From NCBI GenBank assembly GCA_009760855.2, contig WPIO01000001.1:24197001-24261000 (forward strand): a DNA stretch of 64,000 nt, given 5' to 3'. Both the position numbers and the translations under genes were made by a program. Source of the stretch: Cristatella mucedo. Taxonomy: Eukaryota; Bryozoa; Phylactolaemata; Cristatellidae. A model generated the notes under the pieces. The model was not told where the DNA came from. It ran no database searches and was given only the letters and a program-made list of their open reading frames with translations. Of the stretch, positions 1 to 64,000 are shown in pieces (position 1 is the stretch's first letter; every line of letters begins with the position of its first letter).

Positions 1-372
1 AGTATAACCGAATCGCGACAGTAAACAAAATGAGTAGAGTTGAAGCAGCAGTATTAGACGGCAGGAAAGGAAGTGCTGAAGTCGGCAGCAGCAGAAAACA
101 TATCACGCCACACAAGAGCCTACCAAGTGAGTTACAGTCTAGGAGCAGCACAGCACAAGTATTTCCACAAATAATCTTTCGCTGAAAGAACGGTACAGTT
201 AATTCATTGTACCAAGTAACCAAGTAACAAGCAACAGTTATGTCAAGTGGCCAAGACTGTCGTGGTGCTGACGAGGTCGAGAGAGAACCCGAGAAGGCTG
301 AATACTGCAGCAGCAGCTGGGCTAGGCATACTGGTGCTTAGCTTTGGAATACTGGTATACTGGTGCTTAGCC
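1..372. other. Non-genic start of window
   Basis: I see no supportable gene here. The only structure is a short direct duplication in which the string actggtgcttagc occurs near 329 and again near 358. Confidence 0.4.
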
Positions 373-520
373 TTGTATATATATAATTCATTTGTATAGC
401 GCCCCAAGAGAACTTAATCTCTATCCAGGCGCTTCACATTGCCTCGGGGCTCGAGCCAACGACCTCAGCCAGACCTTAGTAGGGGGCGAGCACCTTAACC
501 GCTGGACCAAACCAGCTCGG
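373..520 (-). mobile_element. SINE II copy (tRNA-derived head, family A LINE tail)
   Basis: Read on the minus strand, this begins with an A-box-like string (TGGTCCAGCGGTTAAGG), continues to a B-box-like GGCTCGAGCCC, and then runs into GCGCCTGGATAGAGATTAAG and a GCGCTATACAAAT tail. The last part is a close relative of the 3' hairpin of the family A LINEs. It is therefore a composite SINE: an RNA polymerase III promoter head joined to a LINE-like 3' end. Other copies lie at 12.7-12.9, 19.1-19.5 and 26.5 kb. Confidence 0.7.
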
Positions 521-699
521 CGAATATTGTATGAACTTTGGCTTGACATTTGCAAAGCGACAATGGGGCCACAGCAGCTACTACAACAAAGGGAACAAGT
601 GGCTTCATTTCTTGGATTTTCAGATCGATTGCGACCACATTTACTAATCGGAAACACATCGAACGATTCGGCAGCACTGTTAAAAAATACGACAAAGCC

Positions 700-1695
700 T
701 AAGAACCTTCAGAGCATGGGACTCCACCATGGTTGTATCGGAAGTCCCATTCTTTTCATCATCCATATTCTCTCCTCTTGTCAATACGATCAAAAACCAC
801 AACTTGGCTTCCTTCCTTTGCATATAACAGTTAGTTTTATCACTGCTTGATCCTTCCCTGCCCTTCAGGTCTGCCGGCTCTCTGCTTCCTAGGCTTCCTA
901 TTTCTCCCTCTTCTCTCTTGATCAGCTTCCTCTCAGGCCTCGCACAGCATCATGTTTGAGGAACTTTCACAGACGACGTTCACACTTGGACTGCAGCTAA
1001 ATTTCTCTTACTGAATGGCAATAAAACCAGCTCAGTATGTATGGACAAACCTGGGGTCGCACAGAAACAGGAAACCTTTCAACAGTCAAAGTTGGCTCGG
1101 GCCAGCATATACCCCTAAGTAGACTTCGGTCATTTAGCTGTACCCCTTGGCCACACTAAATCCTTTGGAAACTGTGTCACCAGTTCCTACGAATCTAAAT
1201 CCAAGCACTCTCTGAATACTGACAAGGCGACATCCTCTGACTGGACATTAACATAAAAGCCAATAACTCTTCAGTTCCTTTCACCACTGCACATACGTAG
1301 TTAATGTGAATCGTACATTCTGAACTTACGCCTGTTACAAGCTTGCTCCCACAGCCTGGAACTCCCTCCCGACCTGCATCAGAACATCCCCTGACCTGAC
1401 CACATTTAAAAGAAACTTAAAAACATACCTATTTAGGACAGCATTTAGTGGGTCCTTGTGATTCGTCCTCGATGTGCTTATGCGTGCTGACACTGTTCAT
1501 GCTGCCACTAACCACATTTGCATGCTGACCCAGTGCATGTAACCCCTAACCATGTTATTCATTTTGTTTGTTTTTCAAGCATGATTTTACTTACTATTCT
1601 ATTGCGTATCACTTTGCAGCAAATGTAAAGCGCCTAGAAAGAGATTAAGTTCTCTGAGGGCGCTTTATCAAGTGCAATATTATTATTATTATTAC
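700..1695 (+). mobile_element. Degenerate family A LINE copy
   Basis: Translation of 716-850 still resembles the RT stretch around [12 protein letters not shown] and [13 protein letters not shown], although the catalytic YADD is lost. Bases 985-1140 align with the [14 protein letters not shown] region. Bases 1345-1460 encode the NSLPTCIRTSPDLTTFKR C-terminal motif, and 1620-1695 is the hairpin plus (ATT)n tail. About 130 bp at 1200-1340 does not match the element and may be an insertion or rearrangement. Frameshifts and stops make it non-coding. Confidence 0.7.
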
Positions 1696-2700
1696 AAATG
1701 GGCACATTATCACACTAGTTAGCTGACATGCTTACTTTCAGCCTAAGCGAAGTTCGTAGAAAACATTTGTTTTACTAGGGTGCGATAAAAATGCTAGATT
1801 ATTATTGTTTAAACAATTGGAAACGACATGAAAGGCTCCATGCCAAGCAATTTCACAATTCTTGGGTGTGCACTCAAATTTTGCTTTCTATCACATTTTC
1901 TTGAAAAGCCACATTCTCATTTTCCTTAACTGCTGCATCACAGTGCAGCCGTGCACAGCTACTTTTTCTTTGCATAGAAGGCCATCCTTATAAACTGTGA
2001 GCTGCCTGTGCTTTATCACCATAGTGAGAGGTGTCATGCGGGTCATCAAGCATCAAAGGGTTACTAAAGCACCACAATGGATCACATTTGGAGGCACATA
2101 GTCACCAAGGCACCAAGAGAGCAAGCCCCATTATTAGCAGGTTATGGTAAAGCAACATCTGCATGACGATGTTAACGCCAGCTGCAATGCAATAATTGAT
2201 TAAGCTCTACACTGTTCATAAGGATATCGGCGTGGAAATGTAGAGTGGAAGGCACATTACAGGCATTGGTCGCAGCATGCTCCGATTGAGTGCTCAGCCA
2301 ACGGCAATTGCCTGTATAGTCTAAAGTCTTAAGTTTTCAACTGTCTGACTAAATAGGGTGCACACTACTTCTATGCTTACCCGCAGCAAATGGGGGCTGA
2401 GCGCACACTGCCACGAGACTGCACTCTAAAGGTCCGAGTCCGACGTCTCATCCCTAAATATTAAAGTGAGAAAGTCTGTCGCGGGGTAAGATGGCGCCAC
2501 AACCGTGGATAGCGAATCAGAGTGCAGCATTCCTGCTAATCTTACTAATTTAAGAGAGAAAGTCGTCATGCCGCAAGATGGTGCACTTGCGGCACATGGC
2601 AATATGGCGCACCTCCGTCAAGCAGAAAGATGGCGCAGCGTTGGCTTCCGCGATGGAACTATTATGACTTAGCAAAGCGAGTCCACAGACAACGAGCTGC
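1696..2700. other. No gene seen; diverged tandem duplication near 2,456-2,600
   Basis: No long or conserved frame is visible. From about 2,456 a unit of roughly 90 bp is imperfectly duplicated, with gagaaagtc followed by an aagatggcg-type motif in both copies. Related cores recur near 2,490, 2,575 and 2,629. Confidence 0.4.
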
Positions 2701-2704
2701 TCAT

Positions 2705-3235
2705 GGTTCATAAAGAGAATGATAATAATGATAATAATGCACTTGATAAAGCGCCCTCAGAGAACTCAAGCTCTTTCTAGGCGCCAATACATTTGCTGCA
2801 AAAGAAAATGTAATGGAATGGTGAGTAATATCATGCTTGATAAACAAACAAATGAATAACCTGGTTAGGGGTGACATGCACAGGGTCAGCATGCAAATAT
2901 GGTTAGTGGCAGCATGCAGTGTCAGCACGCATAAGCACATAAAGGACGAATCACAGGGACCCACTAAACGCTGTCCTAAATAGGTGTTTTTAAAGTTTTT
3001 TTTAAATGTGGTCAAGTCAGGGGATGTTCTGACGCAGGTCGGGAGGGAGTTCCAGGCTTTGGGAGCATACGAACTAAATGCACGGTCTCCAAAGAATTTG
3101 AGGTTTGTACGAGGTATTGGTAAACTTTTAGATTCCTAAAAGCAGGTGGTTACGATGCTTGGCCTGGTGGGGGAGCAGATCTGAGAGATAGGCTGGAGCC
3201 AAAGAATGAAGTGACCTAAAAGTGAGCGACAAAAG
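2705..3235 (-). mobile_element. 5'-truncated family A LINE
   Basis: On the minus strand this contains the C-terminal RT-region frame (NSLPTC, TTFK), the 3' UTR, the hairpin and an (ATT)n-type tail at its low-coordinate end. The copy stops abruptly near 3,235, the 5' truncation typical of target-primed reverse transcription. The frame is broken. Confidence 0.8.
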
Positions 3236-3690
3236 AGAAGTACCTTACAACAGATAATCCAGTTAGCTGAACAAGTCAGTTTATTGGGAGATGAAAAACA
3301 GAACAACAAATGGTCGCACTATGATCCGTTCACGGCTTGCAAACCTCAGGGTGTATGTAGCTGGTAGGCTCCTAGAGAGGTTCCTCGCCGGGTTGAAGCT
3401 TTCACACGGTATGCCGCCGAATAAGAATGATACGAGTCAGCCACATGGCTGCTAAAATGTTGCCATTCAAGCCTGAATATGCGCATCGGCTCACCAAAAC
3501 ATCTGGGCAAGTGTCCCCTCTTTGAAAGCTTTCCTACTTGTTGGGGAAAACCTAATGGTCATCTTGTCGAATTTTTACCTTACTCACCTTGGACCCATTT
3601 CAACCATAATAATAAAAATAAGTATCCATTTCTATATATGCTGGAGAGGAAGAAACTGGCTACTGATCCTCTTTTAGCAAACACAGGCAC
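3236..3690. other. Unassigned spacer between LINE copies
   Basis: No match to the LINE or SINE families could be recognised. A short AATAATAAAAATAA stretch lies near 3,607. No supportable coding frame is present. Confidence 0.3.
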
Positions 3691-4921
3691 AGAAAAGTGG
3701 ATTCTCACGGACGAGACTAATGCTGTGAGGCAAATGTAGGTGTTCAGCTTCCTCTTAATCGTCGTCAAGAGGGGGCGTGGTGACGTCAGTGGGAGTGAGT
3801 TCCAGGCTTTGGGAGCACACAGACTGACGTCACCGAGGGCCTGAGGTTGGTTTAAGGCACAGCTAAGCGAAAGAACAGCCAGAAAAGCAGGTGGTACGAT
3901 GCCTAGCCTGGCTGCGGAGGAGTAGGTCTCATAGGTAGGCTGGAGCCGTACATGGAAGGACCTACAAGTGAGTGACAAACCCTCAAGAGTCGATATGCTA
4001 AGTGATTGGAATCCAGTGCAGGTCGGCCAGAAGTGGTGTAATGTGGCAACCGTTCTGCTGCTGACCCGCTGATAAGCCTAGTTGCGGAGTCTTGCACCAA
4101 CTCAGAGCCCTTGATTGCATAGGGCAGTAGACCTGAAAGGTGGGAGTTACAGAAATTCGTTGAGATGGGATGTCACAAATACATGGACCGACCACCAACA
4201 CTGGATGAAGTCTCCCTGTCTAAATCACAAATGCATGGACCAGCTTGGCTGAGGTATCCTTACCTGAGCACTACCAAATTTTTGGAATGCAATGCAGTTG
4301 GAAGTATGCACTCAACTGTGGAGCTGATTTGGTCATCTAATCAATCGGCACTTTGTAAAACTGCATTCAATTTGCATGCCGACACGACAGGAGATTTGCT
4401 GGGGGAGCACATGTTGGGTGTTTCTAATTTCTGAGAATCATTTAAGTTTGCCTATAACTAATAATTTGGCTGTATCGTCATTCAACAAAAGAAAGTTTGC
4501 TGCTATCCAAGTGTAAATGTCAGTAGTACATGCAGCATGGAAGTTACGTGAGTTCCTGCAGGAAGGCAAAGAGGAGTCAAAGGTACAATTGGGTGTCACC
4601 TGTATATAAAATAAAGCCGACATTGTGCTTAGCAACGAAATCGCCAACAGGGAAAGAAAAATTGCAAGACGTGGACCAAGCCCCCCCCCCATTGATCCCT
4701 TGGGTATCCATTCTTTAAATGATTCTCGGATAACTGTTGCCCATTAATGTCTACTCTTTGAAATATCACTGTGATAAGTGGTAACCCATTGTAGAACCAC
4801 GTATGTCATGCTTAGGTGAGATGAAAGATGGACATGGTGATTAATTATATATCAAAAGCTACCGTGAGATCCACTGGTACTAGCAGTGAGACCCTATCTA
4901 AATCAGCATTCCTGAAAGGTT

Positions 4922-5072
4922 AAGTAATGGTCAGTTGATCAAACAGCCTCATATTGTATTTCGGTAGGAGCCTTAACGGCTGTTGCTGCTGTTTGCAGTG
5001 GGCAATAAATGAGTGTCAGCTGCAGACTTGAATCGACTACATCATCATTGTCAGTACCTTACTCCTGTGCTA
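4922..5072 (-). mobile_element. SINE I copy nested in a LINE
   Basis: The reverse complement aligns with other SINE I copies: a B-box remnant (GTCGATTCAAGTCTGCAG), TTTATTGCCCACTGCAAACAG, CAGCCGTTAA and a 3' end with ATGAGGCTGTTTGATC. It lies within the 3.7-6.05 kb family A element on the same strand. Confidence 0.65.
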
Positions 5073-5639
5073 GGACCCATGAGAAGGTCGTTATACACTC
5101 GAAAGAGTACTGACTCAAAACTGAAAGTAACTTTCTAGGTTGCAAGATTCGAAATAAGATTTTAGTTGTTCTTTTCACTGTCTGGGGGAATGGCAGTAGG
5201 GAGACTGATTGAAGGTTACTTAAGATCTCTTAATGTTGTATTGTATTCTAATAAGGGGCTAATAACAGCCTTTCTGAATGATGCAAGGACATGATGTAAG
5301 ATCCAAGGACATATTTATTTCATTCACAATGCCGGTAGCAGCCAATCTGTACCTCTTAGAAAGAGAACAATAGGAATGGCATCTACAGGGCTAGTAGACT
5401 TCTTAAACTGGTTGATAGACTTCGAGATGAGGTCACCAGTGGCAGGCTTTAAGGTAGACACTAAAGTAAAGGCAAAATAGAGGTAGATTCCAGCTAGAAT
5501 GGTATCGAGGTTGGACTCTAAACAGAGGGAAGGAGGATCACCTCGTCAATGTTGCCTGCAGAAGTGCATGGCTGTGTGTGTGTGGCAGGGTATGAGCGCA
5601 ATAAACCAATCACTAGCTTCTGCTATTATAAAAGCCAAA

Positions 5640-5826
5640 AACGCAACTGTTCGTCACAGCATTTGCTAAGTCCGTGCCAATTAACCTTTGTGTGCTTATG
5701 CTTGCTGACATTGAGCACATTGCTGTTAACCATATCGAATAGCTTCCTTTAGAGCTCATGTGAAGTTCCTAGAAAGCGATTAAGTTCTCCGAAGGTGCAA
5801 TACAAACGTCTTACTATTATTATTAA
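5640..5826 (+). mobile_element. Family A 3'-end fragment
   Basis: The 3' UTR words (gtgcttatgcttgctgacattg...), the hairpin (cctagaaagcgattaagttctccgaagg, diverged) and a TTATTATTATT tail identify a short family A 3' end. It lies opposite in strand to the LINE around it. Confidence 0.7.
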
Positions 5827-6050
5827 GGTACTATTGGGATAGACTCACACATCTTACCTATCATCTTGATAAAAAGTTAGCTACGATCTGCTAGATCACT
5901 AGAGTAATTAAGTAAGATGCTGACCTGGGAGCAAGGTTAATATCATAGTTAAGGAGGAGGCTGTGGGTAAACAACAGCATTTTTGAATTGTGGATATGCA
6001 ATTTCACCAAGTTTTCACAGGAACTAGACTTGACCTTAGCTAAGAGGTTA

Positions 6051-7035
6051 AAACACAGCCTCGACGAGCCGTTGGGCTTAGCTTGACGCTTTGCAAGACC
6101 AGCTCATTTATTCGTTGATGGGACCAATATAATGGTACCCGAATAAATACCAGAGGTTTCTATGACAGATGAATGCTCTCTAGGAGCACCAGCTTGCAGC
6201 AGAGACCAGCAGTGATGGCTCAGAGTGCCCATACCTCGTCAGCAACTGGGCTCACGACCGTAGTAGCAGCAGCACCAGCAGCACCATCGTCTATGTCGTC
6301 GTATATATCGACTTCTCTGTCATCCACACTTGCCAGCATGCTCTGAAAATGTTTAAGGTGGCTGGAGCAAGACAGTCTATGCAAGCAACACTGCCAGCAG
6401 CCCCGAGACCACTGTGTGTAGCGACATTGCACAGAATCTTAGCAAATCATGCGTGCCGACGGCATTTCGTGGGAACAGACTCCGACAGCAGGGCACTGCC
6501 AAAACATCAGAGCCTGCTTGTCTTAATAAAAGGCTCTTGGTAGACGGCCACTGACATTGCCCAATCACCATATGATGGCTACTTCAGTCACTACCTAAGA
6601 GATACTTCGTAGTTGACTGATTTAGTCCAACCGAACGACGTCAATACCCAGCACCTCCAGATTGGCATTGCCCAAGAAGCCTTGGTCATTTAGGATATCT
6701 TGACTTAGTGGCTGAGTCATCAAATATAGTGCACATGCAGATGCTTCAGTTTTGCACCCTCCCCCCAAGAAAAAGTCATGTCGCCTGTCAAACATGCTAG
6801 AAACTAATACCACCACCGAGAGCAAGACACATAACCTGCTGATCCTGCCGAGATAGTTTAGCATGCCATACATCTGATATTAAATAAAGGAAGCTCATTT
6901 ATTCAGGTCCGCCGTTAGTTTACCTATCCCACACCCATCGTCGAAGCCTGTTAGCACGAAATTTGATTAAGCAGTAGCTGCACGGCTATCAGGTAGCACG
7001 ACAGAGACATGATGTCGTTTATCTACCCTTCCTAT
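6051..7035. other. Unassigned region
   Basis: No recognisable gene. A minus-strand frame at 6,220-6,432 has an acidic stretch (EVDIYDDIDDG), and one at 6,622-6,873 ends in NLEVLGIDVVRLD. The latter could be a decayed LINE ORF2 start, but similarity is too weak to call. Confidence 0.3.
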
Positions 7036-7234
7036 CAAATGCGTGCTGACACTGTGCATGCTGCCACTAACCACATTTGCATGCTGACCCTGTGCATGTC
7101 ACCCCTAACCATGTTATTCGTTTTGTTTGTTTTTCAAGCATGATTTTTTCTTACCATTCAATTGCATTTCCCTTTGCAGCAAATGTAAAGCACCTAGAAA
7201 GAGATTAAGTTCTCTGAGGGCACTTTATCAAGTA

Positions 7235-7266
<32 letters not shown>
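7036..7266 (+). mobile_element. Family A 3'-end fragment with (TTA)n tail
   Basis: Contains the family A 3' UTR, an intact hairpin (cctagaaagagattaagtt followed by ctctgagggc) and about 30 bp of (TTA)n. Its tail directly abuts the inverted RT segment that starts at 7,267. Confidence 0.85.
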
Positions 7267-7267
<1 letters not shown>

Positions 7268-8507
7268 CAATACATGCAGCAAGGGAGTTAAGAGAAGGTG
7301 AAGGATTCGAGGTGCTCGAAGGTTGGGAGGGATCAAAGCAAAGGTACAACTGAGTGTCATCCACATAGAAGTGAAAGCCTAGATTATGCCTGGCATTCAT
7401 ATCGGTAAGAGGGAGAGTGTAAACCGTGAAAAGAATGGGACCGAGCACAGAGCCTTGAGGTACCCCAATATTTCAGAGGTTCCTCGAATGATCTTTGTCC
7501 GTTCACATCAATACTCTGGTGACATACGCTCATGGATGGCAATTTTTTTTAAATTAAATGATGAGACCAACTTACTAGTTATGAGCAAACCAAGGGTGAT
7601 TATCAGAAATTGAAAAGGCTGATGCTCAAAATCGGCTCTGCCATCATATCTCCTGTTGGATCTGCCCGAAATCTAGGTGTCATGTTCCAAAGTGACCTTT
7701 TATTAGACGACCACATCAGCTCCACAGTCAAGTCTGCCTACTTTCAGCTACATAACTTTGCTAAAATTCGGGCTTGTTCAGACAGGGATACCACATCTAA
7801 ATTGGTCAATGCATTTGCGACATACCCTCTTGACTTCTGCAACTCACTGCTTGCTGGTCTACCGGCCTCTGCACTCAGGTGCTTACAGCTGATGCAAATC
7901 TCTGCAGTTAGGCTTGTCTGTCGTGAGCGTCAGTTCCCACATCTTAAACCTTCTTGCCGAATTGCAATGCCTCCCAGTCAAGCAACACATCGACTTTAAG
8001 GTTTTGTCATTCACTTTCAGGTCTCTTCATTCTTTGGCTCCAGCCTACCTATCAGATCTACTTCCCCAACAGGCTAAGCATAGTACCACCTGCTCTTCGG
8101 AATCTTGTTCACCTATACCTCATATACAAACATTAAATCCTTTGAAGACCGTGCCTTTAGTTCGTATGCTACCAAAGCTTAGAACTCACTCCCGATTTGT
8201 GTAACGACACTTCCTGACTTGACCACATTTAAAAAGGAAACTAAAAACACATCTATTAATAACAGCGTTTAGTGGGTCATTGTGATTCGACCTTAATGTG
8301 CTTATGGGTGCTGCCACTGTGCATGCTGCCACTAACCACACTTGCATGCTGACACTGCATGTCACCCCTAACCACGTTATTCTTGTTGTTGATCGAGCAT
8401 ACTACCACTAACCATTTGGAAGGTGCTTCCTTTGCAGTAAATGTAAAGTGCCAAGAAAGAGATTGAGTTCTCTGAGGGTGCTATATCAAATGCATTATTA
8501 TTATTAA
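7267..8507 (+). mobile_element. Family A LINE with 5' inversion (twin-priming structure)
   Basis: Bases 7,267-7,485 encode on the minus strand the RT core from VLGPILFTVYTLPLTD through FYVDDTQLY to SLNSLAACID. From about 7,510 the plus strand continues with the next piece of the same protein (IRSWMAIFFKLND). It then runs through the C-terminal region to the 3' UTR, hairpin and TTATTATTA at 8,507. The two halves meet head-on at adjoining points of the protein, which is the signature of an in-place 5' inversion. The catalytic box reads YVDD instead of the usual YADD, and frames are broken throughout. Confidence 0.8.
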
Positions 8508-8925
8508 AAAACACAGCAGTGCATACATACTATGGAGATCCAACTCGTGAAGCCTACAGAAGATTTGTATTATTGGTGGTGGCAGCTAGCTGTTCCCCAG
8601 TTAACCTTGTACCTTAAGGGTTTGCAGAGACTCTGTCGGACAGTTTAAGTGGGCAAGCACAAAATATTAGAATGTTCACGTGAATCGGTGGTACCGAGTA
8701 AACTAAATTGTTAAAGATTCGATCTTGTATAAATGCTGTGCTAAATAAGCACTTTTTGACTCCACTTGGTCTTTACTACATGTCTTACTTTACATCGCTT
8801 ATAATTAAGCTTTCTAGTTACCAAACAATGTGGGCAATAATCCTAAACCGCAGCTACAATGCTGCTGAAGATTCAGTAAAAGTGATTATGGATTCGCGAT
8901 AAATACATATACAAGTGAAACTGGA
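8508..8925. other. No gene seen
   Basis: AT-rich sequence without supportable coding frames or recognised repeats. Confidence 0.35.
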
Positions 8926-8929
8926 AGTT

Positions 8930-9010
8930 AATAATAATACATTGTTATAGCCCCCTCATAGAACACAACCTCTTTCTTGACACTTTACAATTGCTGCGAA
9001 TTGCCTGTCC
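8930..9010 (-). mobile_element. Short family A 3' end
   Basis: The reverse complement shows the diverged hairpin (CAAGAAAGAGGTTGTGTTCTA) followed by a TATTATTAT tail. Only the last ~80 bp of the element is present. Confidence 0.6.
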
Positions 9011-9011
9011 T

Positions 9012-9140
9012 TGGATTTTAGCATCAGCAGTAAGGTGCTAGCACTTCACGACCCAGGTGGTGAGTTTGAGTTCTTCAGCAAGCGTCTTTTTTGCCACTGA
9101 ATGTGGGTGAAAGCTGCCAAGGCTCTTCTGTTACTAAACA
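9012..9140 (+). mobile_element. SINE I copy, degenerate
   Basis: The plus strand shows GTAAGGTGCTAGCACTTCACGA, a diverged B-box, and the AAAGCTGCCAAGGCTCTTCTG block shared with other SINE I copies. It sits between two family A 3' ends. Confidence 0.6.
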
Positions 9141-9355
9141 AATGAAGCTTACGCCTGCTGACACCGTGCATGCTGCCACTAACCATATTTGCATGCTGAA
9201 CCTGTGCGTGTCACCTCTAACCACGTTACGATTGTTGTTTATTGAGCATGCTACCGCTACCCATTCGATCGTGCTTCCTTTACAGCAAATGTTAAGTGCC
9301 TAGAACGAGATTGAGTTCTCTGAGGTGTTATAACAAAGTATTAATATTATTATTA
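9141..9355 (+). mobile_element. Family A 3' end
   Basis: Family A 3' UTR (ctgctgacaccgtgcatgct...), hairpin with substitutions (cctagaacgagattgagttctctgagg) and a TTATTATTA tail. Confidence 0.75.
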
Positions 9356-9384
9356 AGCTACTGAATGAGACAATCTGTGTGGCT

Positions 9385-9540
9385 CTAGATCTTAGCCAAG
9401 GTAGTAAGGTCCTGGCACTTAACGACCTAGGTCATAGAATCATGTTCTTCGGTAGGCAATAAAGGATTATCTGCTGCAGATAACTTGTCGTGGCCAGCTG
9501 CAAGCAGGTAAAAGCTCCTAAAGGCTCTTATCAGCAACGA
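9385..9540 (+). mobile_element. SINE I copy, degenerate
   Basis: Shares GTAAGGTCCTGGCACTTAACGA, GGCAATAAAGGATTATCTGC and GCCAGCTGCAAGCAGGTAAAAGC with the SINE I consensus. The B-box is degraded. A 20-30 bp stretch (ctgctgcagataacttg...) looks internally duplicated. Confidence 0.55.
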
Positions 9541-9829
9541 TTCAATGTAGGTACCCATTTCAAGGACAGCCACAGGTGCCATCAACACGCAGTACTAGCT
9601 GCTACTAGAGTCCATATTGCAGATGGCTTCGTTATTAGAAATATTTGTCTGTGATTGCACTCGGTGATGAAATAACTTTCCTTGAAATCGCTGTGGATAT
9701 ATGGGCAAAAAATCTCAAGTTATCCAGCAATGGCAGCCCCCACAGCATCTTTCTCTGGGAGCCAACTGACCATCCCTAGCCTCACGACAAGCATCCTTGG
9801 TACAAAATTAAGTAAAGTAAAGGTTAGCT

Positions 9830-9955
9830 GATCATAGCAGCAGAACAGCTGAGGCTTGCCACTCGCAGTGGGTAATAATGGATTTCCTGCAGACTCGAAC
9901 CTAAAATCTGGATATCTCGGTGCAGGCACCTTAGCTTCGGGCAAAGACTCAAGAG
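9830..9955 (-). mobile_element. SINE I head, reverse orientation
   Basis: The reverse complement reads GCTAAGGTGCCTGCACCGAG, then GGTTCGAGTCTGCAGG (a good B-box), then TATTACCCACTGCGAGTGGC. The 3' part is not recognisable. Confidence 0.6.
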
Positions 9956-10190
9956 TCACGTGAAGAACAGTAGCCTTGGAAGTCCGGTCTTCCTTTGTGA
10001 GAGCCCTTCTTGCTCTGAAACAACACTCGTGGCCTCAGCTTTATGTATCAAATTTAGTCCTGACTCAAATGCTGAACACAAGGTGAACTAGTCTTGCCTA
10101 CTTCTTGACAGCCCACGATCAAATGCATGCGAGAAGAAAATGCACATACATAGTATTAGTACTATGTGTACAAGTATGCTGGCTCCAAAT
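9956..10190. other. No gene seen
   Basis: No coding or repeat signal that I can name. Confidence 0.3.
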
Positions 10191-10192
10191 AC

Positions 10193-10466
10193 AATAATAA
10201 TAATAATATAATAATAATGCACTTGATAAAGCGCCCTCAGAGAACTTAATCTCTTTCTAGGCGCTTTACATTTGCTGCAAAGGGAATGCAATGAATGGTA
10301 AGTAAAATCATGCTTGAAAAACAAACAAAATGAATAATATGGTTTGGGGTGACATGCACAGGGTCAGCATGCAAATGTGGTTAGTGGCAGCATGCACAGT
10401 GTCAGCACGCATAAGCACATGAAGGACGAATCAATGGGACCCACTGAATGCTGCCCTAAATACTTT
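10193..10466 (-). mobile_element. Family A 3' end, 5'-truncated
   Basis: A well preserved minus-strand copy of the last ~270 bp: (ATT)n-type tail, the hairpin (agagaacttaatctctttctaggcgc in plus orientation) and 3' UTR, ending just past the RT stop codon region. Confidence 0.85.
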
Positions 10467-11639
10467 AGATGCCCCCAATCTTCCCTCTGTGGGGGGCTCT
10501 CAGCCAGGAGTCTCTCTTCTGTGTGGGTCCCAGCCAGGATACTATACTGGCGAACTTCTACGCACTTGGCTAACCTAACTAAAATGTGGAAGGGAATTAC
10601 TGAGCCGACCTTAAAGGCGTACATAAAAATAATGATAACAATAATAATACATACATAAATAACATACAATGATGGCTGTGAACTGCTCGAAACTTTGTTC
10701 CCACGAGACCTCCCAAGTTGTTGCACAATAGGAATCGTATTCTGGCCTATAATTATGCAATACGATGCCACTGCGAGTAGCATCGTCAGTTCCTCTCATA
10801 AGCCGCGAGTGCGAGCGCACCTTCCTCCGCGAGCATTAAAACATTCCAGGCGACATCGCTTTCACGATAGTCGCGCCGTGAGCACCACGCACGGATGCGG
10901 TCACGCTGATCTTTCTAGGCGGTGGAGCTTGGCAGGACGACACGGTTACGTTATCTCCGCAGTAATGCGCAAGAGAAGTCGTGCGGTCACGGCGTCGCAT
11001 GAGAGTTTAGCACAGCCATATCGATGAGCGCCCTAAGAAAATGTACCTTGCGCCTCGTTTTTCCGCTACTACAAAGAGTAAGTCTGGCCAAACCGATAGT
11101 CGGTAAGCGCGTCTCAGATCGTCCACCAGTCGCAAACGACCCATGCGCGGGAAGAAGTATGAAATTTCCTGCCTCCGACATCAAAGATGGCTTTAGCCGG
11201 GTGCACCATCTGAAGGTACTTTATTGGTCGAGGGCGTGGTCTCCGTTTGTCAAGATCTCGTGAGGGTTTGACCTGACCTTAGCATTAAATGCACAACGGC
11301 TTAATCTCTTGAGCTTAACATTGAGCTTAAATTTTTTCAAGCCTGTGTTATGTTTGACTCTCCTAGCGACATACTGCAGTTAAATACGTTCACTAAGCAT
11401 AGCAATTCAAGCTGCCGCAATCGAAGAACTTTTGCTCTGTCGCTTAAATAAAGAGCGGCGAGCTGTTTTAGCGCTGTTCTACAGGCAAGTGTACGAGTAT
11501 GAGATGGCGCTAAAAGGCTTGCGGATAATGAGTGGGACTTTTGCCAGTTTCGTTCTCGACGTTCTGAAACGGCGAGCTAAATCTGCCAGATTATGTCTTA
11601 TATTCATTATTTGCAGTTTCTGAATTGTAAAGACTACGA
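10467..11639. other. GC-richer unassigned region with a possible first exon
   Basis: Several frames of about 60-110 codons overlap here on both strands, and none resembles a known protein. One point deserves note: ATG at 11,024 opens a basic, hydroxyl-rich start (MSALRKCTLRLVFPLLQ) that runs into CAAAGAGTAAGT, a strong 5' splice site consensus. A mitochondrial-type presequence exon is possible, but no second exon could be found. Confidence 0.25.
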
Positions 11640-12115
11640 AACAGTTATTCGATAATCTAAGGCCAAGGTCGCATAAAAGCCGACACCATTCGATAGGCAG
11701 ACAGTTGTGTTTCCAGAGTTGGCGTAGGCATTTAGTTCGATTTGAGCGCTAGGCCGCCGCGGAGCCGCTGATGTACGCCAGGGCCGCTGCCGAACGCCAG
11801 TATCCCCTGTTGCTGTCAAACAGACTTGTCTACGTTATGGGTATGGACTTGGTATGTGATAAGGTATGGAACGCTCTTCGTCGCTGCCGTATTCCGCTAC
11901 TACGTAGGCAAAGCTGCGCGCATTGGCGCTGCACCTACAAGTCGCTAGCCGCGATACAAGGTTCAGGCGTCGCCGGTATTCGGTGCACGTCGGCTGAGAG
12001 TAGCACCATTACGAGCGCCTAGCAGCGTTGCGAGTGTTTGCGACATATAGTTCTGCCCATACGTGGAAGCGGCGCACCACGTTTGCAACAATTTTCTCGA
12101 CAGCAATAATCTAGG
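11640..12115 (+). repeat. Unclassified interspersed repeat family D, copy 1
   Basis: This stretch aligns base for base over most of its length with 37,960-38,420. Shared words include CGATAATC, AAAGCCG, GCTGTCAAACAGACTTGTCT, ACAAGTCGCTAGC, TAGCACCATTACGA and AGTTCTGCCC. A shorter copy is at 13,590-13,810. All three are in the same orientation. I see no terminal inverted repeats, poly(A) tail or tRNA promoter, so the class is unknown. Confidence 0.65.
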
Positions 12116-12506
12116 CCGTATTGTATAGCTAAATGGGGCGCGGGAACTACAAACGTACCGCCGAACGTAGTCTTCGCGGCGCGCACCACGGTCTGTACGC
12201 ATGCAGCGCCGGCCACAAAGCACCACTCTTCTACGGATCAGGAAAAATATGCCTTGACTCATCTTCGTACAGTGCACTTGCGCTACTCGTCAAACGACGC
12301 CTGCGCTTCGGCCGCTCGAGTCCCTGAGACGCGCCACGCCAGTCCATTTGCCGAACTTCTGCCAGACCGGATCTCTGCTAAGCTGATAGGCTCGCCTGCC
12401 CAGCATACACCGATCGAGCTACACTTGCGGAGCCCACTGACCTATGCAGGTCACCGGACAAGTCGTGAATGAGAGGAGGATGCGTTGCTTGCCCTCCACT
12501 CTGTAT
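12116..12506. other. GC-rich unassigned region
   Basis: CpG-rich with many overlapping short frames, none supportable as a gene. Confidence 0.3.
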
Positions 12507-12532
12507 ATCCTCCTATAGCATATCCTACAGTA

Positions 12533-12650
12533 TAATAATAATAATAATAATAATACATTTGATAAAGCGCCCTCGGAGAACTCAATCTCTTTCTAGGTGC
12601 TTTATATTTGCTGCAAAGGAAAAACGATCGAATGGTGAGTGGTATCTTAG
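12533..12650 (-). mobile_element. Family A 3' end with target-site duplication
   Basis: Minus-strand tail, hairpin and ~60 bp of 3' UTR. The flanks repeat each other: ctcctatagcatatcctaca at left (about 12,510) and ctcctatagtataacctata at right (about 12,652). This is an imperfect target-site duplication of about 20 bp, consistent with target-primed insertion of a severely 5'-truncated copy. Confidence 0.8.
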
Positions 12651-12675
12651 TCTCCTATAGTATAACCTATAATAT

Positions 12676-12795
12676 ATCTCCTTGATGATCGAGGTCGTGG
12701 GCTCAACACCTGCTGCGTATGCGAAGTGCCTATTTGAAGTGCCTATGTACAGATTAAGTCCTCTTGGGCTGCTATACAGATAAATTATATCAATC
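12676..12795 (+). mobile_element. SINE II copy, head-truncated
   Basis: Begins at a B-box remnant (GGTCGTGGGCTCAACACC) and continues to AAGTGCCTATGTACAGATTAAG, CTCTTGGGCTGCTATACAGAT and an AT-rich tail, matching SINE II at 373-520. Confidence 0.6.
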
Positions 12796-12900
12796 TCTAT
12801 TCAGGCGCTTTATATTTGTCATTTGGCTCGAGCTCATGACTTAATGATTAAAGGCCATCATCTGACCCATAGGTCACAACCAGGGCTCTAATCAGGATGC
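12796..12900 (-). mobile_element. SINE II copy, tail-to-tail with its neighbour
   Basis: The reverse complement carries the SINE II head (a GGTCAGATGATGGCC-like stretch, GAGCTCGAGCC) and the AAGCGCCTGAATAGAGATTG hairpin half. Its tail directly meets the tail of the preceding plus-strand copy, forming an inverted pair. Confidence 0.55.
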
Positions 12901-13589
12901 TAAATCCAAGAAAACAGCCAAAAAAAAGCTACAGAACTTGGAGGGTGCTTTGCTAGAATGTCAGGATGAACCGGCTTCTTTTGTGAATTTAGTGGAATGA
13001 GGCATAAAATGCATTTGCCCTTCGTTCTCTGACATAACAGTAGCAACCATGATCGAATTTCAGGTACGCTCTTGTCGTGACGAAGTGATGAAGAGAACAG
13101 TGAGTTTACGGTGAGCGTACGTGCGAGCGCCGCAGATGGCGGGAAACATGTGCAATTCTCCGTTGCCTTATGGCCCCGGACAAGCCCGTTAATTCTATGG
13201 CGATCTTTGACGGGATCAAAGCACTTCTAGAAGGATACGTATCATTAGAGCCGTTATAAATAGCCGAGACTCGTATATTTCAGCGAAGATATAAGCAGCC
13301 CGGTGAAGAAACACCAAAACTTGTATAACATTTAAGGGCTATTGAAATGGCGACATGCTAAATCCCCAGCCCTATGATTACTTAGATATTATTATTCAAG
13401 GATCCTGATTTAAAAAATGGCTAGCAACGGATTATATGATAACCTATGGCTAGATGTCAAGGAATATTCAGTCGCTTGTGCTCTGGGTTTTGGGCAAAGT
13501 AGGAGTTTCGCTCGAGACCTCGGGTCAGGCAGAGGATATGCGTTCTGTCCGCCTAACGAGAGTTAGTGGAAACCGTGGCTGTTTCTGCA
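12901..13589. other. No gene seen
   Basis: No coding frame or named repeat can be supported. Confidence 0.3.
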
Positions 13590-13810
13590 AGCCTTTAAGC
13601 CTCCGTCGCTGTCGGATAGACTTAGCTGTGTTATGGATACGGGCTTGTTATATTTATGCATGGATGCTCTTCGTTGCTGTCAAGTTCTGCCGCTACCGGC
13701 ATTCCGGCGTGCATCGGCGCTATATGTACATGTCTCTAGCCTTGCCCAAGATCAAGAGTCACCAGCGTGTTGCATTGGCTAGGACTAGCTTCATTACAAG
13801 CGTGGCCTTC
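13590..13810 (+). repeat. Repeat family D, partial copy
   Basis: Shares with the other two copies the words CGCTGTCGGATAGACTTAGCTGTGTTATGGATACGG (in pieces) and GTCTCTAGCC. More diverged than the copies at 11.6 and 38.0 kb. Confidence 0.45.
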
Positions 13811-14220
13811 GCGGCTTTGGTCTGTCCTGACGTGAAAACCACTAGACTCCGCTTGAATTACTATTTCGGCGAGCTGCAACTCGATAAATTGCAGCCGCCG
13901 CCGAGCAATCTCGGAGAGAAGCCGGTTCATGGCACAGACTCTTTCTGATTGCAAAAAAAAAATGTTGACAAGCTTCGAAATCCCGGAAAAAAGCCCGGAA
14001 CTCGTTCCGGCTTCTGTCACAGTGAGCATTGACTTGGTATCATTTAAACCTCAGGAAAAGACGCGTACGGCTGCTTGTCGATTACTCTTAGTTATTGCTT
14101 AACTTACAACGAATTATCAAGCACCTTGATAGTGACTTGATTCTCTCTGGGTGTTAAACAAAAGATATTACTGTTATTATTATTCTTAGAATAGGTCTCT
14201 TCCATGTGACCGATGGCATT
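13811..14220. other. Unassigned; contains a short motif shared with 50.4 kb
   Basis: Bases 14,108-14,152 (aattatcaagcaccttgata...) resemble 50,418-50,462 (aattgcaaagcacctggata...). This may be the end of another, older LINE family (translation KHLDSN). The rest is unassigned. Confidence 0.3.
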
Positions 14221-14221
14221 C

Positions 14222-15565
14222 TAGCTAGAAAATTATGACTGCCCTAGGTCTGCGAGATCTGTCAGCTGCCTTTCACACCATTGATCACGTTGTTCTACTT
14301 GAACGATAGAGAACAACGATCGGTCTAGCAGACGAGGCACTGGCGTGGTTTAAAATCGTACTTGTCTGATCTTGTTCAATCCGTGTCGTGTAGAAGTCAG
14401 GTCTCACACGAGAAGGGACACCTGTGGAGTCCATCGAGGGTCTGTACTCGGTCCCTTGCTGTTCTCCATTTATACTCAGCCTCTGGGAAAAGTGATAAAG
14501 GCCCGTGAAATAGGATATCACTTTTATGCTGAGGATACTCAGCTGTATTTGTCATTCAAACCGTCGAAATCTGCTGCAGCAACTGAGAAACCGAATGCTT
14601 GCCTTGCCGGCATTCGATCCTGGATGTCGGAAAACTTCTTGAAACCAAATGATGATAAAACCGAACTGCTGCTCATAGGGTACCCTAAGCGTGTGGCTAG
14701 ATTAAAAGGTTTTGCCCTTCTAATAGGTGATGCGGTTGTGCGACCATCACCACGTGCTCGAAATTTAGGTGTCGTTTTCGACAGCTGTCTGATTTTAGAA
14801 AGCTTCATTACGAAGACTGCTTCTACAGCTAGCCATCACGTCCGATCCCTATCCAAGATTAGGAGCTGTCTTCCACAGTGACATCCAAAAGATTTAACTC
14901 GTTCCTTAGTTCTGTCTTGGCTTGATTATTGTAATTCCCTTTTGGCTGGGCTACCAAAGAAAGCAACTATGCGACCGCAGATGGCTATGAATATGGCTGC
15001 AATGCTAGTCTTCAAGTCCCAGAGGCTTGAGCAGGTGTCTCCTTTGCTAAAAGAGCTAGGATGGCTGCCGTTTGAGCAACGGATGCAGAGAAAAGTTCTT
15101 ACGCTGACCCACAAGGCCCGCCACGGCTTGGCTCCTTCGTACCGAGCTGAACTGTTGCACGAGTTTAAGCCTGTTCGCGCCCTCAGGTCCTGTGTGGACA
15201 ATAAATTAGCTGTTCCATTCCTCGCTTAAAGACCGTTGGCGGCAGATGCTTTAGCTCTGTAGGTCCTAGACTTTGGAACTTGCTTCCACGATTCTTTTGC
15301 AACCACTACTCTCCTGCTGCCGACTGTGGCTCATTCTTTTCAGCGATCCTGAGCTGCTACTTCCATGCTACTCACTACCTCAACTGCTCTCCTGACTCTG
15401 CTATGCTTCCCACTTTATCTTTGTTGCGCGAGACGAAGTCGGTTGAGTACCGAATGCGTACCGAAAGCCGCTTAGGCTGTGAGTGGGCTATACGAAACTC
15501 TCCTGGGTAACACCCACATAGTCTTTATGATTTTGTGGAGTTACAGACGGAGATACATTACATTC
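14222..15565 (+). mobile_element. Family B LINE, 5'-truncated, decayed RT
   Basis: Starts inside the RT domain (LRDLSAAFHTIDH) and runs to the family B 3' UTR (TGGAGTTACAGACGGAGATA, tail ACATTACATT-like). Reading frame is kept in blocks: 14,372-14,881, 14,942-15,229 and 15,280-15,510. Stops and frameshifts separate them. The catalytic box reads YAED where the best copy (57.4 kb) has YADD, so the enzyme would be dead even without the frameshifts. Confidence 0.85.
14372..14881 (+). pseudogene. RT palm/thumb fragment of family B
   Basis: About 170 codons of reverse transcriptase: a [16 protein letters not shown] block, then [14 protein letters not shown] with the second catalytic aspartates altered (AED for ADD), then [20 protein letters not shown] and [10 protein letters not shown]. 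It ends at a stop in SCLPQ, where the intact copy continues with WLVKNLT. Upstream RT blocks are in another frame. Its relative at 56,412-57,690 is uninterrupted. Confidence 0.8.
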
Positions 15566-16560
15566 CATTGCATTGCTTGGCTCCACTAGATCTATGGGAA
15601 GCATCTGAAACAATTGGTCACACGATCCTGCGTGAGCGACAGAGGTCTACAATCGATCTGGGCGAAGAGGCTCTGGCGTTATTACAATCGTCCAAGTGTC
15701 CAGTGTCCAGACAATGCTTTGTGGCGGTTAAGTCTCATAAATATTATACAGTAGGCCCACCATTTTGCTTGCGAACTTCAAAGAAGATCTGTTCTTGGTC
15801 CATTGCTGCTCTCCATCTAAGCAGAGAATTCAGAGGAAGTAAATTTGGCACACAGCATTGACTATCGCCTCTATGCCGACATAAACCAACTGTACATTTA
15901 TCCTTCAAGCCCTCTGAATCAGCTGTGCCACTATCGATAAACTGACCGCCTGCTTTTCATGCATTTGATCTTGGAAGACGACCAGTTTCCTCATGCCAAG
16001 CGGCGATATAACTGAACCCACCCGTTGCGGAATATCTCAACTATGGTTAGACTAAGCAACTTTGCTCCCAATAATTGGAGGTACGCGATGCGACCGTAGT
16101 AAAGTGCTGGAAATTTAGGTGTCCTCCATGACAGTTGCTCGGTTTTTAAATTTTTTACCCGGAAAAAAGGGCACCTGCTAGTCATCATGTTCGATCCTTG
16201 CTTATGATTGGCGATCGCTTACCGAAATGCTGGCTACAGACCACACTAACTCTGCGGTTCAGTCTAGATCGGACGACAGCAATTCAGTATTTGCACACGG
16301 CTACCGAAAAATGCCACTTAGTCTCCACGTATAGGTTCTAAATTTGGCCGCAATGTTGATTTATAAATCTGAAACATTCAATGGCATGTCTTCGTTGATT
16401 AAATGGGCTTCGATGACTCCTGGTTGATCAAAGCATGCAGAGTAGATTCCAACACTGACCCACAAAAGCCGCCATAGCTTGCTCCTTCGTACCCATTCAA
16501 CCTGAAAAAAAGCTGTTAAAGCTAAATCACGGGTCTGCCCTCATGAGAAGACGCGACCGA
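15566..16560 (+). mobile_element. Older family B copy directly behind the first
   Basis: Much more diverged, but the family B order is kept: EALALLQSS near 15,665, RLYADINQLYIY near 15,868, NLGVLHDSCS near 16,108, NLAAMLIYKSETF near 16,338, LTHKSRHSLL near 16,460. It begins right after the 3' end of the younger copy, so the younger element may have inserted at or near the older one's truncated end. Confidence 0.6.
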
Positions 16561-16669
16561 GCAGTCTACAGCCATTCAAGCCCCTTTTCCTAGAGCATCC
16601 CATTAACCCCTGGAAAGTCACAGCCCCTCTCGGGCCTCAACCGGCCGTCCAGGGGGATGGCCTGCCAGC

Positions 16670-17366
16670 CTTAATAATAATAATGAAAGTAAAAATAATA
16701 ATAATGCATTTAATATAGCGCCCTCGGAGAACTCAATCTCTTTCTAGGCAATTTACATTTGCTGCAAAGGAAGCATAATCGAATGGTTAGTGGTAGCATG
16801 CTCAATAAACAACAAGAATAACATGGTTACGGGTGACATGACAGGGTCAGCATGCAAGTGTGGTTAGTGGCAGCATGCACAATGTCAGCACGCATAGGCA
16901 CATAAAGGACTAATCACAAGGACTCACTAGAATCAATCATAAATAGTTGTGCTTTTAGCTTCTTTTTAAGCCTGGTGAAGTCAGAAAATTTCACGACGCA
17001 AGTCGGAAGTGATTTCCATGCTTTGGGAGCATACGAACTAAAGGCACCATCTCTAAAGGATTTGAGGTTTTTACGAGGTATTGGTAATCTGTTAGATTCC
17101 GAAAAGCAGTTGTACGATGGTGTGCGAGTAGATCTGATAGCTAGGTTAAAGCCAAAAAGTGAAGGGACCTAAAAGTGAGTGACCAAATCTTGAAGTCGAT
17201 GCGTTGCTTGACTGAGAGGCACTGCAGGTCGGCGAGAAGCGGTGTGATGTGACAACTGTGATGTACAGGAAAGACGAGCCTAGCTGCATAATTTTGCACG
17301 AGCTGTAAGCACCTGATTGCACATGCCGTTAGGCCAGCAAGCAGTGAGTTTCACAAGTCAAGGCGG
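16670..17366 (-). mobile_element. Family A LINE, low-coordinate half
   Basis: Minus-strand copy with tail, hairpin, 3' UTR and RT C-terminal region. It is interrupted at 17,366, and the same element resumes at 18,867. The two halves line up with the uninterrupted copy at 27.28-28.13 kb with little or nothing missing. Confidence 0.8.
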
Positions 17367-17929
17367 TGTAGTTCGGCTCGCACAGCAGAGAGCCAGCCGA
17401 TGACCAACACCCAACAGTTTGTTATGCGACGCACCGAGCAGAGGGAAGCACGGCTCCCTTCGCCCCCTTCGCCCATTCGACTCTCTTTCCGAGACTCCGG
17501 CTGTGCACCGGCCAACCCTGATGGTGAATCCACCATCTGTTCGCCAGTGGGCTACCGGCCTGTGTCCACGACACATCACAGGCAGACCACAGCTATTCTC
17601 TAGCCCCTCTCGGTGGTGCTCCTAACAGCTATTCACAAGCGGTTTATCAGAGGAGCAGTATAGGCCTGCAAATATCCCAACTACACGCCCCCTTGACCTT
17701 ATGGTCACAAGTTCTCAGCAGCAACACATGTAGCTGCAATGTACAGTGCTGCATTGAGCGAGCCTGCCCTCTACAAATGCGACACTACACATCAAGTGCC
17801 GTATCGGCATAGCGCCAACATCAAGAGCTGACCCCACACGCATGCTGGCTACCTTGCAGCTGCTCACAGGAAACGTGCTGATGCGCAGCCTTTCGCGACC
17901 AGCCCGCAACCTGAGCTACCGGCCATCGT

Positions 17930-18260
17930 CACCGAACTGACGTCCACAGCCACCGTTTTTCGGACGTTGGCCGCCATCGCTCCATCCGCTTCAGCAGATC
18001 CTGCCTCTGAGTCTCAGATCTGCGCAGCTGCTTCTCCGGCCTGCACAGACTTTCCGGCCTGCACAAGACTTTCCGGCCTACACAGCCTCTCCGTCCTCCG
18101 AAGCCTCTCCCGCCTTCGCAATCTCTCCGACCTGCACAGTCTCGACGACCTTCGCAGACTCTCCAGCCTGCACAGTCTCTTCGTCCTGAGCAGACTCTCC
18201 GGCCCGCCGAGTCTCCCCTGCCTGCACACACTCTCCGGCCTGGGCAGCATCACAGCCCAC
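17930..18260. repeat. Degenerate short tandem repeat inside the gag-like frame
   Basis: Plus-strand units of the type CTCTCCGGCCTGCACAGNCT recur with 12-18 bp steps. They encode Gln-Ala-Gly-Glu units on the minus strand and a misleading Leu/Ser-rich pattern on the plus strand. Confidence 0.65.
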
Positions 18261-18746
18261 CGGCTTGTCGCACGCCAACGTTGCCTTCATGGCTTGCGCT
18301 TCATCGCAGGCCATTGCCCCTCTGTTGGACGCTACCGCATCTCCGACCGTTGCCACCGTGTGGCAACCTGGCAAACCTCTGTACTGGCACACCGTCGCTG
18401 ATTGCTGCTGTCGCTTCCGGTTGCTCCTGTTGGTCCTCTCCTTCCGACTAGCCTTTACCCGATCACAGTGCATCAATCTTGCTCTACCGGCCGGCCTGGT
18501 GAATGCCCTCACTAGGGTCTCAAGCAGCTTGGCATAGTCATCTTGCACTACCCGCAGAAGCCTCGAGGCAAACGTGAAGGCCCCGCCTTGCATCGCAAAT
18601 AGCAAAAACAAGTGCAACTCACTCGGTTCGTAGATACTCTTCCCAAAATTCCTCTCGAAGTTCAGCAGCCAGCCAACGAAGTCTCCGAAGCCATCGAAGC
18701 TTTGGGACGCTGCACAAGACATCTCCAAGGGCGTCATCGGCTCCAT
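18078..18746 (-). pseudogene. Gag-like frame
   Basis: From ATG at 18,746 (MEPMTPLEMS) the frame has a WLLNFERNFGKSIYEPSEL block, then AMQGGAFTFASRL and VVQDDYAKLLETLVRAF. This spacing of Trp, Leu and acidic residues resembles the capsid region of Ty3-type Gag proteins. A basic stretch (KASRKERTNRSNRKRQQQ) follows. The C-terminal third is a degenerate repeat around QAGESVQAGE. No CCHC zinc knuckle is visible and no pol frame follows. The family assignment is inference from pattern, not a search. Confidence 0.5.
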
Positions 18747-18866
18747 CCTCAGAAATAGCTTGTAGATTAAACAATGCCCTTCCAAGTGAGTACGTACGTG
18801 GAAGCAGGCAGAACACCGAAGCAGGTTCGCAGGAACGTGCTAGCGCCTGCAGCGCTCCCCCAAACA

Positions 18867-19045
18867 GAGGCTGGATGTTACAAATGCATGGACCGATCTA
18901 GATATGGTATCCCTGTCTAAACAAGCCAGCATTTTAGCAATGTTTTGTAGCTGAAAGTAGGCAGACTTGACTGTGGAGCTGGTGTGGTCGTCTAGTGAAA
19001 GGTCACTTTGGAACATCGCACCTAGATTTCGTGCAGCCTTTTAGA
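18867..19045 (-). mobile_element. Family A LINE, high-coordinate half
   Basis: Continues the element of 16,670-17,366 without a gap: minus-strand words for LVHAFVT-like, KDRDTxSK-like and YFQLQNIAKML sequence, ending near the ARNLG block (cacctagatttcgtgc in plus orientation). Confidence 0.75.
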
Positions 19046-19107
19046 GCGAGTCGAGTTTTGCACAGCATCGCAGCGGTTTATCCCCATAGAGGGCCGCCTG
19101 TTCCAGA

Positions 19108-19515
19108 AAATGTGTAATTAATTTGTATAGCACCCGAAGAGAGCTTAATCTCTATTCAAGCCCTTCACGTATGCCGTGGGACTCGAGCCCAGGGGTGGAG
19201 CCAGAAATTTCAGGTTGAGGGCAATGCACGGCCTAAGGCTCCCAGTGACCTAGTGACAAAGGTACCACCTACAAACAGTCTAAGAAAAAATTAAAAAATC
19301 TATTCGACTCGTTTCTTTCGCTCCTCCACACTGCTCCTGCCCCTGGGGCCTTGGGAAATTTGACCCAGGATATTGGTACTTCCCTCTGCTCATGGGGAGG
19401 GGGCAGTTACTCCCTGGCTCCGCCCTGCTCGAGCCCACTACCTCAGTCATCGAATACATTCACCACGACCTCGGTCGGGGCGAGCATCTCAGCCTGTGGG
19501 CCAAACCAGTGCAGC
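19108..19515 (-). mobile_element. SINE II copy split by a MITE
   Basis: The two halves (19,108-19,189 and 19,428-19,515) together make one SINE II: on the minus strand the head (TGGTTTGGCCCACAGGCTGA...) is followed by GGCTCGAG, then the LINE-like hairpin half and tail. The break falls in the B-box string CTCGAGCC, which is duplicated on both sides of the insert. Confidence 0.75.
19190..19427. mobile_element. hAT-type MITE, 238 bp
   Basis: Ends are near-perfect inverted repeats: CAGGGGTGGAGCCAG at left and the reverse complement of CTGGCTCCGCCCTG at right. An exact 8 bp direct repeat (ctcgagcc) flanks it at 19,182-19,189 and 19,428-19,435. An 8 bp target duplication and CAGGG termini are typical of hAT transposons. 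There is no coding capacity, so it is non-autonomous. Confidence 0.85.
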
Positions 19516-19945
19516 CGGGCGCTGTGACGGCGTTCCGTAGGCTCCACGTCAGCAGTCTAGGTCCTCGTCAAAGATCCTGGCCCCTAAGGTATATAGAAAT
19601 CTCCTGCTAAGAAACTGCTGGAAAATGTGGCCTTCTTAATCAACTCATTCGGCCGCTTCACAGCGACGGCCTTCGGTTTCTAACCGTACCTAGTCAACTA
19701 AGAACTGAATATCCAGCCCAAGCTTTCCTATTAGCTGTCGCACCGGACCGCACCGGGCAAAATAAAAAGAATCCGTTGAGTATTCAGCCACTTCCTCTGA
19801 AAGCCTGGAAGGGTTGCCAGACTTGATGAGCGACTGCAGGCACTCGTAAGCTGGCATGCGTTCACACGCCCAATAGGCAACGTGAAGTCCAATCGCTCGT
19901 CGTGACGGGAGCGTACAGATAGATATAATGAAAAGGGACTGAGAG
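19516..19945. other. No gene seen
   Basis: Unassigned sequence without supportable frames. Confidence 0.3.
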
Positions 19946-20137
19946 GCGATTGGCTAGGAATGTATCCTTGAGCTAATAAAAGTTTTTTGCAAGCCATCGT
20001 AGACCGAAGTTCCTAATCTTAGGTAGGGATCGGACGTGATGACTAGCTGTGGAGGCAATCTTTTTAACGAAACTTTACAAATTTAGGCGCCTGCCGAAGA
20101 CGACGCCTAAATTCCGAGCAAGAAGTGATGGTTACAA

Positions 20138-20310
20138 GTTAGCCGCCATGGCTCACTAGTGAAGGCGGTTGCTTTACACGACCTCCCCCCGAGGTCGTGG
20201 GTTCGAATCCTGTAGTGGCGATCCTTTATCGCCGCTGCAAGCGGGGGATTGAAGTAAAGACTCATCTGTCGCTATACAAAAGTGGCTGTTAAATCAGCTA
20301 GTATGGTAGC
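20138..20310 (+). mobile_element. SINE I copy, best preserved
   Basis: Has a clear A-box-like TGGCTCACTAG (20,149) and a perfect B-box GGTTCGAATCC (20,200), then TTTATCGCCGCTGCAAGCGG, a CATCTGTCGCTATACAAAAG block and a 3' end GGCTGTTAAATCAGCTA. It interrupts the family B LINE, whose sequence resumes at its far side, so it is younger than that LINE. It is not a functional tRNA gene: the acceptor arms do not pair. Confidence 0.85.
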
Positions 20311-21936
20311 ACAACCGCACAACTTATTCGAAGAGCAAAGCCTTCAAGTTCAGCCGCACACTTTGGGTGTCCGATAAGAAGCAGTTCCGTTTTAGTGTCG
20401 TTTAGTTAAGAAATTTGAGGACATCCTGGACCAATTGTCTGCAAGACAAGCATTCAGTTTATAAGTCGCTGCAGCAGATTCCGATGGTTAAAACGAAAAA
20501 TACAGCTGAGTATCGTCAACGTAAAAGTGATAACTTATTACTTAGGCCTCATTAACTTTTCTAGAGGTTGAGTATAAATGGAGAACAATAAAGGACCGAA
20601 GACGGACCCTTGAGGGACTCCACAGGTGACAGGTCTAGTGGATGAGACCTTAACCCGACGCGGCACACATTTAACACGATCGGATATGTACGATTTAAAT
20701 TATGCCGGTTCGTCATCTGCCAGACCGACCATTCTTCTCAGTCTTTCAAATAGAATATCTTGATCAATAGTGTCGAAGGCAGCTGATAGATCTAGCAATA
20801 CTAGGGCAGTGACTTCCGTCATCGTTGCTGTACAGAATGTCATTGGTTACACGGGAGAAGAGCAGTTTCAGTGGAGTGCTGCCTCTTGAACTCGATTGAA
20901 GCCTTTCTGAAATTTATTCTTTTGAATGTGTGCTACCAGCGACTTAGCGACAATTTTTCAAGAATATTTGATAAAAAAAAGGAAGAAGGGAAACTGGGCG
21001 ATAGTGTGCAAGGACCTCTGTATCTAATCCAGGCTTTAAGTATCAGTCTAATCATTGCCGATTTGAATGACTTGAATACAAATTCTTACTTCAGAGAAGT
21101 ACTAACAATCTTGGTTATGGCTTGACTAATTTTGTTTGCCAGTGAAGACCACAGAGATGATGGTATAGAGTTATTAGGACACGAGCTCTTTTTTACAAGG
21201 CCTTGGTAAAGTAGTCACATCGCACGCGGAAATCTCGGACAATTTTTAAAGGAAGGTCACAGGTTGCAATTAAGCAATTACCTTAGTTGGAGTGGGCTTT
21301 ATAGAAACACAAAAGTATGCAATGTTTTCAGTAAATAAGGCTGAAAACGTTTTGGCCGAGCTGTATAATCTGGAGATTGGGACCTCTCAGCATTGGTCAG
21401 CAAATTTGCTACCGTCTTATAAAACTGCTTTGGGCGTGACTGACGGGACTTCAGTTTCCGAGTGAAAAAGAAGCCCCGGATTTTCTAAGCTTCCGGGTGT
21501 TGATTCGAAGTAAGTCAATGAAATTGACTAGATCTTCATCAGACCCATACTTCTTGAAATGGCTTTCAAGCCTGCACTTAGCACGGTGCATCCTTTGAAG
21601 TTGTATTTAAATTAAAAGGAATCACCACGACTCTAAATACGGACAGAATGTACGGGAGCATGCTCGTTAAGAGCACTCCTAAGTGTCACGTTCACTACGT
21701 CAGTGAGGGTGCCAAGGTTGTCCGTTGAGTCTATGCGAAGATCAACAAGATCTGCCTCACGGAAAGATTTAAAAAAAATGTGTCTTGGTTAATGCTTTTT
21801 AAGTTACGTTCCTGGACAAACTCGACGTTACCCTGTACGAATAACAGAGCAGGAACAATAAACTAGAATGATCTAAGAAGGTCAGGGGTCAAGCAAATAG
21901 GTTAGTGGGGCAGATATCCTTGGTGGTCACGAGGTC

Positions 21937-22164
21937 CTAGGTATGGCCACAGACGTGAGTGGTACGATTAACGTGTTGGACCAAACCAAAGTTCTCCTCA
22001 CAGTCAAGAAATGAGCTGACCTGGCTGTTGCTACGGTTGTCAACGTGATTTTTGAAGTCTTCTGCAACCAGTAGCAGCCTGTCACACGCAAATATTTTAG
22101 TGAGGAACTCCAAAAACTCTTCAATAAACAAGTTCAGACAGCCAGAAGGAGGTTGGTATATCAC
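21937..22164 (-). pseudogene. APE-type endonuclease fragment of family B
   Basis: About 75 codons in frame: YQPPSGCLNLFIEEF, then a position equivalent to the GDFN catalytic motif now reading AEDFKNHVDN, then SFLDCEENFGLVQHVNR and THVCGH. In CR1/L2-type proteins this block is followed by TLDL. The change of G to E in the GDFN motif and neighbouring stops indicate a dead copy. Confidence 0.75.
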
Positions 22165-22564
22165 ATCAATGAGAAGTACTGTCTTGGATGAGGACCTGAT
22201 TGCAACTTATTCAAACGATCGCCCATCAGAAAAACTGCCAGACTTATAGCCAAATGATTCACGAACAACAATAGCAACCCTGCCACCGACCTTGTCAGAT
22301 CGCATGGACTGAAAGAATGTGAACCCTGGTGGGTTTGTCTTACGTATATGGCTACCAGAGCAGAGCGTCATCCACATTTCGGTAAGCAGAAATGCATCTA
22401 GGTTCTCCTGGACAGCACGATCACGGATAAGTATACCCTTGCTTTTTAATGAGCAAACAGGCGGAATTTAAGTGGCTGTCCCTTTGAATTTAAATTGGAC
22501 CTTAATAACTGTCACCGGCCGACTTCTTACAACATGCTGAGGCAAGGCGAGTTCGCTACTACAT

Positions 22565-22960
22565 CAACGAGTGCTAATCATGTTCTTTTGAATAAAGTCT
22601 GAAAGTTTCTCCCACATTCTCAACATTTTCTTTATCTCATATGTGGAGACAATCTCCTCCGAGTAACCTATTTCCTGCAAATCCTGTGTGTGTTACTGCG
22701 CCTATAGCTCCTCCGTTGTCAGCTCTTCAGCGTGCTCCTCGGCGACCTGTCACGCCACAGTTGAAGACTTGTTGGGAATGAATCGTTCTGCTGCTATAAT
22801 TCCAGCAAATATTTTGAAGTAGTCCTAAGCTGCCTTCATATCTGTGCTCGCTGCCTCACCACACCTGAAAACGGGTGTGAATACCGGCTCTCTTATTAAA
22901 ATTCTCAAACCAGCCTCTACTGACTTTCAATGGCTAGCCCGATGCATCGTCCGCTGAAGT
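22565..22960 (-). pseudogene. pogo/Tigger-like transposase C-terminus remnant
   Basis: The minus strand translates to EEHAEELTTEEL, then QEIGYSEEIVSTYEIKKMLRMWEKLSDFIQKN. This spacing resembles the C-terminal helices of Tigger/pogo transposases (EELT-EEL ... EIK-L-MWE--- FIEK). One or two stops interrupt it, and the DDE catalytic core is not visible. The terminal inverted repeats were not located. Confidence rests on pattern memory of the family. Confidence 0.5.
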
Positions 22961-23478
22961 GCCTGGAGGTCTGCTGCAGCAAATCAGCGTAAATAGCTCG
23001 TGCCTTCTTGCATATTATGGCTTCCATCACGGTACCTCATGGGAATGGCTTTTCCGTCAACTACACCATAAGCAGCTTCTCCATATTTTCATAGATAGAT
23101 ATCCTCTCTGTAGAAATTACTTTAGCACTCTTGGCTGGCGTTGTAGCCTTTATTGGCTCCATCTGCTTCTGTAACGCGCAGATAATAGAAGTGCTACGCT
23201 CGTACTGCTTCGCCAATCAACAACGACCTGGTCGTGTTTTTGATAATTTTTTTCTTAAATTCAACGTGCATCATTCGTTTCTTATTCTCAGCACTGTTCT
23301 TCGTACTCGCTTTCTTCGGGTCTTTGACTGGAAAATAAACTTTTTCAAAATTAATACAAGCATAAATGCGAGCACAACTTGTATGCTTCCGCTGCGAGCT
23401 AACCGCTTGAAATGAACTAGCGAGACACGAAATGCTGGGCGGATGTTGCGGCGTTCACCATGGCGTTAGCTGCGCTAG
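22961..23478. other. Unassigned
   Basis: Possibly more of the decayed DNA transposon; nothing specific can be supported. Confidence 0.25.
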
Positions 23479-23479
23479 C

Positions 23480-23775
23480 TATCATGTCATGTATCTCCGT
23501 CAGTAACTCCACAAAGTCATAAAGACCATGTGGGAGTTACGCAGGAGAGTTTTGTATAGCGCACTCACAGCATAAGCGGCTTTCGGTACGCATTCGGTAG
23601 CCAACAGACTTCGTCTCACGCAACAAAGAGAGAGTGGAAAGCATAGCAGAGTTAGGAGAGCAGTTGAGGTAGTGAGTAGCATAGAAGTAGCAGTTCAGGA
23701 CCGCTGAAAAAGATGTGCCATAGTCGGCAGTTGGAAAGTAGATGTCGTTGCGTAAGAAAAGAAGCGAGGTGGGTA
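23480..23775 (-). mobile_element. Family B LINE 3' end
   Basis: Nearly identical to the 3' end of the 56.3-57.7 kb copy: 3' UTR, GTGCGCTATACAAAACTCTCC and the RT C-terminus ([11 protein letters not shown] equivalent). 5'-truncated near 23,775. Confidence 0.85.
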
Positions 23776-24384
23776 TCTGTAGTTGGCTCGTAATCAGAAT
23801 TCGAGGTCTAAACTCAAAGCGAAAAATCGACTGAGAAGACGGCTTCTACCTCGAAAACCCCGTGGGTTGAGAGACACTTGTAAGTCAAGGTAACATAGTA
23901 GTAGAACTGCTTCACTTCGAGGTTGCGTCTTATGTGCATTTGCGCCAGTCCGAGAGTCCAGAAGGTCAACCTGACGTTACAGTATTTCGTAGCACTTTCT
24001 CATTGTCGTCGGTGTCACATTATACTTTCCACGCGTCTACGTACTCCACGTACTTGTCGTTTCCAGTGCCTCCGCACGCGTGGCTCCCGCGTATTGATAT
24101 ATTTGCGAGTGCCTCGACACCATGCATTTTGCATTAGCAAAAGAAGACAATTACATGGCAGCACTAAGAGGCTCCGCTTCCATTAACGGGTTTAAACTTC
24201 CATCGCGGGTCTATTTATTCCGGCTCTATTACGGGAGAGTGTTCCCGACTCGAAAGAGCGGTGCATTCTCGCTCTCCCCCACGACGCAGAGCTCTCTACT
24301 CGCACTCCCTTGTCCGTTGCAGAATTTTTTTCCGAAAACCGAAATTCTTGTGAACATTATATAAGGAAACCGATACAGATACGA
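23776..24384. other. No gene seen
   Basis: Overlapping short frames only; no recognised repeat. Confidence 0.3.
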
Positions 24385-24556
24385 CCTGTTTAAAGCCTAT
24401 CTGTTTGTTGTATGACCGTAGCACGTTAGAAATTACTTGCCTATTGGCATGTAAACGCTTATTTCTTTCCTTTACAGCAAGTGTAAAGTGCCTAGAAAGG
24501 GATTGCTTTCTTTGAGGGCGCTATATAAAATGTATAATTATTATTATATTATTAAA
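24385..24556 (+). mobile_element. Family A 3' end
   Basis: Diverged hairpin (cctagaaagggattgctttctttgagggcgc) with an AATTATTATTA tail. Confidence 0.7.
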
Positions 24557-24847
24557 ATCAAAGCTTTAATCTTACGGGTCGTAGGTTTGATAGCCGAGCT
24601 GACGATGGGGAGAATGCAGGATGCAGGGAAGTTGCTGGATAAACGGAGGATGCAGGGCTTCTAACCAACCTCAAGCCCTTAGTAGACTAAGTGACAGCGA
24701 ATTCACTAGGAGTGCTCTCGCCTTGCCGGGAACTCACTCGCGGCTGGTGGCACGACATTTCCTTTCTTGGTGACACTTTATTATTACAAGATATAAGCAC
24801 AAATGCTCCTCAAATAAGGTTTCGTGCCTTGTTTTCCATTTTATACT

Positions 24848-25835
24848 AATGAGTACTGACTCTGCTAATGCTATCATTGCTACATGTATTGATGACTTCC
24901 GCGCGTGGATGGCAGCAAACTTTCTTAAATTGAATGATGATAAAAACCAATATTCTAGTTATGGGCAAACCGAGTGTGATTCAGAAATGGAAAATTTTAG
25001 CGCTCACAATTGGCTCTGCCAGCAAATCTGTTGAACCTGCATGAAAAACTGTGTTCTGTTCCAAAGTAACCTTCCATTAGGCGACCACGTCAGCTCCATC
25101 GTTAAGTCTGCCTACTTTCAGGTAAAAAAATGTTGATAAAATTTGGGCTTGCTTAGACAGGGATACCACATCTAAATTGGTCTATGCATTTGTGACAACC
25201 CGTCTCCAGTTAAGTGACTCACTGCTTGCTGGCCTACCGGCATGTGCAATCAGGCGCTTGCAGCTGGTGCAAAACTCTGCAGCTAGGCTTGTCTGTCGTG
25301 AGCGTCGCAGTTGCCACATCTCACCACTTCTCGCCGATCTGCACTGGCTCTCAGTCAAGCAATGCATCGACTTTAAGGTTTTGTCACTCACTTTCAGGTC
25401 CCTTCATTCTGTGGCTATAGCCTATCGGTCAGATTTACTCATCCACCAAGCTAAGCATCGTATCACCCGCTTTTAGGAATCTAATCCTTTACCTATACCT
25501 TGTACAAACTTCAAATTTTTGGAGACCGTGCCTTTAGTTCGTATGCTCCCAAAGACTGGAAATTACTTCCGACTTGCGTCACGACATCCTATGACTTGAC
25601 CACGTTTAAAAAGAAACTAAAAACGCATCTATTGATCGCAGCATTTAATGGGTCCCTGTGAGTCGTCTTATTTCACTTATGCGTTCGACACAGTAAATGC
25701 TGCCATTAAACATATTTGCATGTTGACCCTGTGCATGTCACCTCTAACCATGTTATCCTTGCTGTTTATTGAGCATGCTACCGCTGACTGTTCGATCTTG
25801 CTTCCTTTACAGCAGATGTAATGTGCCACGTAGAG
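24848..25835 (+). mobile_element. Family A LINE, both ends truncated
   Basis: Runs from the [17 protein letters not shown] block to the 3' UTR, stopping near 25,835 just before the hairpin (gcagatgtaatgtgccacg). The C-terminal stretch at 25,177-25,476 is an open block of about 99 codons with QLVQNSAARLVCRERRSCHISPLLADLHW in pieces. Other parts are frameshifted. Confidence 0.8.
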
Positions 25836-26044
25836 AGCTACGATAGAAAGGACGCCACTCATTTGTACTACACTCGTCCTTCCGGCCAAATCGCTGAGTC
25901 CAAACATAAATGAGTAATTCATCACCATCAGCCACTTTATTGGTACCTTGCGAACAACTGTCCATTACACTGGCTTCGCCTCACTACCAAAACATTGCTG
26001 TAATCTGGCTAATTAAACCTGGAACTGCGATCGTACCCCGATTG

Positions 26045-26215
26045 AGAACTGCTATAAGTAAAGGTAATGGTTACGGTTCAAACAGCCTCATTTATATAAC
26101 GGGTAAAATAGCCGCGACAGATACAGAACACCCACTTCCACCGGCACTTAATAAACGCCTGCTGCAGGACTCGGCCCCACGACCTGGATCGTTTAACCCG
26201 AACGCCTTCAACTAG
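26045..26215 (-). mobile_element. SINE I copy, degenerate
   Basis: The reverse complement shows CAGGTCGTGGGGCCGAGTCC, TTTATTAAGTGCC and, at the 3' side, ATGAGGCTGTTTGAAC, all aligning with SINE I. Confidence 0.55.
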
Positions 26216-26514
26216 AAGTGTATAAGACCACGTCATAGTTTAATCATAAAAAATGAATGTCATTATTTCACTTTTGCATTGAGAGGAAAATGCAAAATAC
26301 TGACGGCTATTGACGCATAATTAATCTTAAGCGTGACCAAAGAAACGTAGTTGGCCGTTTACCTTCACCCCGGCTTTGGCAGGTAAGTATGACAGTTCGA
26401 AAAGGTTTCTCAGTAAATCGCCAGTCACGTGAGTCGTCGGCTCTTGAATCTGATTTTTTCCATGTCAATTGTCAACTAAAATACATCAATCGCTAATCTT
26501 AAATATAATAATCA
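26216..26514. other. No gene seen
   Basis: AT-rich, no named feature. Confidence 0.3.
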
Positions 26515-26605
26515 AATAATAATATATTTGTATTTCGGCCTAAGAGAACCTAATCTCCATTCGGGTCCTTTGCATAGGCCGCAGGGATCGAGCCCTCGAC
26601 TTCGT
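26515..26605 (-). mobile_element. SINE II fragment
   Basis: The reverse complement gives GGCTCGATCCCTGCGGCC, a hairpin half (GAATGGAGATTAGG) and TACAAATATA. It abuts a plus-strand SINE I. Confidence 0.55.
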
Positions 26606-26765
26606 TAGGGCCGTGATAGCCAAGAAGGTACGGTGCTCGCTCTTCACGACCGGGGTAGTGTATTCAAATCCTGCAGTGGGCGATCATTTATTGCCAGCTG
26701 CAAGCAGTGACAATAGTCATTAAAGCTCTTCTGCCACTATAATGTTAAACCACCTAATATTGTTT
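26606..26765 (+). mobile_element. SINE I copy
   Basis: GTACGGTGCTCGCTCTTCACGA, a B-box-like TATTCAAATCCTGCAG, then ATTTATTGCCAGCTGCAAGC and TAAAGCTCTTCTGCC. The 3' end is diverged. Confidence 0.65.
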
Positions 26766-26932
26766 TCAGTCATTGAATGAGAGCATCATACTACCCGGCC
26801 GGTCCAGCTACGTTCCCTTAAAATAGCCTAGCTCAGCAGTTGCAATGCCAAATTGCCTTTCTCGGGCCATCTCCTGCAAGTGACTAAATAGAGTTCACTT
26901 GGTGAGTACGCCCACATAGCTAAAGTCGGTAG

Positions 26933-27040
26933 AATAATAATAATAATAATGCACTTGATAAAGCGCCCTCAGAGAACTCAATCTCTCTCTAGGCGCTTTA
27001 CATTTGCTGCAAAGGGAAATGCAATTGAATTGAACCCACT
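26933..27040 (-). mobile_element. Short family A 3' end
   Basis: (ATT)n-type tail, hairpin with the ctctctctagg variant, and about 45 bp of 3' UTR, then truncated. Confidence 0.8.
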
Positions 27041-27276
27041 ACCTAAAGCTAGCTACAGTTGCAGTTTTAGGGCAAGATTGACAGGGCAGTGGCATCTGTA
27101 TCGCACTGTCGACCCTCAAGGGAATGACTTTGCTTGGGAAGAGGCAATACATTGCCGGGCTTTTTTGCACCGAACCTTCGGCAGAGGAATCAATAGGTCT
27201 GCATTTAAAAACAAATAGATTGCCCTACTTGGATATCATCGTCGGCTGGATGATAAGAGCTGTGAAGGCATTTCAG

Positions 27277-28125
27277 AATAATAATAATAATAATAATATT
27301 GCACTTGATAAAGCGCCCTCAGAGAACTTAATCTCTTTCTAGGCGCTTTACATTTGCTGCAAAGTGATACGCAATAGAATAGTAAGTAAAATCATGCTTG
27401 AAAAACAAACAAAATGAATAACATGGTTAGGGGTTACATGCACTGGGTCAGCATGCAAATGTGGTTAGTGGCAGCATGAACAGTGTCAGCACGCATAAGC
27501 ACATCGAGGACGAATCACAAGGACCCACTAAATGCTGTCCTAAATAGGTATGTTTTTAAGTTTCTTTTAAATGTGGTCAGGTCAGGGGATGTTCTGATGC
27601 AGGTCGGGAGGGAGTTCCAGGCTGTGGGAGCATACGAGCTAAATGCACGGTCTCCAAAGGATTTAAGGTTTGTACGAGGTATTTCTAGACTGTTGGATTC
27701 CGAAAAGCGAGCGGTACGATGCTTTGCCTGATGGGGTAGTATCTCTGAAAGATAGGCTGGAGCCATAGAATGAAGAGACCTAAAAGTGAGCGACAAAACC
27801 TTGAAGTCAATCCGTTGCTTGACTGGTAACCAGTGCAGGTCGGCGAGAAGTGGAGTAATGTGGCAACTGCGACGCTCACGACAGACAAGCCTAGCTGCAG
27901 AGTTTTGCACCAGCTGCAATCGCCTGATCGCACATGCTGGTAGGCCAGTAAGCAGTGAGTTGCAGAAGTCGAGACGAGATGTCACGAATGCATGGACCAA
28001 CTTGGACGTGGTATCCTTATCTAAACAAGCCCTAATTTTAGCAATGTTATGAAGCTGAAAATAGGCTGATTTGACTGTGGAGCTGATGTGGTCGTCTAAC
28101 GAGAGGTCGCTTTGGAATATGACAC
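27277..28125 (-). mobile_element. Family A LINE, youngest-looking copy, 5'-truncated
   Basis: Tail, perfect hairpin, 3' UTR and an uninterrupted C-terminal RT frame. The 5' end falls at the ARNLGV-VIFQSD point near 28,125. Confidence 0.9.
27515..28125 (-). CDS. Partial ORF2 (RT thumb and C-terminal region), family A
   Basis: About 200 uninterrupted codons: FQSDLSLDDHISSTVKSAYF, SRLDFCNSLLTGLP, QLVQNSAARLVCR, ADLHWLPVKQRIDFKVLSL, APAYLSEILP, FGDRAFSSYAPTAWNSLP and SPDLTTFKRNLKTYLF, ending at a stop after FSGSL. It is the segment downstream of the catalytic YADD box, so it has no activity on its own. It has no start codon of its own, and its reading frame is simply the truncated remains of a LINE ORF2. 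Its lack of stops suggests a recent insertion compared with other copies here. Confidence 0.85.
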
Positions 28126-28511
28126 AGTTTATTAGCCTACCGTATAAAGTATGCACTGCTCAGTACAAACGACAACGTTTTGGCGATCTCTTAATCGATC
28201 GTCGATTTTTGTTCGCTGCATATTACTGGCGGTTCCGTCAAAAACAAGCTGCTTTTGCTTTGATTGTCTGGTAGTGTGCCTGGGGACGTTATCTTCTGGA
28301 TAAATATAATGAATCTAAAGCACAGTATTTTAGTGTTGAATTCCATCTTGCATGAGCAACAATAACTTGAACAGTTCTACGATGAATCATTGTTTGGTGC
28401 TGATACTGTGGCCCAGCCAGTCGTCTGATTTAAATCACTTTGAACGACAATGGAGCAATTTCGACATGCAGCAGCAACCGGGTGTTCAGCTACACCACTA
28501 GATAACAATCA
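28126..28511. other. No gene seen
   Basis: No supportable feature. Confidence 0.3.
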
Positions 28512-28549
28512 TTATAATAATGCATTTTTATAACTCCCTCGGGGAACTG

Positions 28550-28632
<83 letters not shown>

Positions 28633-28720
28633 AGACACTTCACAGATCCTGCATATAAAGCATTACCGAATTTTGTTGATAACATTCGTAAGCAGCAGGC
28701 ACAGAGTAAGCAGGTACATG
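28512..28720 (-). mobile_element. Variant family A 3' end with expanded (CT)n
   Basis: Starts with TTATAATAATGCA and CTCCCTCGGGGAACTGAATCTC, the usual hairpin half, but the following ctctctctagg step has grown into about 80 bp of (CT)n before TAGACACTTC. The 3' UTR (gcattaccgaattttgttgataac, then gtaagcagcaggcaca) matches only 38,880-39,015, so these two form a subfamily. Confidence 0.75.
28551..28632. repeat. (CT)n microsatellite within a LINE hairpin
   Basis: About 40 CT units with one TTT interruption near 28,617. Confidence 0.95.
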
Positions 28721-29690
28721 AACAAAAATTACGAATTACAAAGACTCACAGATGACCTTTTCATTCAAACTCTGGCTCTGTGTGTGCTACAGCAGCAGAG
28801 ACAACGCAGGACTTGGTGGCCTCAATGACTGGCCAGGCAAGGGAGGTCGTAAATAATCGTAAGGACACAACGGAATATTCAACGCGTACATGCCAACAGT
28901 ATATGTAATTATTTTGGAACTATCGATAAGTATGTTCACGTGCGGTGCGTAAATTCACTGTGCCTGGCATATTAGACAATCCGTTAGTTGCCTCATCAAA
29001 TTTACAGCCACATCAGGTGCGGCCATATTTCAAGGATTTTTCTGAAGCTGACTTTATATATTGACAAAAAAGCTTAATTTAAAGTATAGCTAATATAAAT
29101 TTTAAGGTGTTCTTTGAATTTCAAGGACACCTGAAGTTTACCCGCATATTCCTTCTCAGACAGTTGACGTCAGGTCAAGAATCGCGGTTCTAGCAGGAGT
29201 ATGAGCTCGTGCTCAGTCTTGCCGAACACAGCTACGATGACCTTCAGTGCTAGCCACGTGCTGTTTCACGTCCGAATGCATTGCAATTTTACAACACATG
29301 TATAAAAGCGATTAAGGGAATGTAAATTCGTAAAGAAGGTCTTATATTGCATAAGGTCTTAAATTACTCACAGTGCCAATGGTTATTATTCCCAGAGGAG
29401 GCCAACACGTAGCCATGCCAAATAGCAAGAACTAGGCCCGCCAAGCCATTAAACATTTTCAGGTCAATAGATGGCCATCAGCTCATGATAGATGGATAGT
29501 TTAAACTTATATTCAAAGCAGATTTGTACGTATCAGACTTCGCTTGAAGAATCGCCTGCTTGTCACAGCTATTTCTCTATTTCCCGTGAATTGTGCCGTC
29601 TTTGCTTATGCTTGCTGAAATCGTGCCCTCATCGCTAATCCGCTGTCAAACCTCTCTTCCAGCAGTCGCAAAGTGTCTGGTAAGATCTAG
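28721..29690. other. No gene seen
   Basis: No recognisable frame or repeat over about 1 kb. Confidence 0.35.
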
Positions 29691-29691
29691 A

Positions 29692-30335
29692 TCTTTGATT
29701 TAATACTCTTAGGGCGTTACAAAAACTACTTAGTCCTGATATTATCAGTATTTTAAGCGTAAAATTGAGGATAAGACTCACTTCGGCTTATATAATGCTC
29801 AACCTCAGCTCTTGGACCCCGATGGTTGCTTCACGTCACTCCGCAGAGTCAGCATTGCTTAGGGCGTATAAAGACCTTCTCAGGAATGCCGACTTGGGTA
29901 AAGTCTTTCTGATTGCTCTGCTGCTGGATCTTTCTGCAGCGTTGGATGATATTAATCACAAAGTCTTTCTTCAACGCCTCTCACCTCGACTGGGCATCAC
30001 TGGCACTGCACTGCACAATCGTCCAGGTTTTATCTCAGTGGGAGACTCCAGTGTACTTACGTGACCTGACAAAGATCATCAGAACAACCACTCGAATATA
30101 AGGTATCTCAGGGCACTGTGCTCGGTCCACTTCATTTCCCAGTTTAGAGTCCCCCATCTCGCCGATGTGATCCCCAAGCACAATCAAAGCTTTTACTTCT
30201 ATGCAGATGACACTTAATTGTACATTTGCCTTGATCCCTTTCAGCTATCGAGCACATCGAATTCTCTACACACCCTCGCTGCATATATTGATGACATCTG
30301 CACATGGATTAATGAGCTGGCTGGCAAACTAACAG
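29692..30335 (+). mobile_element. Family A LINE, RT N-terminal part only
   Basis: Translation gives SRHSAESALLRAYKDLLRN, LLLDLSAALDDINHKVF, then after frameshifts GTVLGPLHFP-like, KHNQSFYFYADDT and SSTSNSLHTLAAYIDDICTWIN. The catalytic YADD is intact. It stops at about 30,335 and has no 3' end, so it is 3'-deleted. Confidence 0.75.
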
Positions 30336-31129
30336 GATTTTAGTGGGCAAGCAAGTGCGTCACACCCAAAGGTTTCTGCTTCCATCCTAGCTTGCATCAT
30401 CCCTGCTTGCATCCTATCGTCTTCGATAGCATACTCAATATGTTAATGTGTCTTGTCTTTTGCTACGACTCTGCGTCTGAAAGTATAACATCTCGCAGGC
30501 CTAGCAGTTAAGAATGCCTACGCTGCCTAGCCGTGGAGCTGCTGGTACATGCGCTACTCAGGAGCAGACCGGATTTTGGCAGCTTACTACGAAAGCGGGG
30601 GGGGGGAATCACTGAAAGAATCAATTTGAAAACTGCATAGCATTATTCTTTTTTGGGCGTACACAAGTGGCGCGGGTTTTGCCACTTTTCCAGGAGCTCA
30701 GACATAAGAAAAATAAGTTATCGTTCAAGAACTTGAATCTGGCTGTTAATAGCAGTCCAAAGATTGCCTCTCATTACAATTGAGACATTCAAAATGTATA
30801 CAGCCCCTGAAAAACACCTTAGATCTACTAGTGTTCTGGGCTCGGTGTCCTTCGTATCCTTACATTTTAGTGCTGTACGACGGCGATCTGCTGTCTGTAA
30901 TCGGAAAACTCGGGAGCGTCAGCTTCGTTGCTCCTAACTCTTCGCACTATGTACTCACCAAATTAACTCAAATTTGGGTTAAATTGTTTGGTCTTATCAA
31001 TCAAAATAAAAGATTTAGGTTCGTGACTAGCATCTAGAAGTCGCATTTTTTTCTATTATTAATGATGTTTCTTGGAGGTATATGGTTAAAGATGCTTTAG
31101 TTAATTGTTTAAGTCCGTGAAAAACTGTT
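30336..31129. other. No gene seen; G tract
   Basis: A run of about ten Gs at 30,597. No coding signal. Confidence 0.35.
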
Positions 31130-31610
31130 ATGATCACATCTGTGCAGACGAAACTTAGTTGTACATATGCTTTGATCCCGTGCAGCCTTTCAGAACTGTG
31201 GACATAACAAACTCAAAACATCGACCTACTAAATGCTGTGATAAACAGCTGCGTGTTTAGCTTCTTTTTAAGTGTCAAATCGGTGGCGGGGGGGGGGGGG
31301 TCGTGACGTAATTTTGGGGTGAGTTCGAGGCTTTGGGAGCGTACGAACTAAAAGCACGATCTCCAAAGGATGTGAGGTTCGTACGAGGTGTACCTAAATG
31401 ATGCCTAATCTGGTGGGGGAGTAGTTTTGATAGGTAGGCTGGGGCTAGAGAGAGAGTGGAGGGACCTAAAAGTCAAATGAAAAATTGTTGAAGTCGATAC
31501 GCTGCTTGACTGGGAGCCAGCACAGGTGGGCAAGAAGTGGTGCAACTTCGACGCACACGACAGCCACGCGTAGGCACACAGTTTTGCACCAGCTGTAAGC
31601 GTCTGGATAA
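31130..31610. mobile_element. Two opposed family A pieces
   Basis: Bases 31,145-31,222 on the plus strand carry the catalytic-box neighbourhood (CADET-LYICFDPVQPF). From 31,223 to 31,610 the minus strand carries the C-terminal region (NSPQN.. to QLVQNCVPTRGCRVRR). A 14 bp G tract sits at about 31,287. The head-on join is a rearrangement or inversion of one copy. Confidence 0.6.
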
Positions 31611-32026
31611 TGGATCGCTAGCGGACCCCCTCAGCCGCTTCCCCTGAAGCGCTGGGAGAGAGCGTGCTCTTGGCAAGTTACCAGCTGTGGGGTTACAAAA
31701 GTGACTCGTTTTATTTCTATGGCGTAGCCGCTTAGATAAGCGAGTATTCGAGTGAGCGAAAGACAAAAGTGCACTCGTTCATTCGACCAACGACGACCGA
31801 GTGGCGGGAAGGTTTCCGGAGCGAACGGAGACGTGGCGACCGAAGAAGACGGCGAGGGCGGCACTCGCTCCGTCTGGGCGCGCTCCCGTTGCTCCGAGAG
31901 ACAATCGCAGCGCTGCTGCTCCTGGCGAGAGCGCTACTGCCGCGCTTGCTGCTTGAGCTCGGCCTCGAGCTTTAAGTTCAACATGACTAGATAGAGATCG
32001 GGATAAGGCGGGTGAGACCTAGAGCT
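31611..32026. other. GC- and CpG-rich stretch downstream of gene B
   Basis: Short Ser/Pro/Arg-rich frames occur on both strands. A further 3' exon of gene B or its 3' UTR is possible, but no clear splice sites or AATAAA signal were found. Confidence 0.3.
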
Positions 32027-32760
32027 CTAGTTTGCTGCGCGTTTCTTCGGACGCGGTCCTGAAATCCATCCCCGAGTGGGGGCCTTCGTCGCCGTTCTCG
32101 TCGTCGTCAGAGCGCTCCGCAGTTTCGGCTTTGGCTTCGGCTCTAGTTTCGGCTCTGGCTTCTGTTTCGCTTCGGTAACTGCCGAAGGCTGAGCAGTAGT
32201 GGGCGATTCATTGGCCGGCGACCGAGAGCACAGGTCACTGGAGCTTCCAGTCGTCGACTCGAATGTCGACCTCCGATTGATGTGCACCGATAAAGATTCG
32301 TTTCCCGCCGCCGCAGCCGCCGCCGCCACTTCCGCTTCCGACGCGATGGATCCGTTGTAGGCGTCGGCGGATGGAAGCGTCGCAGAAGCGGTCGCTGAAG
32401 ACAAGTCCAACCCGCCGCCGTCTACGACCGGACGAAGCGTCTCATCCGAAGCTGCGACTGCCGTCTGGCAGCTTGATGACGTCGTCGACGGTCGAGGTTG
32501 ATTGATGAGACTGGCTCTCAATCTCGGCCCGCTGGCCGCCGGGTGCCCGACGCTGGGTCTAGCCGTCAACAGAACGACCTTCAACGAGCGGCGGCGGCTG
32601 CAGCAGTTAACTGCAAGCGCCGTGCCGTGACCTCGAGAGACTGCTCTAGGTGAAAGAGAGATCGTGAAAAGCGCGAATCGAAAACTCGAAAAGGTGCACC
32701 GGTATTTAGTGGCACACGTACCAATGCTGCAAAGAACGCCTTGGACCAGGCGCTCGTCAT
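32027..32760 (-). CDS. Gene B: two-exon secreted Ser/Thr/Pro-rich protein, unknown family
   Basis: Exon 1 is 32,722-32,760 (13 codons, MTSAWSKAFFAAL), ending at a GTACGT donor. Exon 2 is 32,027-32,578, entered after an AAG acceptor in phase 0; the intron is 143 bp. The joined start (…AFFAAL + VVLLTA) makes a convincing signal peptide, with likely cleavage after LTA. The mature part (about 177 residues) is Ser/Thr/Ala-rich and has a run of Ala, two Cys (SSSCQTA, SDLCSRS) and three N-glycosylation sequons (NGS, NES, NES). It continues with a KPEPKLEPKPKPKL stretch and a basic end (SGPRPKKRAAN). A TATA box lies about 90 bp upstream. Gene A at 52.9 kb has the same architecture. Function is unknown; a secreted mucin-like glycoprotein is the most I would infer. 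The acceptor has a poor pyrimidine tract, the main doubt. Confidence 0.6.
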
Positions 32761-32846
32761 TACTGGGAGCGAATACTTGGAAGTCTTCCTGGGCTTCGCG
32801 ATTGCAACTGGGAGACGGTCTGTTTTTGTCTGCTGTGTGTCAAAGC

Positions 32847-32852
32847 TATATA
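32847..32852 (-). promoter_or_regulatory. TATA box of gene B
   Basis: TATATA on the minus strand in the context CCGCGGTATATAGCTTTG, about 90 bp upstream of the ATG at 32,760. The block ACTGCCTCCTCG lies just upstream, and ACTGCCTCGTCG occupies the same place in gene A. Confidence 0.55.
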
Positions 32853-33329
32853 CCGCGGGGAAGCCCGCGAGGAGGCAGTGCGTCTCAGGGGAAAAGAAAA
32901 CGGTAGCTGAGTCATCAAGGCTTGAGTGGTAGCCTGCAAGACATCGACCTTCCTGGTTGCTGTACCGGTAATTTGATCCACATTCTGAGGAACCTGCAGC
33001 TTGCCCATTAGCAGCCCAAATTCGCGTCATGCCGAAGCAGAGCTTCGCGTGTGTCAAGAGACACCGTGAAAGTGAGCTGTTGTAAATTGCTGCACCATTC
33101 GGTGCGTGGACCTCCCAAGAAGGAATCCCAGAGCGACCGAAATTGCGCTTCAAAATTCAAGTACACCGTTCAGCGATTTAGCTTGAGTTACGACTGCCAG
33201 CGAACCGGGCGGCATGGGTGGCAGCGACTTACGTTCAACAAATTTGAGTGAGTTCACGCGATTGTTGCTGCAAGCGCTGTGCCTGAAATAATGTTCTTTC
33301 GTACTCTTCGATTAAATTGCTGTTGCAGC

Positions 33330-33440
33330 TATGCCTGCAAGTTTCGAGGGTGCATCCCATTTTCTGGAACTAGTAATTTGGGCATAATTTTTGTGGGTTG
33401 TGGTTCTCTGCATGGTTCGTATCGCTGGGCTCGCCGGCAC
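33330..33440 (+). repeat. Dispersed repeat E, copy 1
   Basis: Resembles 39,665-39,780: shared pattern TCGAGGGTGCATCCCA, TTTTCTGGAACTAGTAATTT and later GCATGGTTCG. It lies just before an LTR fragment and may belong to that element. Confidence 0.4.
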
Positions 33441-33484
33441 ACTGCCAGTGCAGGCAGACCGGTAGTACCGTAAGCCATCCCAGG

Positions 33485-33726
33485 GTCCAACAGCTGGTGG
33501 CAGTGGCCTAGGGACAGTCCGGTGCCCAGCTGTGGTCTGACGGCTGTGGTTTATCCGCAGGCCGGCTTTGTTCTCCCACCAACTCAGAGGATGAGTGGTG
33601 GCGGAGAGTCCAGTGGGAGAAGGAGGGGCCGAAAGGAGCCGTGCGCCCTTGGGCTCCATGCGCTGGAATAAACTGTCGGTGCTGGGCATTGGCTGGCTCT
33701 CTGCAGTGCAGACAAGAACAACTACA
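33485..33726 (+). mobile_element. LTR 3'-end fragment
   Basis: Bases 33,530-33,726 align with the 3' end of the gag-bearing element at 17.4-18.9 kb (GGAGCCGTGC, ATTGGCTGGCTCTCTGC, ACTACA end). It contains AATAAA at about 33,667, a plausible polyadenylation signal inside an LTR R region. A string TGGTGGCAGTGGC near 33,492 resembles primer-binding sites of Ty3-type elements, though its position relative to the LTR end is odd. Confidence 0.5.
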
Positions 33727-33959
33727 ATTCTTAAACGCATATGCACCAGTTTGGTTCACACGTGCACATGCTAGACGGCACGTGCGCAACTAGATGCGTG
33801 CTGGCGAGCGAGCGTATCGTTAGCTCTATTGGTCTAAGTGCCGTCACAGCATGCAGCTTTTATTTATCCGTCCATGCGCTCACTGTACGAAAGGAAGCCG
33901 ATGCACGAATCTCAAGAAATGGAATCGCATTTGTTCATTTCCTTACCAAGACTAACATT
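33727..33959. other. No gene seen
   Basis: No supportable feature. Confidence 0.3.
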
Positions 33960-34265
33960 TTAGTGGCTTAGCGACAATTGCATGGGAACCCAATCCCTTT
34001 CTAGGCTGTTCACATATGGTGTGAGGGAGCAAATCAATCCGTTTGGAATCGAGTGCAGAGCGTCGGCAAGTCTTGACACATAGTAGACGCATGGACGGAG
34101 CGAGTGCTGTGAGAAACAGCTCGGCATTTAGCGTTTTCTAAATATCGCCAAGTCAGGAGGTATTCGCGATGTCAGTCTGTAATGAGTCTGGGCTTTGAAT
34201 GGGATTGTACGAACAAACGGCGTGGTCTTGAAAGGATTTGAGATTGGAGTGTGGTACTTACCGCT
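33960..34265 (-). mobile_element. Old family A 3' end
   Basis: The plus strand shows GGGAACCCAATCCCTTTCTAGGC (diverged hairpin) and, further on, the complement of the NSxPTC-TSPDL region (gccaagtcaggaggtattcg, gtacgaacaaacggcg). Heavily mutated. Confidence 0.65.
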
Positions 34266-34554
34266 CAATGATACCTGTACATGTACCGTTGACTGTTCCG
34301 TGGGAGGAAAACATCGAGTAGCTTATGAATTCAAACCGCTACAACTAGAAACGGCTTAGGTGTTGATATTCTGCTGCGGAAGTTGATGTTCTGGAATTTT
34401 TTTATTTGTCGATGCTCTGGAAATGAAACCTCTGGAATTGTTAAGGCTTCTTGTCGTGGGAATATTGGCTTTGGGCTAGCGACTACTGCAAGAAAAGACG
34501 GAGCTTAGTAGTGCGGCTGAAGTGCACAGTCGATGGAATTCTTTTAATTATTCG

Positions 34555-34556
<2 letters not shown>

Positions 34557-34626
<70 letters not shown>
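34557..34626. repeat. (CT)n microsatellite
   Basis: About 35 uninterrupted CT units. Confidence 0.95.
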
Positions 34627-34628
<2 letters not shown>

Positions 34629-35467
34629 GGAGCGCCTCGGGGTGCTATTCTGAGTGATGCACAACTTGCTCAGCGCGTCTAACTCCCTTGGACTTTAAAA
34701 CCTGCCTTTTGATTATAAATAACACTGCTGGGATGTCCAGCTTCAGAAGGGATATCTGGAAGCAAAAGCCGCTAGAAGCTAGAAATTTTGGCTCACCACA
34801 TGCCCTGCACGCTCTTACTGAGGGCTTCGAACGCATGACTCTGCGAACAAGCGCCCGCGCCATTTTAAAACTCACTCGAATTCGTTGTTTCAGTCATTCA
34901 GTGGTTCCTTGCCGCCGAGAGTCCTGATCTATAGCTTCAACTGCCGGCTCCTTCTATTTCTCTTTCTGAGCTACCTCTTTGTATCTCCATCAGCCAGGAA
35001 GCCGTCTTAAAGAATAGCACATTCTATAATTCTAAAATGCTGTTGGCCCAGTCGAACTGAGGAGTACTGCAGTCAATAGCTGAGGCCTAGCAGTATCCTC
35101 GTGCTTCCGGTCAATAAATACCTTTTCTGCTTTCCTTGCGTCTCTGCACTGTTCGCCACGCACATTATCTTGGGATAGACCTGGCTCCTAACTCTAGGCT
35201 AGTTCAAGTTTCCCGGTAAACACGGAAGTTTTCCCTCTCCCATCGTTGCTGATAGAATGCGCTCTTTCAATAAATAAGAAGTGCTGTTTATCCATCCTGC
35301 CCCTTGCAGATCAAACGAGCAGCTCTTGCTCTGCCACAGAATACCATCCGGTGGGCGCTCCCCAATTACTCTCAATGCTCGGGAGTCCCCTAAATTCAGC
35401 CGGTTCCCGGAATCAAGACATCAATGTCATCCATCAACGGGGCCCTCGTGGTTTAAAGGCACTGACA
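34627..35467. other. No gene seen
   Basis: Short frames on both strands without recognisable domains. Confidence 0.3.
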
Positions 35468-35475
35468 GCTGTTAC

Positions 35476-35590
35476 CAGAGGCGAAGCCAGCAGAGTGGCA
35501 GTGGTGGCAGCTGCCACCGCGGGCCGGGTAGGTGAGAGGAAGTCTGACACCCGGTCGGGCGGCCAGCGGCTCCTCATGGCTTCGCCTCTG
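35476..35590. mobile_element. hAT-type MITE, 115 bp
   Basis: Inverted ends CAGAGGCGAAGCCA ... TGGCTTCGCCTCTG are perfect over 14 bp. An exact 8 bp direct repeat gctgttac flanks it (35,468-35,475 and 35,591-35,598). No coding capacity. The ends resemble those of the 238 bp MITE at 19.2 kb (CAGGGGTGGAGCCAG), suggesting related transposase specificity. Confidence 0.9.
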
Positions 35591-35755
35591 GCTGTTACGA
35601 TCGCTGGACTGAACAATAATCGGAATTTTCGAAATACGACGAAACAGCATCGTGACCGTAGTTTCGTCAGCCTGCACATCAGCTGCAAAAATCATCACGA
35701 GTAGGCGAGCTTCCCGCCCAGTAGGAATGCGCTACCCTTTAACGACCGAGGTGGC

Positions 35756-35826
35756 GGGTTGGAGGCATGTAGAGGCATGAGGAGGCATGTGGATGGCATC
35801 TGGATAGCATCTGGAGGCAAGTGTGA
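35756..35826. repeat. Short tandem repeat around ggaggcatgt
   Basis: GGAGGCATGT, AGAGGCATGA, GGAGGCATGT, then GGATGGCATCT and GGATAGCATCT, GGAGGCA: a degenerate 10-11 bp repeat. Confidence 0.75.
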
Positions 35827-37959
35827 ACCGCCTGGATAGATATCGGGTTCTCTTTGGTCTATGTACAAATAAACAATGTTTTTATGTATTCAATGATTAA
35901 ACCTTTTCAGAGGACTACACTTGTCCGGACCACCCTGCTTACCTGGAACCGCACAAATGGGCTTGCATTCGCTCGCACGCTGAATCCTGTTTGCGACAAG
36001 ACGCAAGACGGTCTCCATCTCTGAAAGTACTCATCACTGTTTAGTTCTGTACTCTCCAGCACTCGGCTGTGCATCCACGTTTGCCTGCTCGTTGTACTTG
36101 ACATATTGCGTTTCAGCCGAGGATCTCAAAGCTTGCTGCGGTCACGAACGGACTGCAGCGGCTCCTGCACCAAAGTTCTTGGCCGCAGACAGACGCGCGA
36201 CACATATTGGTAGAGCAGGCCGCTGTTAACGCGGCTAGCTAGTCGCATACGCTGCCTCGACACGAGCGATCGGTAGCGAGCATGGCGGCGATAAAGAGGT
36301 CTCGAACCTTCCCATAACAAGTGCGTGCCGTTAATGAAGAACAGTCTATTCCACGGTAGCAGGCCACAGAGATTCATGCGTGGAAAGTACCGGCACGGTA
36401 CCATAGCACGCAACTTACTAGTTTGAAGCCTACAGTCCAACAGGCCATCCACCACTTGAATGAGGCTTTCTATGCCTTGTTTACATTGATTGTGACCCAA
36501 ATTGGTCTCAACAGCTTTAGTTCTGGAAATTCTAGTAATCTCTCTTTTTCACAACACTTGCGTTGGCACCCACTGGTTTCCCAACTTTCGGGATACTACG
36601 ACTTATTGGGGGGGGGCAGGTTTTGGCAACTGGTCGCACAGTCCGTCGCCCTAAGCAGCGGGCGTCCATGTAAGCTTGCTTAGTAGGGCCGACTCACAAA
36701 GCATCAAACGACAGGGCTGGGCCATGTTTTCAGATTAGGGACCAAGGTTAAGGTTTTCCCCGAAGCCTGGGGAGATTTTCCCCGTGCCTCGGGGGAATTT
36801 TCCTCGGACCCCGTTGCGTCGGCAATGCTGGGTTTGCTCCCAAGTGGCTCTGAGCTCAACTGGGCGAAGGAGCTTTTCCTTAATTGGCAGGAATCTTTTA
36901 CGCAAGAGATCGGCTCTTGTTGTTATCTCCGGTGACGAACTAAATCATCTGGTCATCGTAGAGTCTTCTACAAGAGCAAGTACAACTGCTCGCTGGCCTC
37001 CCAGTCAGGGGGGCTGCCGAGAACGTTCGACCTTTCAGCACCGGAGCAGCTGGCGATACATGTCACTAGCAGGCTCGACCACGGAATCTCACTCAACTGC
37101 CTTCGGACCTGCTCGGAAATGTAACGCGTCACAAAAAGCGCAAATGGAGTGCCCGTCTTGTTTATACGCGTACGCATGTGGAGCGTGTAGCGAGCAACTT
37201 TTCTACACAAGTTCACCCGACTTCTAGCATAAGACCATATTATTGTTCTTTAACCTCGAAGCTGGCTGAGTAGGCCAAATACGGCAGCTAGTCATATTTG
37301 TTGTCTTCCAAATGGATAACGTCCCACAAGAACAACTTGGACAGACTAATGCATCTGGGCTGATTTTCTCGCTGACTTATTACTTCGCAACCCCGACGAT
37401 CCGCGGGCTTAAAATCCTAGCACCCGCTTGTCAAATTCGTTTACCTTACTCCCTGAGCTACTGGCTCACCAAATGGGCTCTTATATTATTATATTATATA
37501 ACATTGATCACATGTATTTATTGCATTATCTTAATCTATTACATTATTATTTTGTATTAACTACAAAGGTGAAAGATGTTGGTAAGTGACATGTATTTAA
37601 AACGTGCAGTTTCTGAATCCTTGTTGGTGACCAGGTGGGAGATACTGTTTCAGGCTTCAGTTACATGCTCAACAGCACCAGCTAGGGCCGCTACCGGCTG
37701 GATTTTCCGGTCTCGGGGCCGGGTTTTCCCGATGACGTCACCTCATAGGTGCACTGCCGGGGCAGGGTCGGAGCTAGTTCTTCTGCAGCTGGCTAGCTTA
37801 TGGAGCATTCTGCCAGCTTCACAGCCTTGGCAGGTTAAAAAAAATGTGGCTAATTCGCTGGAGCATATTCGCGTACCATAGACGTTGCTTTTGAATAAAG
37901 CTGCGTCTCAATGTGTCAAACCGGTCGCGCCAGCTAAACCGACCGGGTAGTGGCTGATA
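35827..37959. other. Unassigned 2 kb
   Basis: No supportable gene. A minus-strand frame of 124 codons (36,126-36,500) has no recognisable domain. Around 36,755-36,810 the words ttttccccg and cctggggaga/cctcgggggaa alternate, a small imperfect repeat. A run of eight or nine Gs is at 36,607. Confidence 0.35.
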
Positions 37960-38420
37960 ATCATTAATCGGGATTATGCGATAATCCACGGCCACGGCAG
38001 CATGAAAGCCGGCGCCATGAGATAGGCGGGCGGTTGAGATTCCAAACTCGACATTGGCCTAGGATCTGATTACAGTTCTCGACCGCTGAACCATTGTTGT
38101 AAGTCATGGTTGTTGTTGAGCGCCTGTAACCCTCCGATGCTGTCAAATAGACTTGTCTGCGTCATGGATACGGATTAACTACATAAAAGTATGTGCGCTC
38201 CGCTAAAGCCGCCGCGATCCTACTACTGTCGGCATACCTGCGTACATAAGTGCAGCACCCACAAGTCGCTAGCAGTGCTACAAGATTCATGCGCGCCAGT
38301 ACATGTTACGCGTCAGCTGAGACTAGCACCGTTAGGAACGCTGTGTTTAAGGCCCTAGTTCTGACCGGACGTGGCAGCCGCACAACGCGGATCCTTATTC
38401 GTGGATCCTCCGTAATATTT
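37960..38420 (+). repeat. Repeat family D, copy 2
   Basis: Aligns with 11,640-12,115 from GCGATAATCC through GATGCTGTCAAATAGACTTGTCTG, CACAAGTCGCTAGC and TAGCACCGTTAGGA to AGTTCTGACC, indicating a dispersed unit of about 460-475 bp. Confidence 0.65.
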
Positions 38421-38869
38421 TAAAGAGAGAGCCATCAGTCTTTGAAGTTTTGAGTGTGTGTGAACTTTCAAATGAATATGAATGCGGACCCATTAATACT
38501 GTCAAAGCACTTTAATTGGAATACCGTGCATTATATCTCTGTCCCAAAAACTATCAAAGCCACAGCTCAAGGGATCTTCGGGCTGTGGCATGCAACAAGA
38601 CTTTGATTCACAAAGGTTTAACCACTTTCCTGCGACTGTTACTTGTCAGCCACTTTAGCGAAATAAGGGAGTTCAAAAAAATCTATACTGGTATGTCAAT
38701 CTCAATCTTCAACCAAAACAACGTAAGCTGTTGGATGGCCTTTCGTTGGGAGACAGCAAGTTATTTGCGGCCGAGCTTCAGCAAAGGTCGTGCCCCGTGT
38801 CGAATCGTGAGGGCAGGCCGGAAAAAGATGTTCGCACGCAGCAGCTTACCATTCGCGGGTCTTGGACCT
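38421..38869. other. No gene seen
   Basis: Nothing supportable. Confidence 0.3.
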
Positions 38870-39015
38870 CTTAATAATTGCCATAATAATAATAATAACA
38901 ATATATTTGTATAGCACCCTCGGATAACTGAATCCTTTTCTAGGCACTTTAAGGATGTTATACGGAAAGCATTACCAAATGATTTTGGTAACATCCGCAA
39001 GCAGCAGGCACAACG
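38870..39015 (-). mobile_element. Variant family A 3' end
   Basis: AATAATAATAATAAC tail, hairpin half CTCGGATAACTGAATCC, and the same 3' UTR variant as at 28.6 kb (gcattaccaaatgattttgg, gcaagcagcaggcaca). Here the hairpin has no CT expansion. Confidence 0.75.
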
Positions 39016-40015
39016 GTCTTAACCCTATTCAAGTACACACTCGAAATCTGAAAGCGGCCTGTGCGAAACAATAAGGAATGCGACAGAACGTTGGCTTTCT
39101 TCTACTGACCGATGACTTCGGTACCGGCTATCTGCAACGAGATTTTATCGGTCTGCTCTTGTAGTTGCTCCAGATAAATATACGGCCAAAGCCGCAGGGA
39201 AGTAGTGGGTCTGAGAAGAAACGGAAATGACGCCCGACGTTTGTCACGGCGAGGGAGGGAAACGGCAGAGTGCATCGACCTCTCCGGCTGCAGTAACGGT
39301 AATTACGTGTCCCACGATTTGCAACCAGCTGCTTGTCCCTTTACGGTAAAGCTACGTGTTGCCGAAGCAGAACTCCACTTTCTTGGCAGGGCATCGGGAA
39401 AGCACATGTAATGTAGCGACGCCCCCCCCCTCGATTGATCTTGCAAGGAACCCAAAAGAACAGTTGAACTGGGCAGTGGAAGAAAATAGATGACGGATTT
39501 GATGCACGACAGTCGTCAACTGACGAACTGGTAAGTTGGGAGCAGCTAGTAGGCGTCAAGAAATGTTGAAATTCAGTAACTTGAATCAGCCTCTACGCAC
39601 ACAGACAACATCCGGTATCGCGTGCTTTCGTTCTTCCTTACTTAAATCGCTCTCTGTGTGCATTGCCGCATCCTTCAAGGGTACACCAAATTTTTGCTGG
39701 AAGTAATAATTTAAGCACGGTGGGTTTCCTAATTTTTCTTTGGTCTAGCGATGCAATGCTCGTTCAGTACGGCACCCGCGTCTCTAGACCTGAGCGGCGT
39801 AAACGATTAATTCCACCAGCGGCAGTGGCATCGTTTTTGCGCATGCGAGCAGCTTTGTATGCTCGGCTCTTCCTCTCTTCACTTGTCTAATGAAAGGCAG
39901 AGTAAAAATCGCCGGAAATGGTACCTCGTTTTTCCGCCGCCTCGTTACCTTCGAGCCCGTTCTTTGAATGCTTCTTTAGGTTTCAGTGTCGAGCTATTTA
40001 ATTAGAATAAGATCT
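39016..40015. other. Mostly unassigned; repeat E copy 2 at 39,665-39,780
   Basis: The segment 39,665-39,780 aligns with 33,330-33,440. The rest has no recognised feature. Confidence 0.35.
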
Positions 40016-40764
40016 GCACCATCTTAATAATTATAATAATATAATAGACATTTGTATCGTGCCGTAAGAGAACCAAATCTCTTTCTGGGCACTGTATAAA
40101 TGCTGGTAAAGATGCATGCGCACAAGTTAGTGATACCATGCACACTGCCAGCGTGTAGGTATGAGTGCGAAATCGGCGATTCGCAAGGCATGGTCGGAAC
40201 AGGTGCATTTTTAGCTTCAGTTTAAACTTCAAGTCAGGTGATGTCACCCCATCAGTGGAAATCAGTGGAGGTCCAAACTTTGGCAGTATACGAACTAAAC
40301 GCATTTTCCCCAAAATATTTGAGGTTGTTCAAGCGACACAGTTAAATTACTTCAATCGGAAGAGCGAGTGGTACGTATCCTAGCCTGCTTGGGTAGTTCG
40401 GATTGGTAAACCGGATCAAGAGCATGAAGAGACCTAAAGGTGAGTAACAGCACTTTGAAAACAGTACACTGCGAGATGGGGAGTCTGTGCAGGTAAGGCA
40501 CTATTGGCGTAGTGTGGCAACTGCAACTTTCGCGACAGACAAGCATGTCTGCAGAATTTTTTACCAGCTATAAGTTTCTTATTGCACAGGCAGGAAGGCC
40601 AGCGAGCAGTGTGCTACAGGTGTATAGATGGTATGCCTCGAATGAATGGACTAGCTTGGCTCTTGTATTCTTATCCAAGAGACCCTGAGCTTTTTTAATA
40701 GTTCATCGCTTAAACTAATAGAATTGACTTTTAACCTGGCGTGGCTCTATAGGGAAAAGAAGAA

Positions 40765-40895
40765 TTCTGTTGGCTATTAAATTCATACTGAAAGCAGCTT
40801 AGGCTTTGAGTTCACTAAAGAAAACTCTCTTTATGTAAGACCAGTGAAGTCATGTGGCTTTGTGGACTTACATATGGAGATATATTACATTACCT
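40765..40895 (+). mobile_element. Family B 3' end nested in family A
   Basis: AAAGCAGCTTAGGCTTTGAG, AAAACTCTC, then CTTTGTGGACTTACATATGGAG and ATTACATTAC, matching the family B 3' end seen at 15.5 and 56.4 kb. Highly diverged. Confidence 0.6.
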
Positions 40896-41541
40896 TACTT
40901 TGGAATAGGACGCTCAGATGTTTGCATCCGCTGCAAAAGATTTACTGGCCAATCCCCTTTGGGAGGTCGGTTTTCTATGAACTGAGTAACGCAAGTATGG
41001 CCATAAATTTTATATTGGTATACAGTAATTCAATTCGAGTCATTTTCTGCCATCCAAATGCAAATGTCAGAAATGCAAGCCGCGACGGAGTTAGGCACGT
41101 TTGACGTGCTCAAAGGCAGGGATAGATCAAAGCACACGCTTAGCATTGTGTCATTTTCACAGAAATGGAAGCGGACATTGTGATTGGGAGCATTTATAGG
41201 GAGACAATAAATTGGACATTATGACAATCAAGCGTGGGTTTTTGAGGTTACCTAGACTTTAGAGGCTCATATGATGACTGTTTAAATGTTGCATTTGATG
41301 CAGGGGAGCTAAGTGTCAGCTTCAGTGCGGACCAAAGCAAAGCAGGGCAGCGTTTCAGAAGAGCCGTAGGCTTGGGGTCCAGACGGCTGGTGGGTGGTCA
41401 TTTTTAAGTGGCGGAGGAACATTGAGATGAGGTCATCTTTAAGTGGCCGGCTTTGAGGCAGACTTTGAGGTGATTCAATGAGCTGCAGTGAGGAATCTAT
41501 TGCGAATTTTAGCTTGGTGATGAATACATTGTTTTATCTAT

Positions 41542-41889
41542 CTATCTGCTGAGAAAATTATTTCTTAAAGCAGGATCTGTTGAAGGTAAGAATTTAATTT
41601 GCATACGATCGCGGAAGAATCGGAGCGTGTTACCTTCGGTGTGAATGCGACCACACGCCTGAGCCACAAGAGAAGAGGAACCTTCAAGAGAAGAGGAACC
41701 TCGCCTGAGCCACAAGAGAAGAGGAACCATCCTGTCTGGCAAGCTCGACACATCAGAGTCAATTGGGTCGTCAAAATTAGTGTTATAATCGCCCAGTACA
41801 AGGAAGGTATGAAAATTCGTGCCCAGAATCGAAATGCAGTCAGAAAAAGTAAATTTGAAATAAAGAAAGACTTTATACCTGAAGCGCAA
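41542..41889 (-). pseudogene. APE-type endonuclease fragment of family A
   Basis: Frame containing TNFHTFLVLGDYNTNFDDP, where GDYNTNF corresponds to the GDFN catalytic motif of LINE endonucleases, then IHTEGNTLRFF, corresponding to the THxxGNTLD block. Between them 41,665-41,735 holds a tandem duplication of gccacaagagaagaggaacc, which disrupts the domain. Confidence 0.7.
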
Positions 41890-42560
41890 ACGATTACAGG
41901 CGTAATTTGCTGCTCGCTTTTGAATGGACTAAAAAAGAGATTCAAAAGACTGCTTCCAGGGGACTGCAAAAGGTTTGAAACTAAGGCTGGTCAGTCGACG
42001 ATGGCTATTTCATTCTCAACATTTATTGATCTCGGGGTCTGACATGAAGAAAAGCCTGTGAGGGCGATATTGGTCACAGTGGCGCTGTTAGTGGATTTCT
42101 GCCAGGTCTCTGAGGAGATAGCACGGCACGAGGTAGCTCCGATAATGGCTGTTTATATACAGACCCCTTAAAGAGAGCCTGCACTGCTGCACTAAGCCTG
42201 ATTTGGCGTTGCTGCAAACAATCCTGCCTTGCACTAATCGTATGTAGACACACAGCGAAGACCCCACGAGTACACAGATCTAAAAAAGCAGCCAACTTTG
42301 CATCAAGATCAACGTGACAAAACAGCCTCGAGAATTGACTGCTTCTTACGGTTGTTTGATGATGACTTAGCCGAAGCAGTGGCAAAAGGGCTTGGCTCGC
42401 CGGGACCAGGTGGCCGATTAAAAGAAAGATCCATATTGTCACTCTCCGCATCGGATACAGCTGCTTCCGTGCTGTCAATGACCTCACTCGTTCGCAGCTC
42501 TACAATTACTGCTGTACTATAGTAATGAAGTTCTGTAGTCACTAATCTTTATTACGGTGG

Positions 42561-42859
42561 CTAATTTTCTCCTTGACCTGCACACAGTTGGGAATATTCA
42601 GGATTGCCTAAGCGAAAGAACTACAGCCGAAGTCCATCGGCAATGACAGACCGAGCCTGCGGCTGTGTCTTGACCCCTCTTTCATGACTCTTGCTACGTT
42701 GTTTGGCTGTAAGGAGGGAGGAGCGGGAAGCTCAGGCTTTTCGAGCAAAGACTGCGGAAACGAGGCCAAGCGCAGAAGCCACATGGGTGACGTTTTGTAA
42801 AGAGCCATTCGAATGTTCTGGCTACGCTAGAAAACCCACGTGGCAACGTCTCGCATGCA
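42561..42859. other. No gene seen
   Basis: Unassigned. Confidence 0.3.
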
Positions 42860-44130
42860 TGCGCGAAAGCACCGAATTTCGTGCATTGACTGACTCGTTG
42901 TCTATTGTGGCTCATGTGCATGGCCCTACCCACATCAAGGGTCACACACTCGACCAGATTTTCTCATATAACGGCACTTTGTCATCACCAATTATTACCA
43001 AATCCTGCTTATCTGACCACATGCAGATCTCATTCAATCTACAGTGTGTGCCCACCTCCTCCTCTAAAATAACCTGTGAATCGCAAAACCTCAAGACCCT
43101 TGACATCGATGCTGTCCGTGCGAGAACATCCGCTTCACCTCTGCTGCTCAGTCCTCCCTCCGATCTGTCATCATTGATAGATAGCTACAACACGACACTA
43201 GCTGACGCGCTCGACGAGCTTGCACCTCTGACAAAGCGAACTGTGCGCTCCCGCCCAGACGGCCTATGGTTTACTACAGACATTAAACTAGCCAATTCTA
43301 CTAAACGAAAGCTTTAAAAAGCATACAAAAGATCAGGACTCACTGTCCATCGACAGGCATATGAAGACTACTGTAGGTCGTACCAATCGATCCTAGCAAA
43401 AGCCAAGTCTAGCTTCTATAGAAACATTGTTGAATCACAGATGCACAATCCAAAAATGTTGATGTCGACAATAAACCATCTCCTCAACCGTTCCCAGATT
43501 AGCTCCTTACCTGATGATCCTTGTGATGATCTAGCCGATCGCTTCTCTCGATTCTTTGTGCAGAAGATAGACAAGATCAGGGAATCCGTCCCTGCGATGA
43601 CAACCTCCCCACTATAATGCTGTCTCTTCATTCTATGGCTCCAGCCTATCTCTTAGATATACTCCCCCATCAGGCCAAGCATCGTACCACCCGCTTTTCG
43701 GAATCCAACAGTCTACAACTACCTCGTACAAACCTTAAATCCTTTGGAGACTGTGCATTTAGTTCGTATGCTCCCAAAGCCTTGAACTCCCTCCCGACCT
43801 GCGTCAGAACATCTCCTGACCTGACCACATTTAAAAGAAACTTAAAAACACACCTGTTTAGGACAGCATTTAGTGGGTCCCTGTGATTCGTTCTTCATGT
43901 GCTTATGCGTGCTGACACTGTGCATGCTGCCACTAACCACATTTGCATGCTGACCCTGTGCATGTCACCCCTAACCATGTTATTCATTTTGTTTGTTTTT
44001 CAAGCATGATTTTACTTACCATTCAATTGCATTCCCCTTTGCAGCAAATGTTAAGCGCCTAGAAAGAGATTAAGATCTCTGAGGGCGCTTTATCAAGTGC
44101 ATTATAATTATTATTATCATTATTAAACTT
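42860..44130 (+). mobile_element. Family A LINE with internal deletion
   Basis: Opens within the endonuclease (DSLSIVAHVHGPTHIKGHTLD, then SDHMQI) and continues through the linker (YKRSGLTVHRQAYEDYCRSY, KSSFYRNIVESQ, DRFSRFFVQKIDKIR). It then jumps at about 43,617 straight to LHSMAPAYLLDILP and the C-terminal end, hairpin and TTATTATTATCATTATTA tail. The whole RT core is missing. The two surviving blocks are nearly intact (one stop after KRKL), so the deletion probably happened at or near insertion. Confidence 0.85.
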
Positions 44131-45414
44131 GAATCGGCCTCATCATGGGACACGTACACGTGTTGCATTTGATGAGCGTTTGAATTGCGTCATGCTGACG
44201 AGGTAGACCAGGTCAAAAGGAAGTGGATTCAGTAGAATAAGTCCTAACAGGAGGTCCCCTGATAGTTCCTGTCTCCGGCAAGTCGACGAGCATGGATTGG
44301 TCGAGAGCTCCAGCCACTGTCGTCGTAGCTCGAGGAATCGTGGGGCCAGTGAGTCAGCCAATTATTTCGCAACGGCAAGCTCAGGTGATTCAATTTTGTA
44401 AACTGATCTGCCGCCGTCAAAGAGCACGGTGCCTAGTGGACTTCGTGCGTCGCCAGATGATATATCAATCGAGTCCAATTACGTTAACGGGTAGACAAAT
44501 TTCGCTGAGCAGTGGTCTTGGTCCTGCCAGGATCCTGCCACCGATTCTCTCTCTCTCGCACTTCGTGATCATCGGGTCGGTCCTAGATTTTTCGACTGCG
44601 GCTGATGTGCAGCTCAATGCATCCAGTCTCTGCGAGAAGCTGTGTTACTTGCAAACGAATACGCATGCTTCACATTGCTCTTGTGTGGTAGATTTTAACT
44701 GAACAAATAAATGCCAGCTGATAGGGCACCATTATAGAATTCTACAACTTGGAGATTGCGTCACCTTCGCTTGCCGAGACGGTTGTCTAATTTTTATAGG
44801 GTTTCAGATAGTTGAGCGAGACCAGCCGTATGAGTGCTTTTGTCGCCTGCAAAACAGGTCAAGTGGGTTTCTACTTAGCTGATCCATATGGCTGAATAAA
44901 ATGTCCAAAAAAGAGAACGTTGAGATTTCTTGACTCTGTGCTCAATCCAGAAACCTTAATATTCATTTCTGACTGGTGCTCAAGGGCTCGTTTTGAAATC
45001 TACTACCACTAGTGGTCTTTCCAGAGTCGCCTCTGTTTCGGAGTACTGCCTGCAGCAAGTAGTGAAAAAAGTAGCTTGTGCAGATGAAGTAGGTGCAGCG
45101 ACGAAACGATCACAATACGTAAGGGTGTCGCAATGAGGATAATTAGGAGGACCTCTAATCGCTCATCAGGAAATAAATGAGAGGTACGGCTAGTTCCGCG
45201 CCCTAATAAATAATTTCCGCAGCAGACAAGGTAAGAGTCGGTGTTTACTAGCATAACGTCACGTCCCACTGACCGTCTTGCCTTCAGTGGCCATTCTAGT
45301 CCTGAGGAGAATCCTCAAGTCTCGCAACCTTTCCTCTGCTTTCTGCTGCCGCTCTGGCTTTTCTCGACATCTGCGCGGCATCTGCATGTTGCCCGCGCAG
45401 CGGTCGTCAGGGTA
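44131..45414. other. No gene seen
   Basis: Frames of up to 136 codons exist (44,292-44,702) but show no domain, repeat or splice evidence. Confidence 0.35.
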
Positions 45415-45580
45415 GCCGTTCGATCAGCCTGCCGTACCGAGGTGAGTGCTGCAGTTGATCGGGCCCAAACTCTGTAGCCTCAAAGGTCTGCAGCTGATGG
45501 CTGGACGACCAGCAGTGGCCCCCCGCCGTTCAGCTTGCCGTGCGCATTTTCTCGTTAATTCTTTGGAAAGCGATACCAGG
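45415..45580 (+). repeat. Dispersed repeat F, copy 1
   Basis: Aligns with 58,590-58,760; the best block is GGTCTGCAGCTGATGGCTGGACGACC. The same frame gives GLQLMAGRPAVA here and GLQLMTGRPAVA there, so the pair could derive from a coding element. Confidence 0.5.
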
Positions 45581-46680
45581 ATCTTTTGGCGTGGCGACCA
45601 GCTGTGCCGCTACCCAGCCTCTGGTGGCATGACCTCTCTTCTGAGAACTAATCACCCATGTCCTGGTCGTAAAGCCAGACCGGAGCACGCAGTTTTAACG
45701 AGCACGTATAGCTTGACTATTGAGCAGATGCACGTTCAATACTTCCAACGGCTGTTGGCTCACTAAAGCAGTGAACTAATCTTGCATTAGCTACTGCCAT
45801 TCAAGTCTGGGAGCTGCAGCAGAATTTGCAGCGAGATTGCAGCTGTGCTATTTCGTTATCAGGGTTTCCGAAGATAAGCTTATCCAATTCAAGCATTGGC
45901 TCCGCAGCCGTACCCAGGTAAAAAGTCACTGCGACCATACAAAAGCAGAAAGTTGAATATTGATGACCTGTAGACCCGTTTCACGGAGACTTGCAATTAC
46001 TGCTTCAGACGATTGCGAACTGGCTCGTGACGTGACGTATGCTGTGAATTTAGCACTTCCGCGTACTCGGGTTCCACTGCCTTAAAATACCTGCAAATGG
46101 TACGGCTAGCTGGCACGACCTATGGCACTAGCTGGGTGACGACTCTTCGGTGTCGAGTGGAGGCTTGAATTTCAAGGTCGGTGGCTGATGCATCAATACA
46201 CGATATACTCGATTGACGATCTCAACGGTTCTCGATCCCAATAAAACGAGCTGGCTATCAGCTGTAACGGAGAGTCGGGTTACAGGTTGGAGCTTTCATC
46301 CTAAACTGAGAGATACAAATCTATAGCGCAGTTGGACTGCATCGCAAGCGAATAACCACGACAACCGAAAAGAATCGCGATGCTAGAGGAAGTAAAGCAT
46401 TGGAAGAAACTATCTCAAGAAGACATTTACGGTAGCTGCAGGCGGCGGTCACCCCCAAAGCGAATGCAAGGAGGACGATAAATGTAGCTCTCTCCACATA
46501 TCTGCATCTATGGAGAAATTTGGTCATGACCTTGCTCCATTTGTGCCATTCTCTCAGCTGAAGCAGTCAAGCAATAGCCACGATGAAGTCGACCATTCAA
46601 TCTGTCTACGATAAAAGAAAACATCTTTCTGTTTTCCATCTCTTTATTTGAGTGATCTGAGCATCTTCGCTTGCCATATG
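45581..46680. other. No gene seen
   Basis: Unassigned. Confidence 0.3.
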
Positions 46681-46699
46681 TCTCTCTCTCCGTGTCTCT

Positions 46700-46752
<53 letters not shown>
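46681..46752. repeat. CT-rich microsatellite with C tract
   Basis: (TC)n interrupted by CGTG and nine Cs, then about 20 CT units. Confidence 0.9.
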
Positions 46753-46756
<4 letters not shown>

Positions 46757-47637
46757 GACTCTGTCTTCTCATGAGCGCATATAAATAGTAATTTTTCTTG
46801 CCGAAACTAGGTTATTGAAATAAAAAACATTAGTAAAATTCAGTACGTTGACATTTGCAATGTTTTTCACCACTATGAACTCATTTAGTTGGCACAAAAG
46901 CTATATTACGGGAAAATAAATGCGTATACATGGCAGCTAACTGCTGACTTCCTTCGGCATAGATCTTGGCCATAAGTGACCTCACCCTTCAAGATAACAA
47001 TATTGTCATCAAGACCACCTCTCAATGCTGCTACATGCCACTTAGATTTAGAGTGCTCCCTCTTGAAATATTTGCAATGACTCGATTCTGAATTTATACA
47101 AATCAAATACATATTGTTCCGTGATTTTCTCAATTTTACAAACCATTAGCGACTAATTATCAAACATGGTTAACTATGGCAATGGATGATTAGTTTTAAC
47201 ACTAGGAACGTATAAGTACCACGTGGACTTCATGAATGTGCTCCGCCGATTTTAGTCTGAAGACAAGAGATCAGCACACAACTCCCGCCTCGTCTCAAAA
47301 GAAATAGCTAGCTTTCACTTGTGCCTCCTTCGAGCAATCGGATACTGACCCAATTGAAATAAATCTGTTACACAGGGTTTTGAAGATGATAGAACCCTAA
47401 TCGCGCCTTGACAAACAGTTTGAAGTTAATAGTCGTATAAGTAACCGACCGCGTTTATTCGGGATATGCAACAATTATTTCATGATATTGGTAGTTTTTA
47501 CAGTTATCCTGGCTATTTTTGCAGGACATACCTAAGAGCGTACTGACAAACAGACGCATGCTGCATTTTAATGGTGTTACAGCGGAAGTACAGGCATACT
47601 CAAAAGCTGAAAGTACTTTATATTCATCACATCCGTG
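46753..47637. other. No gene seen
   Basis: AT-rich, unassigned. Confidence 0.3.
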
Positions 47638-47702
47638 TCAAAGCACCTTGAGAGAGATTGAGTTCTCTGAGGGCGCTTTATCAAGTGTATTATTATTATT
47701 AG
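47638..47702 (+). mobile_element. Minimal family A 3' end (65 bp)
   Basis: Only the hairpin (cttgagagagattgagttctctgagggcgc) and (TTA)n tail. One of the shortest insertions here. Confidence 0.75.
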
Positions 47703-49689
47703 AGAGCGTAATTCACTGTCTTTCCCCCTAGTGGAGGGGGCTACAATTAGTGGAATTGGACGCGGGAAATAAAAAGTCTTTTTGAAATCGGTCAATATTA
47801 TATGTCCAAAACCCGCAATATTGCCAGTAGAGCGATACTTTAGTGTCACTCTGTGGAAATTCTAAGCCACCGAGGCAGCCACAACCCTAGGCCGACGCTA
47901 GATAAGCAGTTTTTGACAAGCAGCTGCCAATGCCAGTTTCCCCACTAAGCTACACCATAGAGCTATATTTTAGAACTTCATCGCAAAGCTGCGTCGAAGA
48001 GCCTGGCTCTGCGACGGCTTTAGCGCCCAATACTGATATCCTATGCCACACATTATAAGCTGAGCGATTAAGCTACCGTAATGGTGCTCGACTCGTTAAT
48101 GCATAGTCGTTCAAGCTCTCGTTACTTGGGCCAAACGACAGGCTCGGGCGGGTGTGCTTGTAGCAAGCTGTGGCACTTTAGGATCCCAAACGCCTCTGGC
48201 GAAAGTTTGATAGTGCAGGCTGTACAAATATACAGGCGCACGTAATGTGACTTTGCATTGAGACCAGAGAAACTTATAATTGAATAGCTATTTTTATTTC
48301 CTTGAAGGCGGTGCTGGAACTAGGTTTGACTGTATCTGCAATCTATTCTGGCCAGGAAGTGCATTGGGTGTCAGCTAGCTGTCAGCTAAAGGTATCCGGC
48401 ATAGCGAAGCTTTTGCCAAGACGATGCTGCATTTTAAAGCTCACAATATTGACCGCTTATGACTATAGTCGATTCTAATCGTCCCAATCAGAAACCGATG
48501 GTATGAGCTGTCTTTTTTGACACGGTTATCTTATTACCCGCACAATCAAGTCTTTTTCTTCATCGCAGTAAATAGTCCTGGTGTGCAATCCTGTAAATTT
48601 CTGTCGATCTGCTTAAGGAAATACTCGGCTTTCTCTTATTAGAGCCAGATACTTAGTTGGTGGGTCCAGTTACGAAGTCTTGGCTTCATTAAACTACTTA
48701 AATCGGTGAAATGAATGTGCAGTATAGGGATGTTCTACTTAAAAGGCATTTATTGAATACAACGAGTGCGTTCATCTGAGAACTGCCTGCTCATTTGCTC
48801 TAAGAAATCATTCAAACGAAGTGAGTAGTTTGCCAATACTACATTGCTAAAACTAGTGCTTGCCGTCTGCCAATGATTACTATTTTTCAGCATGGTGTAT
48901 TAGCTAGAAAAAAATACACGTCGCACACATTCAAACATGATCTTATTACAGACTAATTTATTTCAGCCCAATAGTCGGTGCTATTGCCAAAACTCTTTTC
49001 CTCCACTCGCCATCCAGAATGAATAAGCGGCTTTCGGTTTTCGTGCGCCACAGCTGAAAGTAACGGGTGTTTTTTCATGTTGATATTCTGCCATCTACGA
49101 AAACTACTGAGCATTGGCGATAGAAACGAACTAAAAAGTTTCGCTATCCCTTACCTACAAAAAGCTTTCCGATTCACTTAATCCCAAGACCCTGTAAGTA
49201 TTTCCCGATTAGAATCAATTCTAGCCTTCACTTTTCCCAACCAACATAAATACTTGCCTCGGGTTTGATTTTTTGAGTGCTCTTTCCTCGCCCCCACAGT
49301 TGCAAGGCTTCCTGTCAAGGTCGAGGCTGCGTGTTGCTAACAAAAATCCAGGCTTCTTTGATGCAAGTACTGCCCTAAGCGAATTACGCAGTGCGAAACC
49401 TCTGTTTTTTCCTGAGACGCACGACGTACGACGAGCTCGAGAGGCTCTGAGGCCCGCTGTGCCGTGATTCCCATTGCATCCGTGCCCGGGCGCCGTTGCA
49501 GAATTGGCGAGCTACGCAATCGTCTAGCCGCTTTACCACCTGCCGCTCGACGAATCCCGGTCCACGGGGCCTCGTAAACAGCGAGCTCGCCCTCGGCGAT
49601 GAGCATACCGACCTCCGCCCTTCCAAAGGCACAGTGAAGGACCATGCAAAAAGGGAAATTTGCACTTTCTGTTTGTTGCGTGAAATGAA
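47703..49689. other. No gene seen (2 kb)
   Basis: No LINE, SINE or supportable coding frame. Overlapping frames near 49,270-49,700 lack recognisable domains. Confidence 0.35.
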
Positions 49690-49803
49690 GTCTGTTGGCT
49701 ACTGAATGAGTACCGAAAGCCGCTTAGGCTATGAGTGCGCTATACAAAACTCTCCTGCGTAACACCCACATGGTACTTGTGCCTTTGTGGAGTTATAGAC
49801 GGA
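49690..49803 (+). mobile_element. Family B 3' end
   Basis: GAGTACCGAAAGCCGCTTAGGC, GTGCGCTATACAAAACTCTCC and TGGAGTTATAGACGGAGATA, 5'-truncated. Its tail leads straight into the ACAT microsatellite. Confidence 0.85.
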
Positions 49804-49930
49804 GATAAATACATACATATGTACATGCATGCATGCATGCATACATACATACATACTTACATTCAAACATACATACATACATACGTATGTACATACATAC
49901 ATACATACATACATACATACATACATACAA
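49804..49930. repeat. (ACAT)n microsatellite grown from a LINE tail
   Basis: ACATACAT units with some ATGC variants. Frames through it translate as artefactual Tyr/Ile/His repeats. Confidence 0.95.
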
Positions 49931-51554
49931 TGCATCCTCAGTTTTTCACGCACTTTGGTCACTCTATTAGCCAAAATTATCAGGTTAACCGTGCCGTGTC
50001 AGCAGATTCGAGCCTCGCTATTGGTTCATGGGAGAAGAATCAAATTTTTGGATTGATGGAGTAGGCAGTTGCTACCAGACGGCCGGAACCTGATCGCCGC
50101 CCGATCCAGCGACCCTGGCGATCCCCCCACACACACACACACCTCAGTGTGACGGCAATCCTAAGCAAGCAGGAAAGGACTACCACACAGACTACCGCAC
50201 ACATTCGATTCCCATTTCAGTCTATTATTTGTTTTACAGAAAATGGGCTTGGAAGCGTCGTTCCCCACGTGACATATGCAATTCCAATTATGCAGAGGAG
50301 GCGATACGGGCTTGCAATAATGTATTGCGTGTAGCGTAACCACTATGGTCAGTCAATAGCCAATCAGCTGCTACAGGACACCACTTCTGCTTGAGCTTCA
50401 CTGGCGAACGATCAAGTACCGAATTGCAAAGCACCTGGATAGTAATTTCATTCTTTTAAGAGGCCATACAAACAAGCCATCATTACGGACAATTGAAATT
50501 CCAGTCTATAACAAAACTGTAACTACAATCATGAAACCTGTTAAGACCTCTTGCATCCAAAACCATGCAGTTGCCTTGCTTAAATTTTCGTATATGGAAT
50601 ATAGTCGAAAATTATATTTGTTTGTTCACCTGCGAGAACGGAGAAATGTGGCCTGTAGCAATATTTGAAATGAATTCTTGCTACGCATCGCAGTCATTAT
50701 TTAAGCCCAAACTAATACTTGGCTAAGGACGTCGTTTTCAGAAAATCTAAATGAATTAGTATATGTAAATCCATATGTATGTAAGCAAAAGCCGTGGGCT
50801 TTTGTGCCCTTGAATAATCGGCTGAGTAAATGCATCACCAGTCTACAGCACCTGGCAGGAGGTAATCGTAGCCTGCTTGTTCCAGATAACTGTTTATTGG
50901 CGAGAGATCGTGTTGCCAAAGTAAGAATGTCAGATCCAATTAATCCTCGTCTAACCCCTGCAAGTGCCGCCAAAGGGGTGTTCTGGTGCCCATGTATTGC
51001 TAGTGCCATGGTAAAACTTGCCAACTTTTCCAGGACAAAATCCAGAGATTGAGCAGAGATTCAGCTAGTATGCGTTTTAGGCCACTTATCACGAAACTTC
51101 CCAACATGGCAAAGATCATTCCCATTGAGAAGAATTCTGAATACACACTCAGACATGTTATGAAAACCTTATACCTCAGTTTTTTATTTCCTTAGCAAAC
51201 AGGATTGTAAAGTTGAAAATGTTTCAGTACCTCACAAGCCATCAAATTGAAATTGCTGAATAACGAAAAATGCCCATTCCTTAGCAATGTATGCACCACA
51301 CTAAATATACGAATCCATAGGAAGCCAGAAATCTAGAGGTAGCGCATTGCAGCAAGACATATCTCAAGAGTAAGAAAACACGTCAAAAGAGAAGTAAGAG
51401 TGCGATATTGTGCTGCCTAATAAGCACAAAAGTCAGGATTGCTCTATCCGATTTTATGGGCGAGACGTAGAGTATAAAACTGTAATTAGAACTTGACCTA
51501 AAACAATAAAAGGCTTATTGAGAGCTATTATATAATGCAGATCAGAGAGAACGC
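49931..51554. other. Mostly unassigned; old LINE-like scrap near 50,390
   Basis: A CA run lies at 50,128-50,143. Bases 50,385-50,450 translate to LLLELHWRTIKYRIAKHL, resembling the ADLHWLPVKxRIxFK block of LINE RTs, but from a different lineage. Nothing else is recognised. Confidence 0.35.
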
Positions 51555-52022
51555 TTGCTTGGAGCTATCTCTTTCATTCACGGTTTCACGGTGCCAGCGT
51601 CTAGTGATACTAAAAAGGTAGTCTATAGCTCTTTCGTTGTATCCACTCCGATCCATGACCGTGGAACAAAAAATATTCAGCAAGGGTTTATCACTAAACT
51701 AAATGCAGACACTGAAACACGACTTTGTCATCAAAGCGTCGAGTTCATTGCGGCGCCTGCATTTCACGACCTAGCTTGGGAGTTGTGTATCCCGAAGAAA
51801 GGCAATCCTAACGGTCACCTGCAATTGCGGGTAGGCCGCAGTCGTTCGGGCTCTTCTGTTGCCATAGAAATGGAGCCGTCGAATTGGCAAGCATTTGCTT
51901 TTAATGAAATGGCCTCACGGTCAATGTATCGAACAGAGCTATCCTCGCTTTCTTTTGATGGCCAGCTTGAAGAATTGTCCAAGAAAATGCAAATGCAAAG
52001 CTGTCGCTGCATCGCAGTCTGA
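51555..52022 (+). other. Unidentified open frame (about 155 codons)
   Basis: The frame has no ATG at its start (open from about 51,522) and could be an internal exon. It lacks repeats and low complexity and has mixed composition (ELCIPKKGNPNGHLQLRVG, LSFDGQLEELSKKMQMQ). A TATAAAA string lies about 80 bp upstream at 51,475. I do not recognise it. It lies just upstream of genes C and A on the same strand. Confidence 0.35.
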
Positions 52023-52190
52023 GATTTTCTAGAGCAGTCGTGGCATGCATAGTCTTGCGAGGCGTGTTGCAGCTTCTGGCCCACGACGAGCCAAAGACGG
52101 GCGTAGTACGATGTTCATCGCTGCCTTTCAAGTCACTCTGAGAACTTCAAGCCCGCAGAATCCTCTCGCATCAAGACTAAAAGCAAAGGG

Positions 52191-52674
52191 ATGGTCTTCA
52201 CTCCGGTCCTTATGATGGTCCTGCCTTTCGTACGTATCACTCTTAGTTCACTTTTCTAAGCACATTCGAGGGATGTTTTAGGCAAGCGGCGGTCTCATTA
52301 AGGAGCGCCAAGCACAAAGTTTGCAGCACAATTGATTCGTTGGGCCGCATTTAAACTCTTAATTGACAACGGGATCTCGGAAGTCATTCCATCCTTATAT
52401 CGACGCCCACCCCAGGCAACACCACATCTTCCAGCAGGCATCGTTGGCGTGCCCTTTGAACTGAACCGAGCTAAATTCCGCCTGGCAAAGTGAAGCGTTT
52501 CCCCGAACTCTGCCGATAGCTGTCGTGCAAAAGTGGGTAGACCCTGCTGGCTCGGTTGTTAATATTCCACAGCCAATCTCCGAATTGGATTCTGAGCTCG
52601 TTTCAAACCTTGCTCGAAGGTTCTCGGGTTGGTTCAAAGTGAAACCGCTCCTGTTTTTCGACGCTCAAAGCTAG
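52191..52674 (+). CDS. Gene C (candidate): small two-exon secreted protein
   Basis: ATG at 52,191 opens exactly 13 codons (MVFTPVLMMVLPF) ending at GTACGT, the same layout as exon 1 of genes A and B. The only phase-0 acceptor I found that keeps a long frame is after GAG at 52,470, giving exon 2 at 52,471-52,674 (LNSAWQSEAF ... LLFFDAQS, stop). The product would be about 80 residues with a plausible signal peptide. The acceptor is weak, there is no clear TATA box, and exon 2 is not similar to those of A and B. If unspliced, the frame stops after VRITLSSLF. A decayed paralogue is equally possible. Confidence 0.3.
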
Positions 52675-52811
52675 GCACGGCAGACCGATTACTGAGATTC
52701 CGATCGCTAATGCTGACCAATCACCGTTCTCGATCCAAATGAAGCAGAGCCCCCAACTGCGCGTGTCCTGTTCGTTGAGCTACTGCCTCGTCGAGCTCGG
52801 GTTTCACTGGC

Positions 52812-52818
52812 TTATAAG
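52812..52818 (+). promoter_or_regulatory. TATA box of gene A
   Basis: TTATAAG in the context CACTGGCTTATAAGCAAAG, about 90 bp upstream of the ATG, with ACTGCCTCGTCG just upstream as in gene B. The 5' UTRs also share AAGTAT(T)CG and CTC(T)CCA strings. Confidence 0.55.
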
Positions 52819-52902
52819 CAAAGGTTGACAGGCAAGACTACAGAGAGCCTCGAGATCCCTGGCTAGTAACTAAGTATCGAGATCACTCTCCACCGTCGCG
52901 CC

Positions 52903-53541
52903 ATGGTCGATGCCAGGTTCGTCTACTTCTTTGCAGTCTCGGTACGTTAAAGTGCTCAACAGCTTCTTCGGCTTTCAGAAGAGTGCTGTTTCCTAGCACC
53001 GAATGCATGGCACGTGCGGCTCATTTCTAAGCAGCGAATTTTCGTGACCGCGTAGGTTGCCCTATCCGCGTTCATGAGCCAGACAACTGCAAGTCCCACG
53101 ATGAGAGTGCCAAGACCGAGGGCAACTACCAAAGCGCTGCCTTCGACGACGATCGGTGTCGACAAAACTAGCACTGCCACTACCACTCTGCTGCTGGAAT
53201 CCGCCAGTGCAGGGTCAGTCGAGACAGACTGTGCCTTGGAGCCTGGGACGAACGCCACACTCGACGGTGGATCACTCGACGACCACAACGACTCGCTGGC
53301 CCAGCAAAATGAAACCACGAGCCTCCCAAATGACGCGTCTATTAATTGCAACGGAGTCAAGTCTGCAACTGAGAAGCCAAGCGAACGGGCTGGGAAAGCT
53401 GACTTGCCAGCCAAGACCAAGACTACGACGGTAACCTTGGGTCCCAACGCCCAGAGACTGACAACGAATCGGCCCCCGAGTACAAAAGGTACTGGAGGGC
53501 GGCCAATGCCCAAGCGAAGGAGGCATATAGGAGGACTTTAG
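52903..53541 (+). CDS. Gene A: two-exon secreted Ser/Thr-rich protein, unknown family
   Basis: Exon 1 is 52,903-52,941 (MVDARFVYFFAVS) with an ATG in good context (GCGCCATGG) and a GTACGT donor. A 114 bp intron ends at CGCGTAG. Exon 2 is 53,056-53,541, phase 0, starting VALSAF. Directly before it the frame has an in-frame TAG that is the acceptor itself, which supports the splice. The joined N-terminus is a good signal peptide, cleaved perhaps after LSA. The mature protein (about 155 residues) is Thr/Ser-rich and has two Cys (ETDCALE, SINCNGV) and three sequons (NAT, NDS, NET). A Thr-rich stretch (KTKTTTVTLG) and a basic end (GRPMPKRRRHIGGL) follow. Gene B shares exon length, phase, FFA motif, promoter layout and composition. 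Secreted mucin-like glycoprotein is an inference; no function is known to me. Confidence 0.65.
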
Positions 53542-54899
53542 GCTGCTCCCCTCCCCATAGAATTGTATAGCAAAATCTTATCTTTTTTCCTACGTTTGCG
53601 AGCGTGCAGTTTACTCTGTGAGCAGTAGCTGCGCAGCAAAGCTTCGGTGAGTTTGATCATTTCTCTTGGCCTGTGATACAAAATCTCTGTCTTCTTGCTA
53701 TTTTGTCCGGTATGTACAATCATACAACTATATATAGATAAATATCTATATGTGTATGTGTGTGAATATATACATTTATAAATATGGTACTTGTCAGTCA
53801 TCAAGTTTGATATGCATTTTTGTCACCCTATGCGTGACGAAAATCTCGCTTTAATCAAAGAAAATTATTTGTGAAGTTCAATGAATTTGAAGGGTTGACA
53901 GCTAAGATAATATTAGTGAGACACTAATCATTTCATTGATTCGAACCTGCTACTTTTAATTGGCAGCAAGAAAACTGTCCTCCGCAGACGTTGCCAAGAT
54001 CAGAATTGCCTTGAAAGGCCTCAAGCTATACTATTGTGCATCAAGTATTGGCGATAGTAGAGAGCGGGTAAGGAGAACTCGGATTGTGCAGCACAGCATG
54101 TGGGTATAGGCGCCAGCTGAACAATGGGCATTCGAGTAGTTGAACAGCTGAAGCAAGTCGCTAAAGGAAAAACCCGCAGTCGTCACAACTAAACATGCCT
54201 AGCAATTCTAAATGTTTGCGGGTCTTTTACGAAGTGACTTCAGCCGTATGTGGCTCGGAGTGGGTGTAGAGATACACCTGCTATAAGCAAATAACTTAAA
54301 AAATAAAAAATAAATAAATAAAATAAATCGAACCATGGATCTTTATAGTAGCGTGCGTCAGTTTCACAACACTTGGATTTACTAGGCAGATTGATGCAGT
54401 GAATTGGGAGCTTATTCAAAGTATATGCAAGCCTGGTCACGTGAGCATGGCCAAATTTTTAGTATATGCATCTAGAAATGAAAGCCGCTGGCGGTGATTA
54501 TATCTGGCGGTACCTTGACGCTCTACAATACAATGTTAAGGTGACTACAGTTGGCTAATACTCTGTAAGTCTTAATGGCCGACGGCGAATTATCTGACAT
54601 ATGTGAAAAAATGGAATTGTATCGCAACTTTGCAGTTTGTGCGATAAAACAAAACGTATTTTTACATTTCAATTGCTTGATTGTCTATTCTTTCGAGTAG
54701 AATAGGTGAAATGCTGATTCTTTATGTTTAGTTTTGCTTTTAGAGTAAGTACCTGATACCTTCGGGCAATTAACAGCAATTGCAGAAGGGGAGCTTTTGA
54801 AACATACGTCTCGAGAACTGTAGTCATCTGAGTGCGGTTTTACACTCACGTTCAGCACGCCGACATCGTTGTCATTCAGCTTCACTTGCATTCAAATTT
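53542..54899. other. No gene seen; A/T-rich tract
   Basis: An (AAAT)n-like tract is at 54,299-54,328. No clear AATAAA signal is close behind gene A. No other supportable feature. Confidence 0.35.
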
Positions 54900-55985
54900 T
54901 AGCTCAATTCCTAGTGGTTCGCCTAGGTTGTCTTCTAGAAGTACTTGATACTATTGATCAGCAAGTCCGTCTCGGGCACCTCTCTCTCTCTCTCTCATAT
55001 CAGCTGAGCGTCATCGGCACTGCATTGCAATGGCTTAGGTGTTATCTCGGTGGGAGACTCGAGGTTGTTGATGTCTAAGGGCAACAGTGATCCGATGACC
55101 CAATAAAGTAAGGCGTACCCCGGGGTTCTGTGCTCGGTCCGGTTCTTTTCCCAGCGTATACTCTTCTTCTTGCCTATGTGGTCGCCAAGCACAATCTAGG
55201 CTTTCCCTATTATGCCAATTACATGCAGCTGAACCTTTGCTTGGATCCCTGCCAGCCTTCCAGCACGTCAAACTCTCTCAAATCCCTAGCCGGTTGCATT
55301 GCTGACATCCGCACATGAATGACAGCCAGCTTTCTCAAATTAAATGACGATAAAACAAACGTAACAGTTACGGGCAAACCTAGCGCGACTAAGAAATTGA
55401 AAAGCTTGATGGACTTAGATTGGCTCCGTAAGCTCTGCAGCCAGGCTAGTCTGTTGTGATAGCAGCAATTGCCGCACTGGACTAGTTCTCGCCGACCTGC
55501 ACTGGCTCCTTATCAAGCAGCATATCGACTTCAAGGGTTTACTTACTCACTATTAGGTTTTTTCATTCTGTTTCCCGGCCTATCTTGTGAAACTACCAGC
55601 CCAATCAGGGTGAGATCGAAGCACCTACTCTTCTGACACATGGGTCACGTGGCTCTGAGCCTCGATCGATTCTCAAATTGTTTGGAGACTGTACCTACAG
55701 TTTGCATGCTCCCTGAGCCTGGAGCTCATTTCCGACTGAGGCCACGACATTTTCAGACTTGGTGAAATTTGAAAATCTGCTAAAAAGGCACCAGTTTCTC
55801 GCAGTATTTTCTTGGTTCTGTGAGATTATTTATTGTGTACTAATGAATGGTGACACTGTAGATATTATCACCAACAAATAGACATGCTTCCTTTGCAGCA
55901 TATTTAAAGTGCATAGAAAGAGATGTTGATCTCTTCGCTTCGTGTGTTATACAGATTCATGTCTTATTATTATTGTTGTTACTAT
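54900..55985 (+). mobile_element. Family A LINE, decayed, internally deleted
   Basis: RT from LDTIDQQV through GSVLGPVLF, then PYYANYMQLNLCLDP where the catalytic YADDTQ has become YANYMQ, then [13 protein letters not shown]. At about 55,425 it skips to CSQASLL (the NSAARLVC region) and runs to a diverged hairpin and TTATTATTATTG tail. A short (CT)n at 54,977 lies inside the RT. Inactive. Confidence 0.8.
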
Positions 55986-56337
55986 CTTTATAATTAACCA
56001 ATAGTCGTCAGGGTCGGCAGAAGTAACCCGCAGCTCTAGCTCTAACTCTCTTCCACCAATATGTAACCTCACTTTATGGCTGCCATTCAATGCCAGTGAA
56101 GCCATTCGGCACTTGGCAGTGCCACAAGTCCGGGAATGTCGTTTCACGAGAGCTTCACTGCCTGTGGGCTCGTTTCGCTGAGTCACATCTATTACACGTC
56201 ACTCCCGGAAGTACTAGTGACGGAAGACAATAGTGCGCCCTCTTGCCGCGTGACGGAAGGACGGGCTTTCTAGCTTTAATTGGTGCAGATGCTATCCCTT
56301 CTCATTCGGCTACACCAAAAATATTTTTGAATCAAAA
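55986..56337. other. No gene seen
   Basis: Unassigned. Confidence 0.3.
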
Positions 56338-57695
56338 TGTGCACATGCCTAACCTGCCTTGTAATGTATCTCCGTCAGTAACTCCACAAAGTCATAAAGA
56401 CCATGTGGGTGTTACGCAGGAGAGTTTTGTATAGCGCACTCACAGCCTAAGCGGCTTTCGGTACGCATTCGGTAGCCAACAGACTTCGTCTCACGCAACA
56501 AAGAGAAAGTGGGAAGCATAGCAGAGTTAGGAGAGCAGTTGAGGTAGTGAGTAGCATAGAAGTAGCAGTTCAGAACCGCTGAAAAAGATGTGCCATAGTC
56601 GGCAGTTGGAGAGTAGATGTCGTTGCGTAAGAATTGTGGAAGCGAGTTCCACAGTCTAGGACCTGCAGAGCTAAAGCTTCTGTCGCCAACTGTCTTTAAG
56701 CGGAGGAATGGGACAGCTAATTTATTGTCCACACAGGACCTGAGGGCGCGAACAGGCTGAAACTGATTCAGCAGTTCAGCTAGGTATGAAGGAGCCGAGC
56801 CGTGGCGGGCCTTGTGGGTCAGCGTAAGAACTTTGCTCTGTATCCTTTGCTCAACCGGCAACCATTCTAGCTCTTTCAGCAAAGGAGACACGTGCTCAAA
56901 CCGCTGGGACTTGAAGACCAGCCTTGCAGCCATATTCATAGTCCGCTGTAGTGGCATAATAGCTTTCTTTGGTAGCCCAGCCAAAAGGGAATTACAATAA
57001 TCAAGCCGAGACAGAACTAAAGAGCTAGTTAAATTTTTTACAAGCCACTGTGGGAGACAGCTTCTAATCTTGGATAGGGATCGGATGTGATGGCTAGCTG
57101 TAGAGGCAGTCTTCTGAATGAAGCTTTTGAAATTGAGGCAGCTGTCGAACACGACACCTAGATTACGAGCACGTGGTGAAGGTCGCACAATAGCATCACC
57201 TATTACAACAGCAAAGCCTTTTAATGCAGCCACACGCTTAGGGTGTCCTATGAGAAGCAGTTCGGTTTTATCGTCATTTAATTTCAGGAAGTTTTCCGAC
57301 ATCCAGGATCGAATATCGGCAAGGCAAGCATTCAGTTTCTCAGTTGCTGCAGCAGATTCCGACGGTTTAAATGACAAATACAACTGAGTATCGTCAGCAT
57401 AGAAGTGATATCCTATTCCATGGGCCTTAATCACTTTTCCCAGGGGTTGCGTATAAATGGAGAACAGCAAGGGACCAAGTACAGACCCTTGAGGGACTCC
57501 ACAGGTGACCCTTCTCATGTCTGAGACCTGACCCCCACACGACACGGATTGAACACGATCAGACAAGTAGGATTTAAACCACGCCAGTGCTTCGTCTGCC
57601 AGACCGATCGTTGTTCTCAATCTTTCAAGCAGAACTTCGTGATCAATGGTGTCGAAGGCAGCAGACAGATCTAGCAGAGCTAAGGCAGTGTGTCC
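56338..57695 (-). mobile_element. Family B LINE, 5'-truncated, intact RT frame
   Basis: Best preserved family B copy. The 3' end is GGAGTTACTGACGGAGATAC with almost no tail repeat left. The 5' end falls inside the RT at about 57,690, where the frame runs on by chance into unrelated flank. Confidence 0.9.
56412..57690 (-). CDS. Partial reverse transcriptase of family B (CR1/L2-like)
   Basis: About 425 uninterrupted codons: [17 protein letters not shown] (finger/palm, first catalytic Asp in AFD), [30 protein letters not shown] (catalytic YADD intact), [26 protein letters not shown], then thumb and C-terminal sequence [46 protein letters not shown] and [14 protein letters not shown], ending in a stop after IQNSPA. 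All RT motifs from the AFD box onward are present. The N-terminal RT region, endonuclease and any ORF1 are missing, so the copy is not autonomous. Motif spacing places it in the CR1/L2 part of the Jockey superfamily. Confidence 0.85.
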
Positions 57696-58589
57696 TTGTG
57701 GGTCCAAATTAGGCTTCCAAATATTTTCTTTCCTCATTTTGCAGACATTAAGGAAAAGACCGATACACGCACACCAGTTAGTATCTAATTCTGTAACTGT
57801 TCCAGTACTTGCTGATAGAGTCCCCTTTTGTCGTATCAATAATTGCTCCAGATATTAAACGGCTAATCTAAAAATGTAATCCACTGGGGACTTGCTGACG
57901 TCTTGATGTTCAGCAATGCGTTAAATCCCTCCTTTGAAAAATGATAAGATGACAAATAATTAGCTAATGCTTTTAGGAAATTAAAGTTATCAACATTATT
58001 CTCCATTCCCGTAAATAGACCTTGCTGGTTCACTCAACCTCCAATACAAAACGTATTCTTCAATACAGAATCGGGAAGTTCATCTAGGTAGAAGTATCTG
58101 CTGTTAGCCAAATCTCTTCAGCTTAGACCTAGTACAGAACCAATCAGCACAGAACTCCCATGGGACTACTAATACATTGCCGTTGCGGTTTTTGGGAGTA
58201 TTTTTGAAAATCTTCTATACAAAGTTCGCGAGCATGCTCAAAATCTTGTATTAAAGAGGAGCAATCTGCTGCAATGTTTGGAAAGTATGCTATCTGAATC
58301 GGGAGTGGCATTAGAGTATCATCGTGCGTGTTTTTGTATTTGTCATATCTTGGCATGCATGTGCTCAAGTCAGTGTCACCTTCAAATGCATTAGCCTTCT
58401 GTTATGAAACCTAGACTTTTATAACTTGACACGGGATGGCAGTTTCTTCAAGTCGGCAGATTTGTCCAGTCTCCATTCATGACCCGGTCAATGTGAAACC
58501 ACTGCGAGTCTCTGAAGTTGGCTTTTTTTTCTTATTCTGCCTTATCTTCTGCACAATCAGACAGACAGTGGTACACATAGCTAGCTTGC
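57696..58589. other. No gene seen
   Basis: Unassigned flank. Confidence 0.3.
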
Positions 58590-58760
58590 TCTATCAAGCT
58601 GCCGGCCCAGGCGATATGAGGAGTACTGCTGTTAATCAGGCCAGAACCGCCACTTGTAGCATAGGTCTGCAGCTGATGACCGGACGACCTGCAGTAGCTG
58701 CCCACTTTTGTCGAGTTAAGTGTAAGCCAAGTCTCTTCAGAGCTGTTTCACTGCATCGGC
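58590..58760 (+). repeat. Dispersed repeat F, copy 2
   Basis: Aligns with 45,415-45,580 (GGTCTGCAGCTGATGACCGGACGACC). Confidence 0.5.
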
Positions 58761-59229
58761 CAATTTTGAGCAAAGTTACGCACACATAGACCTCTCATAC
58801 AGTGAGAGTGTACGATGCCTCTTTAACTCTGGTAACTTGCTAAAATTAAATATGCTCAGCGCCTAATTTTTTAATCTGAAAACAAGCAGTTCCCGGTAAA
58901 CCGGAAAAAGAGCGAAGAAAATCATTTTAAGGGGTGCTGTTTCGAATATCTATTCATAATTAGAGTATTTATTAAAGAAAATAAATATGTAGCATAACTC
59001 ACATATCAGATACGTTATGTTAGCTTTTAAATATATTTCTTTAAATGGTATAATTATGTAGACAGAGTTAATATAGCATAATAATGTGAGCCTATTTTTT
59101 AATTACATGCTCGGGTTTCGTGCTTTTCCTTGACGGAGTCTTCCACTAGGACGGTTCCTTCCGGGGTAGGTTGTTGATGACGCGAGCACAAACATTCAGG
59201 TCCGACAAATAACTGCGAGGCACTGGGAT
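58761..59229. other. AT-rich, no gene seen
   Basis: Very AT-rich between 58,930 and 59,110. No supportable feature. Confidence 0.3.
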
Positions 59230-61335
59230 GCACTGCGATACAGCTGCCATTTTCACAATAAATATTACAACACTGGTTTTTATTCCAAATTATGCAGAAT
59301 GGTGTTGCAGATTTACCCGCTAAATTTCATGCAACTGCGCTTGCACGTTCTCGTGCTGTGGCCTCAAATAGCCCCGGTCAGCTAGCCTACGTACACATTC
59401 GAACGGTTATAAAGTTGCAATTCCGAAAAAAACTTCTTGCGATTGCGGTTTTGATTTCAAATTATCGAGAACAGCGTGCTACGTTTATCTCACTAAATTT
59501 CATGGCCTTTGCGCGTTCTCGTGCTATGGCCTCCGATGGCCGGGCCCAATTGGCAGCCAAAAGAATTGAATTGGAATAAATAAAGCTTCCATTTCCACAA
59601 AAGCTTCGCAAAACTGCGGTTTTGATTCCACATTATAGACAACAGTTACCCGCGTTTCCAGATTTTATGCAATTGTGCTTTTTGGGTTTTCATGCCCAGG
59701 CATCCGATAGCCCGGCCCTAGTTCAGCCCAAAACATTAGAACGGAAATATTATTGCCATCTCGCCAAATTTCATGCGATTTCGTTTGCACGTTGTCTTGC
59801 AATAGCCTTCAATGGTTCCGGCCAGCCAGCCTCCCTATATAAGCAAACTGAGATATAACTGCCATTTACACGATAGGCGTTTCACAGCTGCGGTTTTCAT
59901 TCCACATTATAGAAAGCAGTATTACTGGTTTTCCAACGAAATTTATCGCGTGGGCTTTCTCATGCTATGGCTTCCGATGGTCCTGGCCAGCCGGCCTCCC
60001 CACATATTCCAACTGCGATACAGCTGCAACTTCTACAAAGTTTTGAGCAACTTCGCTTTTGATTGCCTAAGTTACAGAAAACAGTGTTTCGGGCTTACCC
60101 ACAAAATTTTTCGCCGTTGAGCTTGCTCGTTCTCACGAAATGGCCTCCAATGGCCCGGGCCACCCAGCCTCACTACATAGTCGAACTGCGATACAGTTGT
60201 AATTACCCCACTATGCGCTGCGCAGCTGCGATTTTGATACCACTTTCCAGAAAACCCTGTTCCGAGTTTTCATCTCATTCTATAACAATAATAATAATAA
60301 TAATACACTTGATAAAGCGCCCTCAGAGAACTCAATCTCTCTCTAGGTGCTTTACATTTGCTGCAAAGGGAAATGCAATTGAATGGTGAGTAAAATCATA
60401 CTTGACAAACAAACAAAATGAATAACATGGTTAGGGATGACGTGCACAGGGTCAGTATGCAAATGTAGTTAGTGGCAGCATGCACAGTGTCAGCACGCAT
60501 AAGCACATGAAAAACGAATCACAGGGACCCACTAAATGCTGTCCTAAATAGGTTTGTTTTTAAATTCTTTGTAAATATGGTCAGGTCAGGGGATGTTCTG
60601 ACGCAGGTCGGGAGTTCCAGGCTTTGGGAGCAATGGCCTTTAATGGCCCGGACCAGCCAGCCTCCCTACATATTCAGACTGAAATGCAGCTGCCATTTCC
60701 ACAATATTTATCACGCAATTGGTTTTTTATTTCACTGCATTGAACTGGTGGTACGGGTTCACCCTCAAAATTTCGCACAATTGTGCATCCGTGTTCTAAC
60801 GCAATGGCCTCCGATGGTCCGGGCCGCCGTGCAATTTCGTGCTGCGATTCAACTGCCATTTCTATAATAGTGTTTGTGCAGCGTCGGTTTTGATTCCCGC
60901 AATATAGAAAGCAGTGTTCTAAGTTAATATACCAGCTTTATTGGCAAAGAGCTTTCTCGTGCTATGGCTTCCAATGGCCGTATACACCAGCCTCCACACG
61001 TAATCAAACTGCGATACAGCTGCCATTTTCAAAATAAGTATCGAGGAAATGCGGTTTTTATTTCATGCTATAGTAAACAGTTCACGGTTTTTACCAGTCA
61101 AATTTTACGCGATAGCTCTTGCCCGTTCTCATGCAAAGGCCTCAAATGGCTCGGCCCGCTCTGCATTTTTGAACTTCAATGCAGCTGCTATTACAACGAT
61201 AGGCGTCGTAAAACTGCGGTTTTGATTACTTATTATAGAAAAAAAATTCTTCCGGATTTACCCGCCAAGTTGTGTGCGATTACGCCAGGTTGTTGTATTG
61301 CTATGGCCTCTGACGATCCTGGACATTGGAAGCCA
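59230..61335 (+). repeat. Satellite array, forward orientation, ~170 bp monomer
   Basis: About eleven diverged monomers. Each has, in order, GCGATACAGCTGCCATTT, an AAACTGCGGTTTTGATTCC block, a GTTTACCCGCCAAATTTCATGC block, TTCTCGTGCTATGGCCTC and a GC-rich GGCCCGGGCCAGCC step. Anchor positions (59,234; 59,404; 59,574; 59,846; 60,014; 60,188; 60,679; 60,843; 61,010; 61,178) give steps of mostly 164-174 bp. One unit near 59,741 is shortened, and one is split by a LINE. The frames seen across it are artefacts. Confidence 0.85.
60288..60632 (-). mobile_element. Family A 3' end inserted into a satellite monomer
   Basis: Minus-strand tail, hairpin (ctctctctaggtgc variant), 3' UTR and start of the C-terminal region, truncated near 60,632. 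The satellite unit resumes at once with AATGGCCTTTAATGG, so the insertion site is defined almost to the base. Confidence 0.85.
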
Positions 61336-61339
61336 TAGT

Positions 61340-62060
61340 ATTGGAACATGCCTACCCATTGTCATGAAATTATGCGGGTAAATCCAAAACACTTGTATCT
61401 ATAACGTCGCGTCAAAGCCGTAGTTTTTTACATCACATTGTCGAAATGACAGCTCTATCGCAGTTTGAATATTTAGGGAGGCTGGTTGGTCCGGGTCATC
61501 TGAGGCCATAACACGAGAGCACCCATAGTTAATTGCACGAAATTTTGATAGTAAACCCAAAGCACGGTTTTCTGCAACGTGGAATCAAAACCGCAGTTCC
61601 TCAAAGACTATTGTGGAAATTGCAGCTGTTTCGCAGTTTGACTACGTATTGAGGCTCGCTGGCCCAAACCATATGAGGCCAAAAACAAGAGTGCACATGG
61701 GAAATTGCATGACATTTTTTGGGTCAACCCGGAACAGCGTTTTCTATACTACGGTGAAAATTGCAGCTGTATCGCCGATGGAATATGTAGGGAGGCTGGC
61801 TGGTCCGTGCAATAAGAGACCATAGAATAAAAGCGCTCACACGCTATGCAATGAAATTTGATTGGCAAACCCGGGACATGATTTTCTGTAAAGTGGTATC
61901 AAAAACCGCAGCTGCGAAATGCTTATCCAGGAAATAGATGGCAGCTCGATTGTATGGGGAGGCTGGCTGGCCCGGGCCTAAGGAGGCCATTGCATAAGAA
62001 CGCCCGTGCTCTACGCTATGAAACGTGGTTAGTAAACCCGGAACACTGGTTTCTATAATG
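61340..62060 (-). repeat. Satellite array, inverted orientation
   Basis: The same monomer read on the minus strand. Anchors (reverse complement of the GCAGCTGCCATTT block) lie near 61,447, 61,618, 61,757 and 61,938. The strand switch is at 61,325-61,345, where CTATGGCC...GGAAGCCATAG forms an imperfect palindrome. Confidence 0.8.
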
Positions 62061-62082
62061 TGGAATAAAAACCAGTTTTACG

Positions 62083-62292
62083 ATGCCTTCTTCATCTGCT
62101 TTCTACTTCCTCTTCCTCATCTGCTTCCTACTTCCTCTTCTTCCTCTGCTTCCTGCTTCCTCTGCTTCCTACTTCCTCTGCTTCCTGCTTCCTCTGCTTC
62201 CTGCTTCCTCTTCTTCCTGCTTCCTCTGCTTCCTCTGCTTCCTGCTTCCTCTGCTTCCTGCTTCCTCTGCTTCCTCTGCTTCCTGCTTCTTC
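62083..62292. repeat. Minisatellite of TTCCTCTGC units
   Basis: About 20 units of TTCC(T/)CTGC and TTCCTGC type (CTGCTTCCT). Long Leu/Pro/Ser-rich or Glu/Gln/Lys-rich frames here are by-products. Confidence 0.9.
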
Positions 62293-62679
62293 TGTGTAAT
62301 TTGGTTGCCGTCGCGTACTGCACAGAAAGCCAGCCGACGAGAAACACCACCAGTTAATTCCACTACGCACGAAGCCGGGGGAAGCACTACTGCCGTCACG
62401 CAGACGTGAATGCTCATCGGTGCTCCTGCTGTCTATGGTGCAGGACCGCGGCGCTCTGATTGGTTAGCGTTGTTGCTAATCCCAAACAGTAGGAACGCTG
62501 CGCTCCGATTGGCTAGTCTAGGTCAGGTGGGCCCGCCTAGTACAGCTAAACAACATTTAGGCGAAGCCCTGACGTAGGCTGGGGTATGCATTATCACATC
62601 TCGATCTCAACACTTACCAGTTCGAGTGTCACAGCCCACTCGTACAACGATCAGGGGCAGTGCCATCATGTAAACGAAA
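62293..62679. promoter_or_regulatory. Spacer with paired inverted CCAAT motifs
   Basis: Two nearly identical blocks, GCGCTCTGATTGGTTAGC and GCGCTCCGATTGGCTAG (near 62,452 and 62,499), each contain ATTGG, the reverse of CCAAT. A TGACGTAG (CRE-like) string follows at 62,570. Promoter-like but unproven; no gene is assigned. Confidence 0.25.
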
Positions 62680-62683
62680 CCAC

Positions 62684-62850
62684 ATTCTGCTTCCACTGCG
62701 TCCTGCTTCCACTGCGTCCTGCTTCCCGTGCGTCCTGCTTCCACTGCGTCCTGCTTCCCGTGCGTCCTGCTTCCTCTGCGTCCTGCTTCCCGTGCGTCCT
62801 GCTTCCACTGCGTCCTGCTTCCTCCGTTTCCTCCGCTTCCGCTGCTTCCG
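62684..62850. repeat. Minisatellite of CTGCTTCCNNTGCGTC units
   Basis: About nine units of 16-18 bp, alternating CTGCTTCCACTGCGTC and CTGCTTCCCGTGCGTC. The CTGCTTCC core is shared with the minisatellite at 62.1-62.3 kb. Confidence 0.9.
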
Positions 62851-62859
62851 AAATCGCTT

Positions 62860-63145
62860 TAAATTTGGTGGGTTAAACTGGACCATGGCTTGCTATACTT
62901 TGAAATCAAAATCGCAATTGCACGAAGCTTTTTGTTGAAATGGCTGCTGTGTCGCCGTTCGAATGTGTAAATAGGCTGGTTGACTCGGGTCATTTGAGAC
63001 CTTAGCACGAGACAGCGAAGGCGGAATTGCATGAAATTTAGTGGGTAAACTCGCAACTCCATTTTGCATAATTTGAAACCAAAACTGCAGTGTTCCGACG
63101 TTTATTGTTGAAATTGCAGTTGTATCGCAGTTATTCGTGGGACTC
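62860..63145 (-). repeat. Satellite remnant, inverted orientation
   Basis: Two more inverted monomers (anchors near 62,944 and 63,112), separated from the main inverted array by the minisatellite block. Confidence 0.7.
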
Positions 63146-63552
63146 CAAAAACTCTACAGTTGCAAATTAGGCATTGGATTTGCACGTCGACCTCTTGGCT
63201 GTCTTTCAATGTATATGAATTCCTAGTAGTTTGATCAATGGTGTCACTAGAGGAGAGCAGTCGTGGGCGAATTCGATGGCAGCAGCAGGAAAATCCGCTA
63301 TAGGAACGAAGCTCAGAGCTAATAATATTTTGACTTGCATTCGCAGATTTTCGTCATCGCGGTATTCTGTTGCAAGATTTAAATCTTAAACCATACTCCA
63401 AAAATTCTGTAAGAGATTAAACAAGCATTGAACTAGCTTCGGCCCAGGACGATGGCTGAACAGGCATTGTGACTGTAGTTCTGACTATTGTTATTGTTTC
63501 TCAAAATCTGACAAGATGTTTGCCGCATTCAGTGCTTACATTGTTAACGAAT
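63146..63552. other. No gene seen
   Basis: Unassigned. Confidence 0.3.
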
Positions 63553-63712
63553 GACGGTAAGAGGTAAGGTGCTGGCTCTTCACGACCGAGGTCGTGGGTC
63601 GAATTCTACAGTTGACAATCACTTATTGCCAACTTCAAACGGTTGTGACAGCCGTTAATGCTAATCTGCCGCCATACAAATGAGGCTGTTACGTCGGCTA
63701 ATATTTTTTCAA
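63553..63712 (+). mobile_element. SINE I copy
   Basis: GGTAAGGTGCTGGCTCTTCACGA, B-box-like GGGTCGAATTCTACAG, TTATTGCCAACTTCAAACGG, CAGCCGTTAATGC, GCCGCCATACAAATGAGGC and a GGCTAATATTTTTT end. Confidence 0.75.
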
Positions 63713-64000
63713 TAGGAGGAAAGTGGACGTACTATTATTACTTCCAAGACAGCCGTACAACGCAATATGTGTTTTTGTATGATAGTAGTTGATTTTAAAG
63801 ACAAGCCGATTAAATCATGTACATAAAAAAATTATAGTTTCGCGCATTTGTCATGCGCGATATTGTCGAGGTTGCTAGCAATTCGTGCTTTCGTCGTTGC
63901 GCTTTTGTCTTGTCCGCTTTTGTCGGAGTGTCCGAGTCAATCTACCGCAATCCACTGGATTTAACCGCAAACCAAAAAATCTAATGCGATAATAATAATA
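63713..64000. other. Unassigned; probable LINE tail at window edge
   Basis: The window ends in GATAATAATAATA, the usual start of a minus-strand family A tail, so another copy probably continues beyond it. Confidence 0.35.

Follow-up and report, generated by a model that had tools for sequence, protein, structure and literature searches.

The 64,000-nucleotide stretch of Cristatella mucedo contig C111 analysed here (hereafter the window), which spans positions 24197001-24261000 of the 24,804,919 bases of that contig, contains two short two-exon gene models, A and B. The question that they raise is whether these are real genes, whether they are related to one another and what kind of protein they would encode. 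Weighing the evidence as a whole, we put the probability that A and B are real, that they belong to one family and that their products are secreted at roughly 0.8. A and B would then be small genes with TATA promoters, of one family local to their chromosome.

The two gene models and the rarity of their plan

A preliminary description had placed gene A at 52903 on the forward strand and gene B at 32760 on the reverse strand, and the coordinates and sequences that it gave for both were all present (Table 1). The shared plan that it claimed, of a 13-codon exon, a GTACGT donor, an intron of 114 or 143 bp and a second exon in phase 0, was borne out in both genes. Moreover, A and B each carry a TATA box at a nearly equal distance from the ATG, a feature absent from that description.

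Table 1. Features of genes A and B and of their relatives. Positions without a contig name are those of the window; TATA positions are relative to the ATG.
Feature	Position	Strand	Details
Gene A TATA box	52813..52820	+	TATAAGCA, -90; -91 in A2 and A3
Gene A exon 1	52903..52941	+	13 codons, MVDARFVYFFAVS; first half of the putative signal peptide; aligned with the exons of A2, A3 and A4
Gene A intron	52942..53055	+	114 bp, GTACGT...GTAG, phase 0; 110, 104 and 114 bp in A2, A3 and A4
Gene A exon 2	53056..53541	+	161 codons and stop; remainder of the putative signal peptide and Ser/Thr-rich mature chain ending GRPMPKRRRHIGGL
Gene B TATA box	32845..32852	-	TATATAGC, -92
Gene B exon 1	32722..32760	-	13 codons, MTSAWSKAFFAAL; counterpart in B2 MVSTRSKACYLVAL, 14 codons by alignment
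Gene B intron	32579..32721	-	143 bp, GTACGT...GAAG, phase 0; aligned acceptor in B2 TTGCAG
Gene B exon 2	32027..32578	-	183 codons and stop; mature chain ending GPRPKKRAAN
AATAAA, resembling a poly(A) signal	31710..31715	-	312 nt past the gene B stop; one in B2 at 273 nt
Segment holding B and A	30403..54631		Inverted and colinear with C111:19490745-19519064 (A2, B2)
A2	C111 19.492 Mb	-	Exon 1 MVWARFFYIFAVA, 13 codons; intron 110 bp; TATA at -91
A3	C111 19.165 Mb		Exon 1 MVEATSVHVFAVA, 13 codons; intron 104 bp; TATA at -91; stop before KRRR
A4	C111 19.537 Mb		Exon 1 MGKARFAYDLGVA, 13 codons; intron 114 bp
B2	C111 19.516 Mb	+	Exon 1 14 codons (42 bp); intron 137 bp; TATA at -108
Two A-type pseudogenes	C111 19.191 and 19.301 Mb		89% mutual identity over 1.57 kb

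The final in-frame codon of the gene A intron is TAG, so that exon 2 cannot be extended upstream. The acceptor of gene B is weak; the canonical acceptor of its relative B2 aligns with this site. Polypyrimidine acceptors that look better in the gene B intron run, by eye, into stops in the exon-1 frame and were rejected. Other acceptors lead to shorter open products for both genes, and a relaxed scan of the window yielded a possible alternative splicing of gene B with a 257-bp intron and a 145-codon exon. An unspliced reading was also rejected, as it meets a stop after 15 codons in A, A2, A3 and A4 (after 59 and 63 codons in B and B2). The same holds for an antisense ORF of 193 codons across gene A (52956-53537, -), as each antisense frame of every gene contains at least one stop. 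The antisense open stretch over exon 2 is 160 codons in A, and elsewhere the longest runs to 103 codons in A2, 81 in A3, 96 in A4, 74 in B and 101 in B2. Splicing of the family as modelled is, on the evidence of these sequences, very highly likely.

The frequency of such a plan was gauged with a strict scan of both strands. To pass, a model had to open with an ATG exon 8-25 codons long followed by a GTRNGT donor, its intron had to measure 60-250 bp and end in AAG, CAG or TAG, its second exon had to run for 120 codons or more, and its N-terminus had to be hydrophobic. Exactly two models passed in the 64-kb window, A and B, each with a first exon of 13 codons, and they alone passed in 264 kb of real sequence (the window and 200 kb of flank). 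Among windows drawn from a third-order Markov model, 34 of 400 held at least one passing start and 4 of 400 held two (0 of 20 passed in a smaller run), figures which are a guide only, since the thresholds were picked after the preliminary description had been read. A scan of these 264 kb under looser conditions, anchored on a TATA box, brought up 11 further ATGs, none of them opening a first exon of 13 codons. Besides the second acceptor of gene B, the relaxed scan of the window added a group of starts derived from microsatellites near 49.8-49.9 kb (-). The gene plan of A and B is rare by chance. ORF length by itself is weak evidence: when each region was modelled by 300 Markov copies, the longest ORF had a median of 122 codons for A and 151 for B, with 95th percentiles of 194 and 235 codons.

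Among its other contents, the window has many LINE remains. Reverse-transcriptase ORFs or fragments, which we take to be CR1/L2-like, lie at 56415-57854 (-; Pfam RVT_1, E 3.4e-23), 14354-14881 (+) and 27515-28159 (-), the Pfam scan of the last giving no RVT_1 match, and a LINE-like 3′ end (...GGGCGCTTTATCAAGTGCATTATTATTATTA) is repeated at nine places in the window. A GC-rich open frame of 253 codons at 18078-18839 (-), with no above-threshold Pfam match, is accompanied by an 18-bp tandem repeat at 18033-18242, and two adjoining arrays of a 16-bp unit based on CTGCTTCC occupy 62087-62294 and 62687-62822. Elsewhere on C111, open frames were seen by eye that resemble a methylenetetrahydrofolate dehydrogenase exon (24272.5-24273.0 kb), contain EGF-like cysteine patterns (24108.9-24110.4 kb) or look like a BED-finger/hAT-type transposase (24313.8-24315.7 kb).

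Relatives on the same contig and the inverted duplicate

Relatives were sought by six-frame protein searches of the whole genome (572,011,866 bases, 688 contigs) with the exon-2 products of A, B, A2, A4 and B2 as queries, searches that may miss diverged copies. Gene A matched five other places (E 1.8e-28, 1.4e-19, 7.3e-11, 2.0e-10 and 2.5e-5, the best with 54% identity) and gene B one (E 6.6e-23, 63% identity). All six lie on C111 itself, at 19.165-19.537 Mb, 4.7-5.1 Mb from A and B, and genome searches with A2, A4 and B2 found no further member. A match of the A4 search on contig C32 (E 0.098) contained two stops, had no DNA match and was taken as chance. The proposed family exists, with all its A-type and B-type members on one contig: four A-type two-exon genes (A, A2, A3 and A4), two A-type pseudogenes and two B-type genes.

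The two-exon plan is kept in four of the six relatives, with a first exon of 13 or 14 codons and a phase-0 intron of 104-137 bp, and three of these have a TATA box; in A4 none was found in the 130 bp 5′ of the ATG. Across the six two-exon genes, exon 1 has 13 codons in five and 14 in B2, all introns (104-143 bp) are in phase 0 and five genes have a TATA box (Table 1). The start of B2 rests on its alignment to B, another in-frame ATG lying 12 codons upstream; B2 carries a TATA box identical to that of gene B, followed by a nearly identical stretch. A DNA search with the 5′ region of gene A found A and A3 only and missed A2, and is therefore insensitive. Both pseudogenes retain upstream DNA and portions of exon 2; matches to exon 1 and the intron were looked for and none was found.

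B (-) and A (+) stand head to head with their ATGs 20.1 kb apart, as do A2 (-) and B2 (+) with theirs 23.1 kb apart. Comparison of window positions 30-56 kb with 19.49-19.52 Mb of C111 by blastn gave 42 matches, of which 17 colinear ones were joined into 13 blocks; the remaining 25, mostly short and repeat-like, were excluded. Together the 13 inverted blocks account for about 9.4 kb of the 24.2-kb segment, at 72-79% identity after global realignment. This inverted colinearity of both pairs indicates that the A/B pair was duplicated as one unit, and dS is similar for the two copied genes (0.52 for A-A2 and 0.56 for B-B2). The pair would have been copied once, as an inverted unit, with both genes open in both copies. 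The duplication may extend beyond 30.4-54.6 kb of the window. Four blocks between A and B that look noncoding (45774-47318, 35680-36709, 50421-51172 and 33764-34292) are kept in the duplicate like the exons, at 73-77% identity; in the first of them, shared open frames of at least 45 codons were looked for by eye and none was recognised.

Constraint on the frames and probable kinship of A and B

Counted over four pairs that are not independent, gap lengths were divisible by three in 19 of 30 cases in exon 2; the corresponding figures were 3 of 11 for introns, 2 of 27 for upstream DNA and 10 of 61 for downstream DNA. The rates for a simulation of neutral change came from the duplicate itself, where five noncoding blocks gave p 0.237 over 3445 sites and 83 gaps. 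When both substitutions and indels were allowed, the frame of A was still open and in phase after 7 of 4000 runs, and that of B after 16 of 4000. Under substitutions alone it survived in 338 and 132 of 4000, so that much of this test rests on indels. A second stop-free sense frame across exon 2 was found in none of the six genes, B2 having one frame with a single stop.

Conservation along the duplicate speaks against a strong constraint. Identity between A and A2 is 76% over the first 300 nt of exon 2, 69% in the intron and 68% downstream, and between B and B2 it is 75%, 79% and 71%; the exons, hardly above the adjoining noncoding DNA, are not conspicuous along the duplicate. An excess of differences at third over first and second codon positions was significant in two of six pairs (B-B2, p 0.008; A2-A4, p 0.0005), with p 0.06 for A-A4 and 0.39-1 for the other three. 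Within the A type, dN/dS was 0.59 (A-A2), 0.95 (A-A3), 0.71 (A2-A3), 0.42 (A-A4), 0.62 (A2-A4) and 0.47 (A3-A4), and for B-B2 it was 0.46. This range of 0.42-0.95 over seven within-type pairs fits very relaxed constraint and, together with exons so little distinct from their noncoding neighbours, upholds the fast evolution ascribed to the family.

Exons that hardly rise above their flanks would also suit decaying relics, that is, formerly real genes whose frames are open by chance. So would the state of some relatives, among which are two pseudogenes and the truncated A3, perhaps decaying, with its dN/dS of 0.95 against A. Relics are nevertheless a very improbable account of A and B themselves, given how rarely the frames survived simulated neutrality, the exon-2 gaps in threes, and the intact TATA boxes, splice sites and signal peptides of both genes. 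The picture suggested by the sequences is one of a coding family under weak constraint, with no sign of positive selection.

A and B had further been described as diverged paralogues. We compared A-type with B-type proteins and counted how many of 300 shuffles of the B-type protein, in full or in blocks of 40 or 20, reached the observed score. For the global A-B score the counts were 0 full, 0 block-40 and 5 block-20, and the block-40 and block-20 counts were 0 and 5 for A2-B, 0 and 0 for A2-B2 and 1 and 1 for A-B2. The 5′ DNA of A and B (-130 to the donor) aligned with a score of 46 against 19.3 (sd 3.2) in resamples, none of 300 reaching it; for A-B2, 6 of 300 did. The global score and the 5′ DNA support the claim of paralogy.

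Local scores, and the comparisons with A3 and A4, show less similarity, which would suit A and B being non-homologous, unrelated secreted genes that had converged on a short exon 1, a TATA promoter and a basic tail. The local A-B score was reached by 0 full, 22 block-40 and 42 block-20 shuffles (1 of 1000 full shuffles in another run). Local block-40 and block-20 counts were 3 and 20 for A2-B, 4 and 4 for A2-B2 and 130 and 146 for A3-B2, with a block-40 count of 62 for A4-B2. The corresponding global counts were 5 and 13 for A4-B, 16 and 28 for A4-B2, 29 and 33 for A3-B and 51 and 99 for A3-B2. Moreover, the 5′ DNA of the other six A-type/B-type pairs, of eight, was not significant (28-188 of 300 resamples reached the score), and hhalign of A-type against B-type exon-2 profiles gave a weak match (E 0.01, probability 4%, 28 columns). 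Convergence remains rather unlikely all the same: no block-40 shuffle reached the global scores of A-B, A2-B or A2-B2, no resample reached that of the A-B 5′ DNA, and exon length, phase, TATA distance and a signal-peptidase site with Pro at +2 are common to both groups. Taking the similarity tests together with the shared gene structure, common ancestry of A and B appears likely; it is supported, not certain.

Predicted products and their possible roles

In all six genes the N-terminus was seen by eye to be hydrophobic and to contain a (-3,-1) site. The predicted products, read in the same way, have a signal peptide and no transmembrane anchor, the tail being basic and not hydrophobic. Signal-peptidase sites follow the (-3,-1) rule, by which the cleavage sites were placed; with a slash for the cut, they align as TTA/SP (A), TTS/SP (A2), TTA/IP (A3), TRG/HP (A4), SVG/HP (B) and SVA/HP (B2). 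The secreted products of the preliminary description accordingly hold as a prediction from sequence alone, with the signal-peptide-like start in all six genes, and secretion would be highly likely. Splicing would join the 13-codon exon 1 to the long exon 2 in phase 0, so that the signal peptide is split across both exons. Signal peptidase would then cut at the aligned site, [ST]-x-[AGS] before x-Pro, and release a soluble chain of about 150-170 residues, probably disordered to judge by composition alone.

In the mature chains of the six genes Ser and Thr make up 20-26%, and V, I, L, M, F, W, Y and C together 12-22%. The middle of the chain would be neutral to acidic, Ser/Thr-rich and sequon-bearing, with a net charge of -5 in A, 0 in A2, -10 in A3, -7 in A4, -3 in B and -4 in B2, and we infer that the products are glycosylated. 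The tail would be cationic and rich in Thr, Pro, Lys and Arg, ending in GRPxPK(RRR) or GPxPKKR; the net charge of the last 45 residues is +10 in A, +5 in A2, +7 in A3, +9 in A4 (taken over 45 residues ending GRPLPKRCR), +11 in B and +8 in B2. The columns invariant across the six exon-2 products are P14, S73, A119, P150, P152 and K153 (gene A numbering), three of them in the tail, and the A-type products have two conserved patches, SL.D..DSL..Q.ET and GRPxPK. The two Cys and three sequons reported as common to A and B are present in both, but they are not family traits: A2, A3, A4 and B2 have 0-3 Cys and 1-6 sequons, and the shared count is incidental. Within A and B, the only tandem repeat is a 12-bp array in B (32124-32162).

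A Pfam scan of the exon-2 products gave no family at E ≤1 for A, A2, A3, A4 and B2, and for B only a sub-threshold DUF5563 (E 0.35). The Rfam search returned no match, and a PDB search with gene A one, to an engineered protein (E 0.22). GRPxPKRRR, which we presume to resemble AT-hook and nuclear-localisation motifs, was considered in that sense and the reading rejected, on the signal-peptide-like start of all six products and the want of a Pfam match.

Our best guess at function, from these sequence features, is a disordered secreted polypeptide of matrix, mucus or defence. The glycosylated part would keep the polypeptide extended and soluble, and the basic tail would attach to polyanions, for example acidic polysaccharides, a mineral matrix or the surfaces of microbes. 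This role is drawn from composition only: it would suit a chain that is glycosylated, extended and soluble and carries a basic tail. An extracellular matrix, mucus or surface polypeptide of this kind is put forward tentatively. The A/B products of mature length share with mucin-like glycoproteins a high Ser/Thr content, sequons and low hydrophobicity, but differ in being short and in having no tandem Ser/Thr/Pro repeats and no membrane anchor.

The tail might otherwise be a basic, Pro/Arg/Lys-rich C-terminal peptide freed by proteolysis from a cationic antimicrobial or host-defence precursor. Invertebrate precursors of this type share with A and B a signal peptide, a neutral-to-acidic region and a basic C-terminal stretch. 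This charge layout is found in all six members, the tail is among the two best-conserved patches of the A-type mature chain, and local duplication with fast evolution suits immune genes. However, in the A-type alignment as read by eye, the stretch ahead of the tail has no conserved dibasic or furin-like site, and the tail is long, Thr/Pro-rich and, unlike that of such precursors, without a cysteine scaffold; nor is there a Pfam match. An antimicrobial role is doubtful. Rapid divergence, with duplication and loss on one chromosome, would equally suit seminal-fluid or egg-coat proteins evolving fast under sexual selection, but dN/dS is below 1 in all seven within-type pairs and there is no link to gonads, and we regard such a role as unlikely. 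Lastly, the A/B and A2/B2 pairs are all open, and of the four A-type copies outside pairs A3 is truncated, two are pseudogenes and A4 is open. It is conceivable, if improbable, that the products of A and B act jointly outside the cell, for example as a heteromer or as matched polyanion-binding chains, and form a new secreted system.

The flatworm micro-exon genes (MEGs) resemble A and B in their small secreted products and in a very short exon that bears part of the signal peptide; they differ in their symmetric micro-exon series, the present models having two exons, of which the short one measures 39 bp, or 42 bp in B2. The host also differs from typical flatworms, whose mitochondria are not expected to read AAA as Lys. 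In its mitochondrial COX1, on contig C688, TGA is Trp, and at positions conserved in the COX1 of other animals AAA seems to fit Lys (two codons), AGA and AGG fit Ser and ATA fits Met, which points to the invertebrate code (table 5) and so to a host that is probably a protostome. COX1 fragments with in-frame TGA at C166:4375626-4376390, C83:2826-3035 and 3121-3735, C549:2641741-2642010 and C299:634220-634540 are probably nuclear copies or assembly pieces.

The closest described precedent is that of molluscan mantle secretomes, in which fast-evolving, disordered, low-complexity secreted and shell matrix proteins are well described (PMC4897951). As far as that account goes, A and B are like these proteins in being secreted (by prediction), fast-evolving, biased in composition, probably disordered and without a recognised domain, and unlike them in their basic tail and in having hardly any repeat unit. 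On this precedent the kind of protein is already known, though the A/B family itself may be new.

Taken together, A and B illustrate coding genes that are easily missed by similarity annotation, having no domain, a short exon 1 and a divergence near that of noncoding DNA. Support for such genes can come, without RNA, from where the promoter lies, how long the exons are, their phase and the presence of an inverted duplicate. If they are expressed, the duplicate, in which both genes were copied together (dS about 0.5), would be a natural experiment on how fast a disordered secreted protein can change whilst keeping its layout.
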